Shown here in pieces: positions 1 to 48,949 of a stretch of DNA of 48,949 nucleotides. Origin of the DNA: a virus. The stretch lies in the IMG/VR virus record IMGVR_UViG_3300030202_001057, positions 620 through 49,568 of that record, one strand, 5' to 3'. The notes under the pieces are model-generated. The model saw only the letters and a list, made by a program, of their open reading frames with translations. It searched no databases and was not told the origin of the DNA. Made by a program: the position numbers and the translations under genes. Numbering within the stretch: position 1 is the first letter of the stretch; every line of letters begins with the position of its first letter.

Positions 1-235
1 GCCGCCTTACGCAAGGCAGTCCCGAGAATCCCTACAGAGGCCCGGAGAGGCCGTCTGAGGGCTTTGAATGATAAAGATGACCCGAGACCCGTCCTAGAGA
101 GGATGATCTTAGGGAGGATCCTACGGCTTCTTACCGGGGATCTCCCGAGACCGCTCTCTCTGGGGGTGGTCCGAGACCGTGTGATAGTGGAATGGACCGA
201 GGAGGTCTTCGGCGGGGAGGTCTTGAGGGGTCTTG
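1..235. other. GC-rich left edge with short repeats, no confident gene
   Basis: This stretch is clearly richer in G+C than the late genes. The 8-mer CCGAGACC occurs three times on the plus strand (82-89, 145-152, 171-178), with a variant CCGAGAAT at 22-29. A hairpin is possible at 2-19 (arms CTGCCTT and AAGGCGG on the minus strand). On the minus strand a frame beginning with GTG at 239 overlaps the stop of the preceding gene (GTGA) and stays open to the window edge for 79 codons, but its product is a low-complexity Arg/Ser/Thr/Pro string without any family resemblance. I treat the region as non-coding or undetermined; it may be a regulatory or end-associated region. Confidence 0.35.
181..192 (-). 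repeat. 12-bp direct repeat TTCCACTATCAC, copy C
   Basis: Exact copy of the 12-mer found also at 801-812 and 1844-1855, all in the same orientation. This copy lies just downstream of the 3' end of the gene ending at 236. No start codon follows closely within the window, unlike the other two copies, so its target gene, if any, would lie further left. Confidence 0.55.
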
Positions 236-775
236 TCACTCGCTTACCTTGATTTCGTGGCGTGAGAGGCAGTTACCCCACTTGTCGCGGATGACCAAGG
301 ACGATGAGCGATCAAAGTCGCGGTATGCTGAGTAAATAGCAGACTGCCCGTGAGCAAGAGGGATGATAACGGAGACATGCTTGATGTACCGCTTCATGCC
401 GCTCAGAACCTTGCGGGCATAGATCAGAGCCGGGTCAGTGATGGTGCGATCACCCAGATCAGTGACAGTCTGGTCAGTACGCACAGCCTTGAGCCGCACG
501 GTGCGAGGCTGAGACTCAGCGCAAGGCTCCATCTTGATGACCGCATCCTTGTCACCATCGAGATCGACCATTGCCTGAAGAACTTCGTTTTCTGCCGAAG
601 ACTGGTCAGGACTGAGGACAATGTTACCCACTGGCTTCCACGCTCCCCCATCTTTGATGAAGTTTTGGCGGTATGCGTCCTGATCACCAAAGGAGTAGCG
701 CATGGCCTTGTCCTTGATCTTGATGGTCACGAAGGAGTTGCAGAAAGCACGATCATTAACAATTTTGTAAAACAT
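236..775 (-). CDS. hypothetical protein (179 aa), possible 254-aa form
   Basis: I do not recognise this protein. It begins MFYKIVNDRAFCN and is rich in charged residues, with no signal peptide, membrane segment or known motif; it looks like a soluble cytoplasmic phage protein. I chose the start at 775 because it has a well-spaced GGAG ribosome site and sits 26 nt behind one of the TTCCACTATCAC repeats. The frame stays open upstream, and an ATG at 1000 has an even stronger site (AAAGGAGG, 6 nt spacing), so a 254-aa form is quite possible. The extra 75 residues do not look conserved and overlap an array of RNA hairpins. The stop overlaps a GTG (GTGA) at 239. Confidence 0.55.
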   Translation of the reverse strand: MFYKIVNDRAFCNSFVTIKIKDKAMRYSFGDQDAYRQNFIKDGGAWKPVGNIVLSPDQSSAENEVLQAMVDLDGDKDAVIKMEPCAESQPRTVRLKAVRTDQTVTDLGDRTITDPALIYARKVLSGMKRYIKHVSVIIPLAHGQSAIYSAYRDFDRSSSLVIRDKWGNCLSRHEIKVSE

Positions 776-800
776 TTTGTTGCTCCGTATAAAGCAAACA

Positions 801-812
801 GTGATAGTGGAA
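801..812 (-). promoter_or_regulatory. 12-bp direct repeat TTCCACTATCAC, copy A (promoter or operator candidate)
   Basis: The exact repeat lies 26 nt upstream of the ATG at 775. The core CACTAT is shared with the CACTATAG core of T7-class RNA polymerase promoters, so a phage-polymerase promoter is one reading; an operator or processing signal is another. It overlaps the 3' arm of a small hairpin (809-831). Confidence 0.4.
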
Positions 813-847
813 GAACCTACGCTGGCCTTCCTAATGGGGATAATACT

Positions 848-966
848 AGACAGTGAACCACCTGTCTGTTCGGTGCGTGGCCCATGTGGGCCTGATCCAA
901 GTGGATCGGTTAGGGTGATGGCACTACGGAGTAGTACCGGAACCTCCAAAGCACCGGCTTCGGAGG
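848..966 (-). other. array of five consecutive short hairpins (structured RNA candidate)
   Basis: On the minus-strand RNA, in order: CCTCCGAAGC/GCTTTGGAGG with loop CGGT (966-943), GGTACTAC/GTAGTGCC with loop TCC (938-920), GATCC/GGATC (907-894), GGCCC/GGGCC (892-879), and AGACAG/CTGTCT (867-848). A sixth weaker one is at 831-809. The first two each contain one G-U pair that would be an A-C mismatch on the plus strand, which points to a minus-strand RNA. The region overlaps the optional N-terminal extension of the gene ending at 236. Function unknown; a structured 5' leader is the simplest reading. Confidence 0.4.
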
Positions 967-1000
967 CGAGAAAGAAAGCGTCGTCCGTGACTGAGATCAT

Positions 1001-1052
1001 CCATGACCTCCTTTCCAACGAGAGGCAACACCCCGTTAAGGGTGCGCCTCTC
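1001..1052 (-). promoter_or_regulatory. leader hairpin with mutually exclusive ribosome-site pairing
   Basis: The minus-strand RNA forms GAGAGGC/GCCTCTC closing an inner CACCC/GGGTG stem (1052-1020). The 3' arm CCTCT can instead pair with GGAGG of the very strong ribosome site AAAGGAGG (about 1004-1011) that precedes ATG 1000. The two pairings exclude each other, which is the layout of a translational switch. The hairpin directly abuts the repeated 42-nt element at 1053-1094. Confidence 0.4.
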
Positions 1053-1094
1053 CGCTCTGAGCCTAATGGCTATTTATTCTCGCTCAGACGAGTT
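1053..1094 (-). repeat. 42-nt repeated element, copy 1
   Basis: Matches 1900-1941 at 40 of 42 positions, in the same orientation. It covers the last codons and the TAA of the 162-aa gene (C-terminus ...SERE) plus 21 nt beyond. Inside it TGAGC can pair with GCTCA, or AGCC with GGCT, but not both. Each copy is followed within two bases by a hairpin of different sequence but similar architecture. Confidence 0.75.
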
Positions 1095-1562
1095 GTCCCA
1101 CTCTTCAAAGTAGAACTCGCACACTGCTGCGTTTTGATACACAATAGTGCGGAGATTATCGATAGCCCACTTCGCATCAGTGGAGAAGTTATCGAGAATC
1201 TCTGGGTTGAGTGACAACGTGCGGTAGGCGTTTGAGAAGTGGAGCTTCCACTCTGAAACGTTTCGGATGCGACATGCTGGTGCCTTCATGAAATTGTCAT
1301 TCCAGTAAGTCACCGCATCCGCAGCCTGCGCTGTGAGTGTATGAAGTTGTTTGAACTTCTCAAGATGGGTCAGCTTTTGACCCGTCAATTGTTCATCAAC
1401 CATCTTCTGAGCCTCACGGCGTGCCTCTCTGAGGCCGTCGTGTTGGTGTCGAAGACATTCATACACAAGCTCTACCGCCTCCTCCCATGTTGAATCGTTG
1501 AAGTCCTGTGTGAACACAGGAGCGAAACGTTCTTCGGTGGTAAGGCAGGTCATTGTAATCAT
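1074..1562 (-). CDS. hypothetical protein (162 aa)
   Basis: I do not recognise this protein. It starts MITMTCLTTEERF, looks mostly alpha-helical and soluble, has several tryptophans and scattered cysteines, and no signal peptide or membrane segment. The start has an AAAGGAA ribosome site placed in the 3' arm of a small hairpin (1569-1584). It lies 26 nt behind the 77-aa gene and shares its 3' end sequence (the 42-nt repeat) with the 199-aa gene, although the rest of the two proteins is not obviously alike. Confidence 0.75.
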   Translation of the reverse strand: MITMTCLTTEERFAPVFTQDFNDSTWEEAVELVYECLRHQHDGLREARREAQKMVDEQLTGQKLTHLEKFKQLHTLTAQAADAVTYWNDNFMKAPACRIRNVSEWKLHFSNAYRTLSLNPEILDNFSTDAKWAIDNLRTIVYQNAAVCEFYFEEWDNSSERE

Positions 1563-1568
1563 TGGTTT

Positions 1569-1584
1569 GTTCCTTTCAAAGAAC
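1569..1584 (-). promoter_or_regulatory. hairpin containing the ribosome site of the 162-aa gene
   Basis: Minus-strand arms GTTCTT and AGGAAC around a TGAA loop form a 6-bp stem with one U-G pair. The AAGGA ribosome site lies in the 3' arm, 8 nt before the ATG at 1562, so folding would hide it. Confidence 0.5.
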
Positions 1585-1588
1585 GGAG

Positions 1589-1822
1589 TTAGGAAAGATC
1601 GCCGTAGACAATGCCAGTTTCAGGACAACTGTCACTCTGCATTTCAAATGAATTGCGTGGTTTGATGAGGGACTCGACAACCGGACGGTCACGGTTGACC
1701 ATTCCGATAACGATGTTAATGGCATCATCTGATGAGCCAGAGCGAACGGTAGTGTCGAACCCTCTGAAGAATGATGCGATGTTTCTGAACTTGTCCATTT
1801 CTTTTGCGCTATACTTAGGCAT
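1589..1822 (-). CDS. hypothetical protein (77 aa)
   Basis: Unrecognised small soluble protein starting MPKYSAKEMDKFRN. No membrane segment or metal-binding motif is visible. The start at 1822 is preferred because AAAGGGA precedes it and a TTCCACTATCAC repeat lies 22 nt upstream. A longer frame that begins at 1866 is in a different reading frame and lacks such a site. It is followed after 26 nt by the 162-aa gene, so the two are probably co-transcribed. Confidence 0.65.
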   Translation of the reverse strand: MPKYSAKEMDKFRNIASFFRGFDTTVRSGSSDDAINIVIGMVNRDRPVVESLIKPRNSFEMQSDSCPETGIVYGDLS

Positions 1823-1825
1823 AGT

Positions 1826-1841
1826 GTCCCTTTCTGGGAAC
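1826..1841 (-). promoter_or_regulatory. hairpin containing the ribosome site of the 77-aa gene
   Basis: Minus-strand arms TCCC and GGGA (plus a closing G-C beyond a bulged U) surround AGAAA. The ribosome site AAAGGGA is in the loop and 3' arm. It is weaker than the similar hairpins before the 162-aa and 199-aa genes but follows the same plan. Confidence 0.4.
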
Positions 1842-1843
1842 GG

Positions 1844-1855
1844 GTGATAGTGGAA
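1844..1855 (-). promoter_or_regulatory. 12-bp direct repeat TTCCACTATCAC, copy B (promoter or operator candidate)
   Basis: The exact repeat is 22 nt upstream of the ATG of the 77-aa gene and immediately upstream of its ribosome-site hairpin. Together with copy A (26 nt before an ATG) this placement suggests a transcription start signal or operator. Confidence 0.4.
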
Positions 1856-1868
1856 ACAAAATCCAACC

Positions 1869-1898
1869 CGAGCCGTACCCAGTTATGGGTACAGCCCG
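1869..1898 (-). terminator. hairpin after the 199-aa gene, weak terminator or processing site
   Basis: On the minus strand CGGGC-T-GTACCC and GGGTAC-G-GCTCG form an 11-bp bulged stem around ATAACT; one pair is G-U. It is followed by GGTTGGATTTTGTTT, a broken T-rich tract, so it could be an intrinsic terminator. Its inner ACCC-WTAAC-GGGT core matches the inner part of the hairpin at 1020-1052. Confidence 0.45.
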
Positions 1899-1899
1899 A

Positions 1900-1941
1900 C
1901 GCTCTGAGCCTAATGGCTGTTTATTCTCGCTCAGTCGAGTT
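1900..1941 (-). repeat. 42-nt repeated element, copy 2
   Basis: The partner of 1053-1094 (two differences). It covers the 3' end of the 199-aa gene (C-terminus ...STERE, stop TAA) and continues 21 nt into the intergenic space, ending two bases before the hairpin 1869-1898. Confidence 0.75.
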
Positions 1942-2520
1942 ACCGTTTTCGTCAACTAAACCAACGCGACGAAACTCATCAAGAACGACATCAGTGATAT
2001 CTGATGCCATGTCTTTGCAGAGCTTGTCGATGTCAGTGGTGAGATACCACTCAGTGTCTTTGATGATCTGACGAAGATCGGTGACACCTTCGTAGCAGTC
2101 ACTTTCAAATTCATAGCCAACTTGTTCGCCGGTCTCGCTATCCCAAACAATAGTCTGGAATCGCCAAGGCTTCTCAATCTCGAAAGCCCAGTCTCTTGCG
2201 TCCTGAGCTTTATCGATCCTAAACCGATGGACCTCACAGATGGTAGTCACCCTATAGACACGACCCTTAACGCAAATCCACTGTGTAGGGAAGTGGATTA
2301 CAAGGTAATCAGCCGTGCCGCCAAACAACTCGTGCTTGCACGCACCGCGAATTCGATCAAGCGGGGTAATAACATCAAGTCCCAGTTGCTTAAAGAATTC
2401 AAGAGCAAGCTTTCCAGCCTTTTCTCTGTCGGCTTTTGCGTCAAGGCTAGCTTTATCGCCAGCAATAGCATGAACAAGCATAGAGAACGCAGTACAGAAA
2501 CAGTCGAATGAATACGACAT
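1921..2520 (-). CDS. hypothetical protein (199 aa)
   Basis: Unrecognised protein starting MSYSFDCFCTAF, mixed alpha/beta in appearance, rich in Asp/Glu, with scattered cysteines but no CxxC pair typical of a zinc site, and no signal peptide or membrane helix. The ATG at 2520 has an AAAGGAA ribosome site in the 3' arm of a hairpin (2526-2543). It is the first gene after the nested G/C hairpin terminator at 2550-2620, so it should need its own promoter; I see no clear one. Confidence 0.75.
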   Translation of the reverse strand: MSYSFDCFCTAFSMLVHAIAGDKASLDAKADREKAGKLALEFFKQLGLDVITPLDRIRGACKHELFGGTADYLVIHFPTQWICVKGRVYRVTTICEVHRFRIDKAQDARDWAFEIEKPWRFQTIVWDSETGEQVGYEFESDCYEGVTDLRQIIKDTEWYLTTDIDKLCKDMASDITDVVLDEFRRVGLVDENGNSTERE

Positions 2521-2525
2521 TGTTT

Positions 2526-2543
2526 GATTCCTTTCATAGAATC
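2526..2543 (-). promoter_or_regulatory. hairpin containing the ribosome site of the 199-aa gene
   Basis: Minus-strand arms GATTCT and GGAATC surround ATGAAA, forming 6 bp with one U-G pair. The site AAAGGAA lies in the loop and 3' arm, 9 nt before the ATG. Same plan as 1569-1584 but with different arm bases. Confidence 0.5.
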
Positions 2544-2549
2544 AGATTA

Positions 2550-2620
2550 AAAGAAGGGGGGCATAGGGGGGAAATTCTACGCCAATTTGTTATATCCCCC
2601 CATGTAAATTCCCGACCCCC
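2550..2620 (-). terminator. nested G-run/C-run hairpin terminator
   Basis: The minus strand reads GGGGG (2620-2616), GGGGGG (2601-2596), then CCCCCC (2571-2566) and CCCCCC (2561-2556), then TTCTTTT. The inner and outer runs can pair as two nested stems, or the runs can exchange partners. An inner AAATT/AATTT stem supports the inner hairpin. It overlaps the stop codon of the 178-aa gene and should end the transcript that carries it. Confidence 0.55.
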
Positions 2621-3156
2621 TAATCGATTTTCCAACCCGCCAGAAGCATTGCCAAGTCTTTACCGTCCACCACAATATCCAGATTGAGATCCCAAGGGGA
2701 CACGTAGGTGTAGTCAGTACCGGGCCACGGAACGTCAATTACTACAGGTGGCCCCCAGTCACTCAAGAGTGCGCTAAGGTCATCCGCATCAAACTGTGTT
2801 TTAATAACAAAGAAGTGGAACCTACGGTGGCACTCCGTAGGAGTAGGCCACAAGTCAGTGCGGTTCCGCTCCCAGCTAACATAGATCTCATCGTCTGAGA
2901 TTATAACTTCATCATAAGGAAGCAGCGGTTTACCCGGATTGGAAGAGATCGCAGATCCCGCCAAGCGTCCCGGTACGAGATCGAAAGTGTATTCAACACA
3001 AGCATTTACGTTCTCGTCCCACTTGAGTTTAGCAGCCCCCTCGTACACCGTACGTGGTCCCTCAGTGTAGATTTGGTAGTCCATTACTGAATTATCATTA
3101 TCAGTATCATCCAAAGGTAACAACGGAAGGGTAGCTAGAACGAGGTAATTTAACAT
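2620..3156 (-). CDS. secreted protein with two dockerin-like repeats (178 aa)
   Basis: The N-terminus (MLNYLVLATLPLLPLDD) has a short hydrophobic run; this and the C-terminal repeats suggest export. Residues 122-135 (FDADDLSALLSDWG) and 156-175 (DLNLDIVVDGKDLAMLLAGW) resemble type I dockerin Ca-binding repeats, especially the 'DLNGDGVVDGADLALLLGAWG' style common in secreted planctomycete proteins. The second repeat keeps the Asp/Asn ladder (D156, N158, D160, D164, D167), while the first is degenerate. The middle (about 25-115) is a beta-looking domain I do not recognise. The ribosome site CAGGAG is preceded by a small GCGGC/GCCGC hairpin (3172-3184). It follows the 67-aa membrane protein and is closed by a terminator. 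Role unknown: possible virion-surface or host-envelope interaction. Confidence 0.7.
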   Translation of the reverse strand: MLNYLVLATLPLLPLDDTDNDNSVMDYQIYTEGPRTVYEGAAKLKWDENVNACVEYTFDLVPGRLAGSAISSNPGKPLLPYDEVIISDDEIYVSWERNRTDLWPTPTECHRRFHFFVIKTQFDADDLSALLSDWGPPVVIDVPWPGTDYTYVSPWDLNLDIVVDGKDLAMLLAGWKID

Positions 3157-3191
3157 GTCAGACTCCTGAGAGCGGCATAGCCGCAGTGAAA

Positions 3192-3395
3192 TTATTTAAT
3201 ATTTTTTACAATAGAATATTGCTTATCGTCAAGTTTCTGAAGCCGCACTGACATCTCTCGGATGCGTCTGTCGTGGGCTTCAATCTGTTTTTCATGTAAT
3301 GAAATCTTGCTTGTGAGCCTCCAGACGAGTCCGAAGATACCCAATAGAGCGGGTCCAGCGATGCTGATACCAATAGTAATAAAGTGTTCTTCCAT
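3192..3395 (-). CDS. small membrane protein with coiled coil (67 aa)
   Basis: One transmembrane helix (about residues 5-26, ITIGISIAGPALLGIFGLVW) is followed by a charged heptad-like tail (KISLHEKQIEAHDRRIREMS) to the end. This plan fits small phage lysis-accessory proteins (spanin or holin-like) and cell-envelope proteins, but there is no lipobox and no recognisable family. The start has a GGGGGGAGAACT ribosome site. It is strikingly similar in layout to the 59-aa protein at 27853-28032 (helix, then a tail with '..HExRIREIE..'). Confidence 0.65.
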   Translation of the reverse strand: MEEHFITIGISIAGPALLGIFGLVWRLTSKISLHEKQIEAHDRRIREMSVRLQKLDDKQYSIVKNIK

Positions 3396-3450
3396 AGTTC
3401 TCCCCCCAGAAATCTATAGTTGTACTTAGTTATAATAATATATAGGTATA
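3396..3450 (-). promoter_or_regulatory. AT-rich promoter candidate upstream of the 67-aa gene
   Basis: The minus strand contains TATTATACCTATATATTATT followed by AACTATAGATTTC. ACTATAG equals the last seven bases of the T7 promoter core (-6 to +1), and CTATAGATTTCT occurs again in the adjacent hairpin (3470-3481). A host-type -10 (TATTAT or TATAAC) is equally possible. It lies between the late-operon terminator hairpin and a new gene pair, where a promoter is expected. Confidence 0.35.
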
Positions 3451-3455
3451 ATAGA

Positions 3456-3487
3456 GGGAGTCTATAGAAAGAAATCTATAGACTCCC
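3456..3487 (-). terminator. perfect 13-bp inverted repeat after the giant virion gene
   Basis: GGGAGTCTATAGA and TCTATAGACTCCC pair perfectly around a 6-nt loop, 28 nt beyond the stop of the 4609-aa gene. The minus-strand T tract is poor (CTCTATTATACC), so it may be a weak or bidirectional terminator or an RNase III-type processing site at the end of the late operon. Confidence 0.5.
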
Positions 3488-3514
3488 ACTCTCTTTTGTT
3501 ATACTGTGGGTTTT

Positions 3515-6500
3515 TTATTTAGGTTTAAGCAAACGCCTGTCTAAACTCTTCTTTACACCGTCTTCAAGTTTTAAATACTCTTGTGCTAATCCATTAAGCA
3601 TTCCCGTCAGTCCTGTCCCTTCACTAGTGGGGGCAGCTTGGGGTTGTCTCTGAGGCGTTGGAGCCGAAGGTTTCATATTGCGTACAAATTTCTTTTTAGG
3701 GCTACGCTTAACTTTACGGCCTGATTCATAAGGAGACCAATACTTAAAGTCATATTCATTATTATTTAAGAACCCCTCTCCACTTCGGATACCGGCTGCA
3801 ACTAAAGCAAAGTACGGAAGAGGAGTAATAGCAGCAACATTAGCTGCACCCTTTAGTGTATTACCTTCGTTAATCGAAGCAAAAGCATTGATAACTCTGG
3901 TAGGTAACTGAAGCATACGGTTAACCATAGCAATACCCGCAAGGTTGTAGATCTGCGTGTTTTGCGGACGTTGACCACGGAGAACCTGTAAGAGGGTGGC
4001 GATGACCATCTGGTTCATGCCAAAGAACGGAACAGACATAATAGCTTCTTGTAACTCTTGCATTGGATCTCGTTGCATTTCAGCCCACATTTCATCTACA
4101 TTCTTTGAGTTTTGAAGCTGAATGAGTTTATAGTACATGTAACCAGACAGAGCGTGTGCCATCACCGCACTAGCCATAAGGCCCATACCAGCGTAACCAG
4201 CCTTACGCAATCCTCCGTAAACAGTGGATGAATACGTAGTAAGAGAGGTAGCCAAGTTAGCAAACGGACCTAAAGCACTTGCTCCAGTTGCGGGATGCTC
4301 GGACAACGAGGGTTGTTTAGCATACCTAGTAGCAGCTAAGAACATAATTTCTCTAAATGCGTTAATAACTTGTAGCTGTTTAGCTCTAATTTCTGCTCCT
4401 GAGTTATAATCAAAAGTAACATCATTTAACATTTTATCAAAAGGAATTCCTTTTTGCCTAATGTCATCTCCATACTTTCTCCACATGTGTTTAAATATAG
4501 GAGCAAGATCTTCACTAAACAATCCGTTTTTAAGCATATCCATAACTAAGTTTCTTATGTCCGCCCCTAATCCTAATTGTTTTAGATCAGCATTTAAATC
4601 CGAGTTAGAGTATTTGCTTATGTCTACTCCTTTAAACATATTGTATAAGTCATCAAAGGTAGCCACAAGTTTATCTTCTTTAGGAGAAATAAAGGTTTCA
4701 TTACCGTCTTTATCAATCATGATAGAATGTTCATCTGTCATTCGGTAAAACAATTGATCCATATCAGTAATTGCTTTTCGGACACCGAATGCTCTGTTGT
4801 GCTGAACCTGAGTATCCAAACCCGTTGAAGTAAATTTATAAATTCTTTTAATCATTTGATCAATCTTTAGAGGCTCATTACCACCTTCAGAAATACCCCT
4901 GCTATCATCTAAACCAATCTTAGATAACACAACGTTAGCTTCGTACATTAAATCTTGAGTAATAAAACCTAATCCTTGGAGCCATTCTCTAGATTCATCT
5001 TTGTTCTGTAAAACTCTAATGTTTTCTCCCATGTATTTATTCATAGCCGTTAGGTTAGCTTTAAGGCTACCAATGACAGACATTGGAGTTTCTTCCAACA
5101 TAGCAGCAAACGCCAATCTAGGACCAACGCTAACGGCTGCTCCTAATTGACCGAGTTTATTAAGCATGTTAATGAAACCAATAGATGTTGCATCTTTATC
5201 ATCCCATTTTAATGTTCCGACTCCAAGCTGATACGTCTTTTTAATGTAATTTAAAGCGTGCTTAAATTTAGTTTTTTCAGTACCAGTTAAGCCACGTTTA
5301 TTTCCCTCTTGTTGCATAAGAGAGTTTAGCATAATATCTTTATATTCAGTAGGAGATCGATTAAAATAAGTATCAATACTATTAATTAGATCGCCAATAC
5401 CAAATCCTCTCATGCCTAAAGCGTTTCCAAATACTTGACGGTCAAAGGCTTGAGCAGCTTGACCACGCATAACTGAAGTAAATATTTCAATAGGATCTAA
5501 GTTTAAGTATTTTCTAATTTCAGGAGAATCAAACATATCAGCAGTAGATAAGAATTTATCTCCAATGAAGGAATACGCACTTGATCCAAATTTCTGCATA
5601 TAACCTTCAGAAACAAGATCAGCAAGTTTATTAACTACTGAGTCTGACGTTCTCATCTGAGAAGATTGAAGTTCTTTCATTCGTTTATCTTGAATGGATT
5701 CAATCATCTTTTGCTGATTTTCAGTACGTTCCATCTGTTCGCTTATGTGTTTATTATACACTTTTATTTCTTCTTCAGATAAGATCTTTGACTTAGTTAA
5801 CTTACCACTTTTAATATCGTTTAATAGTTCTTTAAACGCTCGACTACTGTTGTTTGTAAACTTATTAACGTATTCGTTATTATAAATGTCAGCCAGTCTG
5901 GTCATGTTAATACGTGTGGGTCCGTCAATATCCGCGCCTTCAAAAGAATCTGCAAAAATAACTTTAAATAAATCTTCTTCAATTAAATCGCTTTTAACAA
6001 GTTCTCTTTCAACAAGAGATGAAATAGCATTTCGTAATAATTCTCTAGCTTGGATGCCGTCTGTACCATCGTTTCTAAATGTAGAATCAGATAGTTTAAT
6101 TGGCACAACTCCTTCAGTTTGGAGACGATCCGCGAGTTTAACATCAAACACATTGCTATCTACCTGAGCAGCAAGAATCTGTTTCCATACACCGTTTTCT
6201 GGATTAGACCACATTTCAACTAAATCAACAATACGGTTAAGAAGATTATCTAATTTAGGATCATCTAAATCAACGGTCTGACCTTGTTTTTCAGCCATGT
6301 TTGACATAAGTTTTTGCGCTCTTTGCATGGCTGCTTCTCGTCCTTGCCAACCCTTAATTTCTTTTCCGTATTTATCCCCTATACGAGGATCTCTATTCAT
6401 CGTTATTTCCCAGAACATATTAACAAATGCTTCATAGGGCGAGTAAGGAGATCCGTTTCTTCCCATACCGGGAGTAAAGTTTGCTACCTTCATATTTAAC

Positions 6501-9500
6501 AAACCACTCATTAAAGGCTCAAAGACAGCCTTTAAGTGAAGACCTAATCCCTGTATAGTAGGAAGGTTAGTGCCGAATGCGCTAGATGAAATCAATGACT
6601 TAGTATCAATGCCTTGAAGCAAGAATAAAATAGTACCGCTGAGTTTATCAGTTTCACCAAGAAGGGCAAACTTCCTAGAGCCGAACGGTTGAGCAACATT
6701 TTCTATAAGTCGTTCGGCGGTTTGCCTTGACAGTTTACCAAGTAACATACCAGAAATAATATCGGCAAACGGACTATCAACAAGTTGACCAGAACCAACT
6801 TGTTTAATCTTAGATTCCATAAAACGACTAACGGCTTCTATTTTCTTTAAGTCCGTATCAATGTTCTGAGGATAAAAGAAACCTTCATGAGTATTTTCTT
6901 CGATAATCCTATCAATACGATCAACGTCATTTTCTTCGTGCCTAAAGTTTTTCTTTGGGCCTTCATTACTAAATTCGTTAGGAGGTAAATCATCTGCAAT
7001 CTCACTAGATGTTTTACGTTTCCTAACACTCTTAGATGAACCCCTAACACCACTAAAGTCAGTAATATTAGTAAGATTTTCATCTACCATTTTACCAAAA
7101 CCAGTTGCTTCAATAAAGGTAGGTATATTAGTATCTACAAAGTCTTTATAATGGTTGTAACGAGTGATGTAATGTTTAGCCATTCTGTGACCTTCGTTTA
7201 AAAGCTTACCATCCTCGCCTTTCATAAACGCTCTTACATCGTCTCCAAGAAGAACAGCCATAGCAAACATAGGTCCAAATAATTCTAAGTTATCGATTTT
7301 TTCGGATTTTATATTACCAATTAATTCTTCTTTTCGATCCTTATAGTTAATTCTATTTTCTGGATCACCAAATATACGGCGTTCGGCTTCTAAGAACTTA
7401 TCAAAACCATCTTTTGTTTTTAACATTTCTCTAGCTCTAGTAAGGAAACCAGTCATTCCTTCTTCGCTCATTCTTTGACCAATAAGGTGACCAAGTTCTT
7501 CAAGAATAACACCCACGGCTCCAAACTCTGAGATATCTTTAAAGCTTTCTGATAAATCTTTAGCGATTCTAATTCTTCTTTCTACAGAAGCATCTGCTCG
7601 TCCTCCGCTGATGTCAGGGTCTGTTTCAACTTTGACTTCTTTTTCAAACAACTTTTGTAAAAGACCTGAGTTTGTTTTATCAGAGAATACAGCTTTAAGT
7701 AAAAGTTTATCGCTTGAGTTAATCGTTCCTTCTGCTTCAAGGTTTTGCAAAATACCTAAGAAACGACCGTGTGCTACACTTTGACCGTTAAAGAAATCGT
7801 CTGAAAATACTCCGTCAATGCTGTTTAAACCAGAACCCTGCTCGTTGCCTTCAGTTCGTCGTGACATGGCGTGATTTATTTCTAATTCTACATCAAAGGA
7901 TGCTTGAGGACCACTAGGGTCTGCTGTTAACTCAACGTCGTTAACAATAAATGATGAGCTATCTTCAATATCAGCAAATGTAGTCTGTTGATCGCTTCTA
8001 GCGAATTCGGCCTCAACACTTTGAGGATTAGAGCTAATGTTCTGTTCGTTAACAAAAGTGTTCGGATCATACCGAGTGTCCGCAACCATTTTATTCCACT
8101 TTGCTTGTTTAATCTCGTCTAAAATAGGTTTAATGTTTTCGTTAAAATCTGTAATCAAATCTACAGTATCAATGATATCTTCACCACGTAAGTTACGTCG
8201 TAATGTTTCCATTCTCCTAAAGACATTAAACATACCGTCTTTAGATGTCATTAAGGGAACAAGTTCCATAGCTCTAATAAAGCTACTTTTATCTGTATTC
8301 TTAAACGAGTTAAGCCTAGCGTTATCTAATTCACCGATATCTTCAAAAATACTATCAGCTAAAATATTGTCAGCGTTATCAAAAGCAGACTTAATTGTAC
8401 CGGGAAGGTAGAATAAAAACTCAGCATCTTGGGATTTATTTCCAAAGAATACTTTACTACGATTATCTTTTTGAATCTCAACTTGCTTGTTATTCATAAT
8501 ATACTTAATCGCTTGAGTCATCATTACAGCGTTTGACCTGACTTCGCTAATAGACGTACCTCTGCTACTAAACGGATCGTGTCCTCCAATGACAGAAGAC
8601 AAGGATTTAGCAAACGGAAGTTTACCTGAAGGGTCAAGAGCATATGCAAATCTAATAGCATCAAAAAGTTTTTTGTTGCCGATAGAGTTTACAGCGTTTA
8701 ATTTTTCTACAGGCAGAAGTTTAACTCTTGCTTTACCCTTAATGTGGTGAGGTGAAGTAGGCTCACCAAACTGGTTAACAAAGACCTTATGTTTATTTGG
8801 ATCTAAAAGGCTATCTTCTGATTTATTCATAAGAAGATCTTTAATAGTCATACCCTGTTTCTTTAACCTGCGTTCAATACCGGGGAACATCTTCTTGATA
8901 TCATTTGCCACAGCTTCAGTTAAAGGCATACTACGAGTAGTTTCCTTTAAGATATAATCGTTATTGAAGTTATCAGATGCAAGGTTAGTACCCTCATCTA
9001 ACAAATCTTGAATTGTAGCCCTATCAGTTTCTTCAAACTTTCGGTATAAATCAGGATGGCGTTCTCCTAAGTAGCTGACATCGTTACCTTCAAACTTCTT
9101 ATACCAGTACTCACTAAATACGGCAATCTCAAGAGAAGTAACATCGTAGTCTTCTCCTAATAGTTTCTGAACTGCATGTCGTTTAGCGTAGTTCATAGCA
9201 TAGAGAGCTAAGTACAACGCCGCTGAGTCACCCCCAGCAAATGCTACCTTAGCATTCATTGCTATCTGAGCATCGCTGCCTTTACCGCTAACAACTTCAA
9301 CGTGACCTTCTTTAGTTAAGATTTGTCCTAAGAAAGTAGCATCATCTGCTAACCAAGCTAACAGGTTTCCTGCTTCCATATCGTTATTGTAAATAGTATG
9401 TTGAATAGCTTCTTCAACAGAAACCACTCCTTCTTTAACTGGGATGGTATCAATTGTATCGCCTTCTAAGCTATACAGGTCAGTAACTCTGTTCTTAGCG

Positions 9501-12500
9501 TCAAAGCCCCATTGAGTTAACGCTCTAACAATGTTTTCTTTCTCGATAATAGCTGCATCGATAAGAGCATCAAGTTCTTTTTGAGCAATTTGAATATCAA
9601 TATCATTTTCCAGTGCAATTCTAAGATCTTCGTTTCTTAGATTTTTATACTGAACCGCTTTTTTAGCGTCAATTAAATCTTGAACTTCATCTGATTTAAA
9701 CTGAATGTCCCTGTTTTTATTTAAACCGTTCTGTGCTGCACTGTACGTATAATAATTCAATAGAATTTGATCGTACCTACCGTCTTTCTGAAGCTGTGTA
9801 ATCTGCTCGTTTTTAACGTTTTGAACAAAATTATCTAATTCTATCTTAGTCATTTCAGCAACAATAGGCAGAGGAGGTGCTGTATCTAAGTTTGCTACAT
9901 AAGAGTCAAATACATTTGTGTTTACCGATGATCTAATTTTAAGAGGTTTAATCTGTGATAAATCCTCTGGGATTTGACTAACAGAAGCAAAATCTTCAAG
10001 ACTAAACGGATCTTCTGAAACTTTAGTACCCTCAAAAGACTGTCGAGCTTCTTCCAAAGATCGTAATCGACGAACAGTATTAGACCTTTCAAGCTGAACC
10101 CTTCTAATAAGACCTGATGGCGCACCTTCAAATTTATTAGTGTACGTTTTAGGTAAGAAACCAAACGCAGAAGGCAGGAAGTTAACCTGAGATGTTTCTT
10201 CAAATCCGGTCATTTCTTCCATAACGCTAGCAACTCTATCTGGTCGTTTTTCACCAGTAGAATCAATAATTTTAGAAAGCATCTTTTCAAGAATTTCTGC
10301 TTTTTCAATAAGCTCGTCTCTATTTTCTCTAGTAGATCTTGTAATAACTTTTCGGTTTTGTTCAACCTTTTTCAGTCCTTTAATAGCAGCCGCTCGTAAT
10401 TGATCGGCCCTTTGACTATCAGCTTCCCATTGATTTAAGAAGTCGTAGTAGGTTTTAGGAGTATATTCTTCATCTCCTATTTTAGGAAGTTTATCCGTAA
10501 ACTCCGCTGCTCGGATAGCTAAATCAAGAATAGTTAGCCTTCTGATATTTTCTTTTAAAGACCCCAAATCAACGTCAATATCATTAACCATTTCAGCAAT
10601 AGAATAAAACTCTCCTTGCCTAAAAGTTTTTTCGCTAATCATAGTTTGACCACTTGGGACATACATTCGTCCGTGATCTGAAGTAGCTAAGTTATTATAG
10701 AAAGTTTCTTCAAATGACCTTCGAGCCATAGGACTCATGTTATCTAGAATATCATCAACTTTAATACTTCCGCCAAACATAGCTGTAATCATGCGAGAGA
10801 AACTATCTTTATTAAACTTAAATCCCTGCCTAGCATAACTATTCAATGCCTGAGCTTTAATGTTCCGCGCTGTATCAAAAGTAGCTAGTTCTCTATAAAT
10901 CGTTTTAGCTTTATCGTACTGACCTTTCTCAATAGCGGATTTAAGCTCTTCGTTATCCATAACTTTACCCAACCAGTTATCTACAACCGATGCAACAACT
11001 TTTGATCCTTGAGTAGTATCTTTAAAGAAAGAGTTTTCCGTTAAGACTTTAGCCATACCTAAAGCACTCTTTAAAAGAGTATTAAAATCGTTATCTTCTG
11101 AATCAGCAACGATACCTTCTAAAGCAGCAACAGCTTCTGCTTCTGTCTGTTCTCCAGCATTAACAAGATCTGAAGCATCTTCTTTAATAGCTGTACCAGC
11201 ACCAATTTCACCTTCTCTAGTCAGTTTAAAATTGTTAAAATATTCTTGCAATTTAGCGTTAGTAATTTTGTTTGCACCTGATCGATTAGGAAATAACGTA
11301 TCTTTAATCCAAGCAATTTCATTTGGTGCAGCAGTTTCGTTAAACAGCTTACCTAAAAACGAAGAAGATAAGATAGCGGTTGAATCATAATCTGTTGCAG
11401 AAATAAGACCGCTTTTAATGAGCTTTTCTTTAACATCTTTCTTATTAAAGAACTTAGCATAAATAGCATCGCCCATTGTTTTAGCACCTGCTTGATACAA
11501 GTCAGTCATGGTAGGAGATTTAAAGATAGCCTTTAAATTAATATCAAGATCTTCTGCTTGCTCAAACAATTTCTTTAACATAGCTAAAGATGGTTTGTAT
11601 TTACCTAATTCAACTTCGTTATTTTTTAATAAGTTATCGATTTTATCGCCTTGAAGATCGTCGATAACAGCCTTTTTAACTTGATCATAAACTGTTTCAT
11701 AGTTTACATCGATAAACTCATCGTACAATGCAGTACCATCTTCTTCATCTAGGTCTTTTAAGATAGTCCTAAAGAACTCACGTAAAGCCTGTGCGCCTTC
11801 AACGCCCTGCACGATAGATAACATAATATTACTACCTGATGAGTCAGCGTCAAATTCTTCAGTAATAGCGGGGAATAATTCATCCTGAACTTTTTTTCTT
11901 TGTTCACTAGGAAGTTTTTCTAACCCGCCGCCAAAGAAAAACTCAGCGAAATCCATACCGTATTCTTTTTCGTATTTCTGATCGTATGCTTTTCTGGCTA
12001 CATTAAATAAGTTTTTATATCCAAAGGTAATTTCAGAAGCCACAAGAACACCGGCTTGGAATGAACCACCCCGTGCAATACCAACAGGGAATCCCCATCC
12101 TAAACCCTTGAATGGATTAATGCTTGTACCTTCAATATTAAATCTGGAGTTAAAGTGCATAGCATCTCCAACCACGATAGAAGAAAACATAGGGAATACA
12201 GCGTCATGCACTGTAGACATAAAGGCTGGATCAGAAGAGATGAAGTGAGCGTAGTTAGCTTCAATAGCATCGTCAATACCCTTCGGCATTTTGTCTGTAA
12301 GAGAATCAAACGCCCTAGTAGGTAAGATTAACATTCCGGTATCCCGACTTCGATTAGGAATAACTTCTGGGTTAATCTTAAAGTTTTTAACGAACTGATA
12401 CAAAGCTTCGATATCACCGTATTCAGCTTTAAGTAAATGATTAATTTTATCGTTTAAATCATATTCACTGTACATATCTGCAATAACCGAATCGGTTCGT

Positions 12501-15500
12501 TCCTGAATCTTCGTGTTTCGTCGTGTTCCCATGCTAGAGGCTTGCTCCACAAAGCCCCTAGATCCAGCTACAGCCCTTCTGCCGGTTACACGGCTTGTAC
12601 CCTCTCTCTGAGTTGTCAAAGCCTGTACGACGGCTGCTGCTGCCCTGTTGGGACTTACAAGATCCTTAGTACCCCCAAGCTCATCAAAGGATTTTAAACG
12701 CAACCCTTCAGGTAAATCAGCGTTAAACAAATCAAGCACTCGTTTTACAATTTGACCGGGAGATCTTAAGCCGCTTGAATCAATCTTATCGTTGGTTTCT
12801 ACTAATTTTGCTAACCTTCTTTCAAAATTTTGATTCCACTCTTCGATAGAAATAGGCGTAACATCTTCTCCATTGTACCTTAAGTTTGGATTAAGAGTTG
12901 ACCATTCTTTAGCTCTACGAATGCTACCATCGATAATCTCTTGATTAAAGTCTAACTGATTACGTACTCCGCCTTCTCCTTCAAACAGAGGGGTGCCTTC
13001 AATTTCACGATTAAATACCCTGTTGTAAGTATCATCAATACTTTTAATAAAGACGGGAGATTGGTTTTTATCTGCTAGATACAGAGCATCCTTCATAGCA
13101 GCAAGAACAACTTCTCCATCAAAGGCATCTGATCTACCGTTGCTCATTTCTCTAATCTTATTATAAAGCGGCCACATTTCTTCTGTAGCTAACAGACCCA
13201 ACAAATCAGATCGACTAATAGTATTGTCAAACTCAAATCCGCCCTCTAAAACAGAACCCTTTACTCGTTCCGCTTTTTGTCGTTGAAGCATTAGGAAACT
13301 GGAAGTCTTCATAAGAAGCCTCATTAAAGGAACAACAAATCCAACCGGAGGTCTAGATTCAATCATAATTCTTTCTGATTCTAATCGTATTTTATTCTGA
13401 ATAATACGCTTGGAGTCTTGTTTAACTCGGTCAGAAATTTCTTTTCTAATTTCATTCTGCCTTTTACGAATAGCGTCTAATTCTTTTTTGACCTCAGCTT
13501 TAAGATTTTCAGGAATAAACTCACTTGCTGGTACATCTGCTAAAACGTCTCTACCTTTTTCAGTAAATTCAATACCGAATTGTTTCATGCTTTCTGCTGT
13601 TTCTTCTTTTGTCTTTCTAGCAGGACCAAGAACTTCGTTTTCTTTTCTTTTTAGACCAGAATACTCAGGATCTAAATCTAACTGACGATTAATTTCGCGG
13701 TTAATGATTTCATCTTCTTGAGTTTTAATGCTCTCCTCAATAAGACCCTCAACTCTCTTAACGCTTTCTCGACTAAAGAAAGTACTATCAGAGCCAATCA
13801 TAGAAAGAACTTTTCGGTACGAGTCTTTTTCAGCTTCCGACAAACCCTTATCGAATTTATTTTTAACTTCAGCAATAAGCTTTTCTTTTGTTTTTTTATT
13901 TACCTTTTCAATACCAATAGCTCTTGCCAGACGTTCTACGGTTCTTTTACGGAAATTAAGTTTTTCTAGATCGCCGTTAAGAAGACTATCTTCTTCGTCT
14001 TTAACTTTTTGGATTGCTTCTTCAAACTGTTTAATCTTAGCGTCACTGTCCTCTAGTTCGCTTAATCCTTTTTTAACTAATTCAATCTTAGCCTCATCTG
14101 CTGTTTTAATAGGATTATTTCCGATGCTTCGTAAGTCTTCTGCAAGCATGTAGTACCTAGCTGCCTCAAAAGCTTGCTCAGGATCAATCCCACTACTAAT
14201 TAAACGATGAAAGTATTTTTCATGATTAGAAATATCTCGTCCTCGAATAGATTCAAGAAAATCGTTATCGATTAAACTTCTAACGGTATTCAGTTCAGCT
14301 TCAGTTAAAGAATCAGCAGCGTCGTAGTTTTTAAGTTTCATAAGAACGGCTTTTTCTTCTTCAGTAATGGGGCCAGACATTAACCGATTAATTAAATCGT
14401 TATCCATTCCCAAAATACCCATTACGGCTGCCCCGCTTGCTCCTTCAATTCCCTTCAGGTCGCTTTGAAGTTTTTTCTTAAGTCGTTTCCTGTAATCTGA
14501 AATATCCCCAGCTAAGAAAGGAACATTCTCAGAGTCTTTTTTAAGAACGGCTGTTTTATAGTTTTCAACGGCCTCAACTCTTTCTACAAGTTGGTTTTCT
14601 AAAATGTTGTTTAATTCGTCAAGTTTATTTTCTAATTTAACTGCTTGATTTTCAAATTCTTTAGCTTTAGCTTTTCCTGCTTTTCCTGTTCGTTTAAACC
14701 TCTTAATTCTTGTACGAATTTTATGTAACTCGTTTTCAATTTTTTCAATATTTTCTTTTGAGGCTTCTACTTCTTCTTCAACTTCATCAAAAACTTTTTT
14801 AGTTTCTGTAATCAGTTTGTCAGATTCTGTGTTGCTATTTTCTTGTCTTTCTGTGACTTGCTCTGCTGTTGCTGGTTCATTACCATCGGTAGTTTTTTGA
14901 GCCACGTTTTCTTGTTCAATAATACCCATTAACTCTTGCTGTTCTTGTCTTGCTTGTTCAATAGCAAAGTTAGTTTTTCTATCTATAAAGAATTTTTGAG
15001 TTGTTGACTGTTGTTTTAAATCTTCCCTGACACGCCTTATAAACTCTTCCGGTGAAACTCGTTCGCCGTTTAAAGCTTTCTTAACTGCAACAACTGCTTT
15101 TTTAATACTAAGTCCGCCCCGTTTAGATTTTGCGGATAAACCTAAAATTTCTTTTTCTAGGACATTAACAGCAGAAGTTTGATTCGTTTCGCTTTCACCG
15201 AACTCTACATCTTTAAGTGCTAAGTTAAGGGCGATTCGGGCATCACCAGAAATAGCGTTGTTTATAATTCTATTACCGATGTTTTTTAAAGTGTCTTTTG
15301 ACACCTGACCTAATCTATATAATCGTGATTCTTCATTTCGTTGAGCAATTTTTTCTTCAAGTTTACCGTTAATCTTATCAATAACATCGTCACTAACTTC
15401 AGGTTCTTTGTTTCGACTAAAGGGGGTTGATTCTGACAACCCTACAGCTATATCTTTTGTTGCTTTAGGAAGAGCTTTTCCTGCTGCAATGACACCTTCA

Positions 15501-17344
15501 AAAGTAGCACCAATAGTTGGAGCTAATGCTCCTCCCATTACACCACTCATAAGCATTGACTGGAGCATAGCACCGCTTTGTTCTCTTTGATACGCCATAG
15601 CATTAGCAGTTTCTTCTCCATAGAAAGCCTCGTTCATGACATCTTCAATGGAGGTAGCGTACTCGTATTCTAAATAACCCCAGACAACTCCTTCGCCTGC
15701 GCCTGAAACTGCTCTGTAAGCCATTTTACCTGATGTTGATTCGGGAAGATATTTACCTGACTGTAAGTAGTTATAGAAGTTTTTAGCTTTCCCTGCTGCA
15801 CCTTTACCTTTAGTTACACCCGTTTTAAAATAAAATAAAGTAGACGGCACCAATAATTCTGACACAATCTGAGTAGGCATAATTCGTTGGGCGTTTAAAA
15901 GAATATCTCCAAAGTTTTCAACCCCTCGTCCTAATTTTGTTACGCCTACATCAACCATATCATTTAGGTTTCTTAATCCAGTACCAAGTCTACCCATTCT
16001 ACTAACAGTTTCGTAAGTATTAGTAGCTTTATTAAGTCGCTTAACACTAAGTGCTGCATCAATACCGTAAGAAAGACCTGCTGCTCCTTGAATTAATCTT
16101 CCGCCCCCTTTAAGAAGAGCCCAACCCCCTAAAGTTACACCTGTAGCTAAAATATCTAAAGGTAAAGAGGGATCGGTAGTAAATCCGTATCCTAACATAT
16201 TCATTGTACCCGCTACACCAAAACCGTCAGATCTACTTACAAATTCTCCAATATTATATTCAATCTGGCGTTTATTTAATCCGGCAGAGAATGCAACTGA
16301 GTTTTTAGAGTTTTTTAAATCTTCAATAATATGAGGATTTTTAACTAAGTATTCTCTAACTTGAGGATTGTCTGACGTTTCAATAGCCGCAGCTAAAAGA
16401 TCTCTAACTCCGGGTAAGTCTTCTGTTCCTTGCCATGATTTATCTTCAGCTAAAAGAAGTTTATCAATACCATCTTCTCTGCCGAACATAGTTTCGTAAC
16501 TTACGTACTCGTCTTCGCCGTAGAAAGGATTCATCTTACGGAGATTTCCAGTAAACCAGTTATCGCTTGGGCTGTAATTTGCTAAATCAATTTGTTCTTG
16601 TACTGCTTGATCTTTAAATAAAACATCTAAGTCTACTCCCTTTAGTTGATGGTCTTCAGGAAGAGAATCAATAACCTGTTCTAAAATGTTTTTATCGAAC
16701 ATCCTCATCTTCATTTGATTGGCTTGTTCGCCCATAACATTAAGAGATTTACCTAAAACAGACTGGAAGGTAGGGGCAGCACCAGCGTTTTGGTAAGCAG
16801 ACGCATCAAACGCATTAGATAAATCAAAGAAACGCTGACCTGTAGCAAACTGAATATTACCAAATAACTTACTATTTAAATACGTGGAAGCATTTTCAGG
16901 ATCCGCTAAAGCTGAGTTTACACCTCTTGTAAACAAAGGTGATCCTTGAAAAAGTAATTCTAGTTTTTCATTCTTACCTAAGTTTTCTCTCTGTTGGTCA
17001 ATTTCATCTGCAATACTTTGGATTTGCCTTGTAAAGAAATCGTTATCAGCCCTAATACCCTCCATAAGTTCTACGGGGTTAACCCTAAAAGGTGTAAATA
17101 AGTTTTCTGCTACATCGCTAAAGGAATCTAAAATATATTTAGAATCCATAGTATCGTAAATATACGGAGCAGCATCTGCTGAACCTTGAATAAAACTACC
17201 GATATTATCACTTAACAACTGCTCTGACATTACATCAGATAAAGTTCTAGGAGCAATGTTTTTTTCGTACTCTGCTCGTCTAAGTTTTTCATAGAATTCA
17301 GTAGCTTCTTTTGAATAGTTCTCACTATTAAAATCAATAGGCAT
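3515..17344 (-). CDS. giant internal virion / ejection protein (4609 aa), gp16-position
   Basis: It sits in the place of T7 gp16 (about 1318 aa), directly behind the gp15-like protein, and is about 3.5 times longer. Visible parts: N-terminus with Gly/Ala-rich hydrophobic segments (about 375-640, e.g. ILATGVTLGGWALL) that could enter membranes; a long coiled coil (about 830-935); long helical charged stretches; a zincin-like ILEELGHLIGQ at about residue 3283 where the usual first His of HExxH is Glu; and a C-terminal hydrophobic Gly/Ala region (about 4360-4550) like that of other podovirus inner-core proteins. I do not see a lysozyme or transglycosylase motif. A role in DNA ejection is inferred from position and composition. 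It resembles 'large polyvalent protein' architectures. The ribosome site AAGGAATAAACT precedes ATG 17344; one uninterrupted frame of 13.8 kb. Confidence 0.75.
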   Translation of the reverse strand: MPIDFNSENYSKEATEFYEKLRRAEYEKNIAPRTLSDVMSEQLLSDNIGSFIQGSADAAPYIYDTMDSKYILDSFSDVAENLFTPFRVNPVELMEGIRADNDFFTRQIQSIADEIDQQRENLGKNEKLELLFQGSPLFTRGVNSALADPENASTYLNSKLFGNIQFATGQRFFDLSNAFDASAYQNAGAAPTFQSVLGKSLNVMGEQANQMKMRMFDKNILEQVIDSLPEDHQLKGVDLDVLFKDQAVQEQIDLANYSPSDNWFTGNLRKMNPFYGEDEYVSYETMFGREDGIDKLLLAEDKSWQGTEDLPGVRDLLAAAIETSDNPQVREYLVKNPHIIEDLKNSKNSVAFSAGLNKRQIEYNIGEFVSRSDGFGVAGTMNMLGYGFTTDPSLPLDILATGVTLGGWALLKGGGRLIQGAAGLSYGIDAALSVKRLNKATNTYETVSRMGRLGTGLRNLNDMVDVGVTKLGRGVENFGDILLNAQRIMPTQIVSELLVPSTLFYFKTGVTKGKGAAGKAKNFYNYLQSGKYLPESTSGKMAYRAVSGAGEGVVWGYLEYEYATSIEDVMNEAFYGEETANAMAYQREQSGAMLQSMLMSGVMGGALAPTIGATFEGVIAAGKALPKATKDIAVGLSESTPFSRNKEPEVSDDVIDKINGKLEEKIAQRNEESRLYRLGQVSKDTLKNIGNRIINNAISGDARIALNLALKDVEFGESETNQTSAVNVLEKEILGLSAKSKRGGLSIKKAVVAVKKALNGERVSPEEFIRRVREDLKQQSTTQKFFIDRKTNFAIEQARQEQQELMGIIEQENVAQKTTDGNEPATAEQVTERQENSNTESDKLITETKKVFDEVEEEVEASKENIEKIENELHKIRTRIKRFKRTGKAGKAKAKEFENQAVKLENKLDELNNILENQLVERVEAVENYKTAVLKKDSENVPFLAGDISDYRKRLKKKLQSDLKGIEGASGAAVMGILGMDNDLINRLMSGPITEEEKAVLMKLKNYDAADSLTEAELNTVRSLIDNDFLESIRGRDISNHEKYFHRLISSGIDPEQAFEAARYYMLAEDLRSIGNNPIKTADEAKIELVKKGLSELEDSDAKIKQFEEAIQKVKDEEDSLLNGDLEKLNFRKRTVERLARAIGIEKVNKKTKEKLIAEVKNKFDKGLSEAEKDSYRKVLSMIGSDSTFFSRESVKRVEGLIEESIKTQEDEIINREINRQLDLDPEYSGLKRKENEVLGPARKTKEETAESMKQFGIEFTEKGRDVLADVPASEFIPENLKAEVKKELDAIRKRQNEIRKEISDRVKQDSKRIIQNKIRLESERIMIESRPPVGFVVPLMRLLMKTSSFLMLQRQKAERVKGSVLEGGFEFDNTISRSDLLGLLATEEMWPLYNKIREMSNGRSDAFDGEVVLAAMKDALYLADKNQSPVFIKSIDDTYNRVFNREIEGTPLFEGEGGVRNQLDFNQEIIDGSIRRAKEWSTLNPNLRYNGEDVTPISIEEWNQNFERRLAKLVETNDKIDSSGLRSPGQIVKRVLDLFNADLPEGLRLKSFDELGGTKDLVSPNRAAAAVVQALTTQREGTSRVTGRRAVAGSRGFVEQASSMGTRRNTKIQERTDSVIADMYSEYDLNDKINHLLKAEYGDIEALYQFVKNFKINPEVIPNRSRDTGMLILPTRAFDSLTDKMPKGIDDAIEANYAHFISSDPAFMSTVHDAVFPMFSSIVVGDAMHFNSRFNIEGTSINPFKGLGWGFPVGIARGGSFQAGVLVASEITFGYKNLFNVARKAYDQKYEKEYGMDFAEFFFGGGLEKLPSEQRKKVQDELFPAITEEFDADSSGSNIMLSIVQGVEGAQALREFFRTILKDLDEEDGTALYDEFIDVNYETVYDQVKKAVIDDLQGDKIDNLLKNNEVELGKYKPSLAMLKKLFEQAEDLDINLKAIFKSPTMTDLYQAGAKTMGDAIYAKFFNKKDVKEKLIKSGLISATDYDSTAILSSSFLGKLFNETAAPNEIAWIKDTLFPNRSGANKITNAKLQEYFNNFKLTREGEIGAGTAIKEDASDLVNAGEQTEAEAVAALEGIVADSEDNDFNTLLKSALGMAKVLTENSFFKDTTQGSKVVASVVDNWLGKVMDNEELKSAIEKGQYDKAKTIYRELATFDTARNIKAQALNSYARQGFKFNKDSFSRMITAMFGGSIKVDDILDNMSPMARRSFEETFYNNLATSDHGRMYVPSGQTMISEKTFRQGEFYSIAEMVNDIDVDLGSLKENIRRLTILDLAIRAAEFTDKLPKIGDEEYTPKTYYDFLNQWEADSQRADQLRAAAIKGLKKVEQNRKVITRSTRENRDELIEKAEILEKMLSKIIDSTGEKRPDRVASVMEEMTGFEETSQVNFLPSAFGFLPKTYTNKFEGAPSGLIRRVQLERSNTVRRLRSLEEARQSFEGTKVSEDPFSLEDFASVSQIPEDLSQIKPLKIRSSVNTNVFDSYVANLDTAPPLPIVAEMTKIELDNFVQNVKNEQITQLQKDGRYDQILLNYYTYSAAQNGLNKNRDIQFKSDEVQDLIDAKKAVQYKNLRNEDLRIALENDIDIQIAQKELDALIDAAIIEKENIVRALTQWGFDAKNRVTDLYSLEGDTIDTIPVKEGVVSVEEAIQHTIYNNDMEAGNLLAWLADDATFLGQILTKEGHVEVVSGKGSDAQIAMNAKVAFAGGDSAALYLALYAMNYAKRHAVQKLLGEDYDVTSLEIAVFSEYWYKKFEGNDVSYLGERHPDLYRKFEETDRATIQDLLDEGTNLASDNFNNDYILKETTRSMPLTEAVANDIKKMFPGIERRLKKQGMTIKDLLMNKSEDSLLDPNKHKVFVNQFGEPTSPHHIKGKARVKLLPVEKLNAVNSIGNKKLFDAIRFAYALDPSGKLPFAKSLSSVIGGHDPFSSRGTSISEVRSNAVMMTQAIKYIMNNKQVEIQKDNRSKVFFGNKSQDAEFLFYLPGTIKSAFDNADNILADSIFEDIGELDNARLNSFKNTDKSSFIRAMELVPLMTSKDGMFNVFRRMETLRRNLRGEDIIDTVDLITDFNENIKPILDEIKQAKWNKMVADTRYDPNTFVNEQNISSNPQSVEAEFARSDQQTTFADIEDSSSFIVNDVELTADPSGPQASFDVELEINHAMSRRTEGNEQGSGLNSIDGVFSDDFFNGQSVAHGRFLGILQNLEAEGTINSSDKLLLKAVFSDKTNSGLLQKLFEKEVKVETDPDISGGRADASVERRIRIAKDLSESFKDISEFGAVGVILEELGHLIGQRMSEEGMTGFLTRAREMLKTKDGFDKFLEAERRIFGDPENRINYKDRKEELIGNIKSEKIDNLELFGPMFAMAVLLGDDVRAFMKGEDGKLLNEGHRMAKHYITRYNHYKDFVDTNIPTFIEATGFGKMVDENLTNITDFSGVRGSSKSVRKRKTSSEIADDLPPNEFSNEGPKKNFRHEENDVDRIDRIIEENTHEGFFYPQNIDTDLKKIEAVSRFMESKIKQVGSGQLVDSPFADIISGMLLGKLSRQTAERLIENVAQPFGSRKFALLGETDKLSGTILFLLQGIDTKSLISSSAFGTNLPTIQGLGLHLKAVFEPLMSGLLNMKVANFTPGMGRNGSPYSPYEAFVNMFWEITMNRDPRIGDKYGKEIKGWQGREAAMQRAQKLMSNMAEKQGQTVDLDDPKLDNLLNRIVDLVEMWSNPENGVWKQILAAQVDSNVFDVKLADRLQTEGVVPIKLSDSTFRNDGTDGIQARELLRNAISSLVERELVKSDLIEEDLFKVIFADSFEGADIDGPTRINMTRLADIYNNEYVNKFTNNSSRAFKELLNDIKSGKLTKSKILSEEEIKVYNKHISEQMERTENQQKMIESIQDKRMKELQSSQMRTSDSVVNKLADLVSEGYMQKFGSSAYSFIGDKFLSTADMFDSPEIRKYLNLDPIEIFTSVMRGQAAQAFDRQVFGNALGMRGFGIGDLINSIDTYFNRSPTEYKDIMLNSLMQQEGNKRGLTGTEKTKFKHALNYIKKTYQLGVGTLKWDDKDATSIGFINMLNKLGQLGAAVSVGPRLAFAAMLEETPMSVIGSLKANLTAMNKYMGENIRVLQNKDESREWLQGLGFITQDLMYEANVVLSKIGLDDSRGISEGGNEPLKIDQMIKRIYKFTSTGLDTQVQHNRAFGVRKAITDMDQLFYRMTDEHSIMIDKDGNETFISPKEDKLVATFDDLYNMFKGVDISKYSNSDLNADLKQLGLGADIRNLVMDMLKNGLFSEDLAPIFKHMWRKYGDDIRQKGIPFDKMLNDVTFDYNSGAEIRAKQLQVINAFREIMFLAATRYAKQPSLSEHPATGASALGPFANLATSLTTYSSTVYGGLRKAGYAGMGLMASAVMAHALSGYMYYKLIQLQNSKNVDEMWAEMQRDPMQELQEAIMSVPFFGMNQMVIATLLQVLRGQRPQNTQIYNLAGIAMVNRMLQLPTRVINAFASINEGNTLKGAANVAAITPLPYFALVAAGIRSGEGFLNNNEYDFKYWSPYESGRKVKRSPKKKFVRNMKPSAPTPQRQPQAAPTSEGTGLTGMLNGLAQEYLKLEDGVKKSLDRRLLKPK

Positions 17345-17390
17345 AGTTTATTCCTTGTTTAAGTATTTAGTTTAAAATTAATTTTTAAGA

Positions 17391-20300
17391 TTAAATCTTA
17401 GGGGTGTTTAGACTACCCCGCGATAGTCTTCGCAGTTCTGTTTCGGCGAGTGCTGCTTCTTTTTTTTGTTCTTCTTTAAAGAATTTATAAGTCCAGAAAT
17501 TGGGATAATTTTTATAATTAAATTTTGACTGCGGTACATCCCTTCTTCCAGTGTGTAATAAAATACGATCTCTAAATTCTTCTGCTCTAAGCTGTAACTG
17601 ATTATTACCATTTCCGTTTAACATGTACGGAGACATTCTATTTCCTTCGTTTACCATATAGTAAAACGTACCGTTAATATTTTCATAAGCAAAAATACCG
17701 TTAGTAGTAGAAGTACTAGTTCGCTCAAAGTTATCGTGTGTATCTTTTAAAAAGTCTAATGCAGCCTTTAAACCTTCTTTTTCTTTAATTTGTGCAGTAG
17801 CTGTATATAAAACAGAAAGTTGATTTAAAGCGAATAAAGACATACCTTCTTCAATCATTTCTACACCGTCTTCGCCTGTAAATCTTCTACCCCCTAATAA
17901 ATTAGTTTCGCCTCTCGGAGAAGCTAACATTTTAAGCAAATCTAGATAAGCTTGAGGCGCAGCCCCTCCCTCAATATGTCTGTGTAAATGATCAAAATTA
18001 TTCTCATCTGTAAGCAAGTTTTCAAAAGCTGATGTTACTTTATAGAACGAGCTAATCGGAACGCTAGTTTGTGAAAGCTGAGTGTTATGGTTTATAACCC
18101 CCATATTTGCATATCCCCCAGTCATTCCCCCAGTCATTCCGGTATCTTCTACAAATCGAGTTCTAAAGGCGTTTGCTCCGGTTGGATCCCACGCATTAAA
18201 TTGAATGGTATTTTGATCGTCTGCTGTACCTTGAAATGTATTTACATCAAAGGTATAATTACCTAAAGCGTCTAACTCTTCATCAGTAGCCCCAATTTCT
18301 TTCATAGAAGCTTTTACCATTTCTGTAACATATTTATTACCTTTATCTGTTGCTTGAGTAATGCCAATAGAAACTCTTGTATTATTTTGTTTTAAAATAG
18401 ATAAAAGCAAATCCATAGAGTCTTCTGGTCCTACTTGTCCTCTATCTCTTAGACTAGTTACTGAAACAATACCATTATGTAACGCTGTTTCCATTTGTCC
18501 GTTCTCGACAAACTTTGTTAATATATCCCTATTTTGTAATGCTCCTCCTGCAATAGCTTGTGCTACAGAAAGACCAAAGTTTTGTTGTGTGTCCATACTA
18601 ATAAGAGGCGCACCTACTTCGCTTACAAACGACCTATTAGGAATATTCATATTAAAACCGTGATTAACAAAAGTTGCGGGATTAGAAGGATCAACTCCTC
18701 GGGGTATAAAAATATTTGACATACTCGCTATTTTAAATACACCGGGTCCAAACGAAGGTAATTCTATCCCACTTGAAGGACTAATAAAATAAGATTGAAA
18801 TCCTTCCATAACAGAACGTGCTGCTTCTGTTTCGTTTGGGCTTATTGCTGATAAAACTCTACCATTTTTAAACATGTAGTCAGCGAGTATTCTGTTTCTA
18901 GGTGCGCTAGATTCAAGATTTTGGATACCCGATAACATCTGTGTATTAAGCCCTAAGTAGTTACCGACAAAACCAATGGCAGCTTGTTTTAATTCGTTGT
19001 TAGGAAGATTTGTACCAAATAAATTACTTATTGCTGCAATGCTTTTTGCGTTTTTTTCTCTCCAGCCAATAAAATCAAAATCTGTTGTTTTGTTACCTTC
19101 TGGATCGTACATGTCACTTCTAGTTTGGTCACTAAATTTTGTTATTTGAGACGCTAACTCACTCATAGCTTCTTGAGGAACAGTACTAGAATTTGATCCG
19201 TTTCTTGCATCAAAGGCTAATTTAGATGCGACAGTACCAGATAAAAACGGAATCATTGCATTAGAATCACTACTTAGTTCAAACGAATCATTACTTGCTG
19301 TAATTAATTGAGTACTTTCTTCTACTTGTTTTGCGTAATTTGCAGTAAGAATACCTAAATTTGTTTTATATTTTTTAAAAGAATCTATCATCTCGGGATC
19401 TTTTGGGTTTTTAAACTGATTTGAAAGTCTTTCAAATTCTTGTAACATACCAAAATAATTAACTTCTTGTTTTGTTGCGTTTGTGTGTGCAGCTTCGACC
19501 AGTTCAATATCTTCAAGTAAACCAGTAGAAATGTTTAAGTCTGGATCACGCATAGTACGAAGAAACATATTAATTTTAGTTCTAAGGTGAATTTCCTGAT
19601 CTTCTAAAAATTGCATGGAATTACCGAACATTCCACTTTCTGCGGCAGCTATTAAAACACCATTAAGATATCTACCACCCTGTTGAGTTTCGTTTCCTCC
19701 TATAGATATTCCTTTTTTAAGTTCAACCAAAGTATTACTAAAGAATCTAGCTCTTTCGTTAACTTCATCACGCGAAATTAATAAACCTTGTTTATCGAGT
19801 GTTCTAGCTAATTCTTCTCTAGATTGTAAGTTTTTTTCTGATGGCGATTCGTTATATAAATCAGCAGTTTCAATAAGACTATTAATGCGTTCAGACTCAT
19901 ATAAAGAAAAAGAATTACCTACAGGATTTCCTACTCCTTCTCCCTGTTCATCATATTGATTAAATTCTGCTTGTGATCGAAGATATTCAGAGTAATAAAT
20001 AGATTGACTTAAGATATAATTTTTTTGACTAATTTGATCGTCAGAGCTTACATACCCTGTGTTATTTATTACATTAAGAATCTCACCTGCTCTGTCGGGT
20101 CCGCCGGTTGGAGGAGGAGTACCTAAATTATCTGGCTCTTTTACATCTAATAAAGCAGATTTTTCTGGTCCTAATACTTGCTTAAATCTCTGTTTAAATA
20201 AGTTTTCTGCATCCCCCAATGCTGAAGTTATTGACATAGTAAGACCAAAAAGTTCTTTCTGTTGAAAATCATACGGACCTTCGTCATTTTTTCTAGCGAT

Positions 20301-21512
20301 TTCATCATACTTATCACTTAACCACTCAGGATTCTCTTGAATATTTCTAACTAATTCTTGATTTTCAGGAGAAAAAGAAACAGAAGGAAATGCACTTAAA
20401 GTTTGTGAAATTTCTGTAGGAGATTTAGGTTGCCTACTAATTCCCGATAATTTAGCCCAAACATTAGGTATAAACGTAGAGGGATCTGCTGCCAAAGCTT
20501 CTCCGTCTCTTACAATAGAAGCGGCAATTTCAGTAGGAGATAAACCAAAATCAAAAAGAAAAGGAAGATCTGTGTTATTTGTAGTGGATGAGACTACACC
20601 TGAAAGTAAATTAGTTCTTTGTCCTTCTTTTTCAACAATAGTATTCCCCATAGATTTAAACGCAGAATACTTATTATCGATATTTTCCATTATGGCTTGA
20701 TTTTCAGTAATTGTTCTAGGGTCGTAACCGTTTTCAGCAAATACTGTTTCTAACTCAGCCATAAATTGATTTTGATTACCCGCAGAAGAAAAGAAACTAG
20801 GATCTTTAGATTTTAAAATAATGTCAGCCTGAAGCGAGGCAAAGTTGTTCATAGCCTCAAACTGTTTTTTATAAATCTGCTGCTGTTGACCGTCTGCCCA
20901 CAGTCTAGACTGGATATCAAATTGAGGTTCATTCGTTCTAAGATCTGCTGCTGATTGAACTAAAAATTCTTCCCTAGACATGGAATCATCTTGAGGATTA
21001 ACGGGATAGCTCATACTTGCTTGGATTGTTTTTGTAGCCCAATCGCTAAACCTTAATTTATCTTGAACACCGTTTAACTCCTGCAAAGCCCTAGTCTTTT
21101 GAGTATGTGCAGCAATTTGATATTTCCTTGACATTGGTTTAAAGTCACCGTAAGCTTTGCTAATTAATTCTAACTTTTGTTCATACCCCAGATCTGGATT
21201 AGCGTTGGTGCTTTGAGCAAATAAGAAAATATCATCAAATTTTTCTTTGTCTATACGATCCCTTACTTCAGTTCCTTGCTCAACAATTTTTCCTAAAGGT
21301 CGTAAGGCGTTTACTAAATTTGTAGCAATACTGGGAGCATACCCATAAGCTGAAGGAGCGTCTTGTCCGAACTTAATTGTACCCGGCTTAAATTGTGAAA
21401 CTTGTTTTGCAGTTTTGTACGTAGTTCTAGTTTGTCGTTGAACTCGTTCAAGCTGGCCCGGAATGCGTCCTGTTTGTTCTCTTTTATCATTTTGTGTAAT
21501 TCTGGGGGGCAT
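17391..21512 (-). CDS. internal virion protein, gp15-like position (1373 aa)
   Basis: Large, polar, Asn/Gln-rich helical protein starting MPPRITQNDKREQTGRIPGQ, with no signal peptide or membrane helix. In T7-like phages the protein between gp14 and gp16 (gp15, 747 aa) is an inner-core protein that enters the cell and helps pull in DNA; this one is almost twice that size. Assignment rests on order (gp14-like, this, gp16-like) and composition rather than on a recognisable domain. AAGGAGATAAACT precedes the ATG, 11 nt behind the gp14-like gene. The 46-nt gap to the giant gene is AT-rich and holds only a weak AAGAT/ATCTT stem. Confidence 0.7.
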   Translation of the reverse strand: MPPRITQNDKREQTGRIPGQLERVQRQTRTTYKTAKQVSQFKPGTIKFGQDAPSAYGYAPSIATNLVNALRPLGKIVEQGTEVRDRIDKEKFDDIFLFAQSTNANPDLGYEQKLELISKAYGDFKPMSRKYQIAAHTQKTRALQELNGVQDKLRFSDWATKTIQASMSYPVNPQDDSMSREEFLVQSAADLRTNEPQFDIQSRLWADGQQQQIYKKQFEAMNNFASLQADIILKSKDPSFFSSAGNQNQFMAELETVFAENGYDPRTITENQAIMENIDNKYSAFKSMGNTIVEKEGQRTNLLSGVVSSTTNNTDLPFLFDFGLSPTEIAASIVRDGEALAADPSTFIPNVWAKLSGISRQPKSPTEISQTLSAFPSVSFSPENQELVRNIQENPEWLSDKYDEIARKNDEGPYDFQQKELFGLTMSITSALGDAENLFKQRFKQVLGPEKSALLDVKEPDNLGTPPPTGGPDRAGEILNVINNTGYVSSDDQISQKNYILSQSIYYSEYLRSQAEFNQYDEQGEGVGNPVGNSFSLYESERINSLIETADLYNESPSEKNLQSREELARTLDKQGLLISRDEVNERARFFSNTLVELKKGISIGGNETQQGGRYLNGVLIAAAESGMFGNSMQFLEDQEIHLRTKINMFLRTMRDPDLNISTGLLEDIELVEAAHTNATKQEVNYFGMLQEFERLSNQFKNPKDPEMIDSFKKYKTNLGILTANYAKQVEESTQLITASNDSFELSSDSNAMIPFLSGTVASKLAFDARNGSNSSTVPQEAMSELASQITKFSDQTRSDMYDPEGNKTTDFDFIGWREKNAKSIAAISNLFGTNLPNNELKQAAIGFVGNYLGLNTQMLSGIQNLESSAPRNRILADYMFKNGRVLSAISPNETEAARSVMEGFQSYFISPSSGIELPSFGPGVFKIASMSNIFIPRGVDPSNPATFVNHGFNMNIPNRSFVSEVGAPLISMDTQQNFGLSVAQAIAGGALQNRDILTKFVENGQMETALHNGIVSVTSLRDRGQVGPEDSMDLLLSILKQNNTRVSIGITQATDKGNKYVTEMVKASMKEIGATDEELDALGNYTFDVNTFQGTADDQNTIQFNAWDPTGANAFRTRFVEDTGMTGGMTGGYANMGVINHNTQLSQTSVPISSFYKVTSAFENLLTDENNFDHLHRHIEGGAAPQAYLDLLKMLASPRGETNLLGGRRFTGEDGVEMIEEGMSLFALNQLSVLYTATAQIKEKEGLKAALDFLKDTHDNFERTSTSTTNGIFAYENINGTFYYMVNEGNRMSPYMLNGNGNNQLQLRAEEFRDRILLHTGRRDVPQSKFNYKNYPNFWTYKFFKEEQKKEAALAETELRRLSRGSLNTPKI

Positions 21513-21523
21513 AGTTTATCTCC

Positions 21524-22288
21524 TTAAAGCTGCATATTACCGTAGCCGCCAATATTTGTAGGGCCAACACCAGAGACACCATAGCCTCCGCTTAATCCGC
21601 CGAGTTGAAATCCTCCTCCAGATCCACCGGAACTACCGGAACTACTGGGGCTTGTTGCTGCTCCTCCGCCAAAGGCACCGCCTAAAGCACTACCAAGCAT
21701 TCCTCCGCCCATCACACCACTCATAACACCATTAAGAATTGCCATACTCATGTCAGGCTGCTGAGGCGGCATACCGGGTACATATGCGTCTGCTTGCTGC
21801 ATAGAATCATCGATTTGATTAAGGTTATTTCGATATTGAGTTTCCATAGCTTTTTCTGCATCAAGAGTATTAAAGAACTCCGTTTGCCAGTTTTTAGCTC
21901 CCTTGTGTTTCATTTGCTCACGAATGCGTTCTGCTGTTCCTGAAGATGAACCCAATTTAGCAGTAACCATAGAGTTAGTAGAAGCTTCTGTTAATCGCTG
22001 GTTTTCAGCCATAAACTGCCGTCTATCTTCAGTAGTTTTCTGAAAATTTAAACGTTCTCTGGCATAGTTTCTAGACATTGCCTCTGCATTAAGCATATTT
22101 TGAACTTGTTTTGTTGCATTAGCGTTTGCAATTCCAAATAGTTGCTTGCTGTGAGCAATAGTTTCTCTTATGGTTCTATCGTTATACGCGGCCATCTCTG
22201 CGTTATATTTGTTCCTTGCTTCACTACTTCCAGAAAATCCTCCTAAAACACCACCAGCAATCATACTACCAGCCATTAAATAAGGCAT
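21524..22288 (-). CDS. internal virion protein, gp14-like (254 aa)
   Basis: The N-terminus MPYLMAGSMIAGGVLGGFSG is a Gly-rich hydrophobic segment followed by a long amphipathic helix region (SEARNKYNAEMAAYNDRTIRE onward), and the C-terminus (about 185-254) is almost all Gly/Ser/Ala with repeated GG motifs. This is the usual plan of T7 gp14-type internal virion protein B (196 aa in T7), which inserts into the outer membrane during ejection. It is followed directly by the gp15-like gene. The ATG is 2 nt behind the stop of the sulfotransferase-like gene, with its ribosome site inside that gene. Confidence 0.7.
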   Translation of the reverse strand: MPYLMAGSMIAGGVLGGFSGSSEARNKYNAEMAAYNDRTIRETIAHSKQLFGIANANATKQVQNMLNAEAMSRNYARERLNFQKTTEDRRQFMAENQRLTEASTNSMVTAKLGSSSGTAERIREQMKHKGAKNWQTEFFNTLDAEKAMETQYRNNLNQIDDSMQQADAYVPGMPPQQPDMSMAILNGVMSGVMGGGMLGSALGGAFGGGAATSPSSSGSSGGSGGGFQLGGLSGGYGVSGVGPTNIGGYGNMQL

Positions 22289-22289
22289 A

Positions 22290-22781
22290 TCAATCCTCCA
22301 TAAAAGAAAGTATTTCGTCTAATTTATCGTTTATGTCTTCTGTATAGACATGCAAGATGGGGTAATTAGCTTCTTCTAAAGCCCTTGTAAGACACCACCT
22401 AGACCAATCAATGATATCTGTAGGTGGATTAAAAGGGGATGTAAAATTAACTATTTCCTTTTCTTTTTTATAAATTCTATTGACGCTTTCTAATTGTCTT
22501 TCTTTATCTTTGCGTTCTAATATAAGAAGCCTGTTTATGTTATACACTGGGGTTTTTAGCAACAAGGCAGGCCAAACCTTTACATACATGTTTTTCCACA
22601 TGTGATCTTTACAACCATCCTCCATTACTTGAGGATCTAATTCCCAGAACCCATCAGGATTTTCATCCTTAGGGGTAAAATATAAAAACTTTTTACCAGC
22701 AATAGGTAATCCATTTTTTCGTAAAAAATTCATTGTAAACGAAGTACCAACTCGTGGTCCTATTCCGGTAACTACTCTCAT
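22290..22781 (-). CDS. short P-loop sulfotransferase-like protein (163 aa)
   Basis: It opens MRVVTGIGPRVGTSFTMNFL, a P-loop-like PAPS-binding (5'-PSB) motif of the G-x-G-R-V-G-T-S type, followed by ENPDGFWE, which I have seen in phage and bacterial sulfotransferase-fold proteins. LLILERKDKERQLESVNRI fits the second nucleotide-contact region (R followed by S). At 163 aa it is shorter than typical sulfotransferases (about 250-300 aa) and may be a minimal version or a related P-loop protein. It overlaps the terminase stop (ATGA) so is translationally coupled to it. Substrate unknown; modification of host or virion surface molecules is possible. Confidence 0.6.
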   Translation of the reverse strand: MRVVTGIGPRVGTSFTMNFLRKNGLPIAGKKFLYFTPKDENPDGFWELDPQVMEDGCKDHMWKNMYVKVWPALLLKTPVYNINRLLILERKDKERQLESVNRIYKKEKEIVNFTSPFNPPTDIIDWSRWCLTRALEEANYPILHVYTEDINDKLDEILSFMED

Positions 22782-24472
22782 TGATTAAATTTCCTTAGAA
22801 GCCTGTTATTAAAATAACTTGGTTTTTGCATTTTAAGATGTTGGCCGTTAACTTCAACTCGACCAATACATCTATCGTAACCTATACTTCTAATTCTTCG
22901 GTCATCGTTCTCCCAGTTTTGAATAATTTCTTCGTTTCTCATGTATTCTGCCTCTGCGATCTTATCGTCTACGTTGATACCAAGGGAATCTTCCCAGTAC
23001 GATACACTAGAAGCGAGTACGTCCACTCTATCGTCATGCTTGAGTGACCCCTTCATTTCTGTAATACGGGTCAACTGTCGCTGAGTCTCTTCTTGTCTAA
23101 TCACCTTAGGGTCTACTACAATTCTGTGAGCAGCCATAGCTGGTTCAAGCGTACCGATAATTCTTTTACTTTTATTACCCGTAACTCTAAACTCTTCTAT
23201 GCCCGCATCACACCCCATGCGCCTCATAACAGGCAACAGGATCTGACCAAACATAGCATCACCAAAGTTGGACTCAAACCTAATAACATTTACTTCTGTT
23301 TCCATAGCCATTGTAACGATCTTCTCAAGCGTTCGCTCAGAGTAACCACCTTGTAGGCCAGCCAACTCAAGAATAAAGACATAGCCATTAAGATACCCGG
23401 AGACACATACAGAAGTTTCATCTGCTCCGCGACCACTAGGGTCAATGTGCATAACTTTATGTACGTAATCTTCGTAATTTTGCGAAACCCACATAGGCTC
23501 ATACAAGACATCTCCACTCAATCCAAAAGAGGGTAATTTTTTATTAACGTGTTTAGATGCCCAAACGATCTTTTCAGGGGCTACTGTATAATCACAATCA
23601 AGTACAATTAAATCAGCCAACCTAAGGGGATACCTGTCAGCGTCAGCCAGTGAGGTATCTAGGTGGTAGTGCAACGAGAACAGCTTGGGGCCAACCTTGG
23701 CCTTACGCTCCATAAGAAGCTCTAGATCGAACCTCTCAGGCTGGGTAGACTCTCCGGGCTGGAGATCTAGTTCTAATATATAATCAGCACAATGGTCAAT
23801 CTGACCGGGGCTGTCAGGGTCTGGCATTAGGGCCGGGAACTTGTGGATCGGATACCCGTCAGCCATCTTACGGTAGATGGACTCAGAGGTCTGAGGCGTA
23901 CCCAGAATACGTACACCGCCCTCTCCGGGGTTACGGATCTGCTCGATCTCCCAGACCTTCGTGAGAAGCCGCTCACGGCTCTCTGCGGTCTCCGAGTTCT
24001 TTTCGATCTCCACATCATCCAAGATCACCCAATCGGCGTGAGACCCCGTTATCTGCCCTGTAACGCCTCGTGCGAAGCAGCTTAAATCCTGCCCGTGAGA
24101 TGTCCTGTTTTCGACGTTAAATCCAAAGGCATTATCCTTGGTATTTGGGCCGGGTTCCATGTGCTGACAGTACGGGACAAGGGACAGAATACGGCGTGTC
24201 ATGGAGATAAACTCCGTAGACTTATTGGCCGTAGCTGACATGACCATCACCGTAGTATTAGGATCCTTCAGGAGCAGCCACGATGCGAAGCAAGCCGTCA
24301 GGACGGACTTACCAGCACCTCGACCAGCCTGAAGCTGAAAGCCGTCAGGGCCGTTCTGTAGCTTCTCAGCCATAGCATATTGTAGTGGAGTAGGCTCCCC
24401 CAAGCCTAGATACTTGAAACAGGCCCACAAATGATTCCTGAAGTCATCAAGCATTTCTTGGGGTATATTCAT
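22778..24472 (-). CDS. terL: terminase large subunit, T7 gp19-like (564 aa)
   Basis: ATP-driven DNA packaging motor and nuclease acting at the portal. ATPase domain: Walker A AGRGAGKS (residues 49-56), motif SATAN (79-83), Walker B WVILDDVE (148-155), and a GTPQTSES region (191-198). Nuclease domain: HIDPSGRGADE (342-352), RFESNFGD (398-405) and HDDRVDVLA (479-487) supply the expected acidic residues. Length fits T7 gp19 (586 aa). The gene has an abrupt base-composition change near 23,640: about 57% GC in the ATPase half, about 37-43% in the nuclease half. Start overlaps the previous stop (ATGA). Confidence 0.95.
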   Translation of the reverse strand: MNIPQEMLDDFRNHLWACFKYLGLGEPTPLQYAMAEKLQNGPDGFQLQAGRGAGKSVLTACFASWLLLKDPNTTVMVMSATANKSTEFISMTRRILSLVPYCQHMEPGPNTKDNAFGFNVENRTSHGQDLSCFARGVTGQITGSHADWVILDDVEIEKNSETAESRERLLTKVWEIEQIRNPGEGGVRILGTPQTSESIYRKMADGYPIHKFPALMPDPDSPGQIDHCADYILELDLQPGESTQPERFDLELLMERKAKVGPKLFSLHYHLDTSLADADRYPLRLADLIVLDCDYTVAPEKIVWASKHVNKKLPSFGLSGDVLYEPMWVSQNYEDYVHKVMHIDPSGRGADETSVCVSGYLNGYVFILELAGLQGGYSERTLEKIVTMAMETEVNVIRFESNFGDAMFGQILLPVMRRMGCDAGIEEFRVTGNKSKRIIGTLEPAMAAHRIVVDPKVIRQEETQRQLTRITEMKGSLKHDDRVDVLASSVSYWEDSLGINVDDKIAEAEYMRNEEIIQNWENDDRRIRSIGYDRCIGRVEVNGQHLKMQKPSYFNNRLLRKFNQ

Positions 24473-24696
24473 TTCTTCTTTTTACCTTTCTTCCACGAGA
24501 TACGCGCTGGTCCTTTTTTAGTCTTGGCTTTAGAATTGCACTGAGACTTGGTAGGACGGCAAGCGGGGTAAGCTCTTTTGCTTTTACCCTTAGCAGATTT
24601 ACGACCACAGGGTTTACCTGTTTTACAATCAATCCAACCTTTACCGTTGTTTCTACCAAACCATTTTTTCAAGCCTTCGCTTTTTTTCTTAGCCAT
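24469..24696 (-). CDS. small basic protein, DUF5872-like (75 aa)
   Basis: Lys-rich protein with GWIDCKTGKPCGRK and YPACRPTKSQC, the cysteine-bearing pattern I associate with DUF5872 proteins of aquatic phages and bacteria. Four cysteines might bind metal. It ends in KKGKKKK. Very positive charge suggests nucleic-acid binding, but function is not known. It starts within the stop of the 54-aa gene (TAATG) and ends within the terminase start (ATGA), so it is tightly coupled to DNA packaging genes. Confidence 0.75.
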   Translation of the reverse strand: MAKKKSEGLKKWFGRNNGKGWIDCKTGKPCGRKSAKGKSKRAYPACRPTKSQCNSKAKTKKGPARISWKKGKKKK

Positions 24697-24860
24697 TACT
24701 TCTTCTTCCGTTTTTTCTTACCCCCAGTACCCCAGTTCTTAGCACCGACTTTACGGCATTTAACTAGCGCACCAGACGCATAGGCAGAGGGCCATTTGGT
24801 GTAGCGTGATTTAACTTTTTTAGTACAAGCGTCACTTGCTTTTTTCTTTTTCTTAGCCAT
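24696..24860 (-). CDS. small basic protein (54 aa)
   Basis: Begins MAKKKKKASDACTKKVKSRY and has a conserved-looking WPSAYASGALVKCRKVGAKN core, a pattern common in small proteins of aquatic phages, including as a part of longer DUF5872-type proteins. It ends in KKKRKKK. Two cysteines. Both junctions are TAATG overlaps (24696-24698 and 24860-24862). Function unknown. Confidence 0.75.
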   Translation of the reverse strand: MAKKKKKASDACTKKVKSRYTKWPSAYASGALVKCRKVGAKNWGTGGKKKRKKK

Positions 24861-25123
24861 TAGCATTTCCACCTTCGCCTTGCTTTTCGTAAACGGCTGT
24901 TTGGGTTTTTAGCAGCCTTAGGGAACTTTTTCATCTGACCGGCAGACCGAGCGCAGTAACTTTTCTTACGAGAACCACCACCCGGCTGAGGAGCTTTAAG
25001 CTTAGAGCCAGTCTTACGGTTAATCATTCGACGGCCTTTTGCAGTAAGACCGCCCTTTTTGCTTTTACAGCCATTACCGATATTACAGCCTTTCATGGCT
25101 CCTTTACTTTTTCTTTTTGCCAT
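24860..25123 (-). CDS. small basic protein, DUF6321-like (87 aa)
   Basis: Core GGLTAKGRRMINRKTGSKLK, followed by PQPGGGSRKKSYCARSAGQM and KNPNSRLRKARRRWKC, matches the recurrent pattern of DUF6321 proteins that I know from phages. Very basic, with five cysteines, the last at the C-terminus. No membrane segment. The first six codons overlap the 37-aa gene in another frame. Function unknown; DNA or RNA binding is a guess from charge. Confidence 0.75.
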   Translation of the reverse strand: MAKRKSKGAMKGCNIGNGCKSKKGGLTAKGRRMINRKTGSKLKAPQPGGGSRKKSYCARSAGQMKKFPKAAKNPNSRLRKARRRWKC

Positions 25124-25217
25124 AGGACTTCTCCTTACGTGGTGCTAATAGTTTCTTAACGTCTTTGCCAGTGTTTCGAGTAGTGGTGCCACACGCACAT
25201 TTAAATTTACTTTTCAT
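25104..25217 (-). CDS. tiny basic protein with CxC motif (37 aa)
   Basis: MKSKFKCACGTTTRNTGKDV followed by a Lys/Arg-rich tail ending YGKKKK. The start overlaps the stop of the 84-aa gene (ATGA), which supports translation by coupling, and the 3' end overlaps the 87-aa gene by 20 nt. The CAC followed by G looks like half of a zinc-ribbon knuckle. Short, so the call depends on the coupling and on its likeness to neighbours. Confidence 0.5.
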   Translation of the reverse strand: MKSKFKCACGTTTRNTGKDVKKLLAPRKEKSYGKKKK

Positions 25218-25468
25218 TTACGACCCCTGTTCCTAGCCCGATTACGAGAGGCTCTTTCTTTTACCATACGCCCCGCTTTGGTGTGGGACATATCTTTACC
25301 ATCGCCGTTACCGTAAGTACCTGCCTTACGGTTAGCAGCATTTAATTTAGCGCGATACTTTTTACGAGCAGGAGTACTATGATAAGCTGTATTGTACTTA
25401 TTCTTTTTAGCTTTAGATTGCGGATTTCTATCATAATAATATTTAGAATTCTTTTTACCTGATGGCAT
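25214..25468 (-). CDS. small basic protein (84 aa), degenerate HNH-like pattern
   Basis: Starts MPSGKKNSKYYYDRNPQSK. The C-terminal half (YGNGDGKDMSHTKAGRMVKE then RASRNRARNRGRK) recalls small phage proteins in which '..GDGxDVDHxxGNxxNN..LxxxSxxxNR' forms an HNH-like fold; the key residues are mostly missing here, so I do not call a nuclease. The ribosome site AAGGAGATACT lies directly behind a perfect 10-bp hairpin (25485-25512). It is the first gene of the tightly coupled set that leads into the terminase. Confidence 0.7.
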   Translation of the reverse strand: MPSGKKNSKYYYDRNPQSKAKKNKYNTAYHSTPARKKYRAKLNAANRKAGTYGNGDGKDMSHTKAGRMVKERASRNRARNRGRK

Positions 25469-25484
25469 AGTATCTCCTTAAATG

Positions 25485-25512
25485 CCCACCTTGGATTTTA
25501 CCCCAAGGTGGG
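25485..25512 (-). promoter_or_regulatory. perfect 10-bp intergenic hairpin
   Basis: CCCACCTTGG and CCAAGGTGGG pair perfectly around GGTAAAAT, 16 nt before the ATG of the 84-aa gene. Only three T follow it, so it is a poor terminator; an RNase III-like processing site or mRNA-stabilising 5' end is more likely. The rest of the 91-nt gap (25469-25559) holds no gene I can support. Confidence 0.55.
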
Positions 25513-25559
25513 TCTGACTGGCCCTGCTGGTAAGTTCAACAGAACCAAGATAGCGAATC

Positions 25560-25760
25560 TTAGGTGCCGAACTTAAACGGCGGATCTAAGTTCATTTTAT
25601 CTACGGTAGACTCAATGCCTTCCATATCTAATTCATCACGGTGATCTACAATTACCCTACATACTACTTGGTATAAACCGGGGGTGCATTTTGATGGGTC
25701 ATCAAGATCTTCCGATAACCTACTTACTAATTTATTTTTTAAAGTTGAGATATCACTCAT
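25560..25760 (-). CDS. candidate small terminase subunit, T7 gp18-like (66 aa)
   Basis: Residues 17-40 (LDDPSKCTPGLYQVVCRVIV and on to DHRDEL) align by eye with the T7 gp18 region 'LSDDERRSPQLYNAINKLLDRHKF', the DNA-maturase A signature with a Pro-x-Leu-Tyr helix. At 66 aa it is shorter than T7 gp18 (89 aa). It is about 1.1 kb upstream of terL rather than adjacent to it. The ribosome site AAGGAATAAC is good. Assignment is tentative: a short helical protein of other function could share this pattern. Confidence 0.45.
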   Translation of the reverse strand: MSDISTLKNKLVSRLSEDLDDPSKCTPGLYQVVCRVIVDHRDELDMEGIESTVDKMNLDPPFKFGT

Positions 25761-25768
25761 GTTATTCC

Positions 25769-26221
25769 TTAGACGGATGCGATAAACACTTCTAAGTCAA
25801 CATCAGCCGTATCAGCCTGAGCGTTGAACGTATCAATCTCAGAGAATGCCGAGAAAGCAGATCCGTCAGTAAACGTTTCAAGATCGTCGTTATACATACA
25901 GAACGTCTGCCCTGCTTCTAACTTGACGTAGGCAGTATCACCACTGGTATCTAACATACCAAGGGTAACAAAGTTAGTGTTATCTTTATTTGTAATACGA
26001 ATATATCGAATATTAGTTTTAATAAAAGCTCCTGCTCCCGTAGTAGTACCCAGAGTTAAAAGGGTTCTAGCAGCGGCGGTATCGATAGTAACAATCCTAT
26101 GACTAATTTCATTAATTGAAGCGATTGTTAACGTGTTGCTAACACCACGGTCAACTCCGTTAAGAGTGACAGCTTCGGTGTGGGTTACAGTAAGTGTAGC
26201 CGGTGTAATTGTTGATGACAT
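25769..26221 (-). CDS. putative virion structural protein (150 aa)
   Basis: Thr/Ile/Val/Ala-rich, beta-strand-dominated protein with no charged clusters or membrane helix (TPATLTVTHTEAVTLNGVDR, then YIRITNKDNTNFVTLGMLDT). Similar short beta proteins appear among structural genes of marine podoviruses and may decorate the head or tail. The start overlaps the stop of the 61-aa gene and GGAGGTGG precedes it. I cannot name a family. Confidence 0.65.
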   Translation of the reverse strand: MSSTITPATLTVTHTEAVTLNGVDRGVSNTLTIASINEISHRIVTIDTAAARTLLTLGTTTGAGAFIKTNIRYIRITNKDNTNFVTLGMLDTSGDTAYVKLEAGQTFCMYNDDLETFTDGSAFSAFSEIDTFNAQADTADVDLEVFIASV

Positions 26222-26406
26222 TATCGACCACCTCCGCCGCCAATTGAACGGCCTGTTTTAACAATTTTATTTCTTCGGGTAATGGTTTTTTTTCGTTTTC
26301 GCGGTGTAAACTTTTTACCTTTAGGGCTTTTATCTCCTAACTTTGCGGTTTTAGCTTTTGCCTTTGCCTTACCAGCTTTTTTTTTCATTTCGTCTTTTTT
26401 AGCCAT
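26221..26406 (-). CDS. small basic Lys-rich protein (61 aa)
   Basis: Begins MAKKDEMKKKAGKAKAKAKT, continues with Lys/Arg blocks (FTPRKRKKTITRRNK) and ends GGGGGR. The start at 26406 is chosen because AAGGAGCAAAT precedes it; an in-frame ATG 33 nt upstream has no ribosome site and would lie deeper inside the 379-aa gene. Histone-like composition suggests nucleic-acid contact; no family recognised. Confidence 0.65.
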   Translation of the reverse strand: MAKKDEMKKKAGKAKAKAKTAKLGDKSPKGKKFTPRKRKKTITRRNKIVKTGRSIGGGGGR

Positions 26407-27538
26407 ATCTATTTGCTCCTTGTTTAATTGGTGATCCATAAGGTGAATCTGTTTTATACGTATGGTCAGCAGGAAGTGAATCTAAAATGTTATACTTTCT
26501 TGCTAAACTACCTTCTAATTTTTCTAAATCTGATAAAAACTCATTGTTATTAGTATTTGAAACAATATAGTGTACTTCGTATATATCAGTGTTACTAGCA
26601 ATATTAGAATAAGAAGTGGCACCAGTTTCAGAAGCACCTATAAGAACTTGTTTATCTGCATCAGCAGAACCTAAAGAAATATTAGCGCAAGCATTAACGT
26701 TTGCCCCAGTACCAATAGTTTTTTCTTCTCCGTTAACTCGAATAAAAGCTGTACCACTTGCGTCTTTAGAACCTCCTATAAGAATATTATACCCATCACT
26801 AAACGCATTGGATGCTCTGTTTCGTCCAGCAGAAGTAGTAATATCTATATTTCTAGCGGAGGCTCCTCTAGCTTCAAATCTACAATGACCTGACGCTGAT
26901 TGAAAACCCATATTAAAAAATGTTTGGTTACTTACTCCAGCCGTTTTAACAAATAAAACAATAGCAAAATTTTGAGTAGCGATATTTACATCAAAAGCAG
27001 AGCCAACTTCTGAAAAAGTAAGAAACGGTATATCAGGCGGATTTGCTCCTCCTGAACCTCCTCCGGGTGTAAAATAAGCAAAATAATCTTTAGTAGAATC
27101 GTAAGCTACAGCAGGTTCATCTCCAGATTCTGTACCAAAATCAAATCCGTTATCACTCCAGTCTGCCCAGTTAATCATTTCAAGAGTACCATCACTTTGA
27201 ATCTGCATGTTTTCAGAAATAAGAGCAAACTTACAGCTAGTGCCTGTGCTTTGAGTTGAAGAGAAAAACCCACCGTTTTTAAAACTCCATTCCCTTACCC
27301 AAGGTTCTGGAATAATCCAATTAACAGTAGATGCTTCTAACGTACCCTCACGTAAAGACAGGATATATTCTTCACTGCCCCGGCCTAAAATATCGGTTCT
27401 GTTTTGTTTCAAAGAACATTTCTTTTCGTTCTCCTTAGTAATTCCTCTATTCTCAGCATTTACAGGCCCATCAATAGTCATAGTCATTAGACCTATATCA
27501 CCGTAAGAGGTATGGGGTTTTCTTCCCGACGTTGGCAT
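26399..27538 (-). CDS. LamG / concanavalin-like virion protein (379 aa)
   Basis: The C-terminal half is a jelly-roll LamG-type domain: a beta-rich core with a GxAFIRVNGEE strand, then IYEVHYIV..., LEKLEGSLARKYNILDSLP and ADHTYKTDSP, the classic end of such domains ('IEGYLAxKWGL...LPxxHPYK'). The N-terminal half (about 1-160) is less clear, with several Trp. LamG domains bind sugars or proteins, so a tail- or head-surface binding role is likely. It ends just inside the 61-aa gene. No signal peptide, as expected for a virion protein. Confidence 0.75.
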   Translation of the reverse strand: MPTSGRKPHTSYGDIGLMTMTIDGPVNAENRGITKENEKKCSLKQNRTDILGRGSEEYILSLREGTLEASTVNWIIPEPWVREWSFKNGGFFSSTQSTGTSCKFALISENMQIQSDGTLEMINWADWSDNGFDFGTESGDEPAVAYDSTKDYFAYFTPGGGSGGANPPDIPFLTFSEVGSAFDVNIATQNFAIVLFVKTAGVSNQTFFNMGFQSASGHCRFEARGASARNIDITTSAGRNRASNAFSDGYNILIGGSKDASGTAFIRVNGEEKTIGTGANVNACANISLGSADADKQVLIGASETGATSYSNIASNTDIYEVHYIVSNTNNNEFLSDLEKLEGSLARKYNILDSLPADHTYKTDSPYGSPIKQGANRYG

Positions 27539-27546
27539 CTAACACC

Positions 27547-27666
27547 TCACTTCTTCTTTTTAACAACCTTTTTCGTCTTTTTCTTTTTCTTATCCATCAT
27601 TGCTTTTGCAGCAGCGGCTTTACCTTTAGGGGTGTAAGCGTATCTTTTTCCATTGATCTCAGGCAT
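27547..27666 (-). CDS. tiny basic protein (39 aa)
   Basis: MPEINGKRYAYTPKGKAAAA followed by a Lys-rich tail (KKKKKTKKVVKKKK). The 'GKRYAYTPKGKAAA' opening is a pattern I have seen in tiny proteins of aquatic phages. AGGTTAATT precedes the ATG. It lies between the Flp-type gene (2 nt away) and the 379-aa gene (8 nt away), so it fills the gap neatly. Confidence 0.6.
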   Translation of the reverse strand: MPEINGKRYAYTPKGKAAAAKAMMDKKKKKTKKVVKKKK

Positions 27667-27668
27667 AA

Positions 27669-27860
27669 TTAACCTCCAATAGTTCCATCAGCACTAGTGT
27701 TAAGTGCTTCAGTCATTTCCTCGAATTTAGCGGTCTGTCCATCACGGACAGCCTTAACTGCTCCAATTGAGCCAGCACCCATAACGGTGCCTAAAATCAT
27801 ATACTCAGCGGTCTGCATACCGCGTTCATCTTTTAAAAAATTCTTAATTTTATTAAGCAT
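27669..27860 (-). CDS. Flp-type (type IVb) pilin-like protein (63 aa)
   Basis: The sequence has the complete Flp prepilin plan: a short basic leader (MLNKIKNFLKDERG), Gly14 as the cleavage residue, Glu at +5 and Tyr at +6 of the mature part (G/MQTAEY), then one hydrophobic helix (about 21-38, MILGTVMGAGSIGAVKAV) and a short polar tail. Bacterial Flp pilins are cut by a prepilin peptidase and assembled by the Tad machinery; similar small proteins are frequent in Planctomycetes. No Tad genes are seen here, so it would depend on host enzymes. AGAGGAAAAG precedes the ATG, which overlaps the 59-aa gene by 8 nt. A single-helix holin is the main alternative, but would not need the G/XXXXEY motif. 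Confidence 0.7.
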   Translation of the reverse strand: MLNKIKNFLKDERGMQTAEYMILGTVMGAGSIGAVKAVRDGQTAKFEEMTEALNTSADGTIGG

Positions 27861-28032
27861 CTTTTCCTCTTTCGATTTCTCTAATTCGTGATTCGTGATC
27901 TTCTGTTCGACGAAATATAGTCTTTAACTGTTCCGTCAAACTAGCAAGTTGAACATTCATTTTCCATAACATTCCTATAATACCAGAACCAATTAATAGT
28001 TCTACGACAGGAATAACATCCATGACAGGCAT
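27853..28032 (-). CDS. small membrane protein with coiled-coil tail (59 aa)
   Basis: MPVMDVIPVVELLIGSGIIG begins a single membrane helix (about 5-24) followed by a helical charged tail (TEQLKTIFRRTEDHESRIRE then IERGKDA). Layout matches the 67-aa protein at 3192-3395. Position between a holin candidate and the pilin-like protein suggests a role in lysis or in the host envelope. AAGGAGATAATT precedes the ATG, which lies inside the last codons of the upstream gene region. Confidence 0.6.
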   Translation of the reverse strand: MPVMDVIPVVELLIGSGIIGMLWKMNVQLASLTEQLKTIFRRTEDHESRIREIERGKDA

Positions 28033-28034
28033 AA

Positions 28035-28445
28035 TTATCTCCTTGAACTGACAGCGGACTGCCCAAAATAAAAACCAATAATAGCAATTAGGGCTGTACG
28101 CAACTCAGTAACAAGAAGGAATCCTTTTACTTCATGAAACTGTTCCGTAAATAATCCAAAGATACCGCCAAACTCACCTTCGACCCACGTAGGGATACCA
28201 AAGAAGGAGAGAATAAAGGGCGCACCAACCATTGCAAACAATACTGTAATAACAATAACTCGTCGTACCCACGTACCACCTGCTCCACCTCGTGCGGAAG
28301 CACGGTCAGCGGAGTCATCAGCAGCAGCTTGGGTCTTGATAGCCAACTCCGCAAGAGCCGCTTGTCGTTCTACCATAGAACCAATTAATTTAAAGATAAA
28401 ACCGGAGAGACCTCCGCCAATAAGGGACAGCAACTCAATAGGCAT
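28035..28445 (-). CDS. two-helix membrane protein, holin candidate (136 aa)
   Basis: A Gly-rich start (MPIELLSLIGGGLSGFIFKL) and a charged region (about 25-60) precede a strong membrane helix at about 63-84 (VIVITVLFAMVGAPFILSFF) and a second near the C-terminus (about 115-133, LRTALIAIIGFYFGQSAV), then a short basic tail SSRR. Size and layout are typical of phage holins and of 3TM holin-like proteins of marine phages. No endolysin is seen in the window, so the lysis role is inferred. Confidence 0.6.
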   Translation of the reverse strand: MPIELLSLIGGGLSGFIFKLIGSMVERQAALAELAIKTQAAADDSADRASARGGAGGTWVRRVIVITVLFAMVGAPFILSFFGIPTWVEGEFGGIFGLFTEQFHEVKGFLLVTELRTALIAIIGFYFGQSAVSSRR

Positions 28446-28448
28446 GGC

Positions 28449-28538
28449 TTAACCCTCCCAAACGGTCTTACCAAAGACCTTCAGTGCTTCCCAAAATCCT
28501 TTAAAGAAATTGATAAAAGTTTTGTAAATAGCTTTCAT
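28449..28538 (-). CDS. tiny amphipathic peptide (29 aa)
   Basis: MKAIYKTFINFFKGFWEALK and on to VFGKTVWEG forms an aromatic-rich amphipathic helix. A GAGG ribosome site is 6 nt upstream. It fills the gap between the 82-aa gene and the holin candidate. Such peptides can associate with membranes. Short enough to be chance, though its composition is not random-looking. Confidence 0.35.
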   Translation of the reverse strand: MKAIYKTFINFFKGFWEALKVFGKTVWEG

Positions 28539-28545
28539 GATAGCC

Positions 28546-28794
28546 TCATTTCTTTTTCTTTAAGTACGCAAAATAAATCGTTGCGTCTTTTCTAGCTAAA
28601 ACTTCACTAGTTACAGTAGTTGCAAAACTTGCAGGTGAAGCGATGTTATTGAAAGACGCAATAGTAGAAGCGTCTTGACTAATGTCTAAAGCTTTCGATA
28701 ACAAGCTAGGTCCGGATACTGCCGCAGCAAAATTAGCAGCAGTATACGTTTGATGAATCATTCCAAGGGGGTTACCCGTAACATTTAATGCCAT
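28546..28794 (-). CDS. hypothetical structural protein (82 aa)
   Basis: Begins MALNVTGNPLGMIHQTYTAA and ends FAYLKKKK. Ala/Ser/Thr-rich, mostly beta or loop in appearance, no charge clusters apart from the tail. It shares the MALN start and Tyr-x-oligo-Lys end with the next upstream protein (267 aa), as though both used the same terminal signals. Function unknown; probably a virion component by location. Confidence 0.65.
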   Translation of the reverse strand: MALNVTGNPLGMIHQTYTAANFAAAVSGPSLLSKALDISQDASTIASFNNIASPASFATTVTSEVLARKDATIYFAYLKKKK

Positions 28795-28803
28795 GATAGC
28801 ACC

Positions 28804-29607
28804 TCATTTCTTTTTCTTTTTGTATGCGTAAGAAGCAATTGCCATAACTCTGGCTCTTGTTTGTTGAGTAGCGTCTGGGGGTGCAACTAAAGCATCAGGA
28901 GCAGTCAACGCAGTATCGTTATTAATATTAGTAAGGCCAGCTTTAGTCAAACCGGCTGCATTAACTATTCGTCCCAGTTTAATAAACTTATCTTCATAAG
29001 TATCAAGGGGTCCGTTTAAAATAGGATCAGGGGAAAACGAAAGGGGAAACGCGCCACCACCAAAAGCAAAAGGAAATACACCCGGAGTTCCTACAACTGA
29101 AGTTGCGGTAGTGCCGTCCCAAGAATAGTAATAAACAGGAGTATCATCTAGTTCGTAATCAGAGGTAAAAACTTTCACTTCGCTACTACTAGGCTCAGTA
29201 ACATTTTCCCATTGAATACGACTATTAGGACTATTAAAAGCTGTAATCAACTCATCAGTCATGCTAACGGCTGAGTCTGTAGATGAAACAAACGTTACAG
29301 CAATACCTTTAACATTAGAGTTAATACTAGTGCTTATCCCTTCACCTACATTATCTCCGATATTAACAACATCTCCTGAACTTCCGGTATATGGGTCAGA
29401 CCCTCCTGTTCTACAAAAAATATAATTTTCAGTATCGTAAGATTCAGTTTCAAAATTATACTTAGTAAAAGAGAGATAATCTCCCCTTAGGTCATTACCC
29501 CCCGTTGAGGGAATAGGTACAAAACTTACAGAAGGTTCGGGATCATAACCATAACGAAAGGTACGCGAACTCAACAAACCGGGTCCAATATTAGTATTTA
29601 AAGCCAT
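28804..29607 (-). CDS. hypothetical structural protein (267 aa)
   Basis: Starts MALNTNIGPGLLSSRTFRYG; rich in Gly/Ser/Thr/Asp with alternating hydrophobic residues, which suggests a beta fold; ends AIASYAYKKKKK. Two parts are visible: an N-terminal two-thirds of beta character and a C-terminal segment (about 210-267) with helices. No signal peptide. Sits among tail-surface genes, directly behind the 82-aa Cys protein. I cannot name its family. Confidence 0.65.
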   Translation of the reverse strand: MALNTNIGPGLLSSRTFRYGYDPEPSVSFVPIPSTGGNDLRGDYLSFTKYNFETESYDTENYIFCRTGGSDPYTGSSGDVVNIGDNVGEGISTSINSNVKGIAVTFVSSTDSAVSMTDELITAFNSPNSRIQWENVTEPSSSEVKVFTSDYELDDTPVYYYSWDGTTATSVVGTPGVFPFAFGGGAFPLSFSPDPILNGPLDTYEDKFIKLGRIVNAAGLTKAGLTNINNDTALTAPDALVAPPDATQQTRARVMAIASYAYKKKKK

Positions 29608-29608
29608 G

Positions 29609-29857
29609 TTATTCCTCTTTCTTTTTATAGCCCATCATTTTGTTGAGGGCTTCTCTTCGTTTTTGACAAGGAGAACACGGCTTAACCAGACCCCCCGTAG
29701 CTTTGTGGATAACGTTTTTAACTGTATCTCCAAGACCCCTAGAGGGGCCATCATAATCTTTGCATTCCATGCAATTATCTTCAGTAGGCTTACCGCCAAA
29801 CTTATTAATAGTACAGACACGTTCGCCTGCTAAAATACCTAAATGAATACAAGACAT
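29609..29857 (-). CDS. small CxxC protein (82 aa)
   Basis: Has seven cysteines arranged as C...C, CMEC (about 29-32) and CSPC (about 61-64), followed by QKRREALNKMMGY, a tail seen in small phage proteins of the 'CKGCQKRREALN' type. Two CxxC knuckles make a zinc-binding fold likely. It ends YKKKEE. It directly follows the 2381-aa Cys-rich protein (9 nt). Ribosome site AAGGAGAACAT. Role unknown. Confidence 0.7.
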   Translation of the reverse strand: MSCIHLGILAGERVCTINKFGGKPTEDNCMECKDYDGPSRGLGDTVKNVIHKATGGLVKPCSPCQKRREALNKMMGYKKKEE

Positions 29858-29866
29858 ATGTTCTCC

Positions 29867-32800
29867 TTAAGATGTAGTCGGTGTACAATTAGGATCTAAA
29901 TCGCAGCACGTACACTCGTCAATAACAGGAATCCAAGTTAAGTCTACAGGATCGGTATTTGAATCAACAAAATAGTGATCCCTAATACTAAGACAATTAC
30001 CATCGCACTCTGCTTTGGTGTTGGAAACCCACGAATACGTATCAGTCCCAGAATCATAGGAGATAACCGTAAGGGATTCTTCTTGCTTCTTACGAGCATC
30101 CCGAGATCCAGACCTAACACATGTTTCGGTAGTGGTATAATCACAAATATCGTGATAATAGTTTTTAGTGGCGGCAAAGCTAAGTTTCATACCGCCGATA
30201 TTAGGAATGCCATGATCTAACAGATTACCGCTAGACAGTGCTTCAATTTCTGTAATAAAGTTACTGTGTGCTGCTGAGGGGAATTGGAATGGGTCCGTTT
30301 CACCTGAACAAGTACCTTTAGTAGTATCGTAGCAAGCATCTTTACTGTCTAACGTTTTAAAAGAACTACCCTGAATATGCGTTTTACAAATTCTAGGTAA
30401 TGCGCTTGTAATTCTGCTAGCGGTAGAAACACCAAAAGACAGTTTTTGTTTCTCGGTAGGATTATCTACTAACCATTGATCAAAAGGACCGTAGGGGTTT
30501 GAATTAATGTCACTCCCACTAGAAGTTCTTCCTATAGCAGGAGAAGATTTCTTGTGAACAACAGGACCAAAAGTACTACCAACACCTGCTGCATTACAAA
30601 TTAGTGACGTATTAGTAAAGTCGTTTTTAACCTGACGTACGTTTCTAATAAAGGGCGATAAAGCCCCAACCCAATAATATCTAAAACCATCTACAGCAAA
30701 GTTACTTCCTGCAAACCCTAAATCAGTATTACCGTAGTCAATAGAACTAGGATATTTAGTGTTTAACAACAACTCAGATGTACCTAAGTTGTGGAATACG
30801 CAGTCTTTCATGTACAGGTTTTGAATTTGCTTACGACCGTAGTGCAGATACTTAGTCTCTAATGATGAAACCTTACCTTGACTAAGAGGGAAGAAAGGAC
30901 CAGAAGAAACATTCTTACACGCAGTGGTACTACTATCAGTAGATAAACAATATTTACCGACATTAGAAGAAACAACAAAGTTTTCAAAATACAGGTGGTT
31001 AATGGGAACATGCCCAAATACCTGATGAGAGTCTGCTTTTTCGTCTAAATGGAAATTCTTAAATAAGAAGTTTCTGTAATTGAAACAACCAAAGTTGTTT
31101 GGGTTACCGGCAACATTGTTAACATGACCATTGTAAGAACTCATAAGATCCCTTACCGTTAAAGAGGGACCGGGCATATTAATAATTCTAGAATGACAGT
31201 TATCAACCTTAATGTTAATCATCATTCTGTTCTCAATAAAGGAATTAAAATTATACACAGCCCTTGGGTTAGGACTACCGATTGAGGTAGAATAATCATC
31301 TGCAACTTTAACACCATACTTAGTCTCAAAGTCATCTAAAGACCACTTAACGATATCGGTATCCTGCTTATCGGGATCACTGTAGTTATCAATGTTCTTA
31401 ACCCAGAGGTCCATAATAAGACTATGACCTTCGTCGCAAATAAGAGTATCGGTCATGTTATCCACAGTAAAGTGTTTAACCATAACGGGATTCTTTACGA
31501 CAGGACCGGGTACAGCCTTGGAGTTAATAGACTTAGCGTAGATACCCATAGTCCATGAGTCGTTATCAGCTAATTCCATTAAATCGTGGTTATAGAGACC
31601 GAGGATAACACACTCGCCCTTCTCAGTACCAAGACAGTAGGAGGGGCTAGTATGCACTAAGTCAGAGCCAAAGATACCCTTACAGGCACTTAAGGCACTA
31701 GCAGTACACGGATAATCAGCACCACAATCAATCTCAGCAGTCAAGTTAGTACCCGTAGTAGAAAGGTCTACAGTATCTGACGAGAAGAAAGGCCACCATT
31801 GGACCTCACTCATACGACACTTACAGTTAGCCCTACAGTACTGACAAGAGGATCCAGTACAGTCAGCGCATCCGGATCCATTAGCTAAGATACCACAGCA
31901 GTTAACACCACAGATAGTGGTATCAGAAGAACACTGATAGTTATCTTCTCCGTCTCTGATCTTTCTACACTTATTATACTGAATCTGACCACTGACAGTA
32001 CCGCTACTGTCTCTGGTAAGGCTATCACCACAGATGATATCCCCAGATCCGTCTACTAAGGTAGATGCCTTGATGGCGGTCACACAGACCGACTCAAAGT
32101 CTACGTTCTCCACCAGAAGCCTACAGTTAGATCCAGTAGACTTCAGGCACTGGGTCACAGAGGAGCCAGTCAGGGACGTATAGACAGTAAGATCCTTAAC
32201 GTGTAAGGCAAAGTCATCCCACGCCATCTCAACCCTATCAGGACCGGGAGGGAACCACAGAATAGTCTTACTCTTACTATCTGGGTTTTTTGATTTAATA
32301 ACTAAACTCTTTTTCTGTAGAGCATTTTGACACCAACTAGCAGCAGCCGTAAATGTCAGAGTCTCAGAATCGATAGAGTTGGGCCAGTGATACTTTCTAG
32401 GAGTTGCAGTAGTACCGGGCAAGAGAATAATCTCAGCGTCATGACGAGCCGACTCAACGCTTCCGGTATCTAACAGAGCAAATGCAGCAGCAATAGTCGT
32501 AACGTCTGCATCACCCGCAGACACATCTGCGGCATCTCCCACTACAACCTGAGTAGGAGCAGGATTATAATTAAACCAGAAAGATTCATAGCCATTAAAT
32601 AAAATATTCTGCTGGCTAGTGGCACCAAAAACATATTTGTTAGGGCTGTGGTATAGAGTGTTAGAACTAGCGTTTACATATTTAAAACCACTACTACTTA
32701 AATTCCATTTATAGGTAGATCCAATAGCAGGGTGTTTATTAATCCTAGTTTTAATACTATCGTTTAAAAGAGGTGGCCCATCGGGAACTTCAGAAGACCA

Positions 32801-35800
32801 CTGTGCCTTACTTAAAGGGAAATTTTTCCCGCTAATTGGACCCCAGTTTTTATATTCTCCTTCAACTCTTCCTCCAAGAGTTTCACCTTTAACTAAAACT
32901 TCTGCGTTACCCGTAGGAGGTTCTCCGTACAATAATCTACTTACTCCTTGGTTAGGAGAAATCTTAGCTCTAACTTCGTGAACACCTGTAGTTAAGTTGT
33001 TAGTTTCAATTCGAGCGGTATATTCTTCTAAAGCGTTTATTAAATTACCGTTATCGTCTCTATCAACTTTTGCTACGCATTCTTCTTTAGGGTGTTTATA
33101 TTCTTCAGTTAAAGTAACATGTCCAACAGAATCTACAGAAGCACCATCTAAATACATATTAACAAAGTTAATTCCTGACATATGGGCCGCAGAAATAGTT
33201 AAATAAAAACCTAATTGAGTTTCGTTAGGATCTAAATACTCGTTAGCGTAATTTTTAAATGGTAACTCAGTCCACCTGCCCATAGCTTGAGGCATACCTC
33301 TAGCAACAAAATCAAAATTATGTTTGGGATCAACATGATACCATTGATCTTCGTTCCATGTTGTAGGAGTAACAGCTTGCATAGTAGGAATACTGTTAGC
33401 TTCTTCGTTAGGATCAACATAAGAAGATTGAGCAGTTCCTGTAAAAGGGTACAACGCTATTGTTACGGTGAAATCGTCACTAAAATCTACATTTGGAAGA
33501 GGGATATTAGTTTCAGGAAGATTAATATCGGACCAAGTTGAAGGGTTATTTGTAATATAATAAGATCTTAACGTAGTATTTCTTTTTTCGCCTTGCCAAA
33601 AGAATGAACCGCAAGTATCAAAATAAGGATTCATAACACCTTCTTGTTCATTTTCGTTGTTTACTAAATCCTGAACTGATTCACGAAGCGTATTATCATA
33701 CAATTCTAAACAGTCAGGACACGACTGAACTACACCAACTAAATGAAAAGTACTAGGGTAATCCGGAAGGATTACTTCTTGGCCACTCTCATCGAGAGTA
33801 GTACAAAGAGTACCTGACTTAGACGCATACCAAAATTCAATTTGGTATTCATGGGGTCTCATTGGAATAAGCATAGCACCTTCAGTTTCAGCGACAAAAT
33901 TACCGCTTGCGTCTACATAACTATAACATCCTTTTTCCCCGACGTTCCATTTACTGATCCAAGGGTTACAAAAAATACAAGTATTAGTATCTTCGCAGTT
34001 AGCCCCTGTTCGTTTATATACAACACTATCGCTGTTGTAATTCCTTGAAACGCCATCACTACCTACTACAGGAGTTGTAAAATTAGATTTAGTAATACCT
34101 CTTTCAGACTGCGAGTCTTTGACGTATTCGTGGTCTAACCTAAAGTAACAACCAGCAGTAGCATCTTCGTAGTTTTCTTGGCAATCGTCTGTACTAAAGT
34201 CAAAACAACTTTTGTAAACCGATCTAACTTGTGTAGACCAAATTCTTAAATAAGTTGTTTTCCTGTCTGGTAAAGTCTCATCACCACCGCCATGCCACCA
34301 ACCATCGCTTGACTCAGTAGAGTACGATAAAAACCTATAAGCATCGTTATCTCTAAAAACAGAGTTTGCTTGTAAGGATGTTTTACAGTAGGTTGCCATA
34401 TGCCAAATGGTATCTAATGACGTAAAGTCGGCTTTAATTTTATTTAACTCGGTATCGTCAACCATTGATTGAGCAATTTCAGTTTGATTAAAATCTGTAT
34501 CTAAAACAGAAGAATTATATTCTGTACCGTCTGTGTCAAAAAAACTAGAATTACTGTTAATACTAGATGAACTTGTAATCTCATTGTCTACAACAGAAAA
34601 AGCAATAAGTCTATTTACTTGTTTATCTCTTTTAAATAAAGCTGAAGAATTGTTCAATTCATATTTAGTAAACATACCCTTCATCAAAACAGGGGGTTGA
34701 TACTCTACATCCTCGTTATCACAATTAGCGCAAAATCCCCCGCCATTTGTTCGACAGAACTGTAACATTTTAGCTGAGATTACTTCGTTAAATAAATCTC
34801 CTGTGCCTCGTCTTAATATGTTGTTAGTGTTAAATTGACTCTTAGGAAGACACCTTCTACCTACCGACCCGGTAGCCGCATCGGGCGTTACCGTTTGATC
34901 AAAATAAAGGCGTGGGCTTCCAAGCTCAATTAAATTCTCATCCGCATAATACTGAGGCATAATATCAAAAGCAATTCTTCCTTCGATATTATTAGCCATA
35001 TCAGAATTTCTTCGTCCGCAGTAATCGTATACAATTTGGTCCTTATAAGGGGCTGTCATTTTAAGTTTAATAGTACCGTCAGTCTCAAACCCCCCTACAT
35101 TTGCTACAGCAAATTGAAAAGTTTTTACTGATCCTTTAGTACAATCGTCAGGAATAACAGAAATACAATCTCCGTTACTACATGTTTCTACTAACGCTTG
35201 ACAGTCTTGATTAGCGGAGTGACAACCACACTGATCAACAATAGCAGCATTTGGACATTCAGGACAAGGTAGCAGATCTGAGTCATTACCAAACTCGTCT
35301 CTAAAAATAGGTCTAAAGCATATAGAGCGATATCCTTCTTCGGTTTTTTTCTTCATGCACTCTTCGTAAGTAGTTAATAATACTTCAGAATTAAAATCAG
35401 TGGGACAATCTTCACAATTATTAGGGCATGATACTCCCTCAGGATTTGGGGGGCAAGACCCGCAAGGATACCATTGACCACAAACAGCGCAATCACCGCA
35501 TGTAATACCTTCATACTGTCCTCCAACACCTTTACAACAAGCGCAAAACTGATTTGAGGGATAGTCTTCTTCATCTCCGCCGCCGCAACCAATAAAAGAA
35601 CTTTTGCAGTCTTCGCAAAAAACTGTACAAGCACATGAGTCTAATAAATCTATTAAAGGTGTGCCATTACATGAAGGGTTGTTACAAATCGGAGTGGGGT
35701 TGCTGGGATTAGAAGCATCTATAATGTTTTGAATTTGTTCTGGAGTAAGAACTTGTCTCACTGTAATACAAAAAGGGTCTTCACCACTTCCTTGTGAGCT

Positions 35801-37012
35801 ATCCCTTGAATATGTAGTTTGAGAGTTAAAACCGGGACAACTAGCTGTACTTCCTCCCGGCGTTAAGGTTCCTTCAAAATACCACCAGTATTCAAAACGA
35901 ACTCCCCAAATATTTTCATTTTCGTTTACTTCAGACCAGTTTAAAATTGGGTCAGTTCCTTCGCAATCACTATAAGGAGTATACTTCCACCCAAATTTAG
36001 GAAAAGGATCTGAACAACCAGAAAGATGTTTATTTATCGGCCCTCTTAAACTACCGTTTGAAACCTGTTGCGATACCCACATATCTTCAAGAAGTCCCAG
36101 TTCGCTTCCTACTTCTTCGCCTTCCCCTGAAATTGATCCTTTTTCTAAAGGAAATCTATAAGTCAATACTTTACCAACATAATTATCCGTATCATCTAAT
36201 TCTACTAATGCCCCATCAACTTTAATTCGAGGGGCTGACGTACTTCCATCAGGACCAACAAACTGTATATTTTGTCCGTACTGGTCTTTTAAATTTTGTT
36301 GATCTATAAGTCTAATTTTTAAAACAAGGGCTTTAGTACCGTTACTTTTTAGACTTAATAAAACGCTTGTATCTTCTTGTAAAGAAGAAATATCTTTATA
36401 AGCAATATACATGTTAGGATCGGAAAGTATAATACCCTCAAAATTCGGCTGGCCGACATGTCTAAAGAAAAACCCAGGATTAAATGCAAAATTATCTGAA
36501 TTATCAATTGGATCTCCGTTACCGTCCTCAGGGCAGCTAATGGCATTATACTCGTACCTACCTAAACGATCTCCATTTAAAAAACCTCCGTACGTATCAC
36601 AGAACTGATTATAGGAAGTTTGGAAAGTATTGTATTTGTATGTTCCGTCAGGATCACCGTTAAATCTATTGTGTTCAGATTCTGGACAATTAGGGTTAGG
36701 AACATCAGCACTAGGATCTACCCACAAAATGTAGTCTTCTAGGGCAGTTTTAGGAATTTGAAACGGAAAACAACCTATCCAATAGGTGCTATCAATACTC
36801 CAATGCGGATGAGGAAAAGAACTTTTAGGCCAATTGTATAAATTTAATGATGATGTAGGTTCAGTAGGACAATTCCCTCCTTCATCATCTCCTCCGCCTC
36901 CTCCGGCTTTTTGATTACCAAAACAACATCGACCTACAGGATTGCAGGACACATTAAATGGACCTTCAGCGCAACCGCAATCGCCTGAATTAAAAACTGG
37001 TGGTATACTCAT
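29867..37012 (-). CDS. giant cysteine-rich surface protein, probable adhesin (2381 aa)
   Basis: The N-terminus carries a Cys-rich, Gly-rich leader (CGCAEGPFNVSCNPVGRCCF, residues 12-31). Between about residues 455 and 650 is a dense Cys block with many CxxC and CxC pairs (e.g. CNNPSC, CACTVFCEDC, CACCKG, CGDCAVCG). A right-handed beta-helix-like region begins near residue 1490 (AEIILLPGTT onwards), followed by more Cys clusters near 1650-1720. No membrane helix. Position between the tail fibre and structural accessory genes suggests a tail-attached receptor-binding or spike protein; the beta-helix supports this. GC content rises from about 32-37% to about 50% over roughly 31.6-32.28 kb. Family not recognised. 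Confidence 0.65.
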   Translation of the reverse strand: MSIPPVFNSGDCGCAEGPFNVSCNPVGRCCFGNQKAGGGGGDDEGGNCPTEPTSSLNLYNWPKSSFPHPHWSIDSTYWIGCFPFQIPKTALEDYILWVDPSADVPNPNCPESEHNRFNGDPDGTYKYNTFQTSYNQFCDTYGGFLNGDRLGRYEYNAISCPEDGNGDPIDNSDNFAFNPGFFFRHVGQPNFEGIILSDPNMYIAYKDISSLQEDTSVLLSLKSNGTKALVLKIRLIDQQNLKDQYGQNIQFVGPDGSTSAPRIKVDGALVELDDTDNYVGKVLTYRFPLEKGSISGEGEEVGSELGLLEDMWVSQQVSNGSLRGPINKHLSGCSDPFPKFGWKYTPYSDCEGTDPILNWSEVNENENIWGVRFEYWWYFEGTLTPGGSTASCPGFNSQTTYSRDSSQGSGEDPFCITVRQVLTPEQIQNIIDASNPSNPTPICNNPSCNGTPLIDLLDSCACTVFCEDCKSSFIGCGGGDEEDYPSNQFCACCKGVGGQYEGITCGDCAVCGQWYPCGSCPPNPEGVSCPNNCEDCPTDFNSEVLLTTYEECMKKKTEEGYRSICFRPIFRDEFGNDSDLLPCPECPNAAIVDQCGCHSANQDCQALVETCSNGDCISVIPDDCTKGSVKTFQFAVANVGGFETDGTIKLKMTAPYKDQIVYDYCGRRNSDMANNIEGRIAFDIMPQYYADENLIELGSPRLYFDQTVTPDAATGSVGRRCLPKSQFNTNNILRRGTGDLFNEVISAKMLQFCRTNGGGFCANCDNEDVEYQPPVLMKGMFTKYELNNSSALFKRDKQVNRLIAFSVVDNEITSSSSINSNSSFFDTDGTEYNSSVLDTDFNQTEIAQSMVDDTELNKIKADFTSLDTIWHMATYCKTSLQANSVFRDNDAYRFLSYSTESSDGWWHGGGDETLPDRKTTYLRIWSTQVRSVYKSCFDFSTDDCQENYEDATAGCYFRLDHEYVKDSQSERGITKSNFTTPVVGSDGVSRNYNSDSVVYKRTGANCEDTNTCIFCNPWISKWNVGEKGCYSYVDASGNFVAETEGAMLIPMRPHEYQIEFWYASKSGTLCTTLDESGQEVILPDYPSTFHLVGVVQSCPDCLELYDNTLRESVQDLVNNENEQEGVMNPYFDTCGSFFWQGEKRNTTLRSYYITNNPSTWSDINLPETNIPLPNVDFSDDFTVTIALYPFTGTAQSSYVDPNEEANSIPTMQAVTPTTWNEDQWYHVDPKHNFDFVARGMPQAMGRWTELPFKNYANEYLDPNETQLGFYLTISAAHMSGINFVNMYLDGASVDSVGHVTLTEEYKHPKEECVAKVDRDDNGNLINALEEYTARIETNNLTTGVHEVRAKISPNQGVSRLLYGEPPTGNAEVLVKGETLGGRVEGEYKNWGPISGKNFPLSKAQWSSEVPDGPPLLNDSIKTRINKHPAIGSTYKWNLSSSGFKYVNASSNTLYHSPNKYVFGATSQQNILFNGYESFWFNYNPAPTQVVVGDAADVSAGDADVTTIAAAFALLDTGSVESARHDAEIILLPGTTATPRKYHWPNSIDSETLTFTAAASWCQNALQKKSLVIKSKNPDSKSKTILWFPPGPDRVEMAWDDFALHVKDLTVYTSLTGSSVTQCLKSTGSNCRLLVENVDFESVCVTAIKASTLVDGSGDIICGDSLTRDSSGTVSGQIQYNKCRKIRDGEDNYQCSSDTTICGVNCCGILANGSGCADCTGSSCQYCRANCKCRMSEVQWWPFFSSDTVDLSTTGTNLTAEIDCGADYPCTASALSACKGIFGSDLVHTSPSYCLGTEKGECVILGLYNHDLMELADNDSWTMGIYAKSINSKAVPGPVVKNPVMVKHFTVDNMTDTLICDEGHSLIMDLWVKNIDNYSDPDKQDTDIVKWSLDDFETKYGVKVADDYSTSIGSPNPRAVYNFNSFIENRMMINIKVDNCHSRIINMPGPSLTVRDLMSSYNGHVNNVAGNPNNFGCFNYRNFLFKNFHLDEKADSHQVFGHVPINHLYFENFVVSSNVGKYCLSTDSSTTACKNVSSGPFFPLSQGKVSSLETKYLHYGRKQIQNLYMKDCVFHNLGTSELLLNTKYPSSIDYGNTDLGFAGSNFAVDGFRYYWVGALSPFIRNVRQVKNDFTNTSLICNAAGVGSTFGPVVHKKSSPAIGRTSSGSDINSNPYGPFDQWLVDNPTEKQKLSFGVSTASRITSALPRICKTHIQGSSFKTLDSKDACYDTTKGTCSGETDPFQFPSAAHSNFITEIEALSSGNLLDHGIPNIGGMKLSFAATKNYYHDICDYTTTETCVRSGSRDARKKQEESLTVISYDSGTDTYSWVSNTKAECDGNCLSIRDHYFVDSNTDPVDLTWIPVIDECTCCDLDPNCTPTTS

Positions 37013-37023
37013 TTGTTCTCCTA

Positions 37024-39192
37024 TCAGCTAGCGCATTCAATAAGTTCAATAACATTTTGAATACTAAACTCACTATTAGTTACTAATACTTTTGTACCTA
37101 CGGCAATAGGTAATAACTTATATAAATCATTATCTTTAGTACCCACACCATAAACTCTTTCATTACTCATACCGCTAAAACTAATAGGACTAGAATATGT
37201 AATTCCTTGGAAAGTTCTATTAGCACCTTCTGTTGTACCTTCATTTGCAAGTTCCATGTTGTTAATAGCACTTATTGCGCCTGTTCCAGAACCGTCAGTT
37301 GATAACGTATAAGTATACTTACCATAAGCAGTAACATCTACATCTGCGCTATCAACATAATACCAAACATGCGTAGCTGTACCGGCCCAATCTTCTAAGG
37401 TAGCAATTACTTCTTCGTCAAGATCACCATCAGGGCCAACAGATCCAGCAGGGTAAGTAAAAGTAAATTTTAAATCTTGATTAGCATTGGCAAATTCTAC
37501 ATCTACAGAAGTAAAAGCAGCACCGGGTTGACCGGGATCCCCCTTCGATCCTTCTGTTCCGGGCAGGCCGTCATCGCCGTCGAGACCTACTAATCCAGAA
37601 GGAATATGAGAAAGATATACAGTGTCACTATTTGAAAAGAAAGCACCGCTGCTAGAAATAACAGTAACAAAAAGACGGTTATTATCACCAGACTGAGCAG
37701 TAGAAGTAATTTTAGCTAACACAAAGTTTTCAGGAGATCCACTTTTATACACTTTAATTAAATCATTTGTTGCTACGTCATCAGTATTTAAAGGATTAAA
37801 TGAATTAGCCCAAGGATGAACATCTACTCCATCTGCATCAAGTTGATCAAAATCGATTCTTGTTATAGCAGCAAAGGAGCTTCCTTGAAATCCTAATTCA
37901 CCAGAAGAAGGAGAATTAAGAGGATCTGTAGAATTAAATGTAAATTTAAACGCGCTTCCTCCCGGTGCGCCCGGAACACCTAAAGTTGTTGGATCGACAG
38001 GCTTGTATACCGGCGATGAGCCAGAATCATCGTATTGAAGCAAGTCACCGTTACTAATATCTGTTTCATCGACATCTTTTAATTTCCCTAAAGGAACAGA
38101 AAGAATACCTGAGGGGGTCATTAATTTTGTTGCTATTGGATCAAAAGAATCACTAACCGTAAAGATATCTGTAATTTCTACAGCAGAATTATCGGGACTA
38201 CTACAGAAAAACATAGTTGATACTAATTTTGTCTGACATGTTTCAGAAGCAGCGTCAACAGAAGCCGGTTCCCATACAGATCCAGTCCATGTTAACACAT
38301 GGTTAGTAGTAGGAGTACCCGAATAATTTACGTCTTTAATTTGCTTTAAATTTAATAAATCTCCTACTGATTGAAATATAAATCTTTTAGCATTTGCGGT
38401 TTGGCAATATAAAACACTTTCAGATTGATCTGGAGTATATACATCATTAAGATCAAAGATACTCATGTTAATAAGATTAACGTCAATAAAACCGTCAGCC
38501 CCGGTAGTTACAATCTGCCCTTTACCGGACAGGTCGGAGAAAGTAACCATGTCCATTTCAATAGTCCAAAGTAGTTCTTGAATTAAGAACATTTCTTGCT
38601 CTTTTTGGAAATTGAGTACGTTAGAAGTTAATTGCGCTCCCGGCTGATACACAACAAAGTCAGAAAAAGAATGTGTTAATCTTTTAATTGTGTATTCTGA
38701 AGTAGTGGTTGGGGCAGGAAACGTTAATATAGTTTCTTGAGTACTACCGTCAGTACTACTATACCCAAACAGCGGAGATCCGTCTGGCTTTGTGGTTTTA
38801 ATTAAACCAGTCACTTTAGCAATAGAGATATAAGCATATTGAGTAGCGTTATTAGGCGACCGCTCTCCAATGTAAATTATAGAACCATCAGTTTTTTTCT
38901 GAGGCAATCTAAATAATCCCTGACGCTGGTCTACAGGGAAAGTAGCCAAGATTTCAGTTCCATCAAGCATAAATTCAGGCTGAAAGAAAATTTCAATCTG
39001 CTGAGTGATGCTTACATCTTCGTTAAACTTAGTGCTTAACTTACTTAAATCTAAACGAATACAATCTTCTGCACCGCCTGTATTTCCAATGTCTTTGCTT
39101 TCTTGTACAACAAAAGTTGAATCATCTGCATTATCAGATGGATTGTTGTAGTTATAGGAACATTGCCTAAATTTAATATTCTCAAATGCCAT
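37024..39192 (-). CDS. tail fibre protein, gp17-type N-terminus with collagen-like region (722 aa)
   Basis: Residues about 155-210 (FPAPTTTSEYTIKRLTHSFS then DFVVYQPGAQLTSNVLNFQK) match the T7 gp17 N-terminal pattern that fixes fibres to the tail ('y-IxRxT...lvxfxxGxxLtxxdLnxaqxQ'). From about residue 405 comes a domain common in marine phage fibres (GGSAFKFTFNS..., DADGVDVHPWANSFN), then Gly-X-Y collagen-like repeats (about 533-562, GLVGLDGDDGLPGTEGSKGD). The C-terminus is the likely receptor-facing tip. It follows gp12, as in T7-like order. AAGGAGATTAGAA precedes the ATG, behind a 12-bp hairpin. Confidence 0.8.
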   Translation of the reverse strand: MAFENIKFRQCSYNYNNPSDNADDSTFVVQESKDIGNTGGAEDCIRLDLSKLSTKFNEDVSITQQIEIFFQPEFMLDGTEILATFPVDQRQGLFRLPQKKTDGSIIYIGERSPNNATQYAYISIAKVTGLIKTTKPDGSPLFGYSSTDGSTQETILTFPAPTTTSEYTIKRLTHSFSDFVVYQPGAQLTSNVLNFQKEQEMFLIQELLWTIEMDMVTFSDLSGKGQIVTTGADGFIDVNLINMSIFDLNDVYTPDQSESVLYCQTANAKRFIFQSVGDLLNLKQIKDVNYSGTPTTNHVLTWTGSVWEPASVDAASETCQTKLVSTMFFCSSPDNSAVEITDIFTVSDSFDPIATKLMTPSGILSVPLGKLKDVDETDISNGDLLQYDDSGSSPVYKPVDPTTLGVPGAPGGSAFKFTFNSTDPLNSPSSGELGFQGSSFAAITRIDFDQLDADGVDVHPWANSFNPLNTDDVATNDLIKVYKSGSPENFVLAKITSTAQSGDNNRLFVTVISSSGAFFSNSDTVYLSHIPSGLVGLDGDDGLPGTEGSKGDPGQPGAAFTSVDVEFANANQDLKFTFTYPAGSVGPDGDLDEEVIATLEDWAGTATHVWYYVDSADVDVTAYGKYTYTLSTDGSGTGAISAINNMELANEGTTEGANRTFQGITYSSPISFSGMSNERVYGVGTKDNDLYKLLPIAVGTKVLVTNSEFSIQNVIELIECAS

Positions 39193-39210
39193 TTCTAATC
39201 TCCTTAATAA

Positions 39211-39240
39211 GGCCGATGTGGCCCTAAAGCCACACCGACC
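39211..39240 (-). promoter_or_regulatory. 12-bp hairpin before the tail-fibre gene
   Basis: GGTCGGTGTGGC and GCCACATCGGCC pair fully on the minus-strand RNA with two G-U pairs (A-C mismatches on the plus strand), around TTTAGG. There is no T run behind it (TTATTAAGGAG), so it fits an RNA-processing or mRNA-stabilising hairpin rather than a terminator. Confidence 0.55.
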
Positions 39241-39250
39241 CGGAGAACAG

Positions 39251-42200
39251 TTAACGAACCCAAGAGCTATAGGTAGCGTTAAACCGTCCTTTTAATTCTA
39301 TGTTTGTAATATTCATTGGGGATATATAATCAGATAAGATACTAATTTTAACTTCATCCCCAAAGCCAAATATCTTAGAAACTGTTTCACCGTTTACAAC
39401 AAAATTATTTAGAGGAGTCAAATCATTCCTACTAGAAATTTCTTTAGCTGAAAACCGAATAGGCGTAGTAATCCTATTTCGGTTGTTAATTTGTATATCG
39501 TAATTACCTGTGTTATGGTGCCTAAGGTGCATAGTCCTTAAAGACAACACACCGTCAACAACATTCTGTCCTTCGTCTCTATAAAAAATAGGAGACAACT
39601 GAATAATTGTTTCGTATTTAGTTCCTACAAAAATAGTAGCAGGATTAATGTACTTACCCTGAACAGATAACGTAGTATTCTTAGACCCAGATTTGTAGCT
39701 TTGGATTTCTAAAGACTCACCATTGACTACTACTGTATCAATGCTGTCATTAAAGTAGCCAGCAAATACAAACTCGGTTTCATCGTTTTGTTCGTTGTAA
39801 GTAGATGAGGTAAGAGAAGAAAATCTATTATCGATTAAAGGAATTGAGTAATCTTTTTCTTGGAACTTCTGTTTCTGAATATGGTGAGCCGCTCTAGAAC
39901 CATTAAATGTTTCTGTTACGTAATACATATTAGCATCGTAGCTGTTTAAACTCAATACATCTCTATCAACGACATACTTAAAGAACGCATTTTGAATTAC
40001 CTGTTCTCCTGAATACCTATTAGTGTAACAGAAAATTTCTTTTTTGTTTGCCTTGTTTACAAACATCAGCGTATCATAAGATGGGACTACAGATGTAGCA
40101 CCATACTCAGAAGGTAAGTAATCAGGAATGTGATAGCTAACCTCTACTGCATTATTAATAGAAACTGTTTTATCGTTAAAGTAGATATATAATCTCTTTT
40201 TGTCAAAGAAATAAATCTGTGATCCTAATAGAATGGGTTTAATCAAAGGTGCCGTAGAATAGAAAGAAGTGGGAGACACTTCGGCTGTAAACGGCGAAAT
40301 AAGATTATCCGACCCAGAGATAGTAAACTGAACATCAGATGCCGTGTTAACAAACAAGTTGTTTTCAAACGGAGTTAAGTTAGTTACTTCTGTATACTTG
40401 TTGTATGAGCAAGTAACATCGATAGGATCTTCGTCATTGATAGACGAGGCATCTTCTAAGAAGAAGTTAGTAATATTATTTAATGAAGAACTAAATACCT
40501 TGTCTTCTCCTGCCATCCACATTCGGTTTCTAAAGTAACCCAATGCTTTAATCTCAGATTGTTTACCCTCTTCAAACAGCTTAGGACCGGGGTTAGTTTC
40601 ATCAGTACCCGTTGTTCGTAAGTCCCAATCTACAGAAGAAAATGCCCACCCACCAATAGGATTACTTTCACTTGGAGCAGTAAAATTAAGTCGGTGTGGC
40701 ATTCTGTTTTCATCAAATTTACTAAAAGGTTGAGGAGTTCTGACTCTTTGTAAGAAAGGTTTATTCTCAGAAGACTGTACTCTGTAGAATCCCGGCAGCG
40801 CATCAGCATATGCGTTCTCAACAAAAAGAATTTTACCTAATCCGTCTTCATGAGTTGTAAGATTAGGACTACTATTAGAAATAACATCGTCATAATCACC
40901 GATATCTTTACCTTCATAAAGAAGTCCCATAGCAATAGCCGCTTCGCCTACAAGGTTACCTTGACCATTATCATAATTAGGAATACCATCTGGGATATTA
41001 GCATCAAGTGCTATGTCAACAATATCCGTAGGGTCAGTAGGATGCGGAGGTAACTTAACGTTAGAGAAGTCACTGTAAGCCTGACCTAAGTACTGCTTAG
41101 TTCTATCAACATAACGGTTGTCCTCTACAGGAATCTGTTTTACTTCACGCACAAATTGCCAAAGAGAAATGTACTCGTCTACTTCGGCAGGAGACGAGTC
41201 TCCAGCCCCTTTGTCTTTAACCTTACGAGAGTGATTAGCATCATATACCGTATCACCTTCAGTTTCAACAATACCGTTAGCATTAACAACGGCTGATTTC
41301 CATTTTCTTTCTGCTGTAGCAGGGGCATTAGCATCAGGGTCAACTAATTCAGAAGGGGTCATTGCTTCTGTCCACACTGTTTCTGCATATAAATCATTAC
41401 CAGTATTATTTGTTATAAATGTATTAACCCTAATTCTGCCTTTACCATCTTCAGCAAAAGGAAGATTTGGAGGATCTGTAGGAGTGGTGGGATTAATTGG
41501 ACCCACCACCGGAGTGAACGGATACCAAACATTATAAATTTCGTTTAACGCTGCATCGGTTGGACCAAATTGAGATGTTGCGTAGTTAGGTGGACCGGGG
41601 TCTGCTGCAATAACAGTTTCCCCGTCATCATCGTCTGCAAACTGAGCAGTACTTTCTGACCTAATATCAGTAAGTGCTTTCCAAACGCCGTACTGGTTGT
41701 AGACCTCTGTACCACCTACGTAAGCCTTATTAGGAACATAAATTAACGCAGTGCCATCAGGGTCAACAACAGAAGACGTACGATAAACAATTTCTTTTCC
41801 TGCGTAATCAATTTCTTCGGTAACTTCTCCAGCTAAGTTAAACTTGTAGCCTTCTTTATTAGAACTAAACCCAGCTTTAACAAACTTGTTTACAAAGAAA
41901 ATGTTAGTACCAATGGTGACTGCATCTAATGCCTCGTCAGCTTCGTAGGTTTCATTACCAAAAGTAAGGTACTCGTATACAGTAGAATCAATGTCTTGAG
42001 TTTCAGGAGTCTGATCTTCAACAAGACCTGTTTTAGTATCTAACCTGTAGATGTAAAATAATTTTTCAGTGGAAGCGGCACTGTAGTCGATAACAACTAG
42101 ATACCGAAGATCATCACTAATAGAGAACCAATAAAAGAAATACTTTCTACCTAAAAGTCCTGACCTAAATTGAGTAGCATTAAACAAAGTAGTGTCGTTT

Positions 42201-43861
42201 GTTACGACCCTTATTCCGTTACCTCCGGGGCTAGCCATAGTAAGCTTTAATTCACTAGTAGTAGAATCATACGTAGCATCCATAGCTAACTGATTGTTTG
42301 TAATAGTTTCAGCTAACTGAGTAATAATATCGTCAACTGTAGTAAGATCTTTTGTACCTACTGTAGTGCTTTTACTTTTCGATTTTTCAATAGTATTAAA
42401 GAATTTAAAGATTTGTTTTGTACCGTTAGAATCTTCTAAAGTAAGTGACTTTGAGTTAAAGACACCATTTAAATCGTTACCGTCAGTAAAATTTTTAACT
42501 TGGCTTACACTTATAGTTGTATTAAAAGTACTATTAGCAGTAACAACAGTATTGCCCGCACTTCCTGTTGTAGCTTGAGTAATTGTTACAGTAGAATCGC
42601 TTGTAATTACAGTGAATTTTGACGATGTGTGTCCGTTTACAGACTCAATTGCTTGTTTAAAATTAGAGGCTACTTCATCTCCATCTATGTTTACACCGTA
42701 ATAAACGCCGTTAAGACTATCAGTAAAACTACTGGGGGTGTCTGTAATATACTGATCCCAAGCTTTAGCCACACTAATAGTTGTTTCACCTGTCGAACCT
42801 CCAACGCATTGTTCGATATTAACGACTGTATTTCCCGGCCCCGATAATGTAATGTGTAATTTACCGAATCTATTTTTAGGTAATTCTTCTAATCCGTTTA
42901 CCATACCTCTGTTTATAATTAATCTACTAGTAGACCCTACTCCGTCTACATCTTGAACAAAGTTAATACGTCCCCCGCCTCCATCACTAGCTGTAATTTT
43001 ACCTGCCATATTTGTGTTAATAGCACTGGCTAAATTGTTAGCTTGAGTTCTTGTATTAATATTAGAGTTAAAAATTATTTTGTCGCCCACAAAACCAGTA
43101 CCTACAGATCTGGCTATAAACGTGAATGTAGTTCCGTCAGTAGAAGTTAAAGTAATTTCAGAGTCATCAGCTAACGCAGCAGAAAATTTCATGGTATTTG
43201 AAGCATTAGCATTATGCCCATTAGCACTATAAACAGCTTCTTGAAAATAACTAGCAGTTAAAGTTTCAGAAAAGAAATCTCCAGACTGCCCATAATTAAA
43301 TCCAACATTACTTCCTATTAAATCTCCAGTAGTTCCTGACGTTGATTCATAAGTTTTAGAAGTACTGTCAGAAGAAATTAATGTAATAGTAGAAGGGGAA
43401 AAAGGTAAGTTATTAGTAAAAGTAAAAGATGCAGTTGCTTCAGTTAACGATCCGTTGTTTTTATCGTTAGAAGAAATATAAGATTTCTCAGTACCGTCTG
43501 TGCTGGTTAATTTAACAGATGCGTTTACTGCTAATGCTCCTTTATCAACAAAAGTCATAGAAGTAGAAGCAGCAGTAAGAGGAGCCGCTCCAATAGTAAT
43601 AGTTGAGCTAGCTCCTTGCGGTCCCGGTAAACCTAAACCACCTTCTGCCTTAAGAATACCATCTTTTTTACAAACTAATTGTTCTAAACCAGATCGTTTT
43701 TCAATTGATTTTTCTAACGTAGGTAAAGCGTTTTGGATTTCTTGTGATTCTGAAATTAAACGTTTGGAAGGAGCTTGTCTACCTACCCCACCACTTAAGG
43801 TAGGAATAGCAATTCGAGTATTAAAACCACGTTGCCTAGCTCTTCGATCATATGGCGGCAT
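39251..43861 (-). CDS. tail tube protein B, gp12-like, with large insert (1536 aa)
   Basis: The N-terminus (LISESQEIQNALPTLEKSIE then KRSGLEQL) matches the start of T7 gp12 ('...VNGWSSETEGLQKRPPL'). The expected next strand resumes only near residue 565-585 (RKYFFYWFSISDDLRYLVVI). Between them is an insert of about 480 residues with repeated modules: VKLTSTDGTEKSY, ITLISSDSTSKTY, ITLTSTDGTTFTF, and 'FKQAIESVNGHT...TVTITQATTGSAGNT', a type common in marine phage proteins. The C-terminus ends GRFNATYSSWVR, usual for the family. T7 gp12 has 794 aa, so this is almost twice as long. It forms the tail nozzle with gp11. Confidence 0.85.
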   Translation of the reverse strand: MPPYDRRARQRGFNTRIAIPTLSGGVGRQAPSKRLISESQEIQNALPTLEKSIEKRSGLEQLVCKKDGILKAEGGLGLPGPQGASSTITIGAAPLTAASTSMTFVDKGALAVNASVKLTSTDGTEKSYISSNDKNNGSLTEATASFTFTNNLPFSPSTITLISSDSTSKTYESTSGTTGDLIGSNVGFNYGQSGDFFSETLTASYFQEAVYSANGHNANASNTMKFSAALADDSEITLTSTDGTTFTFIARSVGTGFVGDKIIFNSNINTRTQANNLASAINTNMAGKITASDGGGGRINFVQDVDGVGSTSRLIINRGMVNGLEELPKNRFGKLHITLSGPGNTVVNIEQCVGGSTGETTISVAKAWDQYITDTPSSFTDSLNGVYYGVNIDGDEVASNFKQAIESVNGHTSSKFTVITSDSTVTITQATTGSAGNTVVTANSTFNTTISVSQVKNFTDGNDLNGVFNSKSLTLEDSNGTKQIFKFFNTIEKSKSKSTTVGTKDLTTVDDIITQLAETITNNQLAMDATYDSTTSELKLTMASPGGNGIRVVTNDTTLFNATQFRSGLLGRKYFFYWFSISDDLRYLVVIDYSAASTEKLFYIYRLDTKTGLVEDQTPETQDIDSTVYEYLTFGNETYEADEALDAVTIGTNIFFVNKFVKAGFSSNKEGYKFNLAGEVTEEIDYAGKEIVYRTSSVVDPDGTALIYVPNKAYVGGTEVYNQYGVWKALTDIRSESTAQFADDDDGETVIAADPGPPNYATSQFGPTDAALNEIYNVWYPFTPVVGPINPTTPTDPPNLPFAEDGKGRIRVNTFITNNTGNDLYAETVWTEAMTPSELVDPDANAPATAERKWKSAVVNANGIVETEGDTVYDANHSRKVKDKGAGDSSPAEVDEYISLWQFVREVKQIPVEDNRYVDRTKQYLGQAYSDFSNVKLPPHPTDPTDIVDIALDANIPDGIPNYDNGQGNLVGEAAIAMGLLYEGKDIGDYDDVISNSSPNLTTHEDGLGKILFVENAYADALPGFYRVQSSENKPFLQRVRTPQPFSKFDENRMPHRLNFTAPSESNPIGGWAFSSVDWDLRTTGTDETNPGPKLFEEGKQSEIKALGYFRNRMWMAGEDKVFSSSLNNITNFFLEDASSINDEDPIDVTCSYNKYTEVTNLTPFENNLFVNTASDVQFTISGSDNLISPFTAEVSPTSFYSTAPLIKPILLGSQIYFFDKKRLYIYFNDKTVSINNAVEVSYHIPDYLPSEYGATSVVPSYDTLMFVNKANKKEIFCYTNRYSGEQVIQNAFFKYVVDRDVLSLNSYDANMYYVTETFNGSRAAHHIQKQKFQEKDYSIPLIDNRFSSLTSSTYNEQNDETEFVFAGYFNDSIDTVVVNGESLEIQSYKSGSKNTTLSVQGKYINPATIFVGTKYETIIQLSPIFYRDEGQNVVDGVLSLRTMHLRHHNTGNYDIQINNRNRITTPIRFSAKEISSRNDLTPLNNFVVNGETVSKIFGFGDEVKISILSDYISPMNITNIELKGRFNATYSSWVR

Positions 43862-43872
43862 AGTCTATCTCC

Positions 43873-44505
43873 TTAAGTACGAGGAAATCGAATACTTCGA
43901 GTATTGATTTGTCTATTAATAGCATTGGAAATAGAATTCTCAGGACCGTTAAAAATATTATATCGTTTTTGAGAAGCGTCTGCTCCCTTGGCCTGTGACT
44001 CGTAGTACATACCCGTCTGAGCTAAGTAGCTATCTACATCTCCGTCACCTTGTGACATCATCTGGTATTCTCTAGCAGCCTGTATGACAATGGCTTGCTG
44101 CACAGATGTGTCCATATCTTCCCACTCTAGCTTTAACACCAGATAAACATTGTATTCATCGGGTTCCCAGAATGTAGTATCGTTAGTAAAGTTATAAAGG
44201 TAAGGAGGATTACCCTTAATAACTCCTCTAATTTGTTTATTATCTGAGTCTGTATGAGTAGAGGTTAACCACCCAGAAAGAGTATTATGAGGTAACTCAA
44301 TTTCTCCCTTAGCGGTAATTTTATAACACCTATTAATTTGATTATTAGCAAGACCTCTCATCTGATAATCAATTACTTTTTGATCTAACATAAATTCAGC
44401 GATGTTAGTATCAACACCACTTTGGTTTTCAAGATCGTTTACAATGTTTTCTCCTGATGAAATTAACATTTTGTTAACAGCATCTAATCTAGTCATATAA
44501 CCCAT
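43873..44505 (-). CDS. tail tube protein A, gp11-like (210 aa)
   Basis: MGYMTRLDAVNKMLISSGEN is the characteristic opening of T7 gp11-type adaptors ('..LDAVNxxLxxIGE'), and the following ...VxNDLENQSGVDTNIAEFML and DTSVQQAIVIQAAREYQMMS fit the helical core ('..P..v...I...A...f'). Length close to T7 gp11 (196 aa). It sits under the portal as a ring that links head and tail nozzle. Encoded directly behind the post-capsid terminator with an AAGGAGGAAAAACT ribosome site, so it depends on read-through or processing as in T7. Confidence 0.9.
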   Translation of the reverse strand: MGYMTRLDAVNKMLISSGENIVNDLENQSGVDTNIAEFMLDQKVIDYQMRGLANNQINRCYKITAKGEIELPHNTLSGWLTSTHTDSDNKQIRGVIKGNPPYLYNFTNDTTFWEPDEYNVYLVLKLEWEDMDTSVQQAIVIQAAREYQMMSQGDGDVDSYLAQTGMYYESQAKGADASQKRYNIFNGPENSISNAINRQINTRSIRFPRT

Positions 44506-44514
44506 AGTTTTTCC

Positions 44515-44556
44515 TCCTTAGAAAAAAACACCGCAGCCCCCCTTCGGGGGCCACGG
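44515..44556 (-). terminator. rho-independent terminator between capsid and gp11 genes
   Basis: The minus-strand stem CCGTGGCCCCC/GGGGGCTGCGG (11 bp, with one U-G and one G-U pair) around GAAG is followed by TG and seven T. It has the position of T7 T-phi, the partial terminator between gene 10 and gene 11, so it likely raises capsid mRNA over tail mRNA. Confidence 0.85.
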
Positions 44557-44610
44557 CGATAAATTTTGCAGGTAACGACAACTCCTGCTGCCGAGATAGG
44601 ATCACCTCTT

Positions 44611-44631
44611 TCAATAGAGTTTGTAAGACAT
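44611..44631 (-). other. possible 6-codon leader ORF with strong ribosome site
   Basis: GGAGGATATTTTT precedes ATG TCT TAC AAA CTC TAT TGA (MSYKLY) in the space between capsid stop and terminator. It is too short to be called a gene; it might protect or control the terminator by translation. Confidence 0.2.
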
Positions 44632-44661
44632 AAAAATATCCTCCAATAGATCCTACCAATT

Positions 44662-46068
44662 TTACCCGTAATACGGGGGAACCGGAGAAGCACCACCAGT
44701 GGTGTTAATGTACTCGGGTCCAGCAGTATTGATCATACCCATAGCAGTTCGGACGAACGACCGAGTAAGAACAGCAGCAGCAGAACCACTATTGTTATCA
44801 AAACCGCCCATAACAACAGCAGCACATTCAGGACGAAGAACACCAGTACCGGCCATCATCGAGGCAACGGTAAAGTTGGTGTTACGACGGACATCTTCAA
44901 CCGTATCAACCTTCATGCCCTGAAGCGACAGCGAAGCCACGGACTTGGACTGCCAAAGCAGAGCCTTGACACCGGGTTCACCGTTAGTTTCAGTAGCGAG
45001 AACTTCAGTGTTAGTACCGCCTGCGGGATCCTGAGCAGTAAAGTCAAGGTTGTACCGAGCTTCGCCAATAACGTTAGCAGCATAAGCACCATCGGCACCA
45101 GTGTTACTAGCATCAAAGTTTGGCATATGGTTAGTCTTAAGAATACGGCAACTCATATATTCAAGACTTTCCTGAATACCAAACATACCGTCACGAAGAC
45201 CAGTACCAAGGCCACCAGCTTCAGCAACACCACCGAAGAACGGACGGCCAGCACCGCCACCAAGGTCACTAGTGTCCCGAGCAACACCAAGCGCACGAAT
45301 ATCGTGGAAGGTCTGCGGAGTCACAGCGCAGTACACTCCGTCAGTCGAAGCGTTAATTTCCTGCAAGTGAACCATAAAGTCTTCAATAGCAGCCAGCAGC
45401 GCAAGAGCACCATCAGCACGTTCCGCATCAGTAGCGTCAGGCGCGTCGATAAACTCTAACTTAGTACTAAACGGCGAACCGTAAAGCGTAGAAGCAGCAA
45501 GACTCTTGTTCCAACCAGTTCCCGCACGAGGATCATCAACAATCAGATCCTCAAGACCAGCGCGAACAATGTAAGCACCAATCTGAAGGTCACGGGCGTT
45601 AGCAAGCGTCTGACCAGCCTGACGGGCCAGTTCCTGACGATACTGCCACTGAGTAATCATAAGGTCAATGTTATCAAGCTCGAAGTAAGAAGCAATCGGA
45701 CGATTATCAAGAGTAACCGCGAAAGTCTTACTAACGTGATCACCAGTGTTACCCAGTAATTCTTCACCAGCAAACCATGCAGGCTTCATGTTTACAGTAC
45801 CCATGATCGGGAACTCCATAGCGCGACCCGAAGCAATAGTTCGTGACTCGACGAGGGGTTCAAAAACACGGTACTGATCGTAAGCGTACATCACTTCGCC
45901 AGACCAAATAGGAAGCCAAAGTTTAGAAGTACCATCAGCACCACCGGGGGTAGCACCAGACATAGTAGTACGGAACGGATCGCCAGTAAGAGCATCCGTA
46001 CCCGGAACGGTTCCCATGTTACCAACGCCTTTAAAGGAGTTAGCTCCAGTATTGTTATAAAAAGTCAT
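44662..46068 (-). CDS. major capsid protein, gp10-like (468 aa)
   Basis: Follows the scaffold gene and precedes the T-phi-like terminator, as in T7. Sequence features fit HK97-fold podovirus capsid proteins: LWSGEVMYAYDQYRVFEPLV opening, VESRTIASGRAMEFPIMGTV (the 'v..r.i..Gks..fp..g' strand of the family), DNIDLMITQWQYRQELARQA and a late ...VxVxTxRRNTNF-like end region. It is longer than T7 gp10A (345 aa). Codons are much richer in G and C (about 52-63% in sampled lines) than in neighbours, consistent with high expression. AAGGAGAATTATT precedes the ATG. Confidence 0.9.
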   Translation of the reverse strand: MTFYNNTGANSFKGVGNMGTVPGTDALTGDPFRTTMSGATPGGADGTSKLWLPIWSGEVMYAYDQYRVFEPLVESRTIASGRAMEFPIMGTVNMKPAWFAGEELLGNTGDHVSKTFAVTLDNRPIASYFELDNIDLMITQWQYRQELARQAGQTLANARDLQIGAYIVRAGLEDLIVDDPRAGTGWNKSLAASTLYGSPFSTKLEFIDAPDATDAERADGALALLAAIEDFMVHLQEINASTDGVYCAVTPQTFHDIRALGVARDTSDLGGGAGRPFFGGVAEAGGLGTGLRDGMFGIQESLEYMSCRILKTNHMPNFDASNTGADGAYAANVIGEARYNLDFTAQDPAGGTNTEVLATETNGEPGVKALLWQSKSVASLSLQGMKVDTVEDVRRNTNFTVASMMAGTGVLRPECAAVVMGGFDNNSGSAAAVLTRSFVRTAMGMINTAGPEYINTTGGASPVPPYYG

Positions 46069-46217
46069 AATAATTCTCCTTGAGAATTGTGTAATTGTTT
46101 AATAATAAAGTAAATAAATTACAGCAATAGTCACGGTTGAATTATCCTTTCGGGTTCAACGTTAGCTTGTCAATCCCACAAATATCATAAACATCTCTGT
46201 TTAATCTATCTGTTTTC
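46069..46217 (-). promoter_or_regulatory. 149-nt leader of the capsid gene with hairpin and promoter-like boxes
   Basis: The minus strand holds TTGACA (about 46175-46170) and GATAAT (about 46148-46143), but 21 nt apart, which is long for a host promoter. A GTTGAA/TTCAAC stem (46160-46136) lies over the -10-like box. T-poor sequence follows, so it is no terminator. A capsid-boosting promoter is plausible here but not proven. No gene is visible in the gap. Confidence 0.3.
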
Positions 46218-47105
46218 TTAACGTGGAAGACTTTGCCAATTAGTCCTCACCATTCGTTCCTCTACAGCACTCCGATACTTTGCATCCTGCATGTATCGAG
46301 GGTCTGATCGTGCTTGGGTAAACTCACCATAGGAAGCAAAGCCTTCTACGATAGGTCTACCCGCTGGATTTGGAACTTGATTTGGCTGAGGAACCGGCTC
46401 CTGAGCGCGAGGCGCATTAGCCATAGCCTTATCATACATCGAGGCAATACCTTGGAGGGTGATATCATAATCAGCTCCAGCAAGCCTTTCATTGAGAACC
46501 ATCTGCTTCTCTTTAGGAAGGTTATTTGCTGCCCACTCTAGCATTCCTGATAATCGTTCCGGACCACCGACCGTCTGAGCCGCCATGCCGAAAGCTTCTT
46601 TCTGTTTAGCTTTCTGAGCAAAGACGAAATCATTAATCATTTTGTCGTTAAATCCAGTTTTTTGTTTAATAGATTCTCTAGTTTCTGGAGTAAGCTCACC
46701 TGCGCGAACAAGCTCCTTACTCCATGAACTATAATCTTCTTCCGTAACTCCAGCAGGTTCAGTTTGTTTCTGAATTACTTCTTCTGGAGTTGGAATTCTA
46801 AATTCCTGCTGTTCGTTAGGTTTAACGGGTTCAACAGGAGGAGGGGTTTCTGGCTGGGCTTCCTTATTGTGAAACTGTTTTTCAAGCTCAGAATAAGACT
46901 TAGCCATAGCAGCAATATCAATCGATCCATCTTCTTGACGAAACTTCTCAGGAACGTTATTGTTTAGGACATCTTGATTTGCTTTTCCAAGAGCAGCCAT
47001 CTCTTGGTTATACTCCGGTGACCCCTGTACAGGAGGTGCTGGAGTTTCTGCGGGAGCGGCCTCAACAGGGGCAGCTTCAACATTATTCGTAATTTCTTCA
47101 GACAT
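46218..47105 (-). CDS. capsid scaffold / assembly protein, gp9-like (295 aa)
   Basis: Acidic, Pro/Glu/Gln-rich, mostly helical protein between portal and capsid genes. The N-terminal third is a low-complexity PAP/VEAAPAET stretch, the middle contains GSIDIAAMAKSYSELEKQF, a motif common in podovirus scaffolds ('..DG.id...lakSY.elE'), and the basic C-terminal region (about 240-295, SYGEFTQARSDPRYMQDAKY) is the likely capsid-binding end. Length close to T7 gp9 (307 aa). AAGGAGAACAC precedes the ATG. Confidence 0.85.
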   Translation of the reverse strand: MSEEITNNVEAAPVEAAPAETPAPPVQGSPEYNQEMAALGKANQDVLNNNVPEKFRQEDGSIDIAAMAKSYSELEKQFHNKEAQPETPPPVEPVKPNEQQEFRIPTPEEVIQKQTEPAGVTEEDYSSWSKELVRAGELTPETRESIKQKTGFNDKMINDFVFAQKAKQKEAFGMAAQTVGGPERLSGMLEWAANNLPKEKQMVLNERLAGADYDITLQGIASMYDKAMANAPRAQEPVPQPNQVPNPAGRPIVEGFASYGEFTQARSDPRYMQDAKYRSAVEERMVRTNWQSLPR

Positions 47106-47114
47106 GTGTTCTCC

Positions 47115-48680
47115 TTAAGCTTGGCCCGGAGTTAATCGCTGACCAATTGCTTGTTGTGCAATACCCGATGCAGCAGCCATTGCCTGTTGCGCCCCTTGCG
47201 CTTCAGCTTGCATAGCCATCTGCTGTTGCATTGCAGCTTGTTGTTCAAGTTGTACTTCATCCTCTGACTTGACCCAGTTACTCGGATCAAAACCAAGTGA
47301 GGAAATTAATGCGGTTGTGTAGGCATCCCATTTAAAGGTAGCCAACGATTGTGGTGGGAGGTTTCGGACCATCTCACCTAATTGAATAAGTTTAGTTAAA
47401 TCGGTATCGCGTGACAGTGCTTGCAATCCAGTGACGATTTCAACAGAAAGTTTACCGTCTTCGGAAAATTCTTCTGCTAACTCAGGATCAATAAGACCTT
47501 CGTCAATCATAACAAAGACCGCACGTTTAACAATGGGGACCATCATCTCTCTAGCAATAGAGGAGAAGGCACCACCAAGAATAGTTTCTAATTCAGACCC
47601 AATCATTCGGACTGCCGTAGCGGTAACACGATCACCTGAGGGGATAGCACCGGCTGACATTAAGAAAGCCACCGAGACCTCTCGCCTCATGGCTTCAACA
47701 GCAGCAGAGATAGATTGAATTTGTGGGGTTAAAGTATCTGACGGAGACAGGGTAAACACATCTTCTCGACGCGCTGAAATATACGATCCGTTATCTCTAC
47801 CAGCTACGTCTTCAATATTAGTTACACCGGCTGGATTAATACCAATCCAGAAGGCACTAGCTGCGGCCATACCTTCAAGCATAGCTTGGGTATATGCTTC
47901 TAATGTCTGAATGTCACCAAAGATCTCTTCGCAGTGCGCTCGACCATAGTTTTCTCCGGGGATTCCAATCCACCGAAGGCAGGCGTAAGGAAGAACCTTG
48001 TACTTACCCGAGGAAATAAAATCACCTTCTTCGTTTTCACGTAACACATCCCATTCTTTTTCAGTTTCATTATAGGTAAGTCTTACATAAACCGTATCGT
48101 AACCTTTTCTATTTGTTGAATCAGTAACGCCGTAGTTTTCTAAAGCTGGCTCATCAGAACTATTAGCGATAAATTCTAAATGAATAATTTCAATAGGTGC
48201 GCCAACAATATCACGACGAATAACATAATGATCTTGTCGGATTAAACGATAATTAAAATCATCTTCCATAACAAGAATACAATCACCAGTAATAATAAGA
48301 TGTTGCAAAGCAGAGAAAATGGTTTCTCTAAAATTCTTTCCGACAATCTTAGTATACACTTGCATTGATAAAGACTGTAAGTAAGCTTGTAACTTAGGCT
48401 CTAAGCTAATACCTGTTTCAGCCTCAAACTGAAAGAAAGGTAAATCATTTAAAGGAATTAAAGCACTAAGCATTCGAGAAGCAAGATTAGTTACTCCACG
48501 GCTTGGCATAGAGCTTGATGGTTGAATCAACGCATCTCGTTCAGTCCAAGTTTCAGGAGGAAGAACCGATGGAATCGTTAACGCAGAACACGCTCTAGCA
48601 CGATCAAGTTTACTTGTTCTATCCGTATCTAAAGTTCTGAATCGTTCATAGATACTTCCTTCTGGTGGAATTACTGACAT
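47115..48680 (-). CDS. portal (head-tail connector), gp8-like (521 aa)
   Basis: Recognisable T7 gp8-type connector: N-terminal RFRTLDTDRTSKLDRARACS, TIPSVLPPETWT, then GVTNLASRMLSALIPLNDLP-FFQF, FRETIFSALQHLIITGDCIL, a central IPGENYGRAHCEEIFGDIQT segment that is a hallmark of the family ('..GExYGrs.vee.lgdl'), and RVTATAVRMIGSELETILGG. The C-terminal Gln/Ala-rich tail is typical. Size equals T7 gp8 (536 aa). Forms the dodecameric ring used for packaging and exit of DNA. The start overlaps the previous stop by one base (TGATG). Confidence 0.95.
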   Translation of the reverse strand: MSVIPPEGSIYERFRTLDTDRTSKLDRARACSALTIPSVLPPETWTERDALIQPSSSMPSRGVTNLASRMLSALIPLNDLPFFQFEAETGISLEPKLQAYLQSLSMQVYTKIVGKNFRETIFSALQHLIITGDCILVMEDDFNYRLIRQDHYVIRRDIVGAPIEIIHLEFIANSSDEPALENYGVTDSTNRKGYDTVYVRLTYNETEKEWDVLRENEEGDFISSGKYKVLPYACLRWIGIPGENYGRAHCEEIFGDIQTLEAYTQAMLEGMAAASAFWIGINPAGVTNIEDVAGRDNGSYISARREDVFTLSPSDTLTPQIQSISAAVEAMRREVSVAFLMSAGAIPSGDRVTATAVRMIGSELETILGGAFSSIAREMMVPIVKRAVFVMIDEGLIDPELAEEFSEDGKLSVEIVTGLQALSRDTDLTKLIQLGEMVRNLPPQSLATFKWDAYTTALISSLGFDPSNWVKSEDEVQLEQQAAMQQQMAMQAEAQGAQQAMAAASGIAQQAIGQRLTPGQA

Positions 48681-48934
48681 CAGACTGGCCTCCCCATAGG
48701 TGAACCGCCGCCCATAGCTGGGTTAGGCTGAGTTGGATCTGCTGGAGTTAAAGGTCCGCCAGTACCGGGTTGTCCAGCACCGGGGGGTACCACTCCTCCG
48801 TAGTTTTGCATAGCGTCTAAAAGAGAAGTAGTAAAGTCTAAGTTAATCTGACCGGTTTCTTCTGCCTCTTCTTGCTCTTCAATTTCACCTGTTAAAAGAC
48901 TTTCCATTGCTTCTTGAATAGACTGTTCCATCAT
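48680..48934 (-). CDS. small acidic protein upstream of portal (84 aa), possibly cut by the edge
   Basis: Acidic N-terminal half (EEQEEAEETGQINLDFTTSL) and Pro/Gly-rich C-terminal half (VPPGAGQPGTGG onward, ending MGRPV). The frame remains open to the right edge (five further codons), and no ribosome site is seen before ATG 48934, so the true start may lie outside the window. Small acidic proteins of this kind often precede the portal gene in marine T7-like phages; function is not known. Confidence 0.6.
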   Translation of the reverse strand: MMEQSIQEAMESLLTGEIEEQEEAEETGQINLDFTTSLLDAMQNYGGVVPPGAGQPGTGGPLTPADPTQPNPAMGGGSPMGRPV

Positions 48935-48949
48935 AGCAACTTGTGTTTC

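Follow-up and report, generated by a model that had tools for sequence, protein, structure and literature searches.

A cysteine-free protein of 4609 residues in a T7-type short-tailed phage is probably an enlarged gp16-type ejection protein

The window, by which we mean the whole stretch of 48,949 nucleotides analysed here, covers bases 620-49568 of a 49,568-base IMG/VR virus record and derives from an uncultured, short-tailed phage. On the minus strand its genes follow one another in the order portal, scaffold, major head protein, tail A, tail B, a 722-residue protein, a 2381-residue protein, a group of small genes, the large terminase subunit, and then four proteins of 163, 254, 1373 and 4609 residues. 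The portal (head-tail adaptor, 47115..48680) and the major head protein (44662..46068) are T7-like, and the portal and the terminase (22778..24472) resemble those of T7-type phages, with 30-42% identity. Tail B, the nozzle (39251-43861, 1536 residues), has a PHROG match at residues 1047-1532 only, its N-terminal 1000 residues being an extension. At the other end of the window, positions 1-2000 have a GC content of 51%, against approximately 39% elsewhere, and adjoin a run of N at bases 610-619 of the record, just ahead of the window and outside the giant gene; the open reading frame at 236-1018 still has phage relatives.

The gene at 3515..17344 encodes the 4609-residue giant, a protein without cysteine, and takes up 28.3% of the window. 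An earlier note on this DNA had placed a frame of this length at exactly these coordinates, without stating that the coding strand is the minus strand, to which all features given below also belong; it had also put the frame at more than a quarter of the window and at 3.5 times the size of T7 gp16, and both figures are borne out by measurement (T7 gp16 has 1318 residues). The hydrophobic Gly/Ala regions it described near both ends are present at residues 301-750 (15095..16444) and 4351-4500, with approximately 21% Gly plus Ala, the second falling within the most conserved, hydrophobic C-terminal region (residues 4331-4515, 3800..4354). Residues 751-1350 (13295..15094) are the least conserved, proline-poor and 33-41% charged, but the spacing of hydrophobic residues gives no clear heptad signal, and the long coiled coil of the earlier description is only partly supported. 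Pfam searches of the giant returned sub-threshold matches only, and residues 1351-3190 (7775..13294), the proposed cargo site, contain no domain that these searches recognise. They are followed by a zincin-like region, delimited by motif and profile comparison (residues 3191-3400, 7145..7774), and by a region whose predicted structure matches gp16-type ejection proteins (residues 3534-4055, 5180..6745).

Relatives were gathered using the terminase as bait, which yielded 34 loci, and 22 of their records were searched with both halves of the giant. Six of the 22 matched, each with one open frame without stops; these six records, with giants of 4641-4735 residues and no internal stop, form clade 1, which has seven members when the window is included. 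Listing the frames in 12 records revealed a second clade of six records, in which the terminase is approximately 60% identical to that of the window and a giant of 5133-5565 residues occupies the same gene place. Homology between the two clades is seen in the C-terminal region, where their profiles match with E 9e-19 over 781 columns, and a profile of this region found the giant in 13 of 23 records including the window, the ten misses being contigs of 12-26 kb. The giant is therefore a single unbroken, syntenic frame in 12 related IMG/VR records, over a range of 4641-5565 residues. Three usable pairs gave dN/dS values of 0.24, 0.37 and 0.20 (the pair including the window protein, with its synonymous sites saturated, stands outside them), and judging from these ratios the frame is under purifying selection. 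Its intactness in 12 other records, together with dN/dS values of 0.20-0.37, excludes a chance frame. One of these relatives, the 72.9-kb record G005 (L060-L061), has two slightly differing copies of the terminase start, one at each end, a pattern suggesting that strain variants of a circularly permuted genome of approximately 71.7 kb were assembled together.

Neither tblastn with either half of the giant nor a DNA search with the TerL region matched any phage record in INPHARED, a scan of IMG/VR with C-terminal pieces of the window giant gave no further homologues, and a search with the clade-1 alignment recovered the six records already known, with no further ones, and no relative in bacterial and archaeal genomes. 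We found no paper describing this giant-protein family in the open-licence literature.

The giant is the last and largest of three adjacent genes 3' of the terminase. The smallest (21524..22288, 254 residues) is a candidate outer-membrane protein of gp14 type, with Gly-rich ends and a family conserved across the clades, and the middle one (17391..21512, 1373 residues) is a candidate tunnel protein of gp15 type, assigned by order and composition. The earlier note had assigned the giant to the gp16 slot, and this holds for the order of small, middle and giant protein but not for the place: the T7 trio precedes gp17 and the terminase, whereas here the trio comes after the terminase and the giant does not lie between gp15 and gp17. 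In all 16 of the 34 terminase loci that have a full 10 kb downstream, a run of Cys-poor or Cys-free genes is followed by a Cys-free open frame running off the end. In clade 2 the cassette has one to three extra Cys-free or Cys-poor genes 5' of the giant (L088-L091 region; 325-347, 187-332 and 689 residues), and the protein in the tunnel place reaches 2481 residues. The 163-residue gene directly after the terminase (22290-22781) is conserved in clade 1 (59-98%) and has its clade-2 relatives elsewhere in the genome.

The three cassette proteins contain no cysteine at all, compared with 151 Cys in 10,218 residues (1.5%) for the other window frames of at least 100 residues, a denominator from which the giant is excluded and in which the 254- and 1373-residue proteins are included. 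The giant is Cys-free in 7/7 members of clade 1 and 4/6 of clade 2, the remaining two carrying 2 and 1 Cys. Across 11 distinct records (leaving out G004 and G018, near-copies of G005 and G017), cassette genes of at least 500 residues hold 8 Cys in 72,249 residues and 19 of 23 are Cys-free, against 1170 Cys in 62,820 residues and none of 75 Cys-free among the non-cassette proteins of the same records. Nine control phages behave similarly: 16 of 17 ejection proteins of at least 500 residues are Cys-free (2 Cys in 19,150 residues), against 3 of 36 other proteins (180 Cys in 24,441 residues). The significance values of both counts treat related proteins as independent. Frames were taken automatically, so that N4 gp50 appears with 3506 instead of 3500 residues, and among the controls the ejection proteins of CRP-361, HTVC109P (gp15) and Lau218 were assigned from order and size rather than from record names. 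Cysteine is absent from all seven gp16-type proteins (T7 gp16 and six others), from N4 gp50, gp51 and gp52, from P22 gp7, gp20 and gp16 and from T7 gp15; T7 gp14 has one, and the non-ejection proteins N4 gp56 and gp57 are likewise Cys-free. The six large proteins of crAss001, which stands outside the count, have 10, 2, 0, 1, 1 and 3 Cys. According to PMC2784036 and PMC3915230, N4-type virion polymerases have no cysteine, an absence reportedly first described by Kazmierczak et al. 2002 that may matter for entry.

In striking contrast to the Cys-free cassette, the 2381-residue protein encoded between tail B and the terminase (29867-37012) contains 99 Cys (4.2%), and its relatives 91-102; it is perhaps a disulphide-rich receptor-binding appendage.

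We modelled residues 3480-4609 of the giant from 13 sequences, obtaining a mean pLDDT of 57, with residues ~3597-3998 mostly at 65-88. Foldseek against the PDB found nothing significant with this model (best E 0.03). When the Foldseek candidates (817 chains) were re-aligned, the top match to this pLDDT-57 model was 9vvp_O (residues 496-838; Z 7.6, 266 residues, rmsd 5.4), followed by 8vb2_A from the PhiM1 ejectosome (residues 531-911; Z 7.3, 300 residues, rmsd 6.9), with the third row at only Z 4.7; both leading matches stay under Z 8, a range in which a score can reflect a shared helical arrangement. Chain 8vb2_A is a tetrameric ejection protein homologous to phiKMV gp37, and 9vvp is an entry for phage E1004 that contains a homologue of T7 gp16, which we take from its length to be the core protein, chain O. 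T7 gp16 and N4 gp50 are absent among the structural matches listed, which excludes neither. A search of viral models placed an LPD-domain protein and internal virion proteins among the better matches. That the C-terminal quarter matches gp16-type tetrameric ejection proteins best is suggestive, at the quality of this model, and is not proof.

By sequence the relationship was not seen. In profile-versus-profile comparison none of the cassette proteins showed homology to T7-type gp14, gp15 or gp16, so that we do not file the giant in the T7 gp16 sequence family, nor did the giant show any to the C-terminal domain of N4 gp50. An N-terminal lytic transglycosylase is present in T7 but is not universal. 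No Pfam or PHROG match to such an enzyme was found in the giant.

The zincin-like region lies approximately 70% along the window giant, where alignment identifies the motif EELGH (residues 3282-3286, 7487..7501) and a candidate third metal ligand, E3354 (7283..7285). EExGH is invariant in the 7/7 clade-1 giants, near residue 3282-3396; the aligned clade-2 site reads HELSH, HEFAH, HEFSH, EEIGH or HEVME, so that HExxH is intact in 3/5 distinct clade-2 giants. The motif is in register in all 11 distinct giants, each of which also has a Glu approximately 65 residues further on, and HExxH would be expected by chance only ~0.015-0.23 times per protein. For clade 2, the region matches, in register, that of the metallopeptidase in N4-type virion RNA polymerases (E 6e-4, against 0.47 for the reversed control); between the two clades the match is in register but weak (E 0.03; reversed 0.31). 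A model of the region, with a pLDDT of 50, gave no convincing zincin match and is uninformative at such quality. The window giant has EExGH in place of the intact HExxH plus Glu, and as judged from the alignment its zincin-like signature is degenerate, with the first metal-binding His replaced by Glu. The peptidase of the N4 polymerase is described as the commonest domain of polyvalent proteins, with self-processing suggested as its role (Iyer et al. 2017, PMC5512222).

The earlier note had proposed that the middle of the giant may carry several unrecognised enzymes, as a polyvalent protein. This is partly supported. In the window giant no second domain was recognised besides the degenerate zincin-like signature; among the relatives, the clade-2 HExxH sites are joined by a second HExxH at residue 909 of G008 and by an ART-PolyVal domain at residues 1134-1302 of the G017 giant (E 2.3e-7, 32.1 bits against a curated cut-off of 31.2). 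The latter was not found at the matching place of other clade-2 giants except the near-copy G018, nor was an ART domain found in clade 1, to which the window belongs. Matches to PDDEXK, Exo5, RNase_H_2, SprT-like, Zincin_1, Peptidase_MA_2 and other Pfam families in the relatives lay below the cut-offs and were not used. The giant gene sits among virion genes, as genes of polyvalent proteins do.

We propose, with a probability of roughly 80%, that the giant is a gp16-type inner-membrane/cytoplasmic component of the ejectosome, enlarged to ~507 kDa and carrying cargo in the manner of polyvalent proteins. The reading is built on the conserved single frame, the gene order, the lack of cysteine, the conservation of the motif and the best structural match. 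An ejected virion protein of gp16 type is also what the earlier note had suggested, and the position of the giant as third in a Cys-free cassette, last as in T7 and N4, together with the best match of its C-terminal model, points the same way. Most likely it works like gp16 while standing outside the T7 gp16 family by sequence, and very probably it is delivered into the host cell along with the viral DNA.

Other explanations have to be weighed against this one. An assembly or frame artefact that fused several genes could be suspected from the run of N in the record, although this lies outside the giant gene; with 13/13 giants, the window included, found as single frames across separate records, and with the signs of purifying selection, we regard it as negligible. 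The earlier note had named relatives with a split frame as a case that would refute its single giant protein, and none of these 13 is split. The giant might instead be a structural component of the virion, scaffold-, tape-measure- or appendage-like, that is retained in the head or tail and not injected; Cys-free structural proteins do exist, and the search of viral models gave weak matches to tape measure folds (probability at most 0.28). We consider this unlikely, because the head and tail genes are of the short-tailed T7 type, the wholly Cys-free trio resembles ejection cassettes, and the other large virion proteins of the lineage contain Cys. To our knowledge, a tape measure has no obvious role alongside such head and tail genes.

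Still less probable is a non-virion late protein acting, for example, in the host during assembly: nothing speaks directly for it, the absence of Cys would be pointless in a purely cytoplasmic protein, and the gene lies inside a conserved virion cassette. The remaining alternative, a virion RNA polymerase of N4 type that has diverged past recognition and transcribes early genes after injection, would share its gene order, lack of Cys and zincin region with the giant, and in one relative residues 1973-2063 match RNA_pol below threshold (E 0.012). That match, however, spans 71 of 448 profile positions in one of seven clade-1 members, and Pfam and motif searches found no single-subunit RNA polymerase domain in the giant, the polymerase motifs giving no consistent pattern. 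Moreover, the lineage encodes a T7-type RNA polymerase elsewhere (E 2e-73), as well as a helicase-primase and a DNA polymerase (G001, G003), so that such a role is unneeded; the polymerase gene falls outside the incomplete window record, and we infer its presence in the window phage from G001. We conclude that the giant is very improbable as an N4-type polymerase.

For the enlarged gp16-type component that we favour, we infer packaging, ejection, refolding, membrane contact and any enzyme activity along the following lines. The giant would be packaged in the head with the 254- and 1373-residue proteins, and the three would pass out through the tail one after another, first the outer-membrane, then the tunnel and last the hub protein, as described for T7 and N4 (PMC12633501, PMC8954989). 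The chain of ~507 kDa would exit extended, either ahead of the DNA or together with it, and regain its fold in the envelope and cytoplasm, and its lack of Cys would avoid disulphides in the virion and periplasm. Residues ~3534-4055 would form the gp16-like hub, the hydrophobic stretches at 301-750 and 4331-4515 would contact the membrane, and the approximately 3,000 residues upstream of the hub would serve as cargo and spacer, as in polyvalent proteins, including a zincin-like domain related to the metallopeptidase of those proteins and degenerate in the window phage. More tentatively, and with rather less than even confidence, a gp16-like protein of a T7-type lineage may have become a general delivery vehicle, with a hub near the C-terminus and up to ~4,500 residues of cargo that can be exchanged (a metallopeptidase, an ADP-ribosyltransferase and other, unrecognised domains), all threaded through the tail as one chain. 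In the window clade the peptidase would then have become an invariant Glu-Glu-x-Gly-His plus Glu site that binds another metal or serves some purpose other than catalysis.

Among known systems, the T7 gp16 and PhiM1 gp48-type proteins are like the giant in their last-of-three position, absence of Cys and C-terminal model match, and the PhiM1 protein is described as a hub domain into which enzyme-like domains are inserted (PMC11440229); the giant differs in being 3.5 times larger, without detectable sequence homology or a recognised lytic transglycosylase, and in a cassette placed after the terminase. The N4 gp50 virion RNA polymerase of the Schitoviridae shares giant size, last place of three, absence of Cys and a zincin region about two thirds along (PMC5512222), whereas the window giant has no polymerase domain found and no C-terminal profile homology to it, and belongs to a lineage with a separate T7-type RNA polymerase. 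The polyvalent proteins as described by Iyer et al. 2017 (PMC5512222) are similar in their adjoining virion genes and zincin-type signature, and in the ART-PolyVal domain of one relative; in the window giant, by contrast, a degenerate zincin signature only is joined to a gp16-like C-terminal region in a T7-type lineage.

A Cys-free ejection-type family of 4,600-5,600 residues in a T7-type lineage goes beyond the sizes in published lists: its members exceed every gp16-type protein in the ejection-protein list of PMC8954989, in whose table the largest gp16-like protein has 1337 residues. Ejection cassettes beyond the reach of sequence homology can be sought by their total absence of Cys, which is a simple marker to read from sequence. 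The passage of the 3,500-residue N4 polymerase through a tail of ~35 angstrom is described as unknown (PMC12633501), and the threading question now becomes testable outside N4; with relatives of up to 5,565 residues, one of them with an extra enzyme domain, this family is well suited to testing how very large proteins are threaded through a narrow tail. If cargo domains can be exchanged, which the ART domain of a single relative suggests, these phages would possess a natural protein-delivery system.

Follow-up and report, generated by a model that had tools for sequence, protein, structure and literature searches.

Virulent-type phages that are otherwise unrelated carry a small gene for a pilin of the Flp (type IVb/Tad) class in common, and this gene is under purifying selection. 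The case from which we started is a minus-strand ORF of the window, by which we mean the whole 48,949-nt stretch of viral DNA analyzed here (IMG/VR record IMGVR_UViG_3300030202_001057, positions 620 to 49,568). Judged by its sequence and that of its homologs, the ORF is a genuine Flp-type prepilin (Table 1). Two scans of IMG/VR yielded 20 phage loci or contigs with such a pilin.

Results

The window is phage DNA, as it encodes a T7-type head-tail connector (PF12236, 8e-50; phrog_449), a major head protein, a head assembly protein, the terminase large subunit and tail proteins. A 72.9-kb contig whose pilin is 98% identical to that of the window additionally carries genes for a phage RNA polymerase and a primase/helicase. 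No integrase was seen in the window in a non-exhaustive look, and three of its late proteins are very large.

Table 1. Coordinates of the features discussed, in the window unless a contig or locus is named.
Feature	Position	Strand	Remarks
Flp-type (type IVb/Tad) prepilin	27669..27860	-	63 aa, stop codon included: MLNKIKNFLKDERGMQTAEYMILGTVMGAGSIGAVKAVRDGQTAKFEEMTEALNTSADGTIGG
Leader peptide, residues 1-14	27819..27860	-	sequence MLNKIKNFLKDERG; cleavage predicted after Gly14
Mature pilin, residues 15-63	27672..27818	-	Glu19 codon 27804-27806, Tyr20 codon 27801-27803
Ribosome-binding-like GAGG	27866..27869	-	just upstream of the pilin ATG; identical upstream bases in L002-L004
59-aa membrane and coiled-coil protein	27853..28032	-	8-base overlap with the pilin start
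136-aa membrane protein, phrog_38283 (function unknown)	28035..28445	-	holin candidate; conserved irrespective of the presence of the pilin
Small basic ORF	27547..27666	-	downstream of the pilin; in pilin-less relatives, such an ORF lies directly beside the membrane/coiled-coil gene
Very large late protein, 4609 aa	3515-17344		
Very large late protein, 1373 aa	17391-21512		no match in the PHROG scan
Very large late protein, 2381 aa	29867-37012		cysteine-rich
Second Flp/TadE case	L155:5010-5168 and 6097-6513; L176:5974-6156; L177:5974-6156		
TadE-like	G388:C1:27082-27204 and G389:C1:74981-75103		
Terminase-like genes of contig G377	L171:4483-6141 and L164:10917-12614		two different genes
T4-type terminase match	G388:C1:89606-91189		183-kb contig; runs through one internal TGA

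Translation of the pilin ORF gave a basic leader, Gly14, Met15, a Glu at position +5 (Glu19) and a Tyr at +6 (Tyr20), numbered as in Caulobacter, followed by one long hydrophobic helix, exactly as a preliminary description of the window had stated. The leader is short and, as a sequence feature, ends in the Gly that is invariant in the phage homologs; likewise, Met15, Gln16, Glu19 and Tyr20 were identical in every aligned sequence from phages and close relatives. The 63-aa protein is predicted to have a single long N-terminal helix and to be devoid of a globular domain, with helices placed at residues 12-39 and 43-53 in a model of low confidence (mean pLDDT only 66-69). When we applied a loose motif rule (a basic leader, G/A plus four residues plus E plus Y/F/L, then a hydrophobic stretch), the pilin ORF was the only one to comply among the 121 window ORFs of 45-100 aa. 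At the other phage loci, 9 of 3,274 ORFs in the same size range did so, just two of them outside the pilin family. Since 20 phage homologs retain the motif and the bacterial homologs adjoin Tad loci, its occurrence is far beyond chance.

Searches with family models of Pfam, NCBIfam and PHROG gave no family above cut-off. The Flp search proposed in the preliminary description thus failed in its literal form, as PF04964 (Flp_Fap), the curated model, did not match the pilin; this miss reflects a gap in model coverage, because the relatives encoded at Tad loci fail Pfam as well. Homology to Tad-locus Flp pilins was nonetheless found: profile comparison linked the pilin family to a more distant planctomycete Flp group (E 1.4e-14) and to canonical Flp pilins (E 9.7e-10). 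PF14029 (DUF4244) matched weakly, below its curated cut-off, over residues 6-25, a trait common to the bacterial relatives. The preliminary description regarded two outcomes as speaking against a pilin, namely a lack of Flp matches combined with freely varying motif residues, or a clear holin match. The motif residues did not vary, and there was no match to a named holin family in PHROG, Pfam and NCBIfam. A PDB sequence search with the family profile and a fold search with the low-confidence structure model yielded nothing useful. Among 50,697 GenBank phage records there were only insignificant matches to the pilin, in keeping with the earlier remark that no standard T7-like gene of this type is known, and an approximate consensus of canonical Flp, used only as a search probe, found no match in GenBank phages. 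Scanning with the more distant planctomycete Flp group gave no phage copies.

A scan of 84,980 bacterial and archaeal genomes uncovered two cellular relatives, with 69 and 68% identity, both from metagenome-assembled genomes of marine planctomycetes (one labeled Phycisphaerales, the other Planctomycetes bacterium TMED75); the link to Planctomycetes drawn in the preliminary description is thereby borne out. At both loci (L022 and L023) the relative is the second gene of a tandem Flp pair that immediately follows a Tad locus on its downstream side. In the case of L023, peptidase A24, TadE, secretin, a TadA-type ATPase and a T2SSF platform protein were confirmed by Pfam; inspection of the ORFs added CpaB and a second platform protein (the platform pair being TadB/TadC) and pointed to an identical arrangement in L022. 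Tandem Flp genes also occur in more distant planctomycete genomes. The planctomycete and phage proteins are nearly equal in length and agree in leader pattern, in the Gly/Glu/Tyr motif and in a C-terminal DG..GG tail, but the former sits with a Tad machine whereas the latter stands alone, at several phage loci. As judged from the pilin only, the hosts of these phages are probably marine Planctomycetes.

We counted at least four genomic settings of the phage pilin. The first (a) is the T7-like group of the window (L002-L005 and L019). The second (b) comprises L009 and L010, with a T7-like gene content (the type being read from ORF resemblance) and with neighbors different from those in the window: the pilin of L010 comes after ribonucleotide reductase, that of L009 follows the gene of a 3,217-aa protein and a membrane/coiled-coil gene of 96 aa. 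A gene similar in make-up to the 59-aa membrane/coiled-coil gene of the window precedes the pilin in L009. In the third setting (c), a 118-kb T4-like contig (L006/G375) recognizable by its tail sheath, T4-type capsid and portal, DNA polymerase and UvsX, the pilin lies within a block of small genes; L008 holds a near relative of this pilin and shares one gene with L006/G375. The fourth (d) consists of phages that PHROG could not classify (L011-L018, L020 and L021), where a conserved cassette directly precedes the pilin, made up of a lipoprotein of ~120 aa with hydrophobic segments and a single-helix membrane protein of ~45 aa. One 82-kb contig, G377, has two different terminase-like genes (Table 1); the record may therefore be a fusion of two phages, which calls for care in using its pilin context. 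In tblastn searches of the phage loci, Flp was the only Tad protein detected, and no TadE turned up in 14 entire records of pilin-bearing phages. The phage pilin would thus presumably use the machine of the host.

The closest relatives of the window were collected via the 136-aa neighbor, at 95-99% identity. Apart from the window itself, five contigs possess the pilin (L002-L005 and L019) and six lack it (L052, L053, L056, L059, L060 and L061), so that the ORF, sought at the same locus as the preliminary description had proposed, was recovered in only part of the related contigs. In the alignment, this is a clean presence or absence of a single gene, flanked on one side by the membrane/coiled-coil gene and on the other by a small basic gene. 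Contigs of 68 and 72 kb without the pilin at this locus, though possibly incomplete, had none elsewhere either. The 59-aa protein is 97-98% identical to that of the window in four pilin-bearing relatives and 61-75% identical in pilin-less ones, while the genes surrounding it vary more. L019 is the exception among the pilin-bearing relatives, with a pilin 72% and a 59-aa protein 64% identical to those of the window. As the 59-aa allele tracks the pilin, both genes seem to travel together. With this clean presence/absence pattern, and being under selection, the pilin gene is to be regarded as a selected accessory gene that does not belong to the core set for virion or lysis.

This bears on the idea that the protein is a virion or lysis component derived from a pilin, i.e., an accessory holin, an antiholin or a particle protein. 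The surroundings would suit such a function, as the pilin lies between the membrane/coiled-coil gene and late genes in the T7-like group and beside the lipoprotein and the small membrane protein in the unclassified group. We nevertheless consider it very unlikely: six close relatives have the same cassette without a pilin, other positions occur (after ribonucleotide reductase in L010, in the small-gene block of the T4-like contig), and such a component would have no need to keep the residues for pilin processing and assembly. The earlier suggestion of a pilin that becomes part of the envelope and serves lysis or release is disfavored likewise, because the six relatives retain the 136-aa neighbor without it and other phages carry it away from the cassette. 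The positions given in that description for a membrane protein and a membrane/coiled-coil protein beside the pilin were correct, but the label 'holin' for the former is unproven, its PHROG family being one of unknown function.

Purifying selection is evident from a median pN/pS of 0.22 among pairs of phage pilins, at a pS of about 0.76. Synonymous sites were near saturation in most comparisons between phages as well as in those with the host copies, which indicates that the host-to-phage transfer is old and rules out a recent one; the base composition of the pilin gene is close to that of its own phage in most contigs. Mean identity between phages was highest in residues 15-41 (90%), compared with 54% in the leader and 67% in the C-terminal part, the most constrained portion thus being the helix that forms the subunit contacts in the Caulobacter Tad pilus. 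We also considered whether surface residues evolve faster in phages, but dropped the idea, since the C-terminus is more variable everywhere. Small size and the lack of a significant PHROG or NCBIfam match might make one think of a functionless recent passenger or an assembly artifact. Such an explanation is hardly credible: the gene occurs on twenty contigs and in several genomic contexts, its synonymous change is near saturation, its pN/pS is low and its base composition mostly phage-like, and these data already refute the explanation unless the contigs are wrong. In trees, the phage pilins group with host copy B to the exclusion of host copy A (support 100/99). Resolution inside the copy-B group is poor, and a single phage clade was neither rejected (p-AU 0.061) nor demonstrated; the pilin is too short for its tree to allow a choice between one and several transfers from host to phage.

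A different, unrelated Flp pilin, together with a TadE-like protein above the Pfam cut-off, was found in three large marine phage contigs of 77, 94 and 183 kb (Table 1). On the 77-kb contig, both genes are near one end, where a tmRNA and two tRNAs are encoded as well. Because they share the stretch around the pilin, the 94- and 183-kb contigs were counted as one lineage. On the 183-kb contig, the internal TGA in the T4-type terminase match is perhaps due to an insert, an error or a recoded stop. These contigs suggest that Tad subunits were recruited by phages on more than one occasion.

Discussion

Our best reading, to which we can lend only tentative confidence, is that the phage pilin enters or jams the Tad pili of the host during infection and so limits superinfection or the loss of progeny. 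The gene for an Flp major pilin would have been captured from the Tad locus of a planctomycete and would then have spread among unrelated phages of lytic type, probably infecting the same hosts. During infection, the prepilin would enter the inner membrane and would be cut after Gly14 by the CpaA/TadV peptidase of the host. The mature phage subunit may then join host Flp in the Tad machine, giving rise to mixed or stalled pili. A pilus that is a phage receptor in other bacteria would thus be altered or removed, with consequences for competing phages as well as for the phage's own released progeny, which would not be lost on infected cells and debris. In effect, the pilin would be a receptor-control gene comparable to T5 Llp or to the pilus inhibitors of Pseudomonas prophages, acting via a look-alike subunit. 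Superinfection-exclusion genes are often early genes, and the position of the pilin among late genes in the window speaks against this reading.

In Caulobacter, the Tad pilin has a 14-residue leader, and its Glu19 and Tyr20 are essential for assembly while dispensable for expression or processing; Tad pili serve as phage receptors (PMC11067988). Like the phage pilin, Caulobacter PilA (PDB 8u1k, 8u2b) combines a leader of 14 residues with Glu19-Tyr20 in a single-helix subunit without a globular domain, and it is the receptor of phage PhiCb5 (PMC11067988); it is distant in sequence, however, with no direct match by family profile or fold search. Retention of Glu19 and Tyr20, taken together with their assembly-only role in Caulobacter, argues for an assembly-competent subunit, i.e., for a phage protein that may have been selected to assemble, and not for a decoy. 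A protein that competes for the prepilin peptidase or the platform, titrating it and halting pilus production while staying outside the filament, is accordingly an improbable alternative. The preserved leader and Gly14 would be expected of such a protein, as would its nature as a small membrane protein within a cassette of membrane genes, but a pure decoy should have lost the Glu19 and Tyr20 that are invariant here and matter for assembly, not for processing (PMC11067988).

Retention of every assembly residue would fit the maintenance of working pili just as well as their remodeling. The phage could supply fresh pilin that keeps the Tad pili of the host working after host gene expression has stopped; infected cells would then remain anchored to particles or to one another and would burst in the vicinity of new hosts. 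All residues thought to be required for assembly are kept, and the mature helix is nearly invariant and close to host copy B, as would befit a fully functional subunit. Considering that the pilin is missing from several very close relatives, we regard maintenance as rather unlikely. As to the preferred reading, in which the phage pilin interferes with host pili, its more specific form is somewhat doubtful in our view: unrelated lytic phages would share a captured, assembly-competent pilin that polymerizes together with the Flp of the host and in this way rebuilds or caps the receptor filament. If true, this would be receptor control by subunit mimicry, as opposed to motor inhibition or porin masking.

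Phage proteins with a comparable presumed purpose, namely blocking a receptor against superinfection or progeny loss, are known. Phages of Pseudomonas put type IV pili out of action with the proteins Tip, Aqs1 and Zip (PMC11656802), and Llp of T5 blocks the phage's own receptor, presumably cutting the loss of phage on debris (PMC4728585). These proteins bind PilB, the PilZ-PilB complex or FhuA, and none of them is a look-alike pilus subunit. A phage-borne Flp gene as such is not unheard of, as prophages with an annotated Flp pilin have been listed for Vibrio harveyi (PMC12482185) and for Sinorhizobium meliloti (PMC12429752). The phages concerned are temperate, unlike the lytic-type pilin carriers described here, and these reports contain no evident test of selection or of sharing across phage types. 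In the open-access literature searched we found no report of Flp in virulent-type phages, common to T7-like and T4-like ones and under selection.

Tad pili are widespread adhesion and phage-receptor filaments, and to our knowledge little is known about the phages of marine Planctomycetes. The Flp and TadE-like pseudopilin genes that the large marine phages have of their own would be an independent second case of subunit mimicry. A pilin that is found again and again in T7-like and T4-like phages, that comes and goes as a single gene and that has kept all its assembly residues points to host pili as a battleground in a group that has received little study. The phage pilin also offers an easily tested protein and a possible host marker for these phages.
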